From: Candidatus Paceibacter sp.
GTDB taxonomy: Bacteria > Patescibacteriota > Patescibacteriia > Magasanikbacterales > UBA922
Direction: 5' to 3'
Assembly: GCA_020725175.1 (NCBI GenBank)
Contig: DYFM01000003.1
Location: forward strand, 38,470 to 89,041
DNA length: 50,572 bases
In this document: positions 1-50,572 of the stretch, piece after piece
How positions within the stretch are numbered: the stretch's first letter is position 1
How the letters are laid out: each line of letters opens with the position of its first letter
Notes under the pieces: generated by a model
The model's input: only the letters and a program-made list of their open reading frames with translations
Database searches by the model: none
Told to the model about the DNA's origin: nothing
Made by a program: the position numbers and the translations under genes

Positions 1-2
1 TG

Positions 3-1016
3 ATCGGTGTGTTTCTCTTTTTTTATTCCAAAAAGAAAACCGCCGGAGGGTTACCGAGTATTTCGCTTGGAGGAGGTGGGCACACCAAAAATTTGGATAC
101 GTTTGCGGTAGACATTACCCGTTTGGCTCGGGAAGGGCATATTGATCCGGTGGTGGGTCGAGAAAAAGAAATCATGCGGCTGACGCAAATTTTGACTCGA
201 CGGACAAAAAACAATGTTGTTCTGGTAGGCTCTCCGGGAGTTGGAAAAACAGCGATCGTGGAAGGGTTGGCGGTCCGGATTGTTCATGGGGAGGTGCCGG
301 GTGTGTTGGCAAATAAACGTGTTTTGTCTCTTCGGGTAGCAGAGCTGTTGGCAGGAACAAAATACCGTGGTGAGTTTGAACAACGAATTAAAGGGCTGAT
401 CGATGATATTCGCACGTCAAACAGAACGATCATTTTATTTGTAGATGAAATTCATACGGTCATGCAAGCCAAAGGAACAGAAGGTTCGATCAACTTGGCG
501 GATATTCTGAAGCCGGCGTTGGCGCGAGGGGATTTGCAACTTATTGGAGCAACGACGCAAAAAGAGTACGAACAGTATATTCAACCGGATGAAACATGGG
601 ACCGACGGTTTCAGCGGGTGTTTGTTGACGAGCCGACTATTGATGAGGCGATTACCATTTTACATGGAATAAAGAAAAACTATGAGGAATATCATAAGAT
701 TCAATTTACCGATGACGCGATTGATGCAGCAGTGCGGCTCTCGGAAGAATATATCAGTGGTCGACAATTGCCAGACAAAGCGATTGATCTGATTGACGAG
801 GCGGCGGCTATGGTCAATGTGCATGAAGGTACAAATCCGCATCACACGGGACTCATTCACGCGGCGGCAGGTAAGTTTTCCGGTAAAGTAGTTGGTGGTG
901 GTATACCAGGAGAGGCTTCTGGTCAGATACCTGAAGCTATTCCTACGGTTACACGTGATGATATAAAAGAAGTGGTAGCTGAGTGGGCGGGTCTTCCGGT
1001 GACGGAGATTCATTAG
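3..1016 (+). CDS. Membrane-anchored ClpC-type AAA+ ATPase, first ATPase domain only (5' partial)
   Basis: AAA+ ATPases of the ClpA/B/C group use ATP to unfold or remodel proteins. The visible part has Walker [10 protein letters not shown] (about residues 76-84 counted from the GTG at 9), Walker B ILFVDEIH, sensor GATTQKEYE and the RRFQRV arginine-finger region, then the small domain ([14 protein letters not shown]). It stops at [11 protein letters not shown], exactly where ClpC would continue into its second ATPase domain. That domain, its ClpP-binding loop and the coiled-coil M domain are all absent. The frame stays open to the window edge, and the residues before the domain (IGVFLFFY then SKKK) look like the end of a membrane helix with a positive stop-transfer. 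I therefore take the GTG at 9 as internal and the gene as starting upstream. Family assignment is firm; substrate and protease partner are unknown. Confidence 0.85.
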
Positions 1017-1059
1017 ATTTACATGTAATATCTTATTTATTTACTTATCGAAATTCACT

Positions 1060-1668
1060 ATGGAAAGTGTAACAAAAACAACATCGTCCTCCGCCTTGAA
1101 GATCGCACTTGCAACGGCATCGCTTATCGTAGTTGGTGCATTGGCCTACGGTTTTGGAGCATATCAGCGACCACAACATGATGTTTGGTATCTAACCTAC
1201 GGTTTTCAAGATCAAGAATCAACTATTGATACTGCAAGAACCTATGGATATAACCCTGTGTTAGGGTATGGGTATAATCCAGTAGAGTCCCCGGGTTATG
1301 GGTATGGTATTCCCTTTGGTGTTACCTATGGGTACAATGATAGTTATACAATTACACCATATACTGAGGAAGGATTACGACAAGAACCCCCGGTTAAAAT
1401 GGTCATGAGTCCAACAAAGCTTTTTCTCGGGAAAAAACAGCTACAGGAGTTTACCGTTTCACTTTACAATGAAAATGGCGATCTGTTGAGCGGGCATTAT
1501 CCAATTACATGGAAAGTGTCAGGAATGGATACGGCTTTTTTTGGTAATTCTCCCCAGGTATTGAAATATGTAGCTGGTATGAAGCGAGGAATTTACCGTG
1601 TTGAAGCATTCTATACCTCACTTGAAGGAAAGAAACTACATGCTGGAGCACAAGTTTATATTAAATAA
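1060..1668 (+). CDS. Anchored Tyr/Gly-rich surface protein, unknown function
   Basis: I do not recognise a family. The 202-residue protein has a short N-terminal tail, one hydrophobic segment (about residues 14-33) fitting a signal anchor, then a Tyr/Gly/Pro-rich stretch (about 60-115) with repeated GYNP and GYGY motifs. The C-terminal half (about 120-202) is beta-rich and Ig-like (MSPTKLFLGKKQLQEFTVSLY, then ITWKVSG). It probably sits on the outer face of the membrane. The start ATG lies 43 bases after the AAA+ gene stop and has T at -1 like nearly all genes here. Its 3' end overlaps the next gene by about 29 bases, suggesting co-transcription. The Tyr-rich repeats could be an adhesive or self-associating segment (inference). 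Confidence 0.7.
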   Translation: MESVTKTTSSSALKIALATASLIVVGALAYGFGAYQRPQHDVWYLTYGFQDQESTIDTARTYGYNPVLGYGYNPVESPGYGYGIPFGVTYGYNDSYTITPYTEEGLRQEPPVKMVMSPTKLFLGKKQLQEFTVSLYNENGDLLSGHYPITWKVSGMDTAFFGNSPQVLKYVAGMKRGIYRVEAFYTSLEGKKLHAGAQVYIK

Positions 1669-3079
1669 AAATTTTTACCGTTTTCTAAGAAAACTATTGA
1701 CAAGGCTACCCTCTTTGGGAGCCTTGTTTTATTTGTTCTTATTTGGTTTCGGGTTATTCTGGGTATGGTATGTTGGTAGTCACGGCGATCGTTCGTTTGG
1801 ATATGATGTAGGCTTATATAGACATTTTATTTTGGGATATGGTGGTTTGTTGGCTCATGATCCGGTTGTGCCGTTTGGATTTTCTTTTTTTTCAAATCTT
1901 TTACTTGCCCTTAATTTTTCTGTTGATGGTATCATGTACGGCTGGTTTGTTGGGTTTTTTTTAGGAATAGTGTTTTTGTTCTTCGTGTACGTAAAGAAAC
2001 GAACAGAAATGACAGTAGCATTTTTTGGCTGTTTACTTTTAATGACAAGTATAACATTTTTTGAATTGGCCTGGTGGTATTATTATCGACAAGTACTTGC
2101 GTTGTTTACTATCCTGTTCATGTTGATAGGTCTTGAGTATCAAAGGTGGTGGATCGTTACGCTATCTGTCGTAATTGTCGGAACAATCCACCCGTTATCG
2201 TTTGTACCGTTAGCTTTACTTCTTTTTAGCTATTTTTTCCTTCACAGTACACGCCGTCGGAGTATTTTAGTTTCTGCCGGAGTGGGTTTTTTTCTTGCTC
2301 TTTTATTCAATTGGGGTGAGTGGATAGGATATATCACACCTCTTTTCAGTGTAGGGATAACCAGTAATGCTTTTTTAGAAAGTGGAAAACAAGAGTTTAC
2401 TGGACAATTTCTTGATCCGATACAGTTTTTATCCACTACGTACCTGTATCTTCCTTTTGCTTTGTATGGGGTGGGAAGATATGTTAAAAAGTATCTAGAA
2501 TGGTCTGTTTTTTTGCTGACTTCTTTATTATTACTATTTTTTGGTGTGGTGTTTGCACATCGAATGCTTGTCTATGTAAATTTATCTCTCATTATATTTG
2601 CTGCTATTGGATTACGTGATGCTTGTAGGTGGCTTGGGTCGAAGCGGATTATATTATTTTTTTCCGGAATATATGTTATATTTTTACTTATACAATACGG
2701 ATGGTACGTGACAACAAAGGAGCCATATCTTACGCAGGAAGAGTGGGTTGCCGTTCAGGAGCTCCATCAGATACCGGCACAACAAACGGTTATTGTGTTG
2801 TCGTCATATTATGCCCCATGGCTTTATGGATTTTCAGATCATTATATTGTCGCACCAGGAATGTTGGATGATCGATCTTGGTCATACCATGATTGGGTAA
2901 GTTTTTGGTACAGTAAAGATGGAACTTCTAGACTCGAGCTGTTTCAACGCTTGCAACGACAACCTGAGGTAGTATATCTGTTTATTGGCCCACGAGACGA
3001 AAAGTTTCGTCATTCTTTTCTATCAACTTCATATTGTACACCGATTACCATGTCATTACTGCGGTGTGAGATAAGGTGA
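1640..3079 (+). CDS. Polytopic membrane protein, GT-C glycosyltransferase-like
   Basis: About 479 residues with some ten or more hydrophobic helices and a C-terminal extracytoplasmic domain (about 390-479). The first loop after helix 1 has acidic residues in GDRSFGYDVGLYRH, the place where GT-C glycosyltransferases keep catalytic acidic residues. That points to a lipid-linked-sugar transferase of the envelope, but I cannot name the family. The frame is open further upstream to a GTG at 1598; I chose ATG 1640 because it gives a shorter overlap with the preceding gene and a basic N terminus before the first helix. The start is uncertain, because this ATG lacks the T at -1 seen elsewhere. It ends with TGA. 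Confidence 0.6.
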   Translation: MLEHKFILNKNFYRFLRKLLTRLPSLGALFYLFLFGFGLFWVWYVGSHGDRSFGYDVGLYRHFILGYGGLLAHDPVVPFGFSFFSNLLLALNFSVDGIMYGWFVGFFLGIVFLFFVYVKKRTEMTVAFFGCLLLMTSITFFELAWWYYYRQVLALFTILFMLIGLEYQRWWIVTLSVVIVGTIHPLSFVPLALLLFSYFFLHSTRRRSILVSAGVGFFLALLFNWGEWIGYITPLFSVGITSNAFLESGKQEFTGQFLDPIQFLSTTYLYLPFALYGVGRYVKKYLEWSVFLLTSLLLLFFGVVFAHRMLVYVNLSLIIFAAIGLRDACRWLGSKRIILFFSGIYVIFLLIQYGWYVTTKEPYLTQEEWVAVQELHQIPAQQTVIVLSSYYAPWLYGFSDHYIVAPGMLDDRSWSYHDWVSFWYSKDGTSRLELFQRLQRQPEVVYLFIGPRDEKFRHSFLSTSYCTPITMSLLRCEIR

Positions 3080-3108
3080 AAGAAAAAGTGGATAACTATC
3101 AATATATG

Positions 3109-3117
3109 TGCTATAAT
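3109..3117 (+). promoter_or_regulatory. Extended -10 promoter for the surface protein at 3144
   Basis: TGCTATAAT is a perfect extended -10 element. The -35 region around 3088-3094 (TGGATA) is weak, as expected for extended -10 promoters. The predicted transcription start near 3124 leaves a leader of about 20 bases before the ATG at 3144. Confidence 0.55.
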
Positions 3118-3143
3118 AGTGCCATACATAATCTTCTTCACCT

Positions 3144-4424
3144 ATGCCTACAAGTACCGGAATAAAAACCTCTACCATTACCAACTTGCAATTGTCAGTC
3201 GCTACTCTGTTTATGGGGTTTGCGGCGGTAGCTGCGGCTGCAGTGGGAACTTCACCAAATGCTTGCGCTTCCGCTGCCTCTACTATCTCTATTACTTCCG
3301 GTACTTACTTGGTGTGTCCAAAGCAGCAGCTTGTTCATACGGTCCAGGATCAGGTTGAAACGTATACTGTCCGAGGGTATTCTACCTCTGGATTTGGACT
3401 ATTGACCAATGGCTCTCCAAAACTACTTTCTGTGCCTGCGCAACAAACCGCTCAGCTCACATGGGAAAACGGTCTTGAGGTCATGATCACGTATCATGGG
3501 CGCCTACGTGATGGTCAGGCAAGGATTTCCATTTCTTCTCAAGCGGCAACTCCTCCGCCGGTAAAAACAGTGTATCAGGCTCCGGTAGAACAACCCACTT
3601 GTGCTGATACTGACGAGGGGTTGACATACGATCTCAAAGGGACAGTCTCTTCTCTCATATCAGATAACAGTGGAACAACTTCTTCTGTGCAAAAAACAGA
3701 CTATTGTTATGTTGGTGACATGACTCAGTATGAAGCAGCAAGCGGAATTGGGGTGGCAGAATATGTTTGCGCGCCAGATAATAAAACTGCCAGTGTTACA
3801 TATAAGATATGTCCCCATGGTTGTTCTGATGGAGCGTGCTTACCATACTTTACCGGTGCTCCACAGCTCGCTATAGCCACCGATAAACTTGCTGGAACAG
3901 CAGTTGCTTCAGATACGATTTTATACGCACTTACTGTTGCTGCACCGAGTACCAATCCGGTATCGTTTTCACGAATAACGTTTGCGCTTCAAGGTACTGA
4001 AGAGGTAAAATCATGGCTAACCTGTTCTACAAGAGTAAGCGATGTGCCGTGGCAACTCAAAGATGCAGACACCAACATGTCAGTGAGTGCAGAAATTATA
4101 TATACAAATGGAAATGGACAATTGTGCAGTCAATCATCTATCTTACCGGCTTCGCAGGTTACGTTTATATTACAAAACCCTCTTGTTGTATCTGCCGGTA
4201 GTACACGGACTCTTCTATTACGTGCGGATACAACCAGTCTCACGGGGATTTCCTCAGGTTCTTTAGTTGTTCATGTTCCGGCTGATCACACTCTTTCGTC
4301 TGCATCCCCGTATTATTTACAATCAACTTTGTGGTGGCCGGGAGAACAGACGGTACCTATGAGTGAACTGTTTTCAGGAAATTATCTTGGGTTACCTCTT
4401 CCATCAGCTACTACAGTGTTTTAG
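3144..4424 (+). CDS. Anchored cysteine-containing surface protein, unknown function
   Basis: The 426-residue protein begins with a short Thr/Ser tail and a hydrophobic Ala-rich segment (about 15-40). This strongly resembles the anchor of the next gene's product, so the two probably localise alike. A middle region (about 150-230) holds paired cysteines ending in CPHGCSDGACL, a pattern I associate with secreted proteins of Patescibacteria and some archaea; its role is not known to me. The C-terminal part (about 235-420) is beta-rich. It has its own extended -10 promoter just upstream and is followed by about 140 bases before the next gene, so it may be monocistronic. Surface location is inferred from the anchor and composition. 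Confidence 0.7.
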   Translation: MPTSTGIKTSTITNLQLSVATLFMGFAAVAAAAVGTSPNACASAASTISITSGTYLVCPKQQLVHTVQDQVETYTVRGYSTSGFGLLTNGSPKLLSVPAQQTAQLTWENGLEVMITYHGRLRDGQARISISSQAATPPPVKTVYQAPVEQPTCADTDEGLTYDLKGTVSSLISDNSGTTSSVQKTDYCYVGDMTQYEAASGIGVAEYVCAPDNKTASVTYKICPHGCSDGACLPYFTGAPQLAIATDKLAGTAVASDTILYALTVAAPSTNPVSFSRITFALQGTEEVKSWLTCSTRVSDVPWQLKDADTNMSVSAEIIYTNGNGQLCSQSSILPASQVTFILQNPLVVSAGSTRTLLLRADTTSLTGISSGSLVVHVPADHTLSSASPYYLQSTLWWPGEQTVPMSELFSGNYLGLPLPSATTVF

Positions 4425-4462
4425 AGTATTTGAAGGAGTTTTGATCTGAAAAATAATGGTTT

Positions 4463-4491
4463 TTGACATTACAGATGTGGTGTACCATACA
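4463..4491 (+). promoter_or_regulatory. Probable promoter for the 896-residue surface protein
   Basis: TTGACA at 4463-4468 followed after 17 bases by CATACA at 4486-4491. The -35 is perfect and the -10 is weak. It lies about 75 bases before the ATG at 4566. Confidence 0.4.
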
Positions 4492-4565
4492 TACGTATAC
4501 TGTTACTTATATTTTTTCATCCACTCTTCTTTTTACAAAGTAATGAGAGGAGAAATCTACTTACT

Positions 4566-7256
4566 ATGAACACGCAACCAACTCCTCCTTCAGCTGCCTC
4601 GGTACAGACCATATCAAGTACTAAGATGGCCGTTGCTCTCATGTTTTTAGGTGCTGCTATAGTGGCTGCCGCGGCAACATTTTCGCTCACACATTGCCCG
4701 GACGAAATAATTCCCGGAATTAGTCTCAAAACCAGTCAGTTCCCCGGTTTGACCATGGGAGACATACAGAAAACGGCTTCTGTTGCTTCGTTTGCTTCTC
4801 TTGAGCATGATATATCAGCGGTAAAACACTTTTATACTCAACCGATACAAGGTGGTTCTGCAAATGTCACTGTACAGTACTTTGAATATCATTCCTCTGC
4901 TATTGCAAAAGATGTGGCCGGAAAACTGCTTACTGCTTATGCTGAAAAAGAAACCACTCCGGAGATTGCGTATAGTTTTACGGACGACTCAAACACGTTT
5001 CTTTCTGGGTCGTTTGCTGGTTGTTTGACGAGTGTCACAGAGCGTCAGCCGCTTGGTATAGATTGTTTTATACAAAAAGATGCCATCTTGGTTCAGTTTA
5101 CATTGAGCGATGTGGCTGAATCAAGTACTATTCCCGGAATACTCTTAACACAGCTGGGAAAGAACATGCGAGAATATCAAATGCAGTGTTCATTGGTAAA
5201 CAAAACAGTAACCAAGCCAGATTTGGTATTAAGTAATATGGTGATCAAAAAAGATCACCCTGGTATTGAAGTAAAAACTCCGGACAATGCAGGTTCTGCT
5301 ATTGCAACAGTAACTGAGGAAGTGGAGACATTGACCATAGGTGTTGTGCTTGAAAGTGATATCGGAAAAAACATTCCTCAGCTTCAGTTGTCGGCCAAAC
5401 TGAAGAACCCAAGTGACGATCGACAGGCACTGCGTCCATTCACCACATTCAATGCTATTCCCACAGTAAAACATAATACAAATTGGACCGGTACGGCTAG
5501 CATTATTACCGTAGAGGATATCTCTTTTGACACCGCAAAAAAATATTTGCTGACATTTACCATGGATGTTCCAAAAGCGTTGTTGCAACTGCCGGATTTA
5601 GAGACAGTACAATTGGTGGTTGAGGTGGACTCTAACCAACAATTTTCCGAGTCAAATGAAAATAACAATATGCTCCGATTGGAATTGAGTCGAGCAAGCG
5701 CCTCTCCTGAGCCAACAATAATTTCGGCAGAATTCGTCGAACCGAATGATTCAGTTACCGTTGGTGCGGGACAAGAATTTTGTGTAGTTGTAAAAGGGAA
5801 GTATACCGATGCCCGGGAAGAACTGGTATTCATCAAGCACCGGGGGGACAATTCAAACCCTTCAGATGTAACATTTTCTTTCAATTCTACTGAAAACATT
5901 GAGGTACGACCACTCACCTGTGCTGCGGGAGATGGGTATGGTATTGTTGCCCCAACTGAAGTTGGGGAATACATTTTAACAGTACATATGTTGCGTGACA
6001 GTGAGTACAGTGAAACGCCGCTTGATAGACTTGCAATGAAAGTAGTTGACTCTGAAGAAGATGCCTGTCCGGAAATTTCCGGTACGCAATCAGCCGGAAC
6101 AGCCTGTGCAGTGGAGGAAAAAGATGTGTGCCCGGATATTGAGGGGATACAGACGAGCGCAGCAGATTGTCCGAAAAAAGAAACAAATTCCGGTGGTTCT
6201 ACTAATTCAAACAGCCAACCAGTAAATTCCGGATCAGGCGGAGGATCATCTAGCGGAAGTAGTTCCGGTGGTGGATCAAGCGGTGGCGGTGGTGGAGGCG
6301 CAGCGATACTACCAGCAGCCCCAACAGTGCAAGTGCCGTCTGTCTCGGCTGGAACCGGTGGCTCAACCTCTCCGGTTCAAATAAATCAGGGAGCGAAGAC
6401 CACCTCTATAAACTCGGTTACTCTTACCATGCCAACAACCAACGCTGATCAGATGGCCATTTCGAATACAGCAAATTTTTCCGGGGCCTCGTGGCAGCCA
6501 TTGAAAAAAACAGTAAACTGGGAATTGACTTCCGGAACGGGAAAAAAGACTGTATATATTAAGTTTCGGAATTCAAAAACCGGTGGCGTTACTGGGGTTT
6601 ATTCTAGTACGATTGATGTGGTAGCAAAAACTGCACAACAGCCAAAACCTGTTTCTGCTCCGTCACCAAAGCCAACACCGGTTTCTTGTGCACTCACACC
6701 CGGAAAAGCGTATAAAACTGCAAATTCACCGGCTATTTATTATGTAACAAGTCAGTGTACCAAACGACCATTCAAGAACTCCGTGGTATTTTTTACCTAC
6801 TTTACTGCTTGGTCTGAAGTACAGACTGTGTCTACCTTACCTCCAAACGATGCGATTCAGTTTATGCCATGGGGACCAAAATATAATCCCAAATCCGGTG
6901 CGTTGGTAAAAGTGCCGGAGGATCCAAAGGTATATCTCCTTTTGAATGGTAAAAAATATTGGATCACCAGTGAATCTGTCTTTACCGGGCTGGGGTACCA
7001 ATGGAATTGGATTGAAGATGCGGATCCAACATTACTGAACTCATTTCAAACTGTTGGGGAGTTGTCATTGACAAACGTTCATATGGATGGAACGGTATTC
7101 AAGTACCCAAATAGTCCAAAAGTGTATGTTCTTGTGGGTGGAAAAAAGAGTTGGATTGTCAACGAAGCTGCGTTTAACAAACTTGGCTACCGCTGGGATC
7201 GCATTGTCACGATTCCTGTTAGTGAAACGTATCCAAATGGAGCAGATTTGAAATAA
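4566..7256 (+). CDS. Large anchored surface protein with CARDB-like domain and C-terminal repeat module
   Basis: 896 residues. An N-terminal signal anchor (about 20-42, LMFLGAAIVAAAATFSL) resembles that of the preceding protein. A CARDB/Ig-like domain starts near 216 (KPDLVLSNMVIKK) and runs to about 385, with a second beta domain to about 490. Two short cysteine repeats (CPEISGTQ...C and CPDIEGIQ...C, about 500-535) precede a Gly/Ser linker (about 537-580). An Ig-like domain (about 626-700) is followed by a C-terminal module (about 705-896) with repeats of the type PKVYLLLNGKKYWI...F..LGY.W..I. The last 270 residues or so are clearly homologous to the end of the protein at 16747-20841. A strong terminator follows. 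The C-terminal module may attach the protein to the cell surface or bind a ligand (inference). Confidence 0.75.
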   Translation: MNTQPTPPSAASVQTISSTKMAVALMFLGAAIVAAAATFSLTHCPDEIIPGISLKTSQFPGLTMGDIQKTASVASFASLEHDISAVKHFYTQPIQGGSANVTVQYFEYHSSAIAKDVAGKLLTAYAEKETTPEIAYSFTDDSNTFLSGSFAGCLTSVTERQPLGIDCFIQKDAILVQFTLSDVAESSTIPGILLTQLGKNMREYQMQCSLVNKTVTKPDLVLSNMVIKKDHPGIEVKTPDNAGSAIATVTEEVETLTIGVVLESDIGKNIPQLQLSAKLKNPSDDRQALRPFTTFNAIPTVKHNTNWTGTASIITVEDISFDTAKKYLLTFTMDVPKALLQLPDLETVQLVVEVDSNQQFSESNENNNMLRLELSRASASPEPTIISAEFVEPNDSVTVGAGQEFCVVVKGKYTDAREELVFIKHRGDNSNPSDVTFSFNSTENIEVRPLTCAAGDGYGIVAPTEVGEYILTVHMLRDSEYSETPLDRLAMKVVDSEEDACPEISGTQSAGTACAVEEKDVCPDIEGIQTSAADCPKKETNSGGSTNSNSQPVNSGSGGGSSSGSSSGGGSSGGGGGGAAILPAAPTVQVPSVSAGTGGSTSPVQINQGAKTTSINSVTLTMPTTNADQMAISNTANFSGASWQPLKKTVNWELTSGTGKKTVYIKFRNSKTGGVTGVYSSTIDVVAKTAQQPKPVSAPSPKPTPVSCALTPGKAYKTANSPAIYYVTSQCTKRPFKNSVVFFTYFTAWSEVQTVSTLPPNDAIQFMPWGPKYNPKSGALVKVPEDPKVYLLLNGKKYWITSESVFTGLGYQWNWIEDADPTLLNSFQTVGELSLTNVHMDGTVFKYPNSPKVYVLVGGKKSWIVNEAAFNKLGYRWDRIVTIPVSETYPNGADLK

Positions 7257-7273
7257 AAATTACGGTGTTAATA

Positions 7274-7308
7274 AAAAGAGGAACAAATAAAGTTCCTCTT
7301 TTGTTTTT
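7274..7308 (+). terminator. Intrinsic terminator after the 896-residue surface protein
   Basis: An 11-bp perfect stem (AAAAGAGGAAC with GTTCCTCTTTT) with a 7-base loop, followed by a T-rich tail (GTTTTTG). Confidence 0.85.
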
Positions 7309-7370
7309 GTAAGATATATACGTGGTTATATAGTAAGAAGTGTGACCGCTCTAGAGGTGGATAACCACCA

Positions 7371-7399
7371 TTGACAAAACAAATAAAGAAGTGTACTAT
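7371..7399 (+). promoter_or_regulatory. nusA promoter
   Basis: TTGACA at 7371-7376, a 17-base spacer, and TACTAT at 7394-7399. The predicted transcription start is near 7406, giving nusA an unusually long leader of about 190 bases. Confidence 0.7.
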
Positions 7400-7408
7400 T
7401 CTGAATAT

Positions 7409-7434
7409 AGTAGCTTATAAAAGCTGCTTTTTTT
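7409..7434 (+). promoter_or_regulatory. Terminator-like hairpin at the very start of the nusA leader
   Basis: An 8-bp stem (AGTAGCTT with AAGCTGCT) and a 4-base loop, followed directly by seven T residues. It begins only a few bases after the predicted start site. It could be an attenuator or a 5' stabilising hairpin. NusA itself affects termination, so autoregulation is possible (inference). Confidence 0.5.
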
Positions 7435-7492
7435 ATACCTTAATTTATACCTTAACTTATACCTTAACTTATACCTTAACTTATACCTTAAT
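7433..7492 (+). repeat. 12-base tandem repeat, five copies, in the nusA leader
   Basis: Five consecutive near-identical units of TTATACCTTAAC (last-base variants AT/AC) fill the leader between the hairpin and an AAGCAGA-rich stretch at 7496-7560. That stretch resembles the hairpin repeats near 44.9 and 47.7 kb. I see no coding sequence in the 341-base gap 7257-7597. Confidence 0.85.
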
Positions 7493-7597
7493 TTAAGCCT
7501 GTAGGCAAGTAAGCAGAGTAGGCAGAATAAGCAGTACAAACATTGTTTCTGCGTACAAGCGTTTTCTGCATACTGCGTACAAGCTAGTATTTACTAT

Positions 7598-8863
7598 ATG
7601 TCATCAGAAATCGTCAAAGCATTACAGTTTCTCTGTGATGAAAAAGGATTGCAATATGAAGTCGTGCTTGAAGCGTTAGAATCAGCTCTTGCGGCAGCGT
7701 ATCGAAAAGATTTTGGGAGTAAGACCGGTAATTACACGGTAAAGTTTGATCCGGAAACCGGTGATATGCAGGTGTGGGACATCAAGACGGTGGTAGAAGA
7801 TATGACCGAAGAAGAAGTGGAAGCCGCACAAACTGAACTTACTGCTCGTCGAGAACAAGCACGAGAAGAGGGTCGAGAATTGGCAGAAGAGGAAATTGCT
7901 GATTTGCATGTCTTCAATCCAAAGCTTCACATTATGCTGAGTGAAGCAAAGTTGATTAAAGCAGATGCTGAGGTTGGCGAGGTATTGGAGATTGAAAAAG
8001 AAGTGCCGCATGACTTTGGGCGTATGGCTGCCATGACTGCGAAACAGGTAATTATTCAAAAACTTCGGGAAGCGGAACGAAGCGTGGTGTTTGATGATAT
8101 TAAGGCGCAAGAAGGAACGCTTATCCAAGGGACAGTGCAACGTCGTGATCGAACTGGGGCAGTGACCATTGACCTGGGAAAAATCATGGCAACCTTGCCA
8201 CAGACCGAACAGAGTCCACGGGAGCAGTACCGGCCTGGTTTACGAATGAAGTTTTACATTCTCAAGGCAGAAATGACGCAGCGTGGTCCGGAAATTACCT
8301 TGTCACGTTCTAGCAAAAAAATGGTGGAAACAGTGTTTGCGCAAGAAATTCCGGAAATTGCGAGTGGTGATGTAGAAATCAGAGCCATTGCACGAGATCC
8401 GGGCAATCGTTCCAAAGTCGCCGTCTTTACTGATGATGAAGCGATTGATCCAATTGGTGCATGTATCGGTCAAAAAGGCAGTCGTATTACCACTATTATT
8501 GAAGAGCTCGGCGGAGAAAAAATTGATGTGATTCAGTGGAAAGACAATGCGGTTGAATTTATAAAACAAGCTCTTTCGCCGGCCAAGGTGGATGGGGTAG
8601 AGCTTGATGAAGAGAATAAAGAAGCAAAAGCTTTTGTAGCCGAAGATCAGTTTTCGCTCGCAATTGGTCGTGGAGGGCAAAATGTACGTTTAGCAGCTGA
8701 TTTGACGGGTTGGAAAATCAATGTAGTGCAGCAAGATAATGAAGAAGTAGTGGTAAGTAGTGAGGATGAGGTGGATAAAGTGGAGGAAGTGGTGAATGGT
8801 TCATCAAAGGAAGAGGTTGGGGTTGCAGAAGAAAGTACTGAAAAAGAAGAGGAGAGGGAGTAA
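7598..8863 (+). CDS. nusA: Transcription termination/antitermination factor NusA
   Basis: NusA binds RNA polymerase and nascent RNA and modulates pausing, termination and antitermination. The 421-residue product has the typical N-terminal polymerase-binding domain (EALESALAAAYRKDFG), an S1 domain (about 168-235), KH1 with GACIGQKGSR (about 286) and KH2 with IGRGGQNVR (about 355). It ends with a short acidic Glu-rich tail rather than the duplicated acidic repeats of enterobacterial NusA. It lacks the usual neighbours rimP and infB here and appears to be transcribed alone from the promoter at 7371, with a terminator after it. Confidence 0.96.
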   Translation: MSSEIVKALQFLCDEKGLQYEVVLEALESALAAAYRKDFGSKTGNYTVKFDPETGDMQVWDIKTVVEDMTEEEVEAAQTELTARREQAREEGRELAEEEIADLHVFNPKLHIMLSEAKLIKADAEVGEVLEIEKEVPHDFGRMAAMTAKQVIIQKLREAERSVVFDDIKAQEGTLIQGTVQRRDRTGAVTIDLGKIMATLPQTEQSPREQYRPGLRMKFYILKAEMTQRGPEITLSRSSKKMVETVFAQEIPEIASGDVEIRAIARDPGNRSKVAVFTDDEAIDPIGACIGQKGSRITTIIEELGGEKIDVIQWKDNAVEFIKQALSPAKVDGVELDEENKEAKAFVAEDQFSLAIGRGGQNVRLAADLTGWKINVVQQDNEEVVVSSEDEVDKVEEVVNGSSKEEVGVAEESTEKEEERE

Positions 8864-8931
8864 TTTTTTTTGGAAATAACGAAATAGCGAAACGACGAAA
8901 TAATGAAACAAAGAAATAAGGAAACGCTTGG

Positions 8932-8952
8932 TGATGCACTGAGCGTTTTTTT
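8932..8952 (+). terminator. Probable terminator after nusA
   Basis: The stem AAACGCT with AGCGTTT (loop of 3-13 bases depending on pairing) is followed by a run of T. It sits downstream of a GAAATAAC-type low-complexity stretch (8868-8931). Confidence 0.7.
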
Positions 8953-8966
8953 GTTGATAGGAACAC

Positions 8967-9040
8967 TGATGGAACGGATAAAACTGATAAAAACGGATCT
9001 ATTGATATCCGTTCAATCCGTTACATTCGCGGTCTATTAC
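8967..9040. repeat. Hairpin repeat (GATGAAACGGAT family) upstream of rnhB
   Basis: Degenerate member of a palindromic family: AACGGAT occurs twice on the left arm (about 8973 and 8992) and ATCCGTT twice on the right arm, ending in a CGCGGTCT-like tail. Better-preserved copies lie at 20962-21031 and 47041-47116. Confidence 0.6.
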
Positions 9041-9079
9041 ATTGAACAATGGCACGAACTATGGTATAACATCCCTCAT

Positions 9080-9682
9080 ATGCAAACCATTATCAAACAA
9101 TACACCGCCGGTCTCGATGAAGCTGGTAGAGGGCCGTGGGCTGGTCCACTGTACGCTGCCTGTGTAGTGATTCCGGATAATGTGAAAATAGACGGACTGA
9201 ATGATTCAAAATTATTGACTGAGAAAAAAAGAGAAGACCTGTATCAGAAAATAGTTGATCAAACATATTTTTGTATCGCTTCTGTATCAGCTGATTTTAT
9301 TTCCAAAAAAGGTTTGCGGTGGGCGTGTAAAGAAGTGTTTCGTCAAGCCATTGAAGGTTTTCAGAAAAAGTATATTGATACCAATATAGATATCAATCTT
9401 TTGCAAATTGACGGACGTGATAATTTTGATTTTTCAATTCCTTCAGAATATATTATAAAAGGGGATCAACTAGTTTCAGCTATTAGTGCGGCATCGATTC
9501 TTGCTAAAGTTTCGCGAGACCGGGAAATGCTTAGACTACATGAGAAGTATCCGTTGTACGGATTTGATGAACATAAAGGGTACGGTACTAAACAGCACCA
9601 AACCATGCTTGAGCTGCTTGGTCCATGCGAGATTCATCGGATGAACTATGAGCCGGTGAAGCGTGTTATGCAAAGAGTGTAG
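9080..9682 (+). CDS. rnhB: Ribonuclease HII
   Basis: RNase HII removes ribonucleotides misincorporated in DNA and RNA from RNA-DNA hybrids. The 200-residue protein has the signature AGLDEAGRGP with D13 and E14, plus the other two metal ligands at D111 (QIDGRD) and D147 (VSRDREM) and the KVSRD region; all four catalytic acidic residues are present. The frame is open upstream to 8903, but that stretch is a palindromic repeat with low-complexity translation. I place the start at the ATG at 9080, which gives the usual family length and has T at -1. The segment around 95-108 (DTNIDINLLQ) is slightly longer than usual. Confidence 0.95.
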   Translation: MQTIIKQYTAGLDEAGRGPWAGPLYAACVVIPDNVKIDGLNDSKLLTEKKREDLYQKIVDQTYFCIASVSADFISKKGLRWACKEVFRQAIEGFQKKYIDTNIDINLLQIDGRDNFDFSIPSEYIIKGDQLVSAISAASILAKVSRDREMLRLHEKYPLYGFDEHKGYGTKQHQTMLELLGPCEIHRMNYEPVKRVMQRV

Positions 9683-9813
9683 CTCAGGCCGTTAGGCCTG
9701 AATCCGCCCACAGCCCCCACCCAAGGCGGACAAGCAAGGCGTGCAAAGCAAGGCGGACTCGTGCTGCGGGTGCATTCATTGTGTGTTATCAGGTCTGAAG
9801 ATCTGAGCTACAT
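9679..9813. repeat. Large imperfect inverted repeat between rnhB and yidC
   Basis: The arm GTGTAGCTCAGGCC...CCTGAAT (9678-9705) pairs with ATCAGGTCTGAAGATCTGAGCTACAT (about 9788-9813), with G-T wobbles and a few mismatches. Between the arms lie GC-rich AAGGCGGACAAGC-type units (9713-9760), of which relatives occur at 22264-22290 and 48581-48690. It may act as the rnhB terminator or be a mobile palindrome. Confidence 0.6.
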
Positions 9814-9839
9814 GAGAACGATCGTACCGGCACGTTCAA

Positions 9840-9868
9840 TTGATTTCTTTTTCTCTGTATGATATAGT
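9840..9868 (+). promoter_or_regulatory. yidC promoter
   Basis: TTGATT at 9840-9845, a 17-base spacer and TATAGT at 9863-9868. The predicted start near 9875 leaves a leader of about 40 bases. Confidence 0.6.
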
Positions 9869-9914
9869 GACCCTCGTTATTTATTTCACACGCTGTACAT
9901 AGCGGCGATCTCGT

Positions 9915-10658
9915 ATGAAAGAATTTTTTACTACTATTTTGTACCAACCAATCTTCAATCTCTTTGTGGGATTATATGATATTATTCCAGATGTTGGGAT
10001 AGTAATTTTAGTGATTACAATATTGATCAAACTTGTCTTGTATCCGCTGACCAAGAAGTCAATTGTTGCCCAAAAATCGCTCAGTGAATTGCAGCCAAAA
10101 ATGGAGGAGCTGAAAAAGAAATACAAAGATGATCAGCAGCAAATGGCACAGGAAACCATGAAGCTCTATAAAGAGCATAAGGTGAATCCGTTTGGTTCAT
10201 GTTTGCCGCTTCTTATTCAAATTCCTATTTTTCTTGCCTTGTTTTACGTATTTCGAGATGGTCTTTCAGGAAATGAACTGCGATTATTGTATCCATTTGT
10301 ACCAAATCCGGGGGAAATAAATCCAGTAACATTAGGTTTGTTTAATTTACGTGAAGCAAGTCCGGTCTTGGCGGTTTTGGCCGGAGCGGCTCAATTTTGG
10401 CAAACCAAGATGATGATGCGAAAACCGGCTCCAAAAGTAGCTGGTGAGGCAGGAAAAGATGAAAATATGATGGCAATGATGAATAAGCAGATGTTATATA
10501 TCATGCCGGTAATGACCGTTATTATTGGTCTTCAATTTCCTGGTGGACTTGCTCTCTATTGGTTTCTCTCCACTCTCTTGACGGCGCTTCAGCAACTCGT
10601 TCTCTTCAAAAAAAAGCCGGAGAGTGATATTATAGAAGGAGAAGTGGTTTCGAAATGA
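9915..10658 (+). CDS. yidC: Membrane protein insertase YidC/Oxa1
   Basis: YidC inserts and folds inner-membrane proteins, alone or with SecYEG. This 247-residue protein is the short form without the large periplasmic domain of Gram-negative YidC, as in Gram-positive and CPR bacteria. Visible features are the first core helix (about 26-45), a cytoplasmic coiled-coil hairpin (about 55-90, KSLSELQPKMEELKKKYK), the NPFGSCLPLLIQIPIFLALFY segment (about 95-115), and two to three further helices ending in GGLALYWF. The groove residue that is Arg in B. subtilis SpoIIIJ appears as K39 (ILIKLVLYP). There is no cleavable lipoprotein signal. The usual neighbours rpmH and rnpA are absent. Confidence 0.95.
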   Translation: MKEFFTTILYQPIFNLFVGLYDIIPDVGIVILVITILIKLVLYPLTKKSIVAQKSLSELQPKMEELKKKYKDDQQQMAQETMKLYKEHKVNPFGSCLPLLIQIPIFLALFYVFRDGLSGNELRLLYPFVPNPGEINPVTLGLFNLREASPVLAVLAGAAQFWQTKMMMRKPAPKVAGEAGKDENMMAMMNKQMLYIMPVMTVIIGLQFPGGLALYWFLSTLLTALQQLVLFKKKPESDIIEGEVVSK

Positions 10659-10825
10659 CGAAATAACGAAATAAAGAAATCAGTCTCCGCTACGCTTGCG
10701 CCTGACAAGTTGCGAAATAACGAAATGACGAAATAACTCCGTTCAGATTGGTTTGTCTGTCCTGGGCGGGGGCTCATTTGGGCTAGAGAAAGAATGAAAT
10801 AAGGAAATAGCGAAGTGGGGAAATG
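10655..10825. repeat. Dispersed GAAATAAC low-complexity repeat cluster after yidC
   Basis: Runs of (C/G)GAAATAA(C/A)-type octamers at about 10650-10680, 10713-10736 and 10793-10825 are interrupted by a CGCTTGCGCCTGACAAGTTGCG segment and a GC-rich CCTGGGCGGGGG segment. The same combination recurs at 8868-8931, 14618-14657 and 48533-48752. The first run overlaps the yidC stop. Confidence 0.75.
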
Positions 10826-10927
10826 AAAAAGTATCTTGAATATTAAATAAGGAATAACACACGACCCGGGGGAGTGTGTTAGGTGTGTACCATTGGGTTT
10901 GTTTCATGAAACTTGGAAATTACCTTT

Positions 10928-11230
10928 ATGAGAATTGATTTTAAGCAGCTGAAACAACTGAGTGTTGAGACATTATCAGGAGAGAAGCTTGGACATGTTA
11001 ATGATATAATTTTGGATATCGATGGTCAGCTGGTGGCGCAGTATCATGTGAAGTCGTCAATTTTAAGTACCAAAGAATATTTGGTGAGTCGTGATCAAGT
11101 GGTGCGATTTGAAGAAAAGCGGATGATTGTCGATGATACGGTTACACCAGTAAAAGCAGTCAAGGATGAGAAGAAGACCATCCCCCGTGGAGCAGAGCCG
11201 GTGTCAATGAGGAGCGTGGGGAAGTTTTAA
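10928..11230 (+). CDS. PRC-barrel domain protein
   Basis: The 100-residue protein consists essentially of one PRC-barrel beta domain (residues 1-75; LKQLSVETLSGEKLGHVNDIILD, then HVKSSILSTKEYLVSRDQVV) with a short basic tail. PRC barrels occur in RimM and photosynthetic reaction centres and as stand-alone adaptors of unknown partners. I start at ATG 10928; an upstream in-frame TTG at 10913 would add five residues but has no support. A clear terminator follows, so the gene is probably transcribed alone. Confidence 0.8.
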   Translation: MRIDFKQLKQLSVETLSGEKLGHVNDIILDIDGQLVAQYHVKSSILSTKEYLVSRDQVVRFEEKRMIVDDTVTPVKAVKDEKKTIPRGAEPVSMRSVGKF

Positions 11231-11260
11231 GAAAATAGTTGGAAGTAACATGTCGGACTA

Positions 11261-11290
11261 AAAGAAACGCCCTCGTTTCTTTTTTTTTAC
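11261..11290 (+). terminator. Intrinsic terminator after the PRC-barrel gene
   Basis: Stem AAGAAACG with CGTTTCTT, a 4-base loop, then a long T run. Confidence 0.8.
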
Positions 11291-11313
11291 AAATACGCTA
11301 CACTATTCTTATT

Positions 11314-12270
11314 ATGAATGAGCAATTACAACAATCGATACTTTCCACCTTGGCGTATTTTGATGTGTTTGATTATCCTTTGACTGCGGAAGAGTTGTAT
11401 CGGGCACTTCATGCTTTGGATGCAGACACAATGGCGGTGCTTTCAACTGGTACATTCGATCAAGTTTTGATACAACTTCAGGACTTGGTAGAGAACGGTA
11501 GGATTGAAATGAAAGACAGTATGTTTTTTCTACCGGGACGAATTCAGACGGTGGTGACGCGGCAGCTCGCTATACCGACGATTGAGAAAAAATTACGGAT
11601 TGCTCGGCGGGCTGTACGACTGATACGATGGATACCGTTTGTGTATGGAGTGTGGGTGTGTAATACACTGGCCTCGGGAACAGTAAAAGACGAAAGTGAT
11701 ATTGATGTATTTATTATTATCAAAGAAGGAAGGATGTGGTCAACTCGGTTTTTAATAACCATTGTGCTCTCAGTATTTCGATTGCGAAGAACTCAGACGC
11801 GCGTTGCAAACAAAATCTGTTTGAGTTATTACATTACGACAAATCACTTGAACCTACATGATGTGGTCATTGACCAAAGAGATATTTATACCTGGTACTG
11901 GATAGATCAGTTGGTGCCGGTCTATGATCGGGACAATATCTATGATTGTTTTCAAAAGAATAATCAGTGGGTGAAAAGCGTGGTGCCGCACGCCTTACAA
12001 CCAGTTCGTCTTGCAAGTCGGTATCGAGTCAATGATGGGGTAATCTCAAAACGCGTAAGAAGTTTTTTGGAACGGTTATTTGGCAAAATGTTGGGAGACT
12101 GGATAGAGGGAATGATGCGCTGGTTGCAACAGGTGGTCATGGAACGGTCTATTCCTGGTACGCGTCCGTATCCAACCAGTGTGGTAGTGTCTGATACGAT
12201 GCTCAAGTTTCATGAAAATGATCGGCGAGGATTTTTTCGGAGTGAGTGGGAGAAACGATTGATGCGGTAG
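11314..12270 (+). CDS. Winged-helix plus nucleotidyltransferase-like protein
   Basis: 318 residues. The N-terminal part (about 1-80) looks like a winged helix (LAYFDVFDYPLTAEELYRAL). Residues about 115-150 carry a pol-beta-type nucleotidyltransferase signature, with S-G at the strand turn and the metal-binding pair D-x-D (NTLASGTVKDESDIDVFIII). The rest is helical and basic. The protein may transfer a nucleotide to an unknown substrate. I recognise the domain type but not a named family. The in-frame region upstream of ATG 11314 is the preceding terminator, so the shorter start is preferred. Confidence 0.65.
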   Translation: MNEQLQQSILSTLAYFDVFDYPLTAEELYRALHALDADTMAVLSTGTFDQVLIQLQDLVENGRIEMKDSMFFLPGRIQTVVTRQLAIPTIEKKLRIARRAVRLIRWIPFVYGVWVCNTLASGTVKDESDIDVFIIIKEGRMWSTRFLITIVLSVFRLRRTQTRVANKICLSYYITTNHLNLHDVVIDQRDIYTWYWIDQLVPVYDRDNIYDCFQKNNQWVKSVVPHALQPVRLASRYRVNDGVISKRVRSFLERLFGKMLGDWIEGMMRWLQQVVMERSIPGTRPYPTSVVVSDTMLKFHENDRRGFFRSEWEKRLMR

Positions 12271-12414
12271 GGTTTTTCGGAGAAATTGTTTATTTGACAC
12301 GCCTGTCCGCCTTTCTGTCCGCTTTTGGTGGAGAGTGGGGATGGAACGGAACAAAACGAATGTGCACTGAATGTTATGTGTTTTTTTATCTATCATGTGC
12401 CTGTTCAAACTTCT

Positions 12415-13776
12415 ATGGTTCAAAAAATGTTTTCTGCCTCTTTACTCAATAAACTTACAGTGTTGTTGTTATTTTTGTTACCATGGCAAACGGTTGTGAT
12501 TTTGCAGGAGCGATTTGTTGACGGGGTAAAATGGGAGTATGGGACCCTGAGTCTGTATCTTACCGAAGGTCTGTTATGGTTGGTGATATTGGTCTTTATG
12601 GGCTGGTACTGGCGGCAATTTCGGGAACAGAAAAAACAGGGTAATTGGCATTTGATTTCGGATCGACAGTTTTTATTTGTTCTTTTACTATTCTTACTTT
12701 ACGCGTATCTCTCGGCGATCTGGGCAGTTGAATCATCTTTGGCACTGCAACAGGCACGGAGATTTTTACAGGCGGTACTGTTTGGATTTATTCTATTTCT
12801 TGGTCCATTGTCCGTTCAGTCGGTGTTGCGTTCTATTGTTGCTGGAAGTGTGTTGCCGAGTATCCTTGGTTTGGTTCAGTTTTTTACGCAACAAGTGAAT
12901 GAAACAAGTTGGCTCGGAATAGCATCCCATGTTGCGGGGGAGCCAGGGGCATCAATTGTTGCCGGTGCATCGATTGGAAGATGGTTGCGGGCATATGGTA
13001 CGTTTTCTCATCCAAATGTTTTTGGTGGGTACTTGGTCATGAGTATCTTGGCCGCTTTTCTCCTTGCTCTGTCGCATAAAAAAAAGATGGAAACGTTTAC
13101 TTTGAGTCATGTTGCCTTCGATCATTTGTTTCCAGTGGTTGTGGTGGTAATAAACAGTGCAGTGTTGGTTCTAACGTTTAGTAGATCTGCTTGGCTCGCG
13201 TTGGCTCTGATATTGGCTGTTTGTACCACGTATGCAGTGAAACGTTCCGGATGGTTGTTTCGTCGGCTCATTTTGTATAGTATTCTTTCTCTGGTTGTGA
13301 TGGGGTGGTTGGTGTTTCCTCTTGTAAATACTCGTATAGAAAGAGAAAGTTTGCCTGAACAACGTTCGACGAGCGAACGGATTGATCTTATTCAGCAGTC
13401 GGTTCAACTGTTTGCTTCCCGTTCTCTTCTCGGAGTTGGGGGTGGAAACTATACTGCAGCTGCCATGCGTTCCACTCCCAATTTTCCTGTTTGGGAATAC
13501 CAGCCGGTTCATGTTGTACCACTGATGTTGGTTACTGAACTGGGGCTCTTTGGTGTGATTCTTATGTTTGGGGTAATCATTGCTGCGGGGCGCTTATTTT
13601 TACTCACACGTCCAAATAAGAACAATCATGGCAGCTGGTTTTTTCCCGTTGGACTTTCCTTATCGCTGTTGCCGTTGTTCCTCCTAGATCATTATCTCTA
13701 TTCAAGTTGGATAGGGCTCTTGATAATGGTAATTTTTTGTTTTATTATAGCAAAATTTTACCATCACACGAGTTAG
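12415..13776 (+). CDS. O-antigen ligase / Wzy-type polytopic membrane protein
   Basis: A 453-residue membrane protein with about ten to twelve hydrophobic helices and one large extracytoplasmic loop (about 310-375). The loop carries STSERIDLIQQSVQLF and, after it, LLGVGGGNY, the arrangement of the Wzy_C/O-antigen ligase superfamily. Members transfer or polymerise lipid-linked glycans outside the membrane. A polysaccharide ligase or polymerase for surface glycan is likely, though some relatives glycosylate proteins. I prefer ATG 12415 over in-frame upstream codons because the extension is not hydrophobic and the preferred codon has T at -1. No glycan cluster surrounds it in this window. Confidence 0.75.
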   Translation: MVQKMFSASLLNKLTVLLLFLLPWQTVVILQERFVDGVKWEYGTLSLYLTEGLLWLVILVFMGWYWRQFREQKKQGNWHLISDRQFLFVLLLFLLYAYLSAIWAVESSLALQQARRFLQAVLFGFILFLGPLSVQSVLRSIVAGSVLPSILGLVQFFTQQVNETSWLGIASHVAGEPGASIVAGASIGRWLRAYGTFSHPNVFGGYLVMSILAAFLLALSHKKKMETFTLSHVAFDHLFPVVVVVINSAVLVLTFSRSAWLALALILAVCTTYAVKRSGWLFRRLILYSILSLVVMGWLVFPLVNTRIERESLPEQRSTSERIDLIQQSVQLFASRSLLGVGGGNYTAAAMRSTPNFPVWEYQPVHVVPLMLVTELGLFGVILMFGVIIAAGRLFLLTRPNKNNHGSWFFPVGLSLSLLPLFLLDHYLYSSWIGLLIMVIFCFIIAKFYHHTS

Positions 13777-13853
13777 TCACTGTCTCTCCACAACCTATCC
13801 CCAGAGAGAGGTTTTTGGCGTTATTTACCCTATATAAAGACTTTTTTTGAAAG

Positions 13854-13882
13854 TTGACAGAAGCCAAAAAGTGTGCGATACT
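13854..13882 (+). promoter_or_regulatory. Promoter of the putative small RNA
   Basis: TTGACA at 13854-13859, exactly 17 bases, GATACT at 13877-13882. No open reading frame follows; a hairpin-forming sequence with a terminator does. Confidence 0.7.
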
Positions 13883-13888
13883 ACCCCT

Positions 13889-14013
13889 ACTGATGAGCCC
13901 ATTGGCAGTGATAGGCACGGCCGCTCGCTAGCGAATTCATGACTACTGACAGGCATTCATGAATTCTCATCTAGACGTCGGCTTGAGCCTATTGCTACCA
14001 ATGGGCTTTTTGT
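13889..14013 (+). ncRNA. Putative rod-shaped small RNA with intrinsic terminator
   Basis: The segment starts about seven bases after a good -10 element and folds on itself. The outer stem of about 22 pairs joins 13895-13916 (GAGCCCATTGG...) with 13985-14008 (...CCAATGGGCTT), containing one mismatch and two wobbles, and runs into a T stretch. Inside are GCCG/CGGC, CTAG/CTAG and a perfect 10-bp stem (GAATTCATGA with TCATGAATTC) closing a 13-14-base loop. The terminator is formed by the two ends of the RNA itself. It does not match the signal recognition particle RNA core, tmRNA or RNase P RNA as I know them; a divergent 6S-like RNA cannot be excluded. The rest of the 554-base gap (13777-14330) holds the groES control region and no gene. 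Confidence 0.6.
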
Positions 14014-14161
14014 TTCATTGCTTTTCAAGCTCTGGATCTCCTATGGGATATTGGAGAGGGGGATGGTACGCTCAACATTTGTTATAAATTTTTTGGCCGG
14101 GCTGTTTGTGGGTATGGTGTACACATAGTGTCCTTTGTGGAAAACTTACGCTTTCCACATC

Positions 14162-14189
14162 TTGACATGGGACCGTAAATCAGTATAAG
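14162..14189 (+). promoter_or_regulatory. groES-groEL promoter
   Basis: TTGACA at 14162-14167, a 16-base spacer, TATAAG at 14184-14189. The CIRCE operator begins three bases later, over the expected start site. Confidence 0.7.
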
Positions 14190-14192
14190 ATA

Positions 14193-14219
14193 TTATCACT
14201 CATCAAGTATGAGTGATAA
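14193..14219 (+). promoter_or_regulatory. CIRCE operator (HrcA binding site)
   Basis: TTATCACTC, nine spacer bases, GAGTGATAA: a perfect 9-bp inverted repeat. It matches the CIRCE consensus TTAGCACTC-N9-GAGTGCTAA except for one symmetric substitution per arm. CIRCE bound by HrcA represses groESL in many bacteria until heat stress. hrcA is not in this window. Confidence 0.92.
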
Positions 14220-14330
14220 ATTTTAAAGGTCGAGTGAGGTATATAATAGCACAATTAAGTAATTTACCTGGTTAATTTTTTACTTGTACTATTCTAGTCA
14301 TTTATTTATTCGTTAACTATCATAGACAGT

Positions 14331-14624
14331 ATGACAGTAAAACCATTAGGTGATCACATTTTGGTCAAACCATTGAAGCAGGAGGAAGTAACTAAGTCTG
14401 GAATCGTATTACCGGACACAGTCGACAAAGAAAAAAAAGCTGAGGGTGAGGTGGTGGCAGTTGGGCCGGGAAAACTTTTGAAAGACGGTTCACGCGCACA
14501 AATGGAAGTAGCGGTTGGCGATGTTATTTTGTATAAAAAATGGGGTGGAGACGAAGTGGAAATTGAAGGTGAAGAACATAAAATTATTTCGGCCGATGAT
14601 GTGTTGGCTATTGTATCGAAATAG
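14331..14624 (+). CDS. groES: Co-chaperonin GroES (Hsp10)
   Basis: GroES forms the heptameric lid of the GroEL folding chamber. The 97-residue product is full length for the family: MTVKPLGDHILVKPL at the start, the mobile loop with SGIVLPDT (about 23-30), GEVVAVGPGK, and YKKWGGDEVEIEGEEHKII at the end. It is led by the CIRCE-controlled promoter and followed 260 bases later by groEL. That is an unusually wide gap for this operon, filled with low-complexity repeats and inverted repeats. Confidence 0.97.
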   Translation: MTVKPLGDHILVKPLKQEEVTKSGIVLPDTVDKEKKAEGEVVAVGPGKLLKDGSRAQMEVAVGDVILYKKWGGDEVEIEGEEHKIISADDVLAIVSK

Positions 14625-16507
<1,883 letters not shown>

Positions 16508-16547
16508 GGTTGGGATGTATAAGTTGTCTTCAGTAAAAGATAAGTAG

Positions 16548-16587
16548 CCCGCGTAGATGAATATTTACGCGGGTTATATTTTTACTA
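16548..16587 (+). terminator. Intrinsic terminator after groEL
   Basis: Stem CCCGCGTA with TACGCGGG around a 10-base loop, followed by TTATATTTTTA. Confidence 0.8.
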
Positions 16588-16746
16588 AATGAATTTTCAA
16601 CACATAAAAGAGGTTAGGTACGGTGGGTGCTTTTATCTCTTGGTGTTCTACTAAAACACTTTATTTTTTTGGTGAAAAGAGGTATACTGCTATTATTGCT
16701 ATTGCTATCTTTTTTGTATTTGTTTTCTAATAGAGTGCATGCCAAT

Positions 16747-19700
16747 ATGTTTTTTCATGGTTTTATAGAAAAAAAAATTACACTGTGGTTTTTTGGCATG
16801 CTTTGTGCAACAGGAATGATGTTTGTGATACTATTCGGCAAAACTTCTGTCCAGGCTGTGCCGGGAGAACTAACTGTTTGTGCGAGTGGTTGTGATTACA
16901 CTACCATTGGAGACGCTTTTACTGCCGCGAATGGTAATGGTAGTATTACTATTATTTCTGTTCGTAGTGGCTATGATCCAAGCGGTGATTCTGCTCGCAC
17001 CTTTCCACGTGGTTTGACTTTGTCCTGTGAATCGACCGATGTTATTATTGGGGCAGGCGGAACACCAGATACTTTGACTGTAGTTTCAAGTAGTACTATT
17101 CAAAACTGTGGTTTTAATAATATGACAATTCAAGGGGGAATTTTGGAACAGGTAACGATTTCAAATAATGTATTTTCGACGTCAACGTTTTCTAAACTAA
17201 GCGCCTCTTTGTTTGTCAGTAGTACTATATCAAACAATAGTGGCTTTCAATATTTTGCCGGAGGCTTGGCGAGTAGTACTTTTAGTGGGAATACGATCCC
17301 TATTCATTCTGCCGCAAATATCTCTTCCTATCCGCTTGATTTTGATCCGGTGACAAGTAGTACGATTAGTAATAACACTATCACCATCTATGATAGAGAG
17401 ATCAGTAACAAGACCTTGGCCTTTTTTAAGAATGGAAGTACGAATGTTACATTTGAAAACAATACCTTTGCCATGAGTACGGCAGAGCAAAATTCAGATA
17501 ATTTTACTTTTCTAAAGTTTGAAGGAACAGGAACAGCGGGTACTTTTATTATCCAGAACAATGTTTTTTCTTTTCAAGATTTTACACAGGGCTCTATCGT
17601 TTGTCATGCTTTTATCGTGGGAGGAAGCTCGTCGGCGCAGGTTACTGTTTCAAATAATACTTTTTATTGGTATGATGATTGTACTGGAATTACTTTGAGT
17701 CCAGAAGCGGGAGCAACTGTTACTACTACGGCAAATTACAATATCTTCTATAACGGATCTACCAGTACAGCTGGAACAGCGATCACGTTTCCGGAGTATG
17801 CTTTGGGTACGGTTTCTTTGACTAATAACTATAATGGCTATTATCAAATGGGAACTAGGGTGAGTGGTAGTGGTACAGCTCTTGACTCATCCTATAAAAC
17901 TTCTAATCCGTTTTTTAAGCGAAGCAATATTGATGTCAGTGATGATTGGGATTTGGCACCTTTTAGTGACTATTTAGATGTTTTTAGCACAACTAATGAT
18001 ATCGGATCAAAAAGTGGATCGCGAGAAAATACTTTTACGATAGACGATGATGGGGTAGTAGATTATTCCTCAGTACATGTGACATCAACAGATATTATTA
18101 CTGCGGCGAGAAGTGGTGATATTTTTAGTTTGAGTGCTGGTTCATATGCGCCAGCTACTCTTAGTGCAAATTTTGTTACTCTGTCTGGAGCAGGTGCATC
18201 CAGTGTAATTATCGGTACTGTAAGTACTGATGGGTTTACAATATCTGGATCAAATAATACGGTTTCAAACATAGTTGTGCAAAATGCATCAACAACAGTT
18301 AGCTCCTATTTGATGGATGAGTTTCATGTATCATACAATGGGACAGATTATATCTATGATACCGGTTCGGGAGGGAGAATGTTGTTGATGACGAATCCGG
18401 CTTCTTGCGCCACGGATCAGATAGATGGCAATTCTTTTGATCTTACGAGCTATATGTCCGATCCTTTAGAGTCTTTTCATGTGGCGGCCGCGCAAGCAGG
18501 AGGTGGTTCCTCATTTATTACACTTTTGGTTCCAAACTCTATTGCAAGCTCAGGGGCAACTATAGAAACTCTGTGTTCGGGAAACGGTGTCGTTGTTGAT
18601 CAGTTTTTTGCGAATGTTTTTACCCCAGCGGGAAGTAGTTATACCAGCGATCCGACGGTTATTACTGGAGTTTCTGGCTGGACGATCGCCGATGGATATT
18701 CTAGTCCAAATATTACTTATACTGGAACAGGATATGCCGGATTAGCTGTTAGCGGTTCAAGTAATCTTATTAGTTCAGTGACCTCAACCGGAAATGGGTA
18801 CGCGGTTTCTTTTACTGGTTCGGCCACAGGAAACGAGATAAGTGACTCAGTCTTTAGCTCAAGTGTTCTGTATGATGTTTTTTCTTCTAGTACTGGAAAT
18901 AACAGCTTAAAGAATGTCAACTTCACCCGAACAAGTTCTTCTCTAACTTATTCAGGTACGGTACAGGTATATTACAAAATACGCGGGTACGTAACAAATG
19001 AAGATTTAAGTGCTATTGGTGGTGTAGGTGTTACCTTTGTGAGTGCCGACGAAAGTCAGACTGCAACAGTAACTACGACAGCCGGAGGGTACACTCCGTA
19101 TACAAGTAATCTTTTGGCATTTACCATGTCAAGCTCTTCTGTCGCTTTGACCAATGGCGGATATAATCCATACACAATCACCGCGGCAGCTACATCAAGT
19201 TACAGTTCAACGTCAACGAGCGCAAACTTGTCGAGCAACAACCAAACAGCCTCGCTTGTTATGTCATCTGCGGGAAGCGCGCCAACGGCCCCATCGGATT
19301 TGGAGATTTTGACTATTTCCACGACCGCGATAGGATTTCGTTGGGTTGATAATAGTAATGACGAAACCGCCTTTATTGTTGACTATATTTCCAGCACCGA
19401 CGCGAGTACTTTTCCCGGAACAACCAGTACGGTTGCGGCAAATACTACCTCAACGAGTATTACCGGTCTTACTCCAAATGCTCCCTATATGATACGAATT
19501 GCCGCTACCAATGGGAGTGGAACTTCATCTTATGTCACCTCATCCGCTCGCTATACGACACCGGTTGCACCCACAAAACCGAGCGCTACCGCTACCGGAT
19601 CAGATACCGTTTCTTTATCATGGACGGCCAATGGTAACGCCACCGGGACCGTGTATCAGATTTACAATGTTACGAGCGATGCAGCCTATGCGACTACTAC

Positions 19701-20841
19701 TGCGACCAGTACAACGGTAAGTGGGCTGAGTCCAAGTACCAGCTATGTGTTTGAGATCCGTGCGTTGTGGGTAGAAAATAGTGCGACCTATTCTGCGTCA
19801 GATGATTCAGACGCGGTTACTACCAGTGCGGCAAGTTCCGGTGGAGGAGGTGGTGGTTCGGGAAATGGAAATTCTAGTGGCGGAAGCTCAGTTCTTCCTA
19901 CCAAACCCACCATTCCTACGTCTGGTGGAGGAGGTGGTGGATCAGCTGAGGCATTTATTCTCAACAAAAATATTCCAACTACCATAAAACGCACTGTTCC
20001 GGTTTCCATTACCGCAAGTAATGTCTCTGAGATGGCTTTCAGTGAATCGCCAAATTTTACCGGTGTTTCTTTTGTTCCGTTTACAAAAGAAACAGTCTTT
20101 ACGTTGAGCCCGCTTGCCGGAAAAAAGACGGTGTACCTGAAGCTCCGTTCTCCTCAGGGTGGTGAGGTAGTGCTGCAGAAACAGATTACCTATGTTCCGA
20201 TATCTGCAAATTCCCCAAAGTCCGATGTACCGACGGCATGTCCACTACCTATTAACAAACCATATAAAATTCAGAATTCTCCTGCTGTTTACTACATTCT
20301 TTCAACGAATGATGGGTGTGTCAAACGACCGTTTCGATCTTCGCAAATATACTTTTCTTATTTTACTAGCTGGAATGAGGTAGGTGTTGTTTCAGAAAAC
20401 CTTCTTAGCACTATTCCAAATGATTCAGTAGGTTTTATGCCGTGGGGACCATTACTACACTTACAGTCCGGATCTTTAATGAAAACAGTTGATTCTCCGG
20501 ATGTGTATCTGGTATTGTCAGGAAAAAGACATTTGATCGCTTCAGAGAGTGTTTTTGTTGACCTGGGGTATCTGTGGAGCTGGATTGATGATGTTGACCG
20601 GGGGGTACTAGAGAAATACGCTGAAGGATCCATAATTGATACGTCTTCTCCTCGTCCAGAATTGAGTCTGATTCGTTATCCTGGTTCTTCACTTGTGTAT
20701 CAATTGCAAAAAAATGATGACGGAGAACTTGTGAAACGGGCAGTACTGAGTGAAGCGTCATTTGTCGGGTTGAATTACCGCGGAGATAGAATTATGACCG
20801 TAGATCTCGAGGAAACCTACCCTGATGGAATTTCTTTATAA
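16747..20841 (+). CDS. Large secreted beta-helix / fibronectin type III surface protein
   Basis: About 1364 residues from the chosen ATG. An N-terminal hydrophobic signal (about 12-36, ending SVQA) precedes a long right-handed beta-helix-like region (about 80-420 and 440-740) rich in repeats such as SSTISNNT. Two fibronectin type III domains follow (about 846-938 and 939-1028), then two Gly-rich linkers (about 1032-1067), an Ig-like domain (about 1077-1148) and a C-terminal module (about 1164-1364). The last two are homologous to the end of the protein at 4566-7256. The frame is open to a GTG at 16627, which would add a second hydrophobic segment; ATG 16747 has T at -1. Beta-helices of this type often bind or cleave polysaccharide, but I see no catalytic motif. 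A terminator follows. Confidence 0.75.
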   Translation: MFFHGFIEKKITLWFFGMLCATGMMFVILFGKTSVQAVPGELTVCASGCDYTTIGDAFTAANGNGSITIISVRSGYDPSGDSARTFPRGLTLSCESTDVIIGAGGTPDTLTVVSSSTIQNCGFNNMTIQGGILEQVTISNNVFSTSTFSKLSASLFVSSTISNNSGFQYFAGGLASSTFSGNTIPIHSAANISSYPLDFDPVTSSTISNNTITIYDREISNKTLAFFKNGSTNVTFENNTFAMSTAEQNSDNFTFLKFEGTGTAGTFIIQNNVFSFQDFTQGSIVCHAFIVGGSSSAQVTVSNNTFYWYDDCTGITLSPEAGATVTTTANYNIFYNGSTSTAGTAITFPEYALGTVSLTNNYNGYYQMGTRVSGSGTALDSSYKTSNPFFKRSNIDVSDDWDLAPFSDYLDVFSTTNDIGSKSGSRENTFTIDDDGVVDYSSVHVTSTDIITAARSGDIFSLSAGSYAPATLSANFVTLSGAGASSVIIGTVSTDGFTISGSNNTVSNIVVQNASTTVSSYLMDEFHVSYNGTDYIYDTGSGGRMLLMTNPASCATDQIDGNSFDLTSYMSDPLESFHVAAAQAGGGSSFITLLVPNSIASSGATIETLCSGNGVVVDQFFANVFTPAGSSYTSDPTVITGVSGWTIADGYSSPNITYTGTGYAGLAVSGSSNLISSVTSTGNGYAVSFTGSATGNEISDSVFSSSVLYDVFSSSTGNNSLKNVNFTRTSSSLTYSGTVQVYYKIRGYVTNEDLSAIGGVGVTFVSADESQTATVTTTAGGYTPYTSNLLAFTMSSSSVALTNGGYNPYTITAAATSSYSSTSTSANLSSNNQTASLVMSSAGSAPTAPSDLEILTISTTAIGFRWVDNSNDETAFIVDYISSTDASTFPGTTSTVAANTTSTSITGLTPNAPYMIRIAATNGSGTSSYVTSSARYTTPVAPTKPSATATGSDTVSLSWTANGNATGTVYQIYNVTSDAAYATTTATSTTVSGLSPSTSYVFEIRALWVENSATYSASDDSDAVTTSAASSGGGGGGSGNGNSSGGSSVLPTKPTIPTSGGGGGGSAEAFILNKNIPTTIKRTVPVSITASNVSEMAFSESPNFTGVSFVPFTKETVFTLSPLAGKKTVYLKLRSPQGGEVVLQKQITYVPISANSPKSDVPTACPLPINKPYKIQNSPAVYYILSTNDGCVKRPFRSSQIYFSYFTSWNEVGVVSENLLSTIPNDSVGFMPWGPLLHLQSGSLMKTVDSPDVYLVLSGKRHLIASESVFVDLGYLWSWIDDVDRGVLEKYAEGSIIDTSSPRPELSLIRYPGSSLVYQLQKNDDGELVKRAVLSEASFVGLNYRGDRIMTVDLEETYPDGISL

Positions 20842-20858
20842 TGAGAACGTGTTATGTT

Positions 20859-20898
20859 AACAGCCCGTTTTATACTGCTGAGCGGGTTGTTTTTTTTC
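20859..20898 (+). terminator. Intrinsic terminator after the beta-helix protein
   Basis: Stem AACAGCCCG with CGGGTTGTT (one wobble), then eight T residues. Confidence 0.85.
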
Positions 20899-20961
20899 TG
20901 TTTTTTTGGTAGGCTAGAGAAAATACGGTATTAGGATAGGGGGTGTGTGTACATCAAATAG

Positions 20962-21031
20962 GCCGCGGATGAAACAAGTCAAACGGATCATAAAGGATTT
21001 GTTTTTACCTATTTCATCTTTGGTCTATCAA
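20962..21031. repeat. Hairpin repeat (GATGAAACGGAT family) upstream of prfB
   Basis: CCGCGGATGAAAC on the left and TTTCATC...GGTCTA on the right, with internal CGGAT and GGAT units. It is a decayed version of the near-perfect palindrome at 47041-47116 and lies directly against the prfB start region. Confidence 0.65.
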
Positions 21032-21036
21032 TACGT

Positions 21037-22170
21037 ATGAAAGAAGAAATCAAACAGCTTGAATTGTTGCGTGAGCGGGTGTTGTCTACTTGGAAGCTAC
21101 TCGACATTGATACGCAAATTACAGAACTCCATGCGCTAGAGACAGAAATGCAAGCTGGTGATTTTTGGTCTGATCAAGAAAATGCCAAAAAAGTGAGCCA
21201 GCGGCATGAAGAGTTGCGGAACGAAATTGCTACCTGGTCCAGAATGAAAGAGGAGATAGGTGAATTGATTTCACTGAGTCACGATCTGGAAACATCTCCG
21301 GATGAAGAAATGAAATCTGAGGTGCAAAAAAAAATAGGTGAACTAGATCAAGAATTTGAAAAGCTCGAATTTTATTTACTATTGAGTGGAAAACATGACA
21401 AGGGGAATGCGATTGTAGCTATTCATGCCGGAAGTGGGGGAACGGAAGCACAAGATTGGGCGGAGATGTTGTCTCGAATGGTACTTCGGTATGTGGAACA
21501 GAAAGGTTGGCGAACGACGATTTTGGATGAATCTCGTGCTCAAGAAGCCGGTATCAAGTCGTTGGTATTTCGAGTAGAAGGTCGGTATGCCTATGGACAT
21601 TTGAAATCCGAACATGGAACACATCGATTGGTACGAATTTCTCCGTTTGATGCTGAATCTATGCGTCACACATCATTTGCTTTGATTGAAGTAGTGCCGG
21701 AAATTGAAAACGATGCTGATTTTGAAATAGATCCAAAAGAGCTTCGTATTGATACCTTTATGTCCGGTGGTAAGGGTGGTCAAAGTGTCAATACAACCTA
21801 TTCTGCCGTTCGGATCGTTCATGTGCCGACCGGCGTTACGGTGCAGTGTCAAAATGAACGATCGCAATTGCAAAACAAAGAGACGGCGCTGAAAATTTTG
21901 AAATCGAAATTACAAAAAATGAAAGACGAAGAGGAAGAAAAAGAGCGACTGGAATTGCGTGGTGAATACAAAAGTGCGGAGTGGGGGAATCAAATTCGCT
22001 CCTATGTGCTTCATCCGTACAAAATGGTAAAAGATATTCGCACTCGTCACGAAACCAAAGATCCGGATCGAGTTTTAAATGGAAATATTGATGATTTTGT
22101 GGAAGCGTATCTGCGGTGGGTAAAGGCGGGGAGACCGGATATGAAGAAAGCAGGAGAAGGAGATGAATAA
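21037..22170 (+). CDS. prfB: Peptide chain release factor 2
   Basis: RF2 releases finished proteins at UGA and UAA stops. The 377-residue sequence has the helical N-terminal domain, the stop-codon-reading SPF tripeptide (202-204, RISPFDAES) and the catalytic GGQ (247-249) that enters the peptidyl-transferase centre. The SPF tripeptide separates it from RF1 (PxT type). Many bacteria need a programmed +1 frameshift early in prfB; here the frame is continuous from ATG 21037, so that autoregulation is missing. Its presence agrees with UGA being a normal stop in this genome, unlike Gracilibacteria and Absconditabacteria. Confidence 0.96.
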   Translation: MKEEIKQLELLRERVLSTWKLLDIDTQITELHALETEMQAGDFWSDQENAKKVSQRHEELRNEIATWSRMKEEIGELISLSHDLETSPDEEMKSEVQKKIGELDQEFEKLEFYLLLSGKHDKGNAIVAIHAGSGGTEAQDWAEMLSRMVLRYVEQKGWRTTILDESRAQEAGIKSLVFRVEGRYAYGHLKSEHGTHRLVRISPFDAESMRHTSFALIEVVPEIENDADFEIDPKELRIDTFMSGGKGGQSVNTTYSAVRIVHVPTGVTVQCQNERSQLQNKETALKILKSKLQKMKDEEEEKERLELRGEYKSAEWGNQIRSYVLHPYKMVKDIRTRHETKDPDRVLNGNIDDFVEAYLRWVKAGRPDMKKAGEGDE

Positions 22171-22449
22171 ATACATTACATCTCAAGATACAAGAAACAA
22201 GATACAAATAATTTACAAAAAACAAATGACAAGTTCCAAATTGGGGTATTGAATCCTCCTTCATCTAAGGCGGATTAGACAAGGCGGACGAGGGTCTTAT
22301 TCCCACGAGCTTCCGCCATAGATAGTGAGGGCGAACGAGTGCTGCGAATTTTTCTGTAGTGATACCTCGTCCGCTTGCGGCGGGGAAATTCATTATTTGG
22401 AATTAAAATTTGCTTGGAAATTGTTTCTTGGAAATTGGGATTTTAGCAT
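22171..22449. other. Intergenic region with degenerate repeats, no gene seen
   Basis: It holds CAAGATACAA repeats (about 22184-22210), GC-rich AAGGCGGA units (22266-22290), a TCCGCTTGCGGCGGGG segment (22369-22385) and two copies of CTTGGAAATTG (about 22411-22438) just before tsaC. The outer segments (TTCCAAATTGGGG and ATTTGGAATT) are loosely inverted. No coding sequence is convincing. Confidence 0.6.
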
Positions 22450-23073
22450 ATGAATATTATTCCCCAAGAAAAATTACACATTGAAGAATTGTTGGGAGAA
22501 TTGAAAGTCGGATGCACTATCGTATATCCAACCGAAACCTGCTACGGTCTTGGTTGTGATGCGACGAATGATCGGGCGGTGGAAAAGATTTTTGCAATCA
22601 AACAACGACAGAAAGAAAAGTCGGTGCTTGTTCTTATGGCGGATGTAGGGATGGCCATGCAATATGTGGAGTGGACGCCAATGCTGGAGAAGATTGCCCG
22701 GCACTATTGGCCAGGAGCACTGACGGTGGTAGTACCGGTGAAGCCGGAGCATGATCTTGCGGCCGGTGTAGTACGAGATGATGGTACGATTGCATTTCGG
22801 ATTACCAATCACTATTTTGCCGAGGAGTTGGTTCGGAATTTTGGGAAGCCTCTCGTATCGACTTCAGCAAATATTGCTGCTATGGATAATCCGTATGATA
22901 TTGAAACGGTCATAAATATGTTTGAATACGCCGAAAATCAGCCGGATATTGTCATTGATGGAGGAGCTCTTCAGGAGCGAGCACCATCGACAATTATTAA
23001 AGTAACTGGTCAACACATTGAAGTGGTGCGTCAGGGGGATGTTGTGGTAGACCACGCTATTTTATTAGGTTAA
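22450..23073 (+). CDS. tsaC: Threonylcarbamoyl-AMP synthase (Sua5/YrdC/TsaC)
   Basis: The enzyme makes threonylcarbamoyl-AMP from threonine, bicarbonate and ATP, the first step of the t6A37 modification of ANN-decoding tRNAs. The 207-residue product matches the YrdC fold: IVYPTETCYGLGCDA near residue 22, KQRQKEKSVLVLM (the KxR substrate region), WPGALTVVVPV, GTIAFRITNH and PLVSTSAN. It lacks the Sua5-specific C-terminal domain, so TsaC type is the better name. The partner genes tsaB, tsaD and tsaE are not in this window. Confidence 0.94.
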   Translation: MNIIPQEKLHIEELLGELKVGCTIVYPTETCYGLGCDATNDRAVEKIFAIKQRQKEKSVLVLMADVGMAMQYVEWTPMLEKIARHYWPGALTVVVPVKPEHDLAAGVVRDDGTIAFRITNHYFAEELVRNFGKPLVSTSANIAAMDNPYDIETVINMFEYAENQPDIVIDGGALQERAPSTIIKVTGQHIEVVRQGDVVVDHAILLG

Positions 23074-23203
23074 CACTATTTCCTGTCAACGATTCATTTT
23101 TTTGTTTTTAGTCGCTTTGCTGAGAAAGCTAATGGAACATTCTTTCTGTTACTATATAATCATCTATATTACTTCTTCACCGGAATATAATTACTCGTTT
23201 TTT

Positions 23204-24331
23204 ATGAAAAGTGCTCTTATTCTATCTTTAATCGCTAGCACCTGTATTCTTTTTTCTTGGTCACACACAGTATCGGCATATGATACCTACACAGCCTCAC
23301 TTTCTCTTATGGCACCAGCAACAGATACCCTCTCAGTGGTACTCGCTAAAAAGAAGAAAGAAAAACCACCGAAACGAGAAGTGAAAGGAGTATACTTGAC
23401 CGCCTACGCAGCCGGTTCTCCGGCAAAAATTGCTGAGATTATCGATTTACTCAATAAAACAGAGCTCAATGCGGTTGTCATTGATATCAAAGACTACAGT
23501 GGGAGAGTACTCTACAATAGTTATCTCGGGATGGTAGAAAGTATTGGTGCTGAAGATGATCGGTTGGGAAATGTTCGGGCAACTATTAAACAGTTTCATG
23601 ACAATAATATCTATGTCATTGCGAGGCAAACCGTGTTTCAAGATCCAATTTTAGCGGAAAAACGCCCAGAGTTTGCGTTCAAAAATAAACGAGGGGGACT
23701 ATGGCGCGACAATTTGGGTTTGGCTTGGGTCAATCCGGCTGAACCGGGGGTCTGGCGGTACAACACGGCCATTGCTAAAGAAGCGATGAAATTGGGATTT
23801 GATGAAATACAATTTGACTATGTGAGATTTCCAACTGATGGAAACATGAAGGATATTGTGTACACGCATGGAAATAAAGAAAAATACGAAGTCATGGCTG
23901 CTTTTTACGAATTTCTTGACCAAGAATTGTCGGCTCGTTCCGCGTGGTTGTCGGTAGATTTTTTTGGATTTGTGATGGAGCGTCACGATGGAGCCTGGAT
24001 TGGACAGCGGCTCAGTGACGCGGTGGATCATCTCGATTATATTTCACCTATGATGTATCCGTCGCATTATGGGGCTGGGTATTTGGGTTTTCAAAATCCG
24101 GCAGAGCATCCGGGAGAGGTTATTGCATATGGAATGAAACAAGGAATGCCGTACTTTAGCAAGACTCGTGCCCAGGTGCGACCCTGGATTCAAGCTTTTC
24201 ATATTGGCGCGGTGTACGATGGAGCCAAAATCCGTGCGCAGATTGATGCGATTGAAGCGGTGAGCGAGGGTGGGTGGTTGTTGTGGAATCCGCTCAGCCG
24301 GTATAGTGCGGCGGGGTTGAGAGGGGAGTAA
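23204..24331 (+). CDS. Secreted DUF4015-type glycoside hydrolase-like protein
   Basis: 375 residues with an N-terminal signal sequence (about 1-25, ending SHTVSA) and a TIM-barrel-like domain from about residue 60 (VKGVYLTAYAAGS...NAVVIDIKDYSGRVLY) to the end. Recognisable barrel strands are VIARQTVFQDP, EIQFDYVRFPTDG and LSVDFFGF, and the sequence continues with ISPMMYPSHY. This matches the putative glycosyl hydrolase family DUF4015; substrates are unknown to me. It is probably extracytoplasmic and acts on cell-surface or host glycan (inference). The frame is open to 23102, but ATG 23204 begins the signal peptide and has T at -1. The next gene starts 13 bases downstream. Confidence 0.8.
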   Translation: MKSALILSLIASTCILFSWSHTVSAYDTYTASLSLMAPATDTLSVVLAKKKKEKPPKREVKGVYLTAYAAGSPAKIAEIIDLLNKTELNAVVIDIKDYSGRVLYNSYLGMVESIGAEDDRLGNVRATIKQFHDNNIYVIARQTVFQDPILAEKRPEFAFKNKRGGLWRDNLGLAWVNPAEPGVWRYNTAIAKEAMKLGFDEIQFDYVRFPTDGNMKDIVYTHGNKEKYEVMAAFYEFLDQELSARSAWLSVDFFGFVMERHDGAWIGQRLSDAVDHLDYISPMMYPSHYGAGYLGFQNPAEHPGEVIAYGMKQGMPYFSKTRAQVRPWIQAFHIGAVYDGAKIRAQIDAIEAVSEGGWLLWNPLSRYSAAGLRGE

Positions 24332-24343
24332 GGTTGTTTAACT

Positions 24344-26416
24344 ATGGTATCACAAACACGTTTTGTTACTTCCATCATCTTGCCTTTTACTGTTTTTCTT
24401 TCTTCTTTTTTAATCTTTACTGTTCAACCTTTAGTTGTTCGTTTTTTATTACCTCAATTCGGCGGAAGTGTAACAGTGTGGACGGTTACACTTTTTTTCT
24501 TTATGGGCATGTTGAGTATTGGGTACTTTTTCGTGTACGTCCTAAAAAAAGTAAAACCAAAGAAGATGATCGCTTTATATTTGGGTATTCTCTTTGCTTC
24601 TCTTACGTTTGTGGTGTGTCTGCTTTTGTGGTGGGAATGGCCGTACTTGAAACCAATAACCTTTGGTAATGAAGGGAACATCTTTTTTCATCTCTTTTTA
24701 ACCCTCTTTATTTCAATTGGTTTACCATATGTCTTGCTTTCAATGTCTGTGCCACTGTTGCAGCATGGACTTGAATTATATGAGAATACTCAAAAAACTT
24801 TTTCCTTGTATCGTTGGTCAAACATTGGGTCACTGACTGGTTTGCTTTCTTACGCTTTTGTTTTTCAACCATTCTTTACGCTATCGGTGCAACGATTTGC
24901 ATGGTTTTCTTTATTCTGTGCTTGTGTAGTAAGTCTGGGCATCTCTTTTTATTTGTTATACAAAAAATGGATTCCGAAGAGTAAAGAAGTAAAAACTTTC
25001 ACTACGCCACCAACAGTGTATCTTAGGAATACACTCTTTTTTTGGATACTTATCCCATTTTTATCGGCATCAATTCTCATGTCAGTTACTACTCAGGTAG
25101 GATTAAGTGCCGGGTCTTTTACTACTATACTGTTGTTACCACTTGTAGCCTATCTTTTATCATATATCGCTGCGTTTCGTGAGTCATCTCCCAAACATAT
25201 TCAGATCGCTATAATCTTATCAGTATTGAGTACTGTTGTAGTGTTGTGGAAAATCCCTGATGCACACACATATCCTTTAAAAGTTCAAGTTTCTTGGGCT
25301 GTGCTTTTTGTGTATAGTTCATGCTATTTATTGCACAAAACAGTGTATCAAAAGCAGCCGGCCAATAAAGGCGGGTTACCTTTATACTACATGTTGAGTT
25401 CATTCGGAAGTGCTTTCGGTGCATTTGTTATTGTAGTTATAGCACCGATAATATTTTCCACATATAAGGAAGTGTATATTGTCTTATCTTTTCAACTCAT
25501 ATTTTTGATGTATATTTTAAAGAATAGTTTTTTTCCGCGTCACAGTTCTTTTACGTTACGTAATGCTTTTGTCGGTTTAGCTTTGGTGGGAATTATTATT
25601 GTTCTACCGCTGGTTCGCGAAAGTAAGGAATCATGGATTGTTCAGGTTCGAAACTTTTATGGAGTATTGTCAGTTGGTGAGGTAGAAGTGGGAGGTGATC
25701 GACTCATAAAGTTGCTAAGTGGCAATACTGTTCATGGAATGCAATATGTAAATCATCAAAAGATAATAGAGCCGACAACATACTATTCTCGTACGAGTGG
25801 AATTGGATTGCTTTTAGAAAACTATCCTACAACATCTAAAATACATGTGTATGCTGCGGGTTTGGGGGTAGGAACTCTTGCCGCGTATTGTGATTCCTTT
25901 GAGCGGCTCGAATTTGTAGAAATCAATCCGGCTGTGGTTATAGTGGCGGAGAAATTTTTTACATACCAGTCATTATGCCGAGAAAAAATTGTAGTACAAG
26001 TTGGAGACGCCCGTCTTATGGTTGCGCAAAGCAATGTTAAGTATGATTTGATAGTAGTAGATGCATTTACTGATGATGTTATTCCAGAACATTTGCTGAC
26101 TGTAGAGGCGATTGAAACATATCTTGCTCATATGAAGGAGGATGGAATATTGGCTATTCATATTAGTAATCGATTTTTAAATTTGGAACCGTTAATGAAT
26201 GGAATTCGTAAGCAGTTACATCTGTATGGAATGGTGTACCAAGATGACACTAGTACACAAAGTTCTTTAGTTTCGCGTTGGGCATTTTTTAGTACAAATT
26301 CAACAATACTCAAAGATGTTTTTCAAAATACCAGATATAAAGAATTGATTGATAGTAATCCGGCTATAGTGTGGACAGACCAAAAAAGTAGTATTCTTGG
26401 TTTACTTATACAATAA
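24344..26416 (+). CDS. Multi-pass membrane protein fused to spermidine-synthase-like domain
   Basis: 690 residues. The first 425 or so hold about twelve hydrophobic helices (FLSSFLIFTVQPLVVRFLLPQFGGS at the start, typical of fused membrane/spermidine synthases). The C-terminal domain (about 435-690) is a Rossmann methyltransferase fold of the aminopropyltransferase type, with YAAGLGVGTLAAY, LEFVEINPAV and YDLIVVDAFTDDVIPEHLLT. The glycine loop lacks the Asp of the usual GGGDGG motif and the DxxDP motif is altered, so true polyamine synthesis is doubtful and another SAM-type substrate is possible. It follows the preceding gene by 12 bases and is separated from rsmA by one base, suggesting a three-gene operon. 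Confidence 0.8.
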   Translation: MVSQTRFVTSIILPFTVFLSSFLIFTVQPLVVRFLLPQFGGSVTVWTVTLFFFMGMLSIGYFFVYVLKKVKPKKMIALYLGILFASLTFVVCLLLWWEWPYLKPITFGNEGNIFFHLFLTLFISIGLPYVLLSMSVPLLQHGLELYENTQKTFSLYRWSNIGSLTGLLSYAFVFQPFFTLSVQRFAWFSLFCACVVSLGISFYLLYKKWIPKSKEVKTFTTPPTVYLRNTLFFWILIPFLSASILMSVTTQVGLSAGSFTTILLLPLVAYLLSYIAAFRESSPKHIQIAIILSVLSTVVVLWKIPDAHTYPLKVQVSWAVLFVYSSCYLLHKTVYQKQPANKGGLPLYYMLSSFGSAFGAFVIVVIAPIIFSTYKEVYIVLSFQLIFLMYILKNSFFPRHSSFTLRNAFVGLALVGIIIVLPLVRESKESWIVQVRNFYGVLSVGEVEVGGDRLIKLLSGNTVHGMQYVNHQKIIEPTTYYSRTSGIGLLLENYPTTSKIHVYAAGLGVGTLAAYCDSFERLEFVEINPAVVIVAEKFFTYQSLCREKIVVQVGDARLMVAQSNVKYDLIVVDAFTDDVIPEHLLTVEAIETYLAHMKEDGILAIHISNRFLNLEPLMNGIRKQLHLYGMVYQDDTSTQSSLVSRWAFFSTNSTILKDVFQNTRYKELIDSNPAIVWTDQKSSILGLLIQ

Positions 26417-26417
26417 T

Positions 26418-27275
26418 ATGACTATTTTCACTCCAACACAATTAAAATCACTTTGCACAAAGTACGGTCTCAGTCCCAGCAAAGCCTATGGACAAAATTA
26501 TTTGGTCCAAGCGTGGCCAATAGAACGAATGATTGAGGCGGCGGATGTGGTGCAAACTGATACGGTGATTGAAATCGGTCCGGGTTTCGGTATTCTTACG
26601 GAAGCATTGTCAAAACGAGTAAAAAAAGTGGTTGCCTTTGAGATTGAGCGAACCCTGGAGTCATTTTGGATGGATCGACAGCAGGAGCTTCAAAATGTGC
26701 TAGTTGTCTGGGGAAATGCTTTAAAACAAATTCCTGCGTTTGTTTCGTCTTATCTACGAAAAGATACACAAGGTAGGATGTATAAGGTGGTAGCAAATAT
26801 TCCGTACCAAATTACGTCAAACTTGTTGCGTGTGCTTCTTGAAGCACAATATAAGCCGGAAAGAATTGTCCTCATGGTCCAAAAAGAAGTGGCGGAGCGA
26901 GTGTGCGCAAAGCCGGGCGAAATGAGTTTATTGTCCGTTTCAGTACAGTATTATGGAACACCAAAGATCGTTGAAACTGTTGGAAAAGGTAATTTTTGGC
27001 CATCACCAAAAGTAGATTCGGCCATTCTTTCGATTACCAACATCCACGATGAAGAAGGTGCGGATTTATTTTTTCGCATCACTAAAGCTGCGTTTGCAAG
27101 TCGGCGTAAGCAACTCTTCCGTCAGGTCGCCGCTGAATTAAACGTTGATCCAGAAACAGTAAAACAGCAGCTCTATGAGGTGGTAGGAAACGAAAAAGCG
27201 AGGGCTGAGGAGTTGTCTATAGTAGAATGGCGAGCGTTTGTTAAAAACTTACAAGATAAAATTAAAATGCGGTAG
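26418..27275 (+). CDS. rsmA: 16S rRNA (A1518/A1519) dimethyltransferase RsmA/KsgA
   Basis: RsmA dimethylates two adjacent adenines in the last helix of 16S rRNA as a late check on 30S assembly. The 285-residue protein shows GQNYL near 26-30, the SAM motif EIGPGFGILTEAL, the catalytic NIPY at 127-130, and KVDSAIL followed by FASRRKQLFRQ in the C-terminal domain. ATG 26418 comes one base after the previous stop (TAA-T-ATG), so translation is probably coupled. An earlier in-frame codon at 26397 lies inside the upstream gene and is not needed. Confidence 0.96.
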   Translation: MTIFTPTQLKSLCTKYGLSPSKAYGQNYLVQAWPIERMIEAADVVQTDTVIEIGPGFGILTEALSKRVKKVVAFEIERTLESFWMDRQQELQNVLVVWGNALKQIPAFVSSYLRKDTQGRMYKVVANIPYQITSNLLRVLLEAQYKPERIVLMVQKEVAERVCAKPGEMSLLSVSVQYYGTPKIVETVGKGNFWPSPKVDSAILSITNIHDEEGADLFFRITKAAFASRRKQLFRQVAAELNVDPETVKQQLYEVVGNEKARAEELSIVEWRAFVKNLQDKIKMR

Positions 27276-27347
27276 TGAAGTATATTTTTTCATCTTTCAA
27301 ACTTCAGACTTTAAACTTTATCCTTCAAGCCTGTTATCCCCACATTA

Positions 27348-27376
27348 TTGTCGTTTCCTATTTTTTTTGCTATACT
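27348..27376 (+). promoter_or_regulatory. Promoter of the giant-protein operon
   Basis: TTGTCG at 27348-27353, 17 bases, TATACT at 27371-27376 preceded by TGC (extended -10). The predicted start near 27383 lies only 5-11 bases before the possible ATGs, so the mRNA would be nearly leaderless. Confidence 0.65.
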
Positions 27377-27387
27377 GCTTGTGAACA

Positions 27388-28113
27388 ATGATTATGAGCA
27401 GCGACCATCCTCATTTGCATAGCTTTACTCGAGAACAGAAGGTAGGGTTTTCTCTTCTTCTGCTTTTTGGTGTTCTTACTGTTGGGTTGGGTTTTTTACA
27501 AATTCGTAATACGATTTACAATCCACTGGCCTTTGACGCGCCGGAACAAAAAAATGCATTGGCCGGGATAGAGTCTGATCCAAATGTACGGCTCCAAGCG
27601 ATTGATACGGACCAAGATGGATTGTCAGACTACGATGAATTAAATTTTTATAGCACCAGTCCGTATCTCCCGGATTCAGATTCAGATGGAAAGACTGATA
27701 AACAAGAAATTGAAGCTGGAACAGATCCAAATTGCGCTGAGGGAAAGCTTTGTGTAAATCCGGACGCAGTAGCAAAACCTTCGTCAGATGGTGTAGGTGC
27801 TTCTCCTTTGGTAAATGCAGCAACAGCACCGTTAGTTGCTCTAGATAAACTTACTTCTACAATTGGGGCAACCACGACAATGAGTATTGAGGGGTTGTTA
27901 AAAAATCCCAGTGCGTTACGAAGTATTCTCATTTCTTCTGGAAACATGTCAGCAACAGATTTGGCTGATGTTGACGATGAGACTTTGATTCGTATGTTTT
28001 CTGAAATTGTTGAAAAAGAGTCGCGTAATTTGGATAAAGAGGATGTCTCTACTGTTCAGTCATTTATTAGTAGTACCACTATAGGTGTGAGTGAATTAGA
28101 TAACGATAATTGA
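27388..28113 (+). CDS. Anchored protein with Asp-rich calcium-binding-type repeats
   Basis: 241 residues. A short cytoplasmic tail and one membrane helix (about 15-36) lead to an Asp-rich repeat (about 70-115: DTDQDGLSDYDE, then DSDSDGKTDKQE) of the thrombospondin type 3 / EF-hand-like class, which usually binds calcium. The remainder is Ala/Ser/Thr-rich and helical. It ends one base before the start of the giant cysteine-rich protein, so the two are co-transcribed and probably act together at the surface. A second ATG at 27394 carries the T at -1 typical of this genome and may be the true start. Confidence 0.75.
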   Translation: MIMSSDHPHLHSFTREQKVGFSLLLLFGVLTVGLGFLQIRNTIYNPLAFDAPEQKNALAGIESDPNVRLQAIDTDQDGLSDYDELNFYSTSPYLPDSDSDGKTDKQEIEAGTDPNCAEGKLCVNPDAVAKPSSDGVGASPLVNAATAPLVALDKLTSTIGATTTMSIEGLLKNPSALRSILISSGNMSATDLADVDDETLIRMFSEIVEKESRNLDKEDVSTVQSFISSTTIGVSELDNDN

Positions 28114-28114
28114 T

Positions 28115-31100
28115 ATGGATGGAGTTAAAAACAGAAAAAAAGATAGATTTAAAAAAATGACATTATGGTTTTTACTGTTACCTGTTGTTTTGTTTTCTCT
28201 TTTCCCCCAAATAACTTATGCGGCACTTCCAAAGTCTACTTTTGATTCGTTTAAGTCCACGATGAAAGCATTAGGAACCGGGGCTACCGGAGCTGGATTT
28301 CCTACGACTGTTATGACAGATTTGCCGGGAATAGCAGATAAAGTGGAATTGAGTTGGGAAAAGGCAATGTTTGCTGGATTACTTGGGGGGTTGGTACAGG
28401 GCGCATCATACTTTATGAGAAAAATGGCTCATGATGCGGCTGTTTGGGTGGCATATGGAGGGAAGGGGCAAGGAGCGCTTATCTACCAAGAGGGATTTGG
28501 TCCGTATATTGAAAAAGTTGCAACAGATGCCGGTGCGACTGCTATTGCTGAGCTCGGCAAACCTTTCGGATTAAACTTGTGTAGTATTCCAGATATGGAG
28601 CTTTTTGCTCAGATACAAATAGGTCTTCAAAGATTTTATGATGACGCTGATGGTGTCTCAGGTCCAACTCCTACGTGTACCTGGAGAGAGATGTCGAGTA
28701 ACTGGAGTCGGGAGAGTTGGTTAGAAAAATATGGTTCTGAGGCAATGGAAAAACGAATGGAACAGTATTTTGATCAAGCTCTTAAAGTTAACGAAACAGA
28801 TTTTGGTTTTACATTACAGGCGATGGCAAAAATAGATAGGATTCGTGCACGAGAAAAAGAGGCCATGATACTTGATCGTGAAGAGGGGGATGGGTTTAAG
28901 GCTGTGGCAAATATGGTTGCGGGGTACATCAAAACACCTGGTTCCATAATTCATGAAGAGGCAAAAGCAGTGACCGGAAAACACCAGGGCGAATTATCAG
29001 TTTCACAAATCGCTTCCTTGTACGGAACGTCAGCTTTGGAAATTATTCCTATGGCGGGTTCTGTTTTTCTAAATACTCTTGCATCACACTTGCTTGATCA
29101 GTTGATGGGTGAGGGACTTGTGCCAGAACCAACTTCTTCAAACAATGCAAGTATTCTGGAGTTTTATGGTGAGGCATTGGTGGATAACAAAAATGCAGCC
29201 GAGAAGGCGTTCAATTTCTTTTTTACAGCCGTACCACAAAAGCAATTGTCCTCATTTGATATGGCGGCACAGTTTTTGGCTTGCCCTTCAAACGCTGGGA
29301 TCAATAACTGTGTTATCGATAGTGGACTGCATGATGCACTGATACGAGCAAGAAATGGTCAACCACTTACGATACGAGAAGCACTAAATGAAGGTTTGCT
29401 ACATGCGGATTGGGAACTTATTCCACCAAGTAGATTGGCGGAAAATACAAATCCACGCAATTGTTTAGTCGGAAAATATTGTTATTCTAATATCCAAAAA
29501 TTGCGTAAAGTGCGTGTGGTGCCGCTTGGGTTTGAAATTGCCGCCCTCAAATCTGATCCCGATCACCCCTGGAAACTTGGTGATGTGGTCAAAGGGTTTG
29601 ATGATTGTGCTGAAGGGAATGTACCAGATAGTAATCATCCGTATTGTCATCTGATTGATCCAAACTGGACATTACGTATTCCGGAAACACGGTGTGAAGC
29701 CAATGTGTACACAGCAGAACTTCTTGACCCGTCAACCCCAAATCGTCGCCAAGAATGTGTGGATGTTTCTACCTGTATTAATGAAGGACCAAATGGGGAA
29801 TGTCTAGGAAAATTTGGGTATTGTCTCAAGGAAAAGAAAGTTTGGGAGCTTCCGGGAGAATCTTGTCCGGCTGAGTTTAATACCTGTAAGACGTATAAGA
29901 CAAATGATAATAAACTCGTATCGTACTTATCTCGAACCGTTGATTTTGGTACTTGTTCCGCGTCTACGGTTGGGTGTGCGGCATATAGCACAGATCAGGT
30001 GAATGGAAACTGGGTAACAAGTGATACCTTTGACGCTCTCAAGAAAAAAGAAGGTATAAATAGTGCTCTGTACTTCAATCAGACCATTAGTCAGTACACC
30101 TGTTCCGAGTCTGATGAAGGATGTACTGCATTTTATGGCGCGTCTCTTACGCTAGGTGGTACATATACTAAAGACAGCTCAAAACTCATTCACCTCAAAA
30201 AAGCACCATCATATTTGTCTTGCTATGACATAGACCCGGCGACACCGGAAATAGATTGGCCAACCACTAAAGCGGATTTGAATGCTATTACCACTGATCC
30301 GGCCTGTGCTCCGTTTGCGCAAGTGTGTTTGCCGGAAGAGGTGGGGTGTCAAGCGTATGTACCAAAAGATGGTTCACAAGAAATTCCGGGTGTGGTAGGA
30401 AATAATGCCTGTGCGGCTGAGTGTGTCGGCTATGACGCGTATAAACAAGAAGCAACGTATTTTGAACAAAGTGTCTATCCACAATATATAATTCCAACTA
30501 ATGGGACGCAGTGTAGTGATCGCTATGCCGGTTGTGATGAATTTACCAACATTGATTCGTTGGCAAGTGGAGGAGAGCAAAAAGAATACTATGTTTCGAT
30601 CAAGCACTGTGAAAAACCGTCCGGTGACAATAGTAAGACGTACTATTCGTGGGAAGGATCAGCGACGGAAGGGTATGTGTTGAAAGTACACAATTTGTTG
30701 CAATTGTCTGCGGAAGATGCAACGAGTATTTCTTCCTTAGATTCTATTGCTAATGAAATCAAAACACAATTTGTTGCCGGCTCACCGGCCTACGCGGAAG
30801 ATAGCAGTACCAAGCTCAATGAAGCGTACGGTTTTTGTAACGAAACCGTGTACAACGCGTTTATAAATAGCCCAAATCCGTATGCCAAACTTGATCCGGA
30901 TTGTCGTGCGCTCTATGATGACGCGGGAAATATTTATTACCGCCTCATGAGCCGTACTGTGACCGTGTCTTCGGCGTGTCGTACGATTCGAAAGACCATT
31001 TCCAATTTCTTTAATGATTCTGACTACACAAATGAACAAGCTTGTGAAGCGAAAGGTGGGTTGTTTGATACAAATAATAATGCCTGTCAACGTTGTACCA

Positions 31101-34100
31101 ATGGTGGACGATATCAAGTAGATCCAATTACCAATCAAGGCGCGTGTGTTTACCAGGCGATTCCGGGAGAAGGTGAGTCTGTTTCTTGCCCGGCGATTGC
31201 CAATGGTTGTCGCGCGTACAGTGGTCCTACCGGCGCGTATGCGAAAAATATTGTTGATGATATTTTTGAGCCGATTGGAGAAGGGGATGATGCCCTCAAT
31301 GCCGCGAAAGCTGGCTGGCAGACCACTGAAGGAACTGCAACAGTTGCCAATGAATCCGTCTTGGTAGGATTGCGATCACTTCAGGTAAATGCGGGTACTC
31401 TTCAAAAAGAAATTGCGCCAAATGAGTTGGTAAATAATGAATGGTATGAATTGACATTTTGGGCGCGTGGATCTGGTCAATCATTAACTATTTCATTTGC
31501 TTCCGGAACAGATGCCCTTGGAAATGCGTTTACTTTTGACCCACTCACCAATACTTCAATTCCAGCTGGTATAACTAATGACTGGAAAAAGTACACCCTC
31601 GGGCCGGTGCAGTTCAAAGGTTCTTCGGGTGTTACTACCACCCTCCGGTTCGTTCGATCCGGTAGTGGAACATATTTTATTGACAATGTCCTGCTTCGAC
31701 AAGTAAAAGATAAACACTGGGTGATCAAGGATTCTTGGAAAACCGCCGAAGGGTATGATGTGCCGGTAGCGTGTGATGCAACGCCGGGGGATGTTTTCCC
31801 GGGCGCTGCTCTTGGTTGTCGAGAGTATACGGAGAAAACAACCAACCGAAGAGTTTACGCCACCGGTTTTGAGTCACTTTGTCGAGAAAAGGCGATTGGT
31901 TGTCAGCCGCTCTTTGATACGTTTAATACGGTGGGAGGGGAGAATGAGGAGAAAGTAGTTTTGTCAAAAGCTGTTTGTGTGCTTGAAAGTGAAGTAACTT
32001 CTCCTTCGGTTTGTATAGTGAATCTTGAGAGTATCAAATATTCTTGTTCTGTAAGTCCTGGTAATAACAGTTGTTATATTGAGGAGCAAGTGATAGTACC
32101 AGACTCATTTACTTTGAATACTACTTTACTTGATAACTCACTTCAGGTTGTCAGTAAAGCTAATAACACAGTAGCATATAAAAATCCAAATTTTATAGCA
32201 GTAACAAATTCATCTATAGTTATTCCTGCCGACACACCATCAACAACCCCAATCTACCTCACCGTTGCTGAACAATTTTTATGTAATGCCGCACAACGTG
32301 GGTGTATGCGGGTCGGAAAAGAACTGCGGACAATTGGAACCAATGCCGCTTCAAGTACCTATGAATATAGTGAAGGATTTGTTCGCAATGACCCATCACT
32401 CTATACCGGTGGCAATGGAACGCTTTGTCGTGCGGATCAAGTAGGCTGTAGTCAATTTTCTTCCAATAATCAGGTTTCGTTCTTCAAGGATCCGGCGCAA
32501 ACTGGAAGTACCTTTTGTGAATATAAATCGTTATCTCCGGAAAATGGTATCGATCGGAGTGGGTGGTATAAAGTGGGAATTGGAACCTGTAGCACTTCTG
32601 GTACAGAATGTCGTGAGGATAGCCATTGTGCTTCCGGTGAAACGTGTCAAAACAAAGGCACCGTGGCTTGTTATGAGGAATATAAACTGCCTGGCGGTGA
32701 AAACGGTATTTTCTCAAATGAGGCAGAGGGGTACAACGGATATGTTGGGGTGTGCCAAGAAGAATACAGTGGTTGTACTGAGTTGGTAGATAAAAATGAT
32801 ACAGCACCGGAACATCCGGAAGGTAAAACATATTATGCGATTTATGATAATCGCCTTACTGCTCGTACCGGCGAGTGTCAAGGTCAGATAAGTCTTGAAG
32901 AAGGATGTGTATTATTTGACCGTACAGAACTTCCAAATAAATTATACAACACAAGTGAATCATATAAAGCAAGTGAATTGAAACCGGGTGATACATATGG
33001 TTTGGTTACCCCAACATCTGATTCAAACAATGATGCGAATATCATTCTAAAGGTCAATCGAGATCGCCAATGTAGTGAGTGGTTGGATTGTCGTGCCAGT
33101 GAACCGTTTGTTACCAATGATGGAAAAGTAATTGACCTTTGTCTAGATTATCGTGCTTGTCGTGCTTCAAATGGGTTACATTGTACGTCGTTTGTAGAAC
33201 CGTTTGAAAAAGCTCATTATGAAAACTTTTTGACTGAACAAATATATATCAATCGTGATGTATCGTGGGCAGGCGATGATTACACCGGATATTCATTGTT
33301 TAATCAATACCAAATCAACAATTTCCAATATGTTGCTATTGGTGATGAGGGCGGAAAAAATAAACAAGTGTACCTCGCGTATCGATTTCACCCAAAAAAT
33401 ATTGAGGACGCTTCCGACGGGGTGACTCCTGAGCAGGTTGCGGCAGCTAGCTGTATTACTGCGGACAATACGTATAAAAATGATGGTGAAACCTGTGGCT
33501 TTGACACGGGTGGACGCTGTTTTGAAGGACAGTGTTACTATCCAATTGACAAAAAAGCTGGCTTTTCTTCGTCACTGAATACTGACAATTTGAATGAGGA
33601 TCTCTTGTCAGCTGAGTGTAAAGCATATCCTGAGCGAGATGCTCCATTTTCACGATCGATAGTGCCGGCCGGAAAAGAGGTACGAAGAGATACGGGGCGA
33701 GAAAAACTTCCAGAAACGAAAGCAGAGGATATTAAGGTATTTGAATTTCCACAACGACTGGCCGGTTTTGAAGGAGCAAATGTTTGTCAGGATGGAAATT
33801 GTTCTTGTGAGTATGTAAAGGCAGAATACATTGATGGTAGCAGGATGTACTGGTCAACGGACGAATTTAGTAGTAAGGATAATTTGAAAAATCCGGGAGT
33901 TTGTTCCGATGGAGAAAGAGTTGGTTTATTGTGTTATGTTGACGGCGATTGTCCTGGTTTTGAGGATCAGGATGTTGAGCCGTTTTGTGAAAAGAAAATT
34001 ACCAAGCAGTCCACGCATATTGGTACGTATGGGTATTGTTTGGAGCGTGATTTGAGTCGTGGTGTGTTCAGTCCACAACTTCAAGATGCGTCTCATGGTT

Positions 34101-37100
34101 GCCTCACTTGGTTGCCACTGGACGTGAACCCAAATGGTCTTGACACGTACAACAATTATGTCGAAGCCGGTTTTGAGCCTTCGCTGGACGTGGCAACAGA
34201 TTGGTCGGGAGGTCTATTGTATTGTTCGCAGTCTACGGCGGTTACTCAGACTGATAATCAGATAAATGGTGTGCAGCTTGGAGAAATAACATATCAAAAG
34301 GATTTTCCAATATGTAGAGTAAGCCCCAATTACGATTATTACTATGTGACTTGCCCATACAATAATGAGCTCACAAATGAAACAGGTGAATCGGAATGTA
34401 TTATCAGTAATGCTGATAAAGCTTCGGAGAAAGGTTGTGAGGTGCCAACACAAAACTATACAAATTGTGTTGAAAACGCACCAACTGGGATCTATGTATG
34501 TGATGGAATAAAAGACATTCCTAACTTTAATTATACATTTAATCCAGACTACTGTGAGGAACTTGACAACGGGCTAAAAGCATGTGGAAAAAAACAACCG
34601 CTCTGTACCTCTATTCCTATTGTACAAAAAGCCTGTATCAATACCTTTGAAAAGGTTGGACAGGTGGATGATAATACAATAAAAACCCTTGGCGAAGATT
34701 TTTCAATTGGAAACGTTGGATTTTCTTGTTCAGCGACAGCAGTTAATTGTTCATTGAAACTAATCCAGACTTGCGATGAAGAGGAAGATACTTGTGAGTC
34801 TACTTGGGTAGAAGATTGTGGTGGAGAAGCGAATTTTGTACGTTTACCAGATCCAAACACTTACGGAAGTCTAGTGTGTAAAAATAGTGCGGATTTTGAT
34901 GCTAAAAAGATAGCGAAACTGCTACAAGAAAAAGAAGATCTTATGGTGTTGAGAGTAGAAGCAGGTACTGATCTACACCCTACTGTACCAAATCAGACTA
35001 ATATCACACAGGCTATTGTTTATCCGGACCAAAGTAGTCCGGGAGGAATGAGAAATATACCTCTGAAATTTGCCCCAATGGACGAGGCCTTTTTGGCAGT
35101 CGATAATTTTCAGGATAGAAATGATGGTGATGGACATGATACCGTTCAGGGTAGAATAGTTCTTCGGCATCCACCAAGAGATGGTTTTAACGGTAGATAC
35201 GAAACACCTATGACTGCGCCAGGAAGAAGAGATGATGATAGTACAGGAGAACAAGGAGATGGACCGGAGATATCGTATGTTGATGGAACGATTATGTCTC
35301 CGGGTCCAAATTTATATCCTGTTGGTGTAGTTAAAGATTTTGTTGATAAAAAATTGTATCGTTCACACTTTGAATCTGTAATGAATTTGTCAGAACTGGA
35401 AAAAGTGTATTTTATGCCGCTACGCTACTTTGATCCTTTGTGTCTTGATTGTGTGGCACCGGAACTACTTTCAAAAGACATTTTCTTTGATTTTTCATCT
35501 ATTGATGCAAATGGTTATACTTTTCAAGAGGTACAAACAAACGTTGTATCTGCTTTACACGAAGGTAAGTATTTTTATGGGTACGACTTTGGTTTTAAAA
35601 ATAATAAGCTGAAACCAATGTTTGCCTACGCCTATAAAATAGACAGAGATGACGAGGGGGCAGAAAAAATTCTTGACACATATTACAAGTCTACTGTTTC
35701 GAAAGGAGATCCGAGTGAAATAGAAAAAAGATACGTTATGGTATTGTTTCGAGAAAATGCCAGTATAATGTCTTCTGACCCAAATGCTACAGCTGCCGGA
35801 GGGGCTCAGTGGCAGAGTCAACTAGCTTGGCTTCCAAATAATCCTGCATTACTTCATAAGGGAGGTGCAACATTATTACGTGATCCTTTTGACACTGATT
35901 CTCACTTTGATCCTAATATGGATGTTATTTGTAAACTGGGTCACAGTGGTACTTGGCTCGCTATAGCGATGGATTTCAATAAAGAAGGTGCGTTCCTAGG
36001 GTACTCATCCAGATTTTGTATGGCGGAATCATTGCATGCTCCTGATAAAAAAGAGCGATACGGCATGAACTTCGCCGTTCTCGCCGAATTAAAGAACATG
36101 TGTACACAAGTACGAAACGTATATGACGAAGATGCGGTAGGGGCGGCAGAAAAGACAAATAAAGCATGGACAAATCGAGTTTGGGTTGATACAGAAAATA
36201 ACTTAGCATTAGCGCGAGCGGTAGGTAAAGAAACCGCAAAAGATGCCCCGCAGAGAGACTGGTATCTGTCTCCATACGGGTCAATCAGTTCAAAATGGAG
36301 TTTAACTGATTTTAACACCGAAGAACTCTTTTCTGCTACAAAAATTAAGGCACTTGCTTTTGAAGCTCCGGAAAAAAAAGGGCAGCCATCTGATGGTGTA
36401 CCATATGCCTGTGCCACTCCGTTTAGCACAAGCTTTTCGGTGTTGTCGGCTGATAAGACCTGTTTGTTTCCCCAGTCGCTCGGAGATCATACCAACGTTC
36501 AGGGTGACGACTATATCCGTCGTCTCTTTGTGAAGTCGTTTGATGTTTACAATATAGCCCGTACAGCTGCCGCGCAGTTTGAAGTGCAAAATATACTTTC
36601 AGATGAAGAAACAGATCATTCAGATGATCTCGGGGCAAGTGCTTTGTTTGTTCCGCAAATTTATTCATTGAATCCGGCTACTTGTTTCGGTTCACGCGAT
36701 GGACGCTGTACTGCCGGGGAAAAAGATAATATTACAGTGAGTGGAAAAAACGGTACCATGACTGATTATGATAATGATGGGAAACCGGATGAAGCTACGT
36801 ATGCCAATGCTACCGAAGCTGATGTACATATTGCTATGAACGTATTTTTTGCTAAGACACAATTTTTCGCCTTTGCTGATGACAACCGCATGCCAATCAA
36901 TCGTATTCGTGTAGATTGGGGTGATGACTTTGTGACCAATGGCTTTATTGAAGGTGGAAAATATAAAAACTACAAGCCATACTGTGAGTATGATGGTGAT
37001 ATCGGACACTGTGGAACAGGAGCTGATGAAATGACCCTTTTGACTTGTAAAACTGATGATGACTGTCCGGTTGATTCAGGGTACTCCTGTATTAAAAAGA

Positions 37101-37612
37101 TTGGGGACGGGTCTGTAGAAAAAGGATATGTAAATGGTAAACCGGAGCTTGATTCTTTCAATGTGCCTCGTTTTGGTGACTCAGACCGTGCTTGTTTTGC
37201 TCGTCCATTTGAGGCTACGTTTACATATTATTGTAGTGAAGTAAAAGCCAATGAGCGATATGCTGAGACTGTAAGTGAATTGGGTGATAACGAAAGTAGT
37301 TGGGATTTGGACGATCCAAAAGTAAAAGCAATCAGTGTTGTAAATCTGTCTGAACGTCAAAAACAGCGTCTGCGACAAATGGGATTTGACCCGGATGTGA
37401 ATGATAGCAAAAAAGTCTGCATCTTCAAACCCCGCGTCCAAGTGTTGGATAATTGGGGGTGGTGTAATGGGAGTTGTGGTGATGCGCAGTCTTCTGGTGG
37501 TGAGTCTTGTTATGCAGATGAAGTCACAAAGAAAGATGATGAGTGTGATCCAAAAAATGGTTTTCCGCCACATACTCTTTATAAAGGTAGTATAATTATT
37601 ATACCTGAGTAA
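28115..37612 (+). CDS. Giant secreted cysteine-rich protein (3165 residues)
   Basis: An N-terminal signal (about 17-36, ending ITYAA) is followed by a helical, nearly cysteine-free region (about 40-430, with hydrophobic FAGLLGGLVQGASYFM). A very long cysteine-rich region follows; I count about 116 cysteines in total. Nine times between residues 613 and 1553 it shows C-x5-G-C-x2-(F/Y/L/V), for example CSASTVGC, CSDRYAGC and CRADQVGC. A carbohydrate-binding-type jelly roll lies at about 1052-1202 (GWQTTEGTATV...YFIDNVLLRQV). EGF-like cysteine clusters occur near 1495-1530 (CREDSHCASGETC) and 2970-2990 (CKTDDDCPVDSGYSC). A cysteine-poor part (about 2450-2800) precedes the C-terminal cysteine cluster. 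Position next to the type IV secretion genes suggests a TraN-like contact or adhesion role (inference). I recognise no named family. Confidence 0.75.
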   Translation: MDGVKNRKKDRFKKMTLWFLLLPVVLFSLFPQITYAALPKSTFDSFKSTMKALGTGATGAGFPTTVMTDLPGIADKVELSWEKAMFAGLLGGLVQGASYFMRKMAHDAAVWVAYGGKGQGALIYQEGFGPYIEKVATDAGATAIAELGKPFGLNLCSIPDMELFAQIQIGLQRFYDDADGVSGPTPTCTWREMSSNWSRESWLEKYGSEAMEKRMEQYFDQALKVNETDFGFTLQAMAKIDRIRAREKEAMILDREEGDGFKAVANMVAGYIKTPGSIIHEEAKAVTGKHQGELSVSQIASLYGTSALEIIPMAGSVFLNTLASHLLDQLMGEGLVPEPTSSNNASILEFYGEALVDNKNAAEKAFNFFFTAVPQKQLSSFDMAAQFLACPSNAGINNCVIDSGLHDALIRARNGQPLTIREALNEGLLHADWELIPPSRLAENTNPRNCLVGKYCYSNIQKLRKVRVVPLGFEIAALKSDPDHPWKLGDVVKGFDDCAEGNVPDSNHPYCHLIDPNWTLRIPETRCEANVYTAELLDPSTPNRRQECVDVSTCINEGPNGECLGKFGYCLKEKKVWELPGESCPAEFNTCKTYKTNDNKLVSYLSRTVDFGTCSASTVGCAAYSTDQVNGNWVTSDTFDALKKKEGINSALYFNQTISQYTCSESDEGCTAFYGASLTLGGTYTKDSSKLIHLKKAPSYLSCYDIDPATPEIDWPTTKADLNAITTDPACAPFAQVCLPEEVGCQAYVPKDGSQEIPGVVGNNACAAECVGYDAYKQEATYFEQSVYPQYIIPTNGTQCSDRYAGCDEFTNIDSLASGGEQKEYYVSIKHCEKPSGDNSKTYYSWEGSATEGYVLKVHNLLQLSAEDATSISSLDSIANEIKTQFVAGSPAYAEDSSTKLNEAYGFCNETVYNAFINSPNPYAKLDPDCRALYDDAGNIYYRLMSRTVTVSSACRTIRKTISNFFNDSDYTNEQACEAKGGLFDTNNNACQRCTNGGRYQVDPITNQGACVYQAIPGEGESVSCPAIANGCRAYSGPTGAYAKNIVDDIFEPIGEGDDALNAAKAGWQTTEGTATVANESVLVGLRSLQVNAGTLQKEIAPNELVNNEWYELTFWARGSGQSLTISFASGTDALGNAFTFDPLTNTSIPAGITNDWKKYTLGPVQFKGSSGVTTTLRFVRSGSGTYFIDNVLLRQVKDKHWVIKDSWKTAEGYDVPVACDATPGDVFPGAALGCREYTEKTTNRRVYATGFESLCREKAIGCQPLFDTFNTVGGENEEKVVLSKAVCVLESEVTSPSVCIVNLESIKYSCSVSPGNNSCYIEEQVIVPDSFTLNTTLLDNSLQVVSKANNTVAYKNPNFIAVTNSSIVIPADTPSTTPIYLTVAEQFLCNAAQRGCMRVGKELRTIGTNAASSTYEYSEGFVRNDPSLYTGGNGTLCRADQVGCSQFSSNNQVSFFKDPAQTGSTFCEYKSLSPENGIDRSGWYKVGIGTCSTSGTECREDSHCASGETCQNKGTVACYEEYKLPGGENGIFSNEAEGYNGYVGVCQEEYSGCTELVDKNDTAPEHPEGKTYYAIYDNRLTARTGECQGQISLEEGCVLFDRTELPNKLYNTSESYKASELKPGDTYGLVTPTSDSNNDANIILKVNRDRQCSEWLDCRASEPFVTNDGKVIDLCLDYRACRASNGLHCTSFVEPFEKAHYENFLTEQIYINRDVSWAGDDYTGYSLFNQYQINNFQYVAIGDEGGKNKQVYLAYRFHPKNIEDASDGVTPEQVAAASCITADNTYKNDGETCGFDTGGRCFEGQCYYPIDKKAGFSSSLNTDNLNEDLLSAECKAYPERDAPFSRSIVPAGKEVRRDTGREKLPETKAEDIKVFEFPQRLAGFEGANVCQDGNCSCEYVKAEYIDGSRMYWSTDEFSSKDNLKNPGVCSDGERVGLLCYVDGDCPGFEDQDVEPFCEKKITKQSTHIGTYGYCLERDLSRGVFSPQLQDASHGCLTWLPLDVNPNGLDTYNNYVEAGFEPSLDVATDWSGGLLYCSQSTAVTQTDNQINGVQLGEITYQKDFPICRVSPNYDYYYVTCPYNNELTNETGESECIISNADKASEKGCEVPTQNYTNCVENAPTGIYVCDGIKDIPNFNYTFNPDYCEELDNGLKACGKKQPLCTSIPIVQKACINTFEKVGQVDDNTIKTLGEDFSIGNVGFSCSATAVNCSLKLIQTCDEEEDTCESTWVEDCGGEANFVRLPDPNTYGSLVCKNSADFDAKKIAKLLQEKEDLMVLRVEAGTDLHPTVPNQTNITQAIVYPDQSSPGGMRNIPLKFAPMDEAFLAVDNFQDRNDGDGHDTVQGRIVLRHPPRDGFNGRYETPMTAPGRRDDDSTGEQGDGPEISYVDGTIMSPGPNLYPVGVVKDFVDKKLYRSHFESVMNLSELEKVYFMPLRYFDPLCLDCVAPELLSKDIFFDFSSIDANGYTFQEVQTNVVSALHEGKYFYGYDFGFKNNKLKPMFAYAYKIDRDDEGAEKILDTYYKSTVSKGDPSEIEKRYVMVLFRENASIMSSDPNATAAGGAQWQSQLAWLPNNPALLHKGGATLLRDPFDTDSHFDPNMDVICKLGHSGTWLAIAMDFNKEGAFLGYSSRFCMAESLHAPDKKERYGMNFAVLAELKNMCTQVRNVYDEDAVGAAEKTNKAWTNRVWVDTENNLALARAVGKETAKDAPQRDWYLSPYGSISSKWSLTDFNTEELFSATKIKALAFEAPEKKGQPSDGVPYACATPFSTSFSVLSADKTCLFPQSLGDHTNVQGDDYIRRLFVKSFDVYNIARTAAAQFEVQNILSDEETDHSDDLGASALFVPQIYSLNPATCFGSRDGRCTAGEKDNITVSGKNGTMTDYDNDGKPDEATYANATEADVHIAMNVFFAKTQFFAFADDNRMPINRIRVDWGDDFVTNGFIEGGKYKNYKPYCEYDGDIGHCGTGADEMTLLTCKTDDDCPVDSGYSCIKKIGDGSVEKGYVNGKPELDSFNVPRFGDSDRACFARPFEATFTYYCSEVKANERYAETVSELGDNESSWDLDDPKVKAISVVNLSERQKQRLRQMGFDPDVNDSKKVCIFKPRVQVLDNWGWCNGSCGDAQSSGGESCYADEVTKKDDECDPKNGFPPHTLYKGSIIIIPE

Positions 37613-37873
37613 TGTTTATTCTTCATGCTTTGGATATGCCTAAGGTGGACTGGGTTTTGTTATCCGTAATTTGTTGTGAGCTTTGTTAAAGTGATATCCT
37701 GTTCATTTGTCTTAAAAAATATTTATATTGTCTGGTTAATTTTACCTATTTTCTTCTTGAGGAGCCTTGCTGTTAGTTTTCAAATAGATGTGCAGGATAC
37801 ACATCATGAAAATTCATTTACTGTTGTTATGGCCTCTTAATGTAGAATGGAGGAGAAAGACAGAAGGAACTGG
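37613..37873. other. Intergenic region between the giant gene and the insertion sequence
   Basis: AT-rich, with no convincing gene, terminator or promoter. A 27-codon frame from ATG 37806 runs into the insertion sequence end and may be spurious. Confidence 0.5.
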
Positions 37874-37901
37874 TGGGACTGGTGCATAAAAATGTGGGAT
37901 T

Positions 37902-38839
37902 TTAGTGTAATAATGATAGGTGGATGGCATTCAATAAAAGCTCGGCCTTAGCCGAGCTTTTTAGTCCGTGAGTAGTCTTTAAACGATCGTTAAATCGACT
38001 AATATATCCTTCAACAGCATTGCTTGTCGTAGGGAGATGGAGATACTTGTTTTTTGGGTTCATGAAAGTGAAGACCTTTGACAGTGTTCTGACAAAAGAC
38101 TTAATAACATTCTTTTCACCTTCTCCGTGTGGTTGCTACATTTTCAAAACAACTCGTTGAAAATGCTCGTAGCGAAGTTGTTTTTGGACTTCTGTTCTTG
38201 AATTTAAAACTAGCTTTGCATACGCATATAGGTACCATTTTCTTCTGTCTTTTTTCATCCGTTTTGGCAGCATTCGAAATCCTCTTTGAAGGTCTCGTAA
38301 AAGATGTACGTGACAACGTTGTTGCTTCGATATTTTATAGTACCTTAGAGCTGAATATATACTAGTACCTCCATCACTAACCACTACAAGCGGTATATAC
38401 TCGGCTTGCTGTAACTCTTCAAAAAGTTGCCGATAACCCATACGTATTTTCGTTTCCTTTTCGAAGGTATCTATGTACTAAGCCAAGGTCGGTGTCTACT
38501 GCTAAATACTCACAGTATTTTACTCCTAAAATGAAAATCACCTTTGCATCAATGACCAGTACAAAACTCGCTTCAGAGAAAATTTTTTGTAATCTCAAGA
38601 AGTGATGGCATCTCCTCCATTTCCTTTTTTAGATGAAATAATACTGTTGTATGTGAAATATTCATTTTTTCACCGATACGACGAAGGGTAGAACGATCTT
38701 TAATATATGCTTCAGAAAATTGTGTTCTTGGACGCCCGGATTGTATGGCACATGTCGAACCACAATCAATACACTTTCGCCTCTTTTTTCCATGCTTATG
38801 AAGTCTTTTTCCACCACATTTTGGACACACCTTTTTCAT
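37902..38839 (-). pseudogene. Broken DDE transposase with zinc ribbon (IS256/IS1249-like)
   Basis: Read on the minus strand from ATG 38839: a zinc ribbon (CPKCGGKRLHKHGKKRRKCIDCGSTC in pieces), a helix-turn-helix (IGEKMNISHTTVLFHL), a frameshift near 38575, a segment with the first catalytic Asp (VLVIDAKVIFILG), a second frameshift near 38465, then VVVSDGGTSIYSAL with RCHVHLLRDLQRG. An in-frame TAG follows after VVLKM near 38133-38135, and beyond it the C-terminal part with the catalytic Glu (TTSNAVEGYISRFNDRLKTTHG) ends at 37902. The first shift is not of the -1 slippery type, and together with the stop this marks a dead element. The family is inferred from the D..D..E layout and the C..H motif. 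Confidence 0.85.
37938..37965. terminator. GC-rich terminator-like hairpin inside the transposase end
   Basis: AAAAGCTCGGC with GCCGAGCTTTTT, an 11-bp stem with a T run on both strands, overlapping the last transposase codons. It could stop transcription entering or leaving the element. Confidence 0.7.
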
Positions 38840-38940
38840 AGCAAAAAACGTTAGATTAAAACATTAAAAAAAACAGTAAAATTACTGCTTTTTTTATTAT
38901 ATCATCCCACACTTTAATGCATCAGTCTCAGCTGGTAAAT

Positions 38941-38978
38941 AAAAACACCGTTATACATAACGGTGTTTTAAATTTTTT
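38941..38978. terminator. Bidirectional intrinsic terminator
   Basis: AAAACACCGTTAT and its complement ATAACGGTGTTTT around a short loop, T run to the right and A run to the left. It lies just beyond the stop of the minus-strand gene at 38990 and insulates it from the insertion sequence. Confidence 0.85.
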
Positions 38979-38989
38979 GTGCTAGTTCA

Positions 38990-39454
38990 TCAATTAACTT
39001 TTTGTAATAATCTGTTTCCTCCACCTATACTAAGAGTAAGCATTTGCTTATATTCATTATAACCAATAGTCACATCATAATTTCCAAATGCCTTTTTTTT
39101 AGTAATTGGGAGTGATGTACCTGTTGCCTTAAATTCATCTCCATCAGAATCTTTATAACTCACTTCACAAGTATTTTCTTGTTGCTTTAAACCAATATCT
39201 ACTATAAGCTCTTCGCTCCCATAATCTAACATCCACTTTCCTTTAATTATATACAGTTTTTCACAATGGTCAATTTTTTTTGGGATTCTTGTAATACCAC
39301 GTTTTTGATAAATAGGAGTGGAAAATTTTGGATATGCTACTTTCGTTTGTTTCGTTATAATTTTTTGTAAAGAAACAGGTTTATTCGCTGCTAACGCAGT
39401 CATGGGAGTAAAGAAAAGCGCTGCTATAGTTAGAACAAGGAGAATTTTGTTCAT
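38990..39454 (-). CDS. Small secreted protein, unknown function
   Basis: 154 residues from the ATG at 39454, beginning with a classical signal peptide (MNKILLVLTIAALFFTPMTALA, cut after ALA). The mature part has two cysteines (in DHCEKLY and ENTCEVSY) that may form a disulfide, and a beta-rich pattern with alternating charged and hydrophobic residues. I do not recognise a family. An in-frame upstream start would put 12 residues before the signal and is less likely; ATG 39454 has T at -1. The gene stands alone between a terminator and a repeat-rich spacer. Confidence 0.65.
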   Translation of the reverse strand: MNKILLVLTIAALFFTPMTALAANKPVSLQKIITKQTKVAYPKFSTPIYQKRGITRIPKKIDHCEKLYIIKGKWMLDYGSEELIVDIGLKQQENTCEVSYKDSDGDEFKATGTSLPITKKKAFGNYDVTIGYNEYKQMLTLSIGGGNRLLQKVN

Positions 39455-39585
39455 AGAACGTATTTTATATAATGCAGGAGGATGTAGCACCTCTTGTATC
39501 TAAATTAATAAAAAGTAGTTTGTATAAGCAATCATTGAAAAATATTGGTGAGTTTTTTGTGTGGGTTATCCACATGCACCACTTC

Positions 39586-39614
39586 TTGCTTAATATAACA
39601 AAAAGATGTATACT
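39586..39614 (+). promoter_or_regulatory. Orphan promoter-like site in the 39455-40005 spacer
   Basis: TTGCTT at 39586-39591, 17 bases, TATACT at 39609-39614. No gene follows on this strand for over a kilobase, so it may be accidental or drive a short RNA. The 551-base spacer otherwise holds only repeats and one terminator. Confidence 0.3.
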
Positions 39615-39748
39615 ATTGCCCACGACACTTTTTTACTCTGTTGAAGGAAAAACAGACAGTTTTTTGCTTTTGAGCACTCACAAGGAAATGTAGCATATTT
39701 TAGTGTTTATGTCAATGAAGTTGTACACAGGGCGTTTTTTCACTACAA

Positions 39749-39796
39749 CACTACACCACACCACCACTACACCACACCACCACTGCACCACACCAT
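39749..39796. repeat. 16-base minisatellite, three tandem copies
   Basis: Three adjacent units of CACTACACCACACCAC (third copy with two changes). A complementary GTGGTGTGGTGGTG-type stretch lies at 39969-40003, so the two can pair across the intervening 170 bases. Confidence 0.8.
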
Positions 39797-39935
39797 CCTC
39801 TGTATCATTCTCATGACTGATGCAGTGAATTCCTCCTACCAGGGGGACAAAGGGGGTCGTTTTGAGGTATAGGGAATAGTGTTTACTATCAGTATCTCTT
39901 GTCACAGGGTAAAGCATCAAACGGATACATAAACG

Positions 39936-39970
39936 AAAAAACCACCATTGGTGGTTTTTGTGTTTTTTAG
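39936..39970. terminator. Terminator downstream of the HEPN/MNT pair
   Basis: AAAAACCACC-ATT-GGTGGTTTTT stem with T runs on both strands. On the minus strand it follows the MNT gene stop at 40006. Confidence 0.75.
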
Positions 39971-40005
39971 TGGTGAAGTGGTGTGGTGGTGCTGTGTTGT
40001 GGTGT

Positions 40006-40341
40006 TTACACCACCCGAATGCCATGTTTTAAAATTTCCGCCACAATCGGACTTTCGTCCGGATTAAAGTCTTTCGGATGAAAACCGTGCGGTTCGATAT
40101 CGGCAAAGTCGGAATAGGCGGCTTTTGATAACGCCTTTGACTTGCGTATCCAGCCACGGAATTTTGGAGAGACAATGGCGAGATCGATGTCGCTCCATTT
40201 GTGTTCTTTGCCCTTGGCCCATGAACCAAACAAATACGCACGTTCAACCGGCACACCTTTTTTTTCCAGGGTAGCAATATATCCCCATACGTACGGGCTT
40301 ATTTTTGCGGGTAAAGTTGTTCGCCTTCTTTTTTGAGCCAT
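40006..40341 (-). CDS. MNT-domain nucleotidyltransferase antitoxin (MntA-like)
   Basis: 111 residues of the minimal nucleotidyltransferase family. The signature is YLFGSWAKG...SDIDLAIV with G39-S40 and the metal-binding D51 and D53. In characterised HEPN/MNT pairs the MNT protein neutralises the HEPN RNase toxin by transferring AMP to it. The gene overlaps the upstream HEPN gene by 43 bases on the same strand, so the two are translated together. The ATG has T at -1. Assignment as antitoxin rests on the neighbour. Confidence 0.85.
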   Translation of the reverse strand: MAQKRRRTTLPAKISPYVWGYIATLEKKGVPVERAYLFGSWAKGKEHKWSDIDLAIVSPKFRGWIRKSKALSKAAYSDFADIEPHGFHPKDFNPDESPIVAEILKHGIRVV

Positions 40342-40712
40342 ATGTAAATCTCTTTTAACCTATCGAAGTGTTTTTTGGTAAACGAATCTGTACATGTCTT
40401 TCGAAAATTCATTTTATCCTCGTCATATCTTCCGGTAAGGTAAAATTGGTTGTAAAATTCTAGTTCGGAAATGAATTCTTTTGTGTAAGGGATACCGCTC
40501 TTTTTCATGAGTTTTGGTAAGTCGTGTATTGGTGGGGCGTGTTCTTTTGTATGAGCGACGACCCAGGCTTTGAGAATCTTCTCTACCATGAGATGCCCAA
40601 AAAAGAGACACTCAGCATTCTTTTTCTTATCCAGTAGTGCTTTGGTAACGTCAAAGCTGTATCCGGCTTCTCGGTACCAGTAGTCTACGAGTTTTTTAAC
40701 CTGAACAGGCAT
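40299..40712 (-). CDS. HEPN-domain protein, probable toxin of HEPN/MNT pair
   Basis: 137 residues, all helical, with the HEPN core pattern YREAGYSFDVTKALLDKK, CLFFGHLMVEKILKAWVVAH, PPIHDLPKLMKKSG and YNQFYLTGRYDED. HEPN toxins are RNases that depend on an R-x4-6-H motif. I do not see a clean copy here, so it may belong to the PF05168-type class with altered or lost nuclease activity. It is transcribed first, from a good promoter 24-52 bases upstream, then the MNT gene. The pair sits between the decayed insertion sequence and the secretion operon, a typical place for acquired genes. Confidence 0.8.
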   Translation of the reverse strand: MPVQVKKLVDYWYREAGYSFDVTKALLDKKKNAECLFFGHLMVEKILKAWVVAHTKEHAPPIHDLPKLMKKSGIPYTKEFISELEFYNQFYLTGRYDEDKMNFRKTCTDSFTKKHFDRLKEIYIWLKKEGEQLYPQK

Positions 40713-40735
40713 AAGATAGGATTTTTCTTAAACAT

Positions 40736-40764
40736 AGTATAGAGAAACAGCGCCAAAAAATCAA
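40736..40764 (-). promoter_or_regulatory. Promoter of the HEPN/MNT operon
   Basis: On the minus strand: TTGATT (40764-40759), 17 bases, TATACT (40741-40736). The predicted start near 40729 leaves a leader of about 17 bases. Confidence 0.7.
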
Positions 40765-40812
40765 GCGAGAATTTCGTCCACATCCTCCTGTGCAGAAAAT
40801 TGTGAAATGTGC

Positions 40813-40818
40813 TATACT
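40813..40818 (+). promoter_or_regulatory. Extended -10 promoter of the type IV secretion operon
   Basis: TGC-TATACT with no good -35. It would give a leader of about 170 bases before the GTG at 40997. Confidence 0.4.
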
Positions 40819-40833
40819 CATTGCACGAAGATG

Positions 40834-40979
40834 TTATTGGTTTATTAGTTTATTCGTTTACTTGTTAAGTGGTTGATTTCTAAACATTACTTACATGGTA
40901 GTCATTTGTAATTTTGGTGTTAGTGAAACCTGTTTACCACCCAATCAATGTATAAACCAATAATCTAATAAACCAATAA
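40834..40979 (+). repeat. Inverted repeat in the leader of the secretion operon
   Basis: TTATTGGTTTATTAG at 40834-40848 is exactly complementary to CTAATAAACCAATAA at 40965-40979. In RNA this closes a loop of about 116 bases and ends 17 bases before the GTG start at 40997, so it could affect translation. Confidence 0.65.
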
Positions 40980-40996
40980 ACCCGTAATTACCTCCT

Positions 40997-43930
40997 GTGA
41001 ACATCCTCTCGCGACTGTCGTCATTCACAAAACCATTCAAAAAACACCCGTGGTTCTTTAGTGGTGTGTTTGTATTTTTGGTGGTAACCTTTACTTTGGT
41101 TGGGTTTGAGTACGCTCATGCGATTTTGGAAGACATCAAACAAGGTTTCTTATGGGCTGTTGTAAATATTTTTCTAGCAATCGCGCGGTTTTTTATTGGA
41201 ATGACAATTTTTGCTCTTCGCTTCTTTATTGAAATTGCATCGTATAATGGATACATCGATACTCCAACAGTTGTTATTGGATGGTTATTAGTGCGAGATG
41301 TTGCCAATATGTTTTTTGTGGTGATACTACTGGTGATTGCGTTTGGTACCATTCTTGGTATTGAACAGTACGAGTGGAAAAAAACCATGGGACATTTTAT
41401 TTTGGCAGCGATTTTTATCAATTTTAGTAAAACAATTTGTGGTTTGATAATTGATGTTGCGCATGTGTTTAGTTTGACATTTTTAAATGCAGTTTCCGCT
41501 GCGGCAGGCGGAAATCTGATAACCATGTTTAATTTTGATAGTTTACTCAGCTTTGCTAGAGGTCCTGGTAAGGAAGGGGTGGGACTTGATTTGATAATTG
41601 CCGGGATGGCAGCGGTAATTTTCTCTTTTTTGGCACTGTGGACAATCGGGGCGTATATGATTATCATGCTTGCTCGTGTATTGGTACTCTGGATATTGAT
41701 CATCCTTTCTCCACTGGCATTTATTTTACAAGCAGTTCCGGGTAAGCCACAAAGTTATGCTAGTCAATGGTGGGAAAAATTTACCAATCAGGTACTAGTG
41801 GCTCCAGTGATGGTTTTTTTCTTTTGGTTGGCGTTTGCTACACTTGGGGCAGGTAAGGTTGCTAGTGATCAGCTTGGTCTTCAGCTATCTTCCGCATCTG
41901 CCGAGGCAAATTCTGTGTTACAACAAGAAGGTGAAGCACCAAACCCTTCTATTCTAGAAGGAACCACTTGGGAAAACATGGCCAACTTTTTTATTGCTGC
42001 GGGAATGCTTTGGGTGGGGTTGATGGTGGTAGGACAAATGGGCGTCGTAGCAGGAGGGCTCACGCAAAGTGTCATGAGTGCGGCGAAGAAAGTGGCGATG
42101 ATTGCAACCGGGTATGCTGCCGGTAGGTGGTTGGTTGGGAAGATGGGTGATGGGGCGATAGGTCTTTCTAAAGGGGTCGCGTATAGACTGCCGCTTATAG
42201 GTGGTAGATCTTGGAAAAGAAGAGGGTATGCAGTTGCACAAGCGTGGGAAGAAAAATTTCAGAAACGTAGAGATGATAAAGCACAAAAGTGGGATGAAAA
42301 GTACCGTGATATTCAGGAACTAAAAATGAAAGCAAAAATGGGAGACGAAGAGTCAAAAAGAAAATTGGAGCAAGTTTCTTTTAAGGATAAAATTACTGCT
42401 AGAACAGGAAGATTTTTTGCATCTGCACTCCAGACAAACGATAGGTCAGAAAAGGAATTAGAAGATTATAAAGAGTCGTTAGAGAGAACAAAAAAATGGC
42501 ACAAAGATAGTGTGTCAACAAGTAAATTACCAGGTGGAATATTAAAGCAACGAGTAACAGGTGAAATGAAAATACAAGAAAAAATCTCAGAAAGAAAAGG
42601 ATCCCAAAAGGTGTCAGCGATAATGGAGTTGTTATTTAGGACAAATCCAGATTTGGCAGATAAAGTTAATAAGGCTACCATGAAAGACGAGTTGGCATCA
42701 GCTGAACTTGAAAAGACAGAGGGTGAAGGGAAGAGGCGATATGCTGCGTCTGATGATGGGCAAAGAATTTTCCAAGCCATTGCTAAGGCAATGAATATTA
42801 AAGAAAAACTAGCAATAGAAAAAAAATTGTTTGAGGCTATTGATAGAGCTGAAGCTTATAAGAGTTCTGGTGATTCATTTAGAGCTGAACAGGTTTTAAG
42901 AAGTACATATCAGGCTATTGAGGAGGAAAATGCGGCAAAGTTTAAATCAATGGGCAGAAGTGAACGAGGAGATGCAACAAAAAAAATAATAAGTAAACTT
43001 CAGGAGCAAGGTATAAGTGAGCAAGATAAAGAGCAGATGTCTCGAGACATGTTTAGTATTTTAAATTATGCTGCATCACAAGGTGCTGAGGAATACAAGT
43101 CTGTCTTTCATACTGCTTTAAAAAAACTTTATGGTGACGATGATGTGGACTTATCAGCTGAGAATCAAGGAAGGTTAGTGTTAGAGTTATTGGCTGGGAA
43201 AAGAATTGTTGGAGCAAGTGATCAGGAAATGCGGGACAACTTTGAAAGAACTCAACAAGAAGTAAAATCACGATTTGGTAGAGATGGTATTTTATGGGAT
43301 CCTATGATGTCGACCTTTTTAAATAAGTCTTTGTTTACCTCATTTACAAGCGGAGGTGCGGCAGAGATGGCTTCAGTAACTGATTTTGAAGATCAAAATG
43401 GTGTTAAAAGATATCAATTATATAATCCATTTAATCGTACACCTGAAGAACTGGGAAGAGTTAGGCGTGGTGCTTATAACTCAGAAATGGTAAGTAACTA
43501 TGTTAATGTTGGTTCTATTAATGATCTTGATTCCTTTTTAAAAACAAAGATTAGTCAGGGTAATGTTTTGATTTCTGATTTTACTGAAGAAGGTGAAGAG
43601 GCTATGAAGTCACTGTTAACTTCTTTTGGGGATACTAGAGCAGTTTCTACTGGTTTTAAAAATAATTTTTCCGGAAGGTTTGGTCGGGAAAGATTCGAAA
43701 GCCATGAGGCAAGAATCAGGTTTATGAAATTTCTAAAGGAGAAAGTATATGATGATTATAAAGCTAGAGGAAAAGAGGATGTTGCTGTTCAGCTTATGAA
43801 AACACAGTTTGCTGAATTTATTTCTGATATGAATGAAGATTATATAAATAATCAAATCAATCTTGCTGACGACGCTGTCGAAGAGCTGCAAAGATTAGAA
43901 GATTTATTACATCAAAACGGTAGAAGATAA
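40997..43930 (+). CDS. VirB6/TrbL-like type IV secretion membrane protein with long cytoplasmic tail
   Basis: 977 residues. The first 390 or so hold about seven hydrophobic segments (VFVFLVVTFTLVGFEYAHA near 25-43, then clusters around 50-75, 85-110, 125-155, 190-235, 260-285 and 330-365), as in VirB6/TrbL proteins that form the inner-membrane channel. From about 400 on it is a long charged, helical, coiled-coil-like cytoplasmic tail (WEEKFQKRRDDKAQKWDEKY), longer than in classical VirB6. It starts with GTG at 40997 and ends one base before the next ATG. Other secretion genes follow on the same strand. Confidence 0.75.
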   Translation: MNILSRLSSFTKPFKKHPWFFSGVFVFLVVTFTLVGFEYAHAILEDIKQGFLWAVVNIFLAIARFFIGMTIFALRFFIEIASYNGYIDTPTVVIGWLLVRDVANMFFVVILLVIAFGTILGIEQYEWKKTMGHFILAAIFINFSKTICGLIIDVAHVFSLTFLNAVSAAAGGNLITMFNFDSLLSFARGPGKEGVGLDLIIAGMAAVIFSFLALWTIGAYMIIMLARVLVLWILIILSPLAFILQAVPGKPQSYASQWWEKFTNQVLVAPVMVFFFWLAFATLGAGKVASDQLGLQLSSASAEANSVLQQEGEAPNPSILEGTTWENMANFFIAAGMLWVGLMVVGQMGVVAGGLTQSVMSAAKKVAMIATGYAAGRWLVGKMGDGAIGLSKGVAYRLPLIGGRSWKRRGYAVAQAWEEKFQKRRDDKAQKWDEKYRDIQELKMKAKMGDEESKRKLEQVSFKDKITARTGRFFASALQTNDRSEKELEDYKESLERTKKWHKDSVSTSKLPGGILKQRVTGEMKIQEKISERKGSQKVSAIMELLFRTNPDLADKVNKATMKDELASAELEKTEGEGKRRYAASDDGQRIFQAIAKAMNIKEKLAIEKKLFEAIDRAEAYKSSGDSFRAEQVLRSTYQAIEEENAAKFKSMGRSERGDATKKIISKLQEQGISEQDKEQMSRDMFSILNYAASQGAEEYKSVFHTALKKLYGDDDVDLSAENQGRLVLELLAGKRIVGASDQEMRDNFERTQQEVKSRFGRDGILWDPMMSTFLNKSLFTSFTSGGAAEMASVTDFEDQNGVKRYQLYNPFNRTPEELGRVRRGAYNSEMVSNYVNVGSINDLDSFLKTKISQGNVLISDFTEEGEEAMKSLLTSFGDTRAVSTGFKNNFSGRFGRERFESHEARIRFMKFLKEKVYDDYKARGKEDVAVQLMKTQFAEFISDMNEDYINNQINLADDAVEELQRLEDLLHQNGRR

Positions 43931-43931
43931 T

Positions 43932-44834
43932 ATGGCAGAAAGTAAAATGTTAATACAATCTCTCCCCTTTTCTTCTGTTCAGGAAGGAAATCTATATATA
44001 TTCCATGAAAAAAGTGGGGATGTTTCGGAGTTACTTAACTTATATAAAGCTTTTAAAAATTATTTTTCTCACAACTTGGCAGAAGAAGTGAGTGAAAAGT
44101 ATTGGACATATTGGACGTGGTATTCTTTTTGTGCTTGGAAAGTGATAAACTTATTACCTGCTAATGAAGTGGCTGATATTGTGGAGAGGCATTTCATAGA
44201 AGCGGGCAGGTTCAATTTTGATGTTGTTGAGAGATTACTTAGTGCAATGAGTAATTTTGCCTTAGACCCAAAAATAGCAGAGATATATTTTTTTAGTTTA
44301 AAAAAGAAAATAGAAGATAGTGACGCCCCAATTATTTCAAGTAAAGGAATTTATCAATTTTCTTTAGGAGAAGTTTATAGACAAGTACAAATAATTTACA
44401 AAAAAAAAGATGCACTACGTAAAGCTGAATTAAAAACACATTTGCATGAGAGTGTTTTCAGTTTTTCCCAAAAAGATGAGTACCCTTATTGTACTGCTGA
44501 AAAAGCTTTGAACTTATTTTTTAGTGCTTTAAATTTTTTTATGGCGAACGAGCCAGAAGATATACCATTTTATGTTGATGCGGCTAGTATGCCTAGGAGG
44601 GTGTATAATTCTCTTAATAATAAAATTTTAAACAGTATCAAATCCCTCATCGAATCTCGCTTCCCCTACGATGAAACCGGACAGTTTTCCAATTTAGAAG
44701 GTGTCCTCGCCATGCTTGATACATTAGCAGATGAACAGGGAGATGAACGTATTCGAGATTTGTATGTGTTTGATGAGACAACCGGGGAGTTTCGGTGGAA
44801 TGAGGAGTTGTTGGGGGCAGTGGATGGAGAATAA
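43932..44834 (+). CDS. Conserved-looking helical protein in the secretion operon, unknown function
   Basis: 300 residues, soluble, mostly alpha-helical, Trp/Tyr/Phe-rich near the N terminus (YWTYWTWYSFCAW, about 57-69). No signal peptide, membrane segment or motif I recognise. Its start lies one base after the VirB6-like stop (TAA-T-ATG), so translation is probably coupled and a cytoplasmic accessory role in secretion is plausible. The last 60 residues use fewer AT-rich codons than the rest. Confidence 0.6.
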   Translation: MAESKMLIQSLPFSSVQEGNLYIFHEKSGDVSELLNLYKAFKNYFSHNLAEEVSEKYWTYWTWYSFCAWKVINLLPANEVADIVERHFIEAGRFNFDVVERLLSAMSNFALDPKIAEIYFFSLKKKIEDSDAPIISSKGIYQFSLGEVYRQVQIIYKKKDALRKAELKTHLHESVFSFSQKDEYPYCTAEKALNLFFSALNFFMANEPEDIPFYVDAASMPRRVYNSLNNKILNSIKSLIESRFPYDETGQFSNLEGVLAMLDTLADEQGDERIRDLYVFDETTGEFRWNEELLGAVDGE

Positions 44835-44836
44835 TA

Positions 44837-45010
44837 TTACTGATTACGGATAATACGGAGTTACAGATAATGAATAGAGGTAGAATATGTAAGTAGGCAG
44901 AGTAATCAGAATATGCTATGGTGTTTTGTACACTGAATTCTGTCTATTCTGCTTACTAGCTTACTCTGCAAAACAACTATCTGTAATTAGTAAAGTAGTA
45001 ATCCGTAAAA
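44837..45010. repeat. Large hairpin repeat (copy A) before the NYN gene
   Basis: Begins GATTACGGATAATACGGAG and ends with an inverted counterpart (GTAATCCGTAAAA), with GCAGAGTAA/TTACTCTGC inner arms, so the whole element can fold. The 38 bases 44947-44984 are exactly the reverse complement of 47672-47709 in copy B. It fills the 179-base gap up to the NYN gene. Confidence 0.8.
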
Positions 45011-45013
45011 TTT

Positions 45014-45523
45014 ATGGAGGAAAGAAAGGAAAAAATTTATGCGTTTGTTGATAGTCAAAACTTGAACTTGGGAATTCGTGACTGTGGTTGGAGGCTTGAC
45101 TTTAAGCGATTTAGAATATATTTGCGAGACAAATACCAGGTTGAAAAAGTTTTTCTCTGTATTGGATATGTGCCAGGAAATGAGGCTTTGTACACATATT
45201 TACAAAGCTCTGGATATATTGTTGTTTTCAAACCAACCTTGGAAATAAAAAAACCGGACGGGGTTTTGGTAAAAGGTAATGTTGATGCTGAATTGGTACT
45301 CCACACTATGATAGAGTATCAAAACTATGATAAAGCGATTATTGTTTCTGGCGACGGAGACTTTCATTGTTTGATTGAATATCTAGTAGAAAATAATAAG
45401 TTACACTCTCTCATGATCCCGAATCAGAAAAAATATTCTGTGTTGTTGAGGAAGTTTAGAAAATACTTTATTTATCTCAACAGTCTTGAACAAAAATTAA
45501 GTAACAAAAAAGAGAGGGAGTAA
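45014..45523 (+). CDS. NYN-domain (LabA/DUF88-type) nuclease-like protein
   Basis: 169 residues, a single NYN domain of the PIN-like superfamily, whose members are often metal-dependent RNases. Conserved acidic positions are visible: D13 (YAFVDSQNLN), D91 (GNVDAELVLHTM), and D114 and D116 (VSGDGDFHCLIEYL). This completes the usual acidic centre. The C terminus is basic. It lies inside the secretion gene string, between the unknown helical protein and another unknown protein, directly after hairpin repeat A. It might process operon RNA or be an independent passenger (inference). Confidence 0.85.
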   Translation: MEERKEKIYAFVDSQNLNLGIRDCGWRLDFKRFRIYLRDKYQVEKVFLCIGYVPGNEALYTYLQSSGYIVVFKPTLEIKKPDGVLVKGNVDAELVLHTMIEYQNYDKAIIVSGDGDFHCLIEYLVENNKLHSLMIPNQKKYSVLLRKFRKYFIYLNSLEQKLSNKKERE

Positions 45524-45674
45524 CCTTCGGACGAAACCTTAGGTGTCCCCTCTCATCGTGATACTGGTAGTTTAATAGAATTTGGGTATTCTGTCAAGCA
45601 GAAATATTCCCTCAATACATCTAAAATAATACGTAAGTATTACGCTGCTGTTCAAAGAAAGTCATCCCTATCAT

Positions 45675-47018
45675 ATGTCAGATCAAAAAACGCAACAACC
45701 CACCATCCTCATCAAAAAAGCCGACGGGACGTCGGTGCGGGTGAGCTTGGACGAGTTTCGAAAAATGAAGTATGCTTCCATAGCTGCAGCGTCTCAAGTA
45801 CCGCCACCACAGGATGAGGTATCTCATGAAACTCCCATGGTCGTGGAGGAGCCGGAAGTGCCGGCCACTACTACGCCGGTTGGTGACGCGTTTCTCAATG
45901 CCGCGGCGAGTTTTGTCCATGAAGCAGAGGAGGAGAGAAGAGATGTGGTTAAAAAGGTTCCGGAAGAATCGGTTGTGGCAGAAGATGAAGTGTCTTATGA
46001 AAAAGATGTTGTTGGTGAGGTGAGTGAAAGAGCTGAGGAGAACCAACTAGAATTATCATCTGAGAAATCTTTCTGGACACCGGAAGATCATGTGTCACCA
46101 CTTGAGGAAAATATGCAGCCGGAAGAAGTGCGAACTGAGCCACAAACAATTACTTCAGCGACCAAACTTGATACGGTGGAGGATATTATTGCCTCTCTTC
46201 CTTTTCAGATACCTACTGGAATTCTTGGGCGTACCAAAGCACTTATTCAATCTCGACTGAAAGAAGTGCGCAGTGATGAGCAGGTGATACGATACGCGAC
46301 ACAACCGGAAATTGAGGGTGGATTAGGGTTGTCCGGGAATGATGCGAGTGTATTGATAGAACGAATTCATGAGGCTTTGGGAATGAAACAACAACAACCG
46401 AAATATCAGTCGGTTCAGGAGGAGCTCATGAATAAAAAAACCAGGAACACTGTTACCAAACCTGTGAAAGTGGAAATGAACACACCTGCGCCGGTTTCAG
46501 TTGAGCAAACTCGTAAAACCAGCCCTTCCTCATCACCGCTTGATACCTTGATTCGACAGGAGGTAGGGGAACCGGACATTTTGGCTATGTACAAAACAAC
46601 CGGTGAGTCAAACCATCCCGCTACTTCTGTGCGCTCCGGTACTCCGACAGTATCGGCACAAAAACCTATCATCCATGATGTCACCCCTCCTTCAGCTGAG
46701 GTGCTCGGACCTATAGATGAGTTACGACGATTTACTCTCACTGACCTGCGTCGATTAGGTGGTACTATGGAACAACGCAAGATGATTTTGCGAACGAAAT
46801 TTGATACACTCAAACGAGACTCTTTTGTGTTATTTATGCAAGGTCGTGATGCCTGGTACCAGAGCCCGCTGTATCGTCAGTATGTGTCTCTTATTGTGCA
46901 AGCACTCAATCAACGAACAGCATTGGCTGGTATTTTGACCGCTGGCGGAGAAGAGGAGAAGATTACTCCTGAAGAGTTTGATCTCATGGTGGAAATAGGT
47001 GGGCAGCTGCGGACGTAA
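45675..47018 (+). CDS. Acidic, partly disordered protein upstream of prgI, unknown function
   Basis: 447 residues without membrane segments. The N-terminal 30 residues (TILIKKADGTSVRVSLDEFRK) look like a small folded element. About 40-165 is Glu/Val/Pro-rich and likely disordered; about 165-240 may form a small helical domain (ILGRTKALIQSRLKEVRSDEQ). A Thr/Ser/Pro linker leads to a helical C-terminal domain (about 340-447, IDELRRFTLTDLRRLGGTM...EEFDLMVEIGGQL). I do not recognise a family. Its place before prgI and virB4 suggests a cytoplasmic secretion accessory factor. Confidence 0.6.
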   Translation: MSDQKTQQPTILIKKADGTSVRVSLDEFRKMKYASIAAASQVPPPQDEVSHETPMVVEEPEVPATTTPVGDAFLNAAASFVHEAEEERRDVVKKVPEESVVAEDEVSYEKDVVGEVSERAEENQLELSSEKSFWTPEDHVSPLEENMQPEEVRTEPQTITSATKLDTVEDIIASLPFQIPTGILGRTKALIQSRLKEVRSDEQVIRYATQPEIEGGLGLSGNDASVLIERIHEALGMKQQQPKYQSVQEELMNKKTRNTVTKPVKVEMNTPAPVSVEQTRKTSPSSSPLDTLIRQEVGEPDILAMYKTTGESNHPATSVRSGTPTVSAQKPIIHDVTPPSAEVLGPIDELRRFTLTDLRRLGGTMEQRKMILRTKFDTLKRDSFVLFMQGRDAWYQSPLYRQYVSLIVQALNQRTALAGILTAGGEEEKITPEEFDLMVEIGGQLRT

Positions 47019-47040
47019 AATTAGATTTTTTATGAAAAAT

Positions 47041-47116
47041 AGACCGCGGATGAAACGGATTAGACGGATAAAAATGAATCCGTTCGAATTCGTCCAATCC
47101 GTTTCATCCGCGGTCT
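47041..47116. repeat. Near-perfect palindrome between the acidic protein gene and prgI
   Basis: 26-base arms 47041-47066 (AGACCGCGGATGAAACGGAT and on) and 47091-47116, one mismatch. It is the best copy of the hairpin family also seen upstream of rnhB and prfB, and lies 31 bases before the prgI start. Confidence 0.9.
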
Positions 47117-47147
47117 ATTCACATCATACTCCTATTCCTATCTATCT

Positions 47148-47582
47148 ATGCAGCAATTCGTCGTTCCACAATTTATTGAAGTAGAAGATAAAATTTTTGG
47201 ACCGATTACTGTGCGGCAGTTTTTAATTTTATTGACCGGTAGCTTAATTATTTTTATCGCGTATAAGTTGGCTGACTTTGCGTTGTTTGTGGTGATTTTG
47301 TCTCTTATCGGAGGGTTGTCATTGATTTTTGCGTTTGTAAAAGTAAACGGGCAAACATTTCATTATTTTATATTAAATTTAGTACAAACATTGCAAAAAC
47401 CTGGTTTGAGAATTTGGTCCAAGCAGTACGATAAAGATGAATTGAATTTTTTACGCAAGCAACATACTGAAAAAGCGGAACAGGTGGAAAAAATACAAAA
47501 AAAAGCTCATCCGGCGCGCATCCGTGATCTTTCGTTGGTCGTAAATACCGGCGGATACTATCGTCCGGATGATGACATATAA
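47148..47582 (+). CDS. prgI: PrgI-family type IV secretion membrane protein
   Basis: PrgI proteins are small membrane components of Gram-positive conjugation machines, usually encoded just before the VirB4 ATPase, as here. The 144-residue product starts with the family signature QQFVVPQFIEVEDKIFGPIT, has two membrane helices (about 25-43 and 46-64), and a basic cytoplasmic tail containing LNLVQTLQKPGLRIW. The length fits the family. ATG 47148 has T at -1. The C-terminal tail after residue 95 is charged and probably contacts the ATPase. Confidence 0.88.
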   Translation: MQQFVVPQFIEVEDKIFGPITVRQFLILLTGSLIIFIAYKLADFALFVVILSLIGGLSLIFAFVKVNGQTFHYFILNLVQTLQKPGLRIWSKQYDKDELNFLRKQHTEKAEQVEKIQKKAHPARIRDLSLVVNTGGYYRPDDDI

Positions 47583-47640
47583 GTTGGACTAGGAGAAATA
47601 GGGAAAATGGTGTATACTACTGTTCATTGTGATGCTACTG

Positions 47641-47812
47641 ATATTTTACGGATTACGGATAATACGGAGGTACAGATAGTTGTTTTGCAGAGTAAGCTAG
47701 TAAGCAGAATAAGCAGAATAAGCAGAGTAAGCGTATAAAACAACACAGCTTATTCTGCTTATTCTGCTTACATGCATAATCTGCCTCAGCACAATATCCG
47801 TAATCAGTAAAA
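47641..47812. repeat. Large hairpin repeat (copy B) between prgI and the TraC-N-like gene
   Basis: Outer arms TTTTACGGATTACGGAT and ATCCGTAATCAGTAAAA, with inner arms of AAGCAGAAT/ATTCTGCTT units. It carries the 38-base reverse complement of copy A (47672-47709) and also GGATTACGGATAATACGGAG in the same orientation as copy A. Confidence 0.85.
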
Positions 47813-47849
47813 TATTAGTGACAAGTAACCTACATAGGAATATTCAGTT

Positions 47850-48530
47850 ATGAAGAGTAAAAAGGCGGTCAATCAAAAAGCAAAAGCAAATTCGACCCAG
47901 CGGCATCTTCCGATTGCTGAAGTAAAAGATAATGTAGTCATCTTAAAAGATGGGACGATTCGAAAAGTACTCATGGTGTCGAGTATCAATTTTGCGTTGA
48001 AGTCCGAGGATGAACAGAATGCATTGATTTCTTCTTATGTCAGTTTTTTAAATTCTTTGGAATTTCCGCTTCAGATTGTGGTGCAATCACGAAAATTACA
48101 AATTGAGCCGTACTTGGCTCAACTGAGGGAGATTGAAGGTACGCTTACCAATGAATTATTGCGAGTACAGGTGGCAGATTATCGTTCGTTTGTTACGGAG
48201 TTGGTTGATATTGGACAAATCATGACAAAGCGATTTTATGTGGTAGTTCCGTACGACCCGGCTTCGAGTAAAAAGAAAAGTTTTTGGGCGCGCTTTAAGG
48301 AAGTGTTGAAACCGGCGTCATTGGTGCGAGTAAAAGAAGAGCGGTTTCGCAAACTCGCAGAAGAAATTGATTCTCGCGTCCGACTTGTTTCCAGTGGTTT
48401 AGCCAGTATGGGGCTTCAAGCGGTTGAAATGGATACGCAGGCGTTGATAGAACTCTACTATTCCTCATATAATCCTGATATTGCGTTTAGTGAACCGATG
48501 AGAGATGTAGAGGAGATACGGATTGATTGA
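47850..48530 (+). CDS. TraC/VirB4 N-terminal-domain-like protein
   Basis: 226 residues resembling the N-terminal domain of TraC-type conjugation ATPases (DNVVILKDGTIRKVLMVSSINFALKSEDEQNALISSY, then FYVVVPYDP). There is no Walker motif; the ATPase is the next gene. In many Firmicute systems both parts form one protein, so here the function is split in two genes or the domain is duplicated. It lies between two hairpin-repeat clusters. No membrane segment is seen. The assignment rests on sequence pattern and on its position between prgI and virB4. Confidence 0.7.
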   Translation: MKSKKAVNQKAKANSTQRHLPIAEVKDNVVILKDGTIRKVLMVSSINFALKSEDEQNALISSYVSFLNSLEFPLQIVVQSRKLQIEPYLAQLREIEGTLTNELLRVQVADYRSFVTELVDIGQIMTKRFYVVVPYDPASSKKKSFWARFKEVLKPASLVRVKEERFRKLAEEIDSRVRLVSSGLASMGLQAVEMDTQALIELYYSSYNPDIAFSEPMRDVEEIRID

Positions 48531-48532
48531 GA

Positions 48533-48752
48533 AAATAATGAAATAAAAAAATAACGAAATAACGAAATAACTCCGCTCGAGGCGGACCCGCCTTGGGCGG
48601 GGAAATAACGAATTAACGAAATAAAGAAATAATGAAATAAAGAAATAACGAAATAACTCCGCTCGAGGCGGACCCGCCTTGGGCGGGGAAATAATGGTAC
48701 ACTGTTCATGGTCAAAAAAATGTTTTGCTATTTCTTTATTTCGCTATTTCCC
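48533..48752. repeat. GAAATAAC repeats with a duplicated 46-base GC-hairpin unit
   Basis: Two identical 46-base copies (48563-48608 and 48649-48694) each contain CCCGCCTTGGGCGGG, a 6-bp hairpin, embedded in runs of CGAAATAA octamers. A reverse-complement run (TTTCTTTATTTCGCTATTTC) lies at 48731-48751. Confidence 0.9.
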
Positions 48753-48765
48753 TTTTTCGGATAGT

Positions 48766-50572
48766 ATGCCATTCAAACCAATTGCTACACAATCAAAAGG
48801 AACGAAACAGACGCTTATTCCTAAAAAATCTGTTGAAGAACAGGTGGTTCAGGATGAATTGATTTCACTTGAGGAGGAGCGGGTATATCGAGAGGGTACG
48901 GTCGCGATACGAGACCTTATTGCCCCGTCGGCGTTTCGGGTTGATTCGAGCTTTTTGCAACTCGGTGATGTTTTTTTACGCACCATTTTTGTGATCAGTT
49001 ATCCACGGTACATTAGTGTCGGTTGGCACGCACCAATTATGAATCTGAATATTACCATGGATATTTCAATGTTTTTTTATCCGGTGAATTCGGCGATTAT
49101 TTTGAAGCAGCTCAAGAAAAAAGTGGGGGCACTGGAAGCACAGATTAGTGCGGACGCAGAGAAGGGAGCGCCTCGTGATCCGATTCGTGAAACTGCGTTG
49201 CGTGATATTGAACAATTGCGAGATGATTTGACCCAAGGAATTGAACACTTTTTTCAGTTTGCTTTTTATGTCACTATTTATGCCAAAGACACCAAAGAGC
49301 TTGATAAAATGTCGGAAGATATTGAAAACGTGTTTGGCTCAAAACTGATTTATAGTAAACATGTATTGTTTCAGGCTGAGCAAGGATTTACTTCTACGTT
49401 GCCGCTTGGCATTGATGAGTTGGTTGTATCATTCAACATGAATTCGTCACCGATCGCGTCGTCGTTTCCATTTATGTCTTCGGAATTGACGAGTGATAAT
49501 GGAATTTTGTATGGGATCAATCGACACAATAATAGTTTGATTTTGTTTGATCGTTTTTCTCTACAGAATGCCAATATGTCAGTATTTGCAACTTCTGGAG
49601 CCGGAAAATCGTATGCCGTAAAACTAGAAGTGCTGCGTTCGCTTATGATGGGGACAGATGTGATTATTATTGATCCGGAAATGGAATATGTACATCTTTG
49701 TGAAGCGGTAGGTGGAACCTATATCAATATTTCACTCGCGTCGGAGAGTAAAGTCAATCCGTTTGACTTGCCACGACCGGTGGGGCAGCAAATTTCTACT
49801 GAAGATATTATTCGGAGTGCGGTTATCACGCTCAAAGGTCTCATTCGCATCATGTTTGGGTCGCTAAGTGCTCAAGAGGATTCCATCATGGATCGGGCGC
49901 TTCTTGAAACCTTTGCCAAGAAAGATATTACCACCTCAAGTGATCTATCTATGGTAGAGCCACCAATCATGCAAGACTTACTTGACGTATTGGAAGGTAT
50001 GGAGGGGGCGGAAACCCTGGTTCTCAAACTAAGGAAATACACCGAAGGAACGTTCTCAGGACTGTTCAACGCGCCAACCAATGTCAACATGAATAATCAG
50101 TTGGTGGTATTTAGCGTACGAGATTTGGAAGATGAACTTCGACCGATGGCGATTTATACCTTGGTCAATTATATATGGAATATTGTTCGAAGTGAGCGGA
50201 AGAAGCGTATTTTAGTCATTGATGAAGCGTGGTGGCTCATGCAACATGAAGATTCGGCTCGATTTATTTACGCGCTGGTTAAACGGTGTCGAAAGTATTA
50301 TCTTGGAGTCACGACGATTACCCAGGATGTAAATGATTTCTTGCGCTCACAATATGGTCAGGCTATTGTTACCAACTCGGCGTCACAGCTGCTGTTACGA
50401 CAATCTCCGGCAGCCATTGATATGATTCAAAAAACATTTATGTTGACGGAGGGAGAAAAATATTTGCTTCTCGAAGGTGCGGTTGGAGAAGGAATTTTCT
50501 TTGCTGGATTAAAGCATGCTGCTATCAGTATTGTCGCGTCTCCTACCGAAGTTCAGTTGGCTACGTCAAATC
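48766..50572 (+). CDS. virB4: VirB4/TraC-type conjugation ATPase (3' partial)
   Basis: VirB4 ATPases power assembly and substrate transfer in type IV secretion. The 602 residues present start with a short linker and a PrgI/VirB4-type N-terminal domain (IRDLIAPSAFRVDSSFLQLGDVFLRT), a coiled segment near 120-155, then the RecA-like core. Walker A is TSGAGKS (276-282), followed by IIIDPEMEY. Walker B is ILVIDEAWWLM (D486, E487), with TITQDVNDFL and the NSASQLLLRQSP region after it. The frame is open to the window end, where about the last few dozen residues are missing. ATG 48766 has T at -1. It completes the string VirB6-like, PrgI, TraC-N-like, VirB4. Confidence 0.93.
   Translation, partial: MPFKPIATQSKGTKQTLIPKKSVEEQVVQDELISLEEERVYREGTVAIRDLIAPSAFRVDSSFLQLGDVFLRTIFVISYPRYISVGWHAPIMNLNITMDISMFFYPVNSAIILKQLKKKVGALEAQISADAEKGAPRDPIRETALRDIEQLRDDLTQGIEHFFQFAFYVTIYAKDTKELDKMSEDIENVFGSKLIYSKHVLFQAEQGFTSTLPLGIDELVVSFNMNSSPIASSFPFMSSELTSDNGILYGINRHNNSLILFDRFSLQNANMSVFATSGAGKSYAVKLEVLRSLMMGTDVIIIDPEMEYVHLCEAVGGTYINISLASESKVNPFDLPRPVGQQISTEDIIRSAVITLKGLIRIMFGSLSAQEDSIMDRALLETFAKKDITTSSDLSMVEPPIMQDLLDVLEGMEGAETLVLKLRKYTEGTFSGLFNAPTNVNMNNQLVVFSVRDLEDELRPMAIYTLVNYIWNIVRSERKKRILVIDEAWWLMQHEDSARFIYALVKRCRKYYLGVTTITQDVNDFLRSQYGQAIVTNSASQLLLRQSPAAIDMIQKTFMLTEGEKYLLLEGAVGEGIFFAGLKHAAISIVASPTEVQLATSN

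Follow-up and report, generated by a model that had tools for sequence, protein, structure and literature searches.

A giant cysteine-rich secreted protein encoded at the type IV secretion locus of ABY1 Patescibacteria is a candidate for host contact

Introduction

The Patescibacteria account for a very large share of bacterial diversity, and the means by which they hold and exploit their hosts are largely unknown. To our knowledge, the type IV secretion system (T4SS) of these bacteria has no agreed contact protein, and the system is essential in the sole species that has been tested genetically.

According to the main text of the 2025 survey by Quinonero-Coronel et al., the T4SS of the Patescibacteria is of the MPF_FATA type and is described as monoderm-type; its virB4 loci lie near dnaA and ksgA, and no PrgB-type adhesin was detected in the phylum (PMC12102498). 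A related T4SS is essential for the epibiotic growth of a cultured species of Saccharibacteria (PMC10633639). Since that system is essential and the main text of the survey reports no PrgB-type adhesin, there appears to be a vacancy for a contact protein.

Several described proteins are relevant to such a role. Gram-positive conjugation systems often use surface adhesins, and the PrgB-type proteins of Gram-positive plasmids are wall-anchored polymer adhesins (PMC12857230). In F-type conjugation the mating pair is stabilised by TraN, a mostly beta protein with 22 conserved cysteines, predicted disulfides and a variable tip (PMC9246713). In ABY1 itself, Patescibacterium danicum encodes FhaB-type giant proteins, which are very large and exported and for which adhesion has been proposed (PMC11809585). 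The locus described here was compared with each of these systems.

Results and Discussion

The giant protein and its conservation in ABY1

The window analysed is a 50,572-nucleotide stretch of DNA (G000:C33:38470-89041) from a 1.24-Mb, 98%-complete genome of Candidatus Magasanikbacteria, class ABY1, Patescibacteria (the name was taken from relatives and the class from the literature). The giant protein that it encodes has the following layout.

28115..37612, + strand: giant protein gene, 3165 residues with 116 cysteines; a single intact open reading frame without an internal stop
28115..28222, + strand: Sec signal peptide, residues 1-36; hydrophobic segment from residue 12, predicted cleavage after TYA and before AL
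28226..29434, + strand: N-domain, residues 38-440; predicted helical, homologous to the short protein X of other classes
29432..31234, + strand: Cys-rich region I, residues 440-1040; C-x5-GC at 614, 663, 738, 800 and 1025, near-invariant cysteines
31256..31762, + strand: CBM-like jelly roll, residues ~1048-1216; AlphaFold2 pLDDT >90
31763..34249, + strand: Cys-rich region II, residues 1217-2045; C-x5-GC at 1256, 1390, 1438 and 1547, conserved cysteines
34250..35914, + strand: variable region, residues ~2046-2600; length, sequence and cysteines all unconserved in the conservation profile
35915..37609, + strand: conserved C-terminal region, residues ~2601-3165, from the conservation profile; no known fold matched

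A first-pass annotation had described a secreted protein of about 3165 residues with about 116 cysteines, and the intact reading frame, the cysteine count and the signal peptide agreed with that description. The AxA-type cleavage site was common to relatives (consensus xPxPAxAQ), and a scan of the whole protein revealed no second transmembrane segment besides the N-terminal hydrophobic one. The nine copies of C-x5-G-C-x2-hydrophobic that had been reported were all recovered as exact matches, at the start residues given above, whereas 2000 residue shuffles yielded 0.12 copies on average and never more than 2. The EGF-like clusters of the same annotation were not confirmed, as there was no EGF Pfam match at E≤1 and the sole cysteine repeat, TIGR04201 at residues 1497-1513 (E = 8.6e-4), reached 19.4 bits, below its cut-off of 25. 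No description of the giant protein was found in the open-access literature.

Homologues were detected in 56 of 59 relatives from the same family and order, most of them 2.5-3.4 kaa long where the reading frame was complete. In an alignment of 36 copies, residues 100-2040 were strongly conserved, residues 2046-2600 were variable and the C-terminus was again conserved. Across 74 ABY1 sequences, 64 of the 70 alignable query cysteines up to residue 2045 were conserved at ≥90%, a share far above that of all other residues (tryptophan 38%, proline 22%, glycine 20%). The giant protein is a genuine conserved feature, and an artefact was excluded. In a phylum-wide sample of 286 genomes, the cysteine-rich region (profile A1) was found in 24, all of that class; as judged from its sequence profile, the giant form is restricted to ABY1. 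An open frame of 26,141 residues reported in another genome (G397:C8:1-100000) proved to be an artefact, since about 72 kb of the contig was masked as N.

Predicted structure and oxidative folding

AlphaFold2 modelling was done with 69 sequences. Residues 380-1229 were mostly modelled with confidence, with pLDDT values that were mostly 70-97 in Cys-rich region I and a weak stretch at about 565-620; the N-domain model was helical and of low confidence. All five of the C-x5-GC copies that were modelled had one predicted local structure (strand, cysteine, three-residue helix, GlyCys, strand), in agreement with the earlier suggestion that these segments form a repeated fold.

The carbohydrate-binding-type jelly roll that had been proposed was recognisable in the confidently modelled fold, which gave Foldseek matches to CBM16, CBM22 and CBM61 (target TM 0.55-0.62) and to phage 'CenC-like' carbohydrate-binding proteins. 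There was no Pfam CBM match at E≤1 over residues ~1048-1216, and it is from the fold alone that the jelly roll appears to be of the glycan-binding type. It was the only part of the protein with known folds among the best 50 Foldseek matches, which the jelly roll fills. Toxin entries among the fold matches were rejected as relatives, because they shared only the common CBM-type jelly roll or had TM values of about 0.1-0.2. The model of the C-terminal region was partly confident and had no Foldseek fold match (best E = 1.3). For the cysteine-rich region and the N-domain, no convincing sequence relative with a solved structure was found.

The number of cysteines had been taken to imply an oxidising extracytoplasmic folding system, and the genes for one are present. 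In the source genome a VKOR gene (C3:18291-18656) adjoins a DsbA-type gene (C3:18941-19441); DsbA-type genes were found in 59 of 59 relatives and VKOR in 41. These genes are consistent with disulfide formation outside the membrane.

The type IV secretion locus

The giant gene lies within a set of genes on the same strand, as follows.

27388..28113, + strand: TSP3-repeat partner gene, 241 residues; Pfam TSP3_bac, E = 1.5e-6, over cut-off
40997..43930, + strand: virB6-like polytopic membrane protein, 977 residues; about nine hydrophobic segments in the N-terminal 350 residues
45675..47018, + strand: conserved T4SS-locus gene, 447 residues; recurs at the T4SS loci of relatives
47148..47582, + strand: prgI (VirB3-type); Pfam PrgI, E = 1.7e-7, over cut-off
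47850..48530, + strand: trsD (VirB4 N-terminal-like); NCBIfam TrsD, E = 1.3e-6, below its own cut-off
48679..50571, running off the window end, + strand: virB4 ATPase; Pfam P-loop_TraG, E = 1e-28

VirB6, PrgI and VirB4 genes had been placed beside the giant gene by the first-pass annotation, and this assignment held: PrgI exceeded its cut-off, VirB4 carried the P-loop domain, and the VirB6 call rested on a BLAST-linked homologue (L168) that passed PF04610 TrbL/VirB6. The order frequently observed in relatives was ksgA, TSP3, giant, virB6, the gene of the 45675 type, prgI, trsD and virB4. It contains the same chromosomal cluster of virB4, trsD, prgI and virB6 near ksgA that is described for the MPF_FATA-type T4SS of the Patescibacteria in the main text of the survey, which makes no mention of protein X, the giant cysteine-rich protein or the TSP3 partner (PMC12102498). 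Two conserved genes, those of the TSP3 partner and X, are thereby added to a machine that family-profile surveys had left partly blank.

In the TSP3 partner, a single transmembrane segment near residue 17 precedes two repeats of the DxDxDG calcium-binding type; the conserved pattern is DTDxDGLxDYDEL...DTDSDG...GTDPLCPxGxxC. The stop codon of its gene ends 1 bp ahead of the ATG of the giant gene, and because one base separates them the two genes look translationally linked. The TSP3 gene was upstream of the giant gene in 74 of 80 named loci, and four of the six exceptions were at contig edges.

The first-pass annotation had named homologues that never co-occur with T4SS genes as grounds for refutation, and this was clearly not the outcome: of the 61 ABY1 genomes that had both genes on the same contig (among the matches listed), 57 had virB4 in the same orientation at 10-29 kb downstream of the giant gene, and 24 of the 25 short relatives in other classes described below were syntenic with virB6. 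In a further 42 pairs the giant and virB4 genes were split between contigs, often short ones, and these pairs are outside the count of 61. The stronger expectation that homologues always neighbour virB4 was not upheld, since some ABY1 families keep the giant gene elsewhere in the genome and the giant form is confined to ABY1. The distance from giant to virB6 was 10-24 kb in three genomes (G010, G023, G027). The giant gene and virB6/virB4 were on separate sizeable contigs in five (G009, G011, G014, G030, G031), and giant and virB4 were distant on the same contig in G374 and G442 and on other contigs in G122, G134 and G246. The link between the giant protein and the T4SS is well supported.

Such exceptions bear on the explanation that the giant is a general cell-surface protein, S-layer-like or of the envelope, which merely shares an origin-proximal ksgA neighbourhood with the T4SS genes. 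The ksgA gene was a near-constant neighbour of the giant locus, as expected on that explanation given that virB4 loci lie near dnaA/ksgA in the main text of the survey (PMC12102498), and the pair of TSP3 and giant genes can be far from virB4 or, at one locus outside ABY1 (L215), without nearby T4SS genes. In addition, eight of the ten ABY1 genomes without a virB4 match kept the giant gene, and one of those was a single-contig genome. Against this, the place upstream of virB6 on the same strand was retained in very divergent classes, in the proportions given above, whereas other reading frames there, such as those in the gap between giant and virB6, varied between genomes. We regard a general surface protein as quite unlikely. 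The presence or absence of the two genes in 191 ABY1 drafts (167 with both, 8 with the giant only, 14 with virB4 only and 2 with neither; Fisher p = 0.20) was uninformative, because both are near-universal (giant in 175, virB4 in 181).

A large, secreted protein that adjoins a secretion system could also be an effector delivered by the T4SS rather than a part of the machine. However, the giant has its own Sec signal peptide and is a near-universal core gene product of the class, no catalytic or effector family was above cut-off in Pfam or NCBIfam, and its fold matches were only to a widespread CBM-type domain. Delivery as an effector is highly improbable.

Short homologues in other classes

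Profile A3 (residues 30-1229) also matched proteins of other classes, and in one group the match covered the N-terminal domain only. The first six of these N-domain-only proteins, of 280-880 residues, were located in the T4SS cluster. A profile of the N-domain and these six (A5) added 13 non-ABY1 proteins, and six more came from a second round (A6), which brought the total to 25. These searches relied on profiles and made no use of gene position, and no protein was a member of the profile that first found it. When a profile of the short proteins only was compared with the giant N-domain, hhalign gave a probability of 99.3% (E = 2.9e-19). The shared features were cysteines 156/188, a GxGF-like segment and a TPG/TPA motif. 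Matches in other classes to the jelly roll only (profile positions about 960-1109) were rejected as orthologues of the giant.

The short protein, here called X, is secreted and unnamed, and outside ABY1 is 280-1112 residues long. The short members have signal-peptide-like starts, mostly no other transmembrane segment and 0-20 cysteines, and the C-x5-GC motif was absent from all 19 that were checked. Because its N-domain is homologous to X, the giant is an ABY1-specific enlargement of a T4SS-locus protein, in which the conserved N-domain is followed by about 2700 additional residues with many near-invariant cysteines. X was detected in 47 of the 286 sampled genomes; either the profiles therefore miss divergent copies or many lineages are without X.

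At 24 of the 25 loci, the X gene was located in the T4SS cluster (ksgA-X-virB6-prgI-trsD-virB4), upstream of a virB6-type gene and in the same orientation, and prgI, trsD and virB4 then followed in most of those whose contig extended that far. X was usually preceded by a TSP3-repeat gene or, at L167 and L168, by a reading frame that takes its place and has no Pfam match. At L203, L207 and L165 there was a gap or another reading frame between X and virB6. The 25th gene (L215:9129-11065, minus strand) had a TSP3 neighbour and no T4SS gene in the 19 kb examined; because the pair occurs there without T4SS genes, the most tightly linked unit may be TSP3 and X and not the cluster as a whole.

Two of these loci had further features. 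At L165:9954-12329 (plus strand), a 791-residue secreted protein with a C-terminal transmembrane segment and no Pfam family is encoded between the short X and virB6. The X at L207:7751-11089 (minus strand) has 1112 residues and 20 cysteines. Close to its end are two repeats of the acidic double-disulfide type (NCBIfam NF033662, E = 5e-14), an independent, smaller cysteine-rich extension of X.

The short proteins bring VirB5 and TrbJ to mind: X is exported, as indicated by the signal peptides, is helical in the low-confidence model and is encoded upstream of virB6, much as trbJ is located ahead of trbK-trbL(virB6) in the IncP plasmid R751. On these grounds, X and the giant could be structural parts of the extracellular channel or pilus base, either a sheath through the wall and the S-layer or a minor subunit of the VirB5/TrbJ type, with host binding located elsewhere, in VirB2 pilins or type IV pili. 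One short X (L211) matched NCBIfam TrbJ (E = 5e-4), and the X profile matched the TrbJ profile at E = 9e-4, better than ten column shuffles and the reversal. However, the profile match spanned only about 24 columns, at a probability of 23.6% (hhalign), and was lost with profiles that contained the giants; the score of L211 was 19.2 bits against a curated cut-off of 225, and the match was found in one of 22 X members. Furthermore, TrbJ has no cysteine-rich extension, and a role in the channel leaves 2700 extra cysteine-rich residues with a CBM-like domain unexplained. Since the match is short, the resemblance to VirB5/TrbJ, including a short N-terminal motif common to a few X proteins, is suggestive and is treated as a lead only. 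A purely structural role is unlikely.

Proposed function

As a cysteine-rich exported T4SS protein, the giant may work like TraN (PMC9246713), with which it had been compared. Kinship was not supported: among the Pfam and NCBIfam results for the giant at E≤1 there was no TraN-family match, and membership was rejected on this basis and on the 116 cysteines, compared to about 22 conserved in TraN. TraN is an outer-membrane protein of diderms, whereas the giant has no membrane anchor besides its signal peptide, has about five times as many cysteines and has a helical N-domain common to short proteins of other classes. With PrgB the giant shares a proposed role, that of a long surface protein uniting partner cells (PMC12857230), but it has no C-terminal transmembrane segment, no LPxTG in its sequence and no adhesin-domain match in Pfam. 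No large-exoprotein family was matched either, and while the FhaB-type proteins of P. danicum are reported to have no full-length homologues in other Patescibacteria (PMC11809585), the giant is conserved class-wide. The first-pass interpretation was thus partly supported: the protein is secreted, cysteine-rich and tied to the T4SS, but the TraN kinship was not borne out, and the N-domain homology and the TSP3 gene had been missed.

The fixed place in the cluster across classes, the several-fold enlargement in ABY1, the near-invariant cysteines and the CBM-type fold make the giant and X a concrete candidate for host contact, and we infer an adhesive or host-contact role for the giant. With a probability of about 60%, it is a subunit of the T4SS that is exported by Sec, docks at the machine through its N-domain and contacts the host through a disulfide-stiffened extension of the glycan-binding type. 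In such a mechanism the protein would be oxidised outside the membrane by the DsbA/VKOR-type enzymes, and, as it has no anchor of its own, its N-domain would be attached to the outer face of the T4SS through the TSP3 protein, VirB6 or both. Braced by disulfides, the cysteine modules would make up a stiff rod; surface glycans would be bound by the CBM-like jelly roll, and the variable region (2046-2600) may adapt to host differences. The giant would then keep the tiny epibiont on its host, or a donor on its recipient, during T4SS action. We tentatively extend this proposal to other classes: X might be an unrecognised T4SS subunit of the Patescibacteria, invisible to family models, of which the ABY1 form would be a host-docking tower of about 3000 residues, braced by disulfides, that replaces wall-anchored adhesins.

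Other features of the window

The gap between the giant gene and virB6 (37613-40996) carries, on the minus strand, Mutator-type transposase fragments (38136-38441), a gene for a small secreted protein (38990-39490) and an MNT/HEPN toxin-antitoxin-type pair (40006-40712). In relatives (L031, L034, L035, L036, L038, L043, L044, L063), the same gap often holds small minus-strand genes that are unrelated and encode secreted proteins or lipoproteins. The gap is apparently a hot spot for insertions within the T4SS cluster. Between trbJ and trbL, IncP plasmids carry trbK, the gene for an exclusion lipoprotein, and the gap genes of the relatives might have a similar role.

Most of the intergenic region between trsD and virB4 is occupied by an 86-bp sequence in 1.9 copies (48533-48694; 94% match) with AAATAACG-type 8-bp repeats. 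Similar arrays of the 8-bp GAAATAAC type were observed at 8873, 10651 and 14618.

Two large secreted proteins, encoded at 4566-7256 and 16627-20841, have C-terminal regions that looked alike when the translations were compared by eye, with the motif KRPF...FTYFT/FSYFTSW...FMPWGP...WI.D. This common region may possibly be a cell-surface attachment module.
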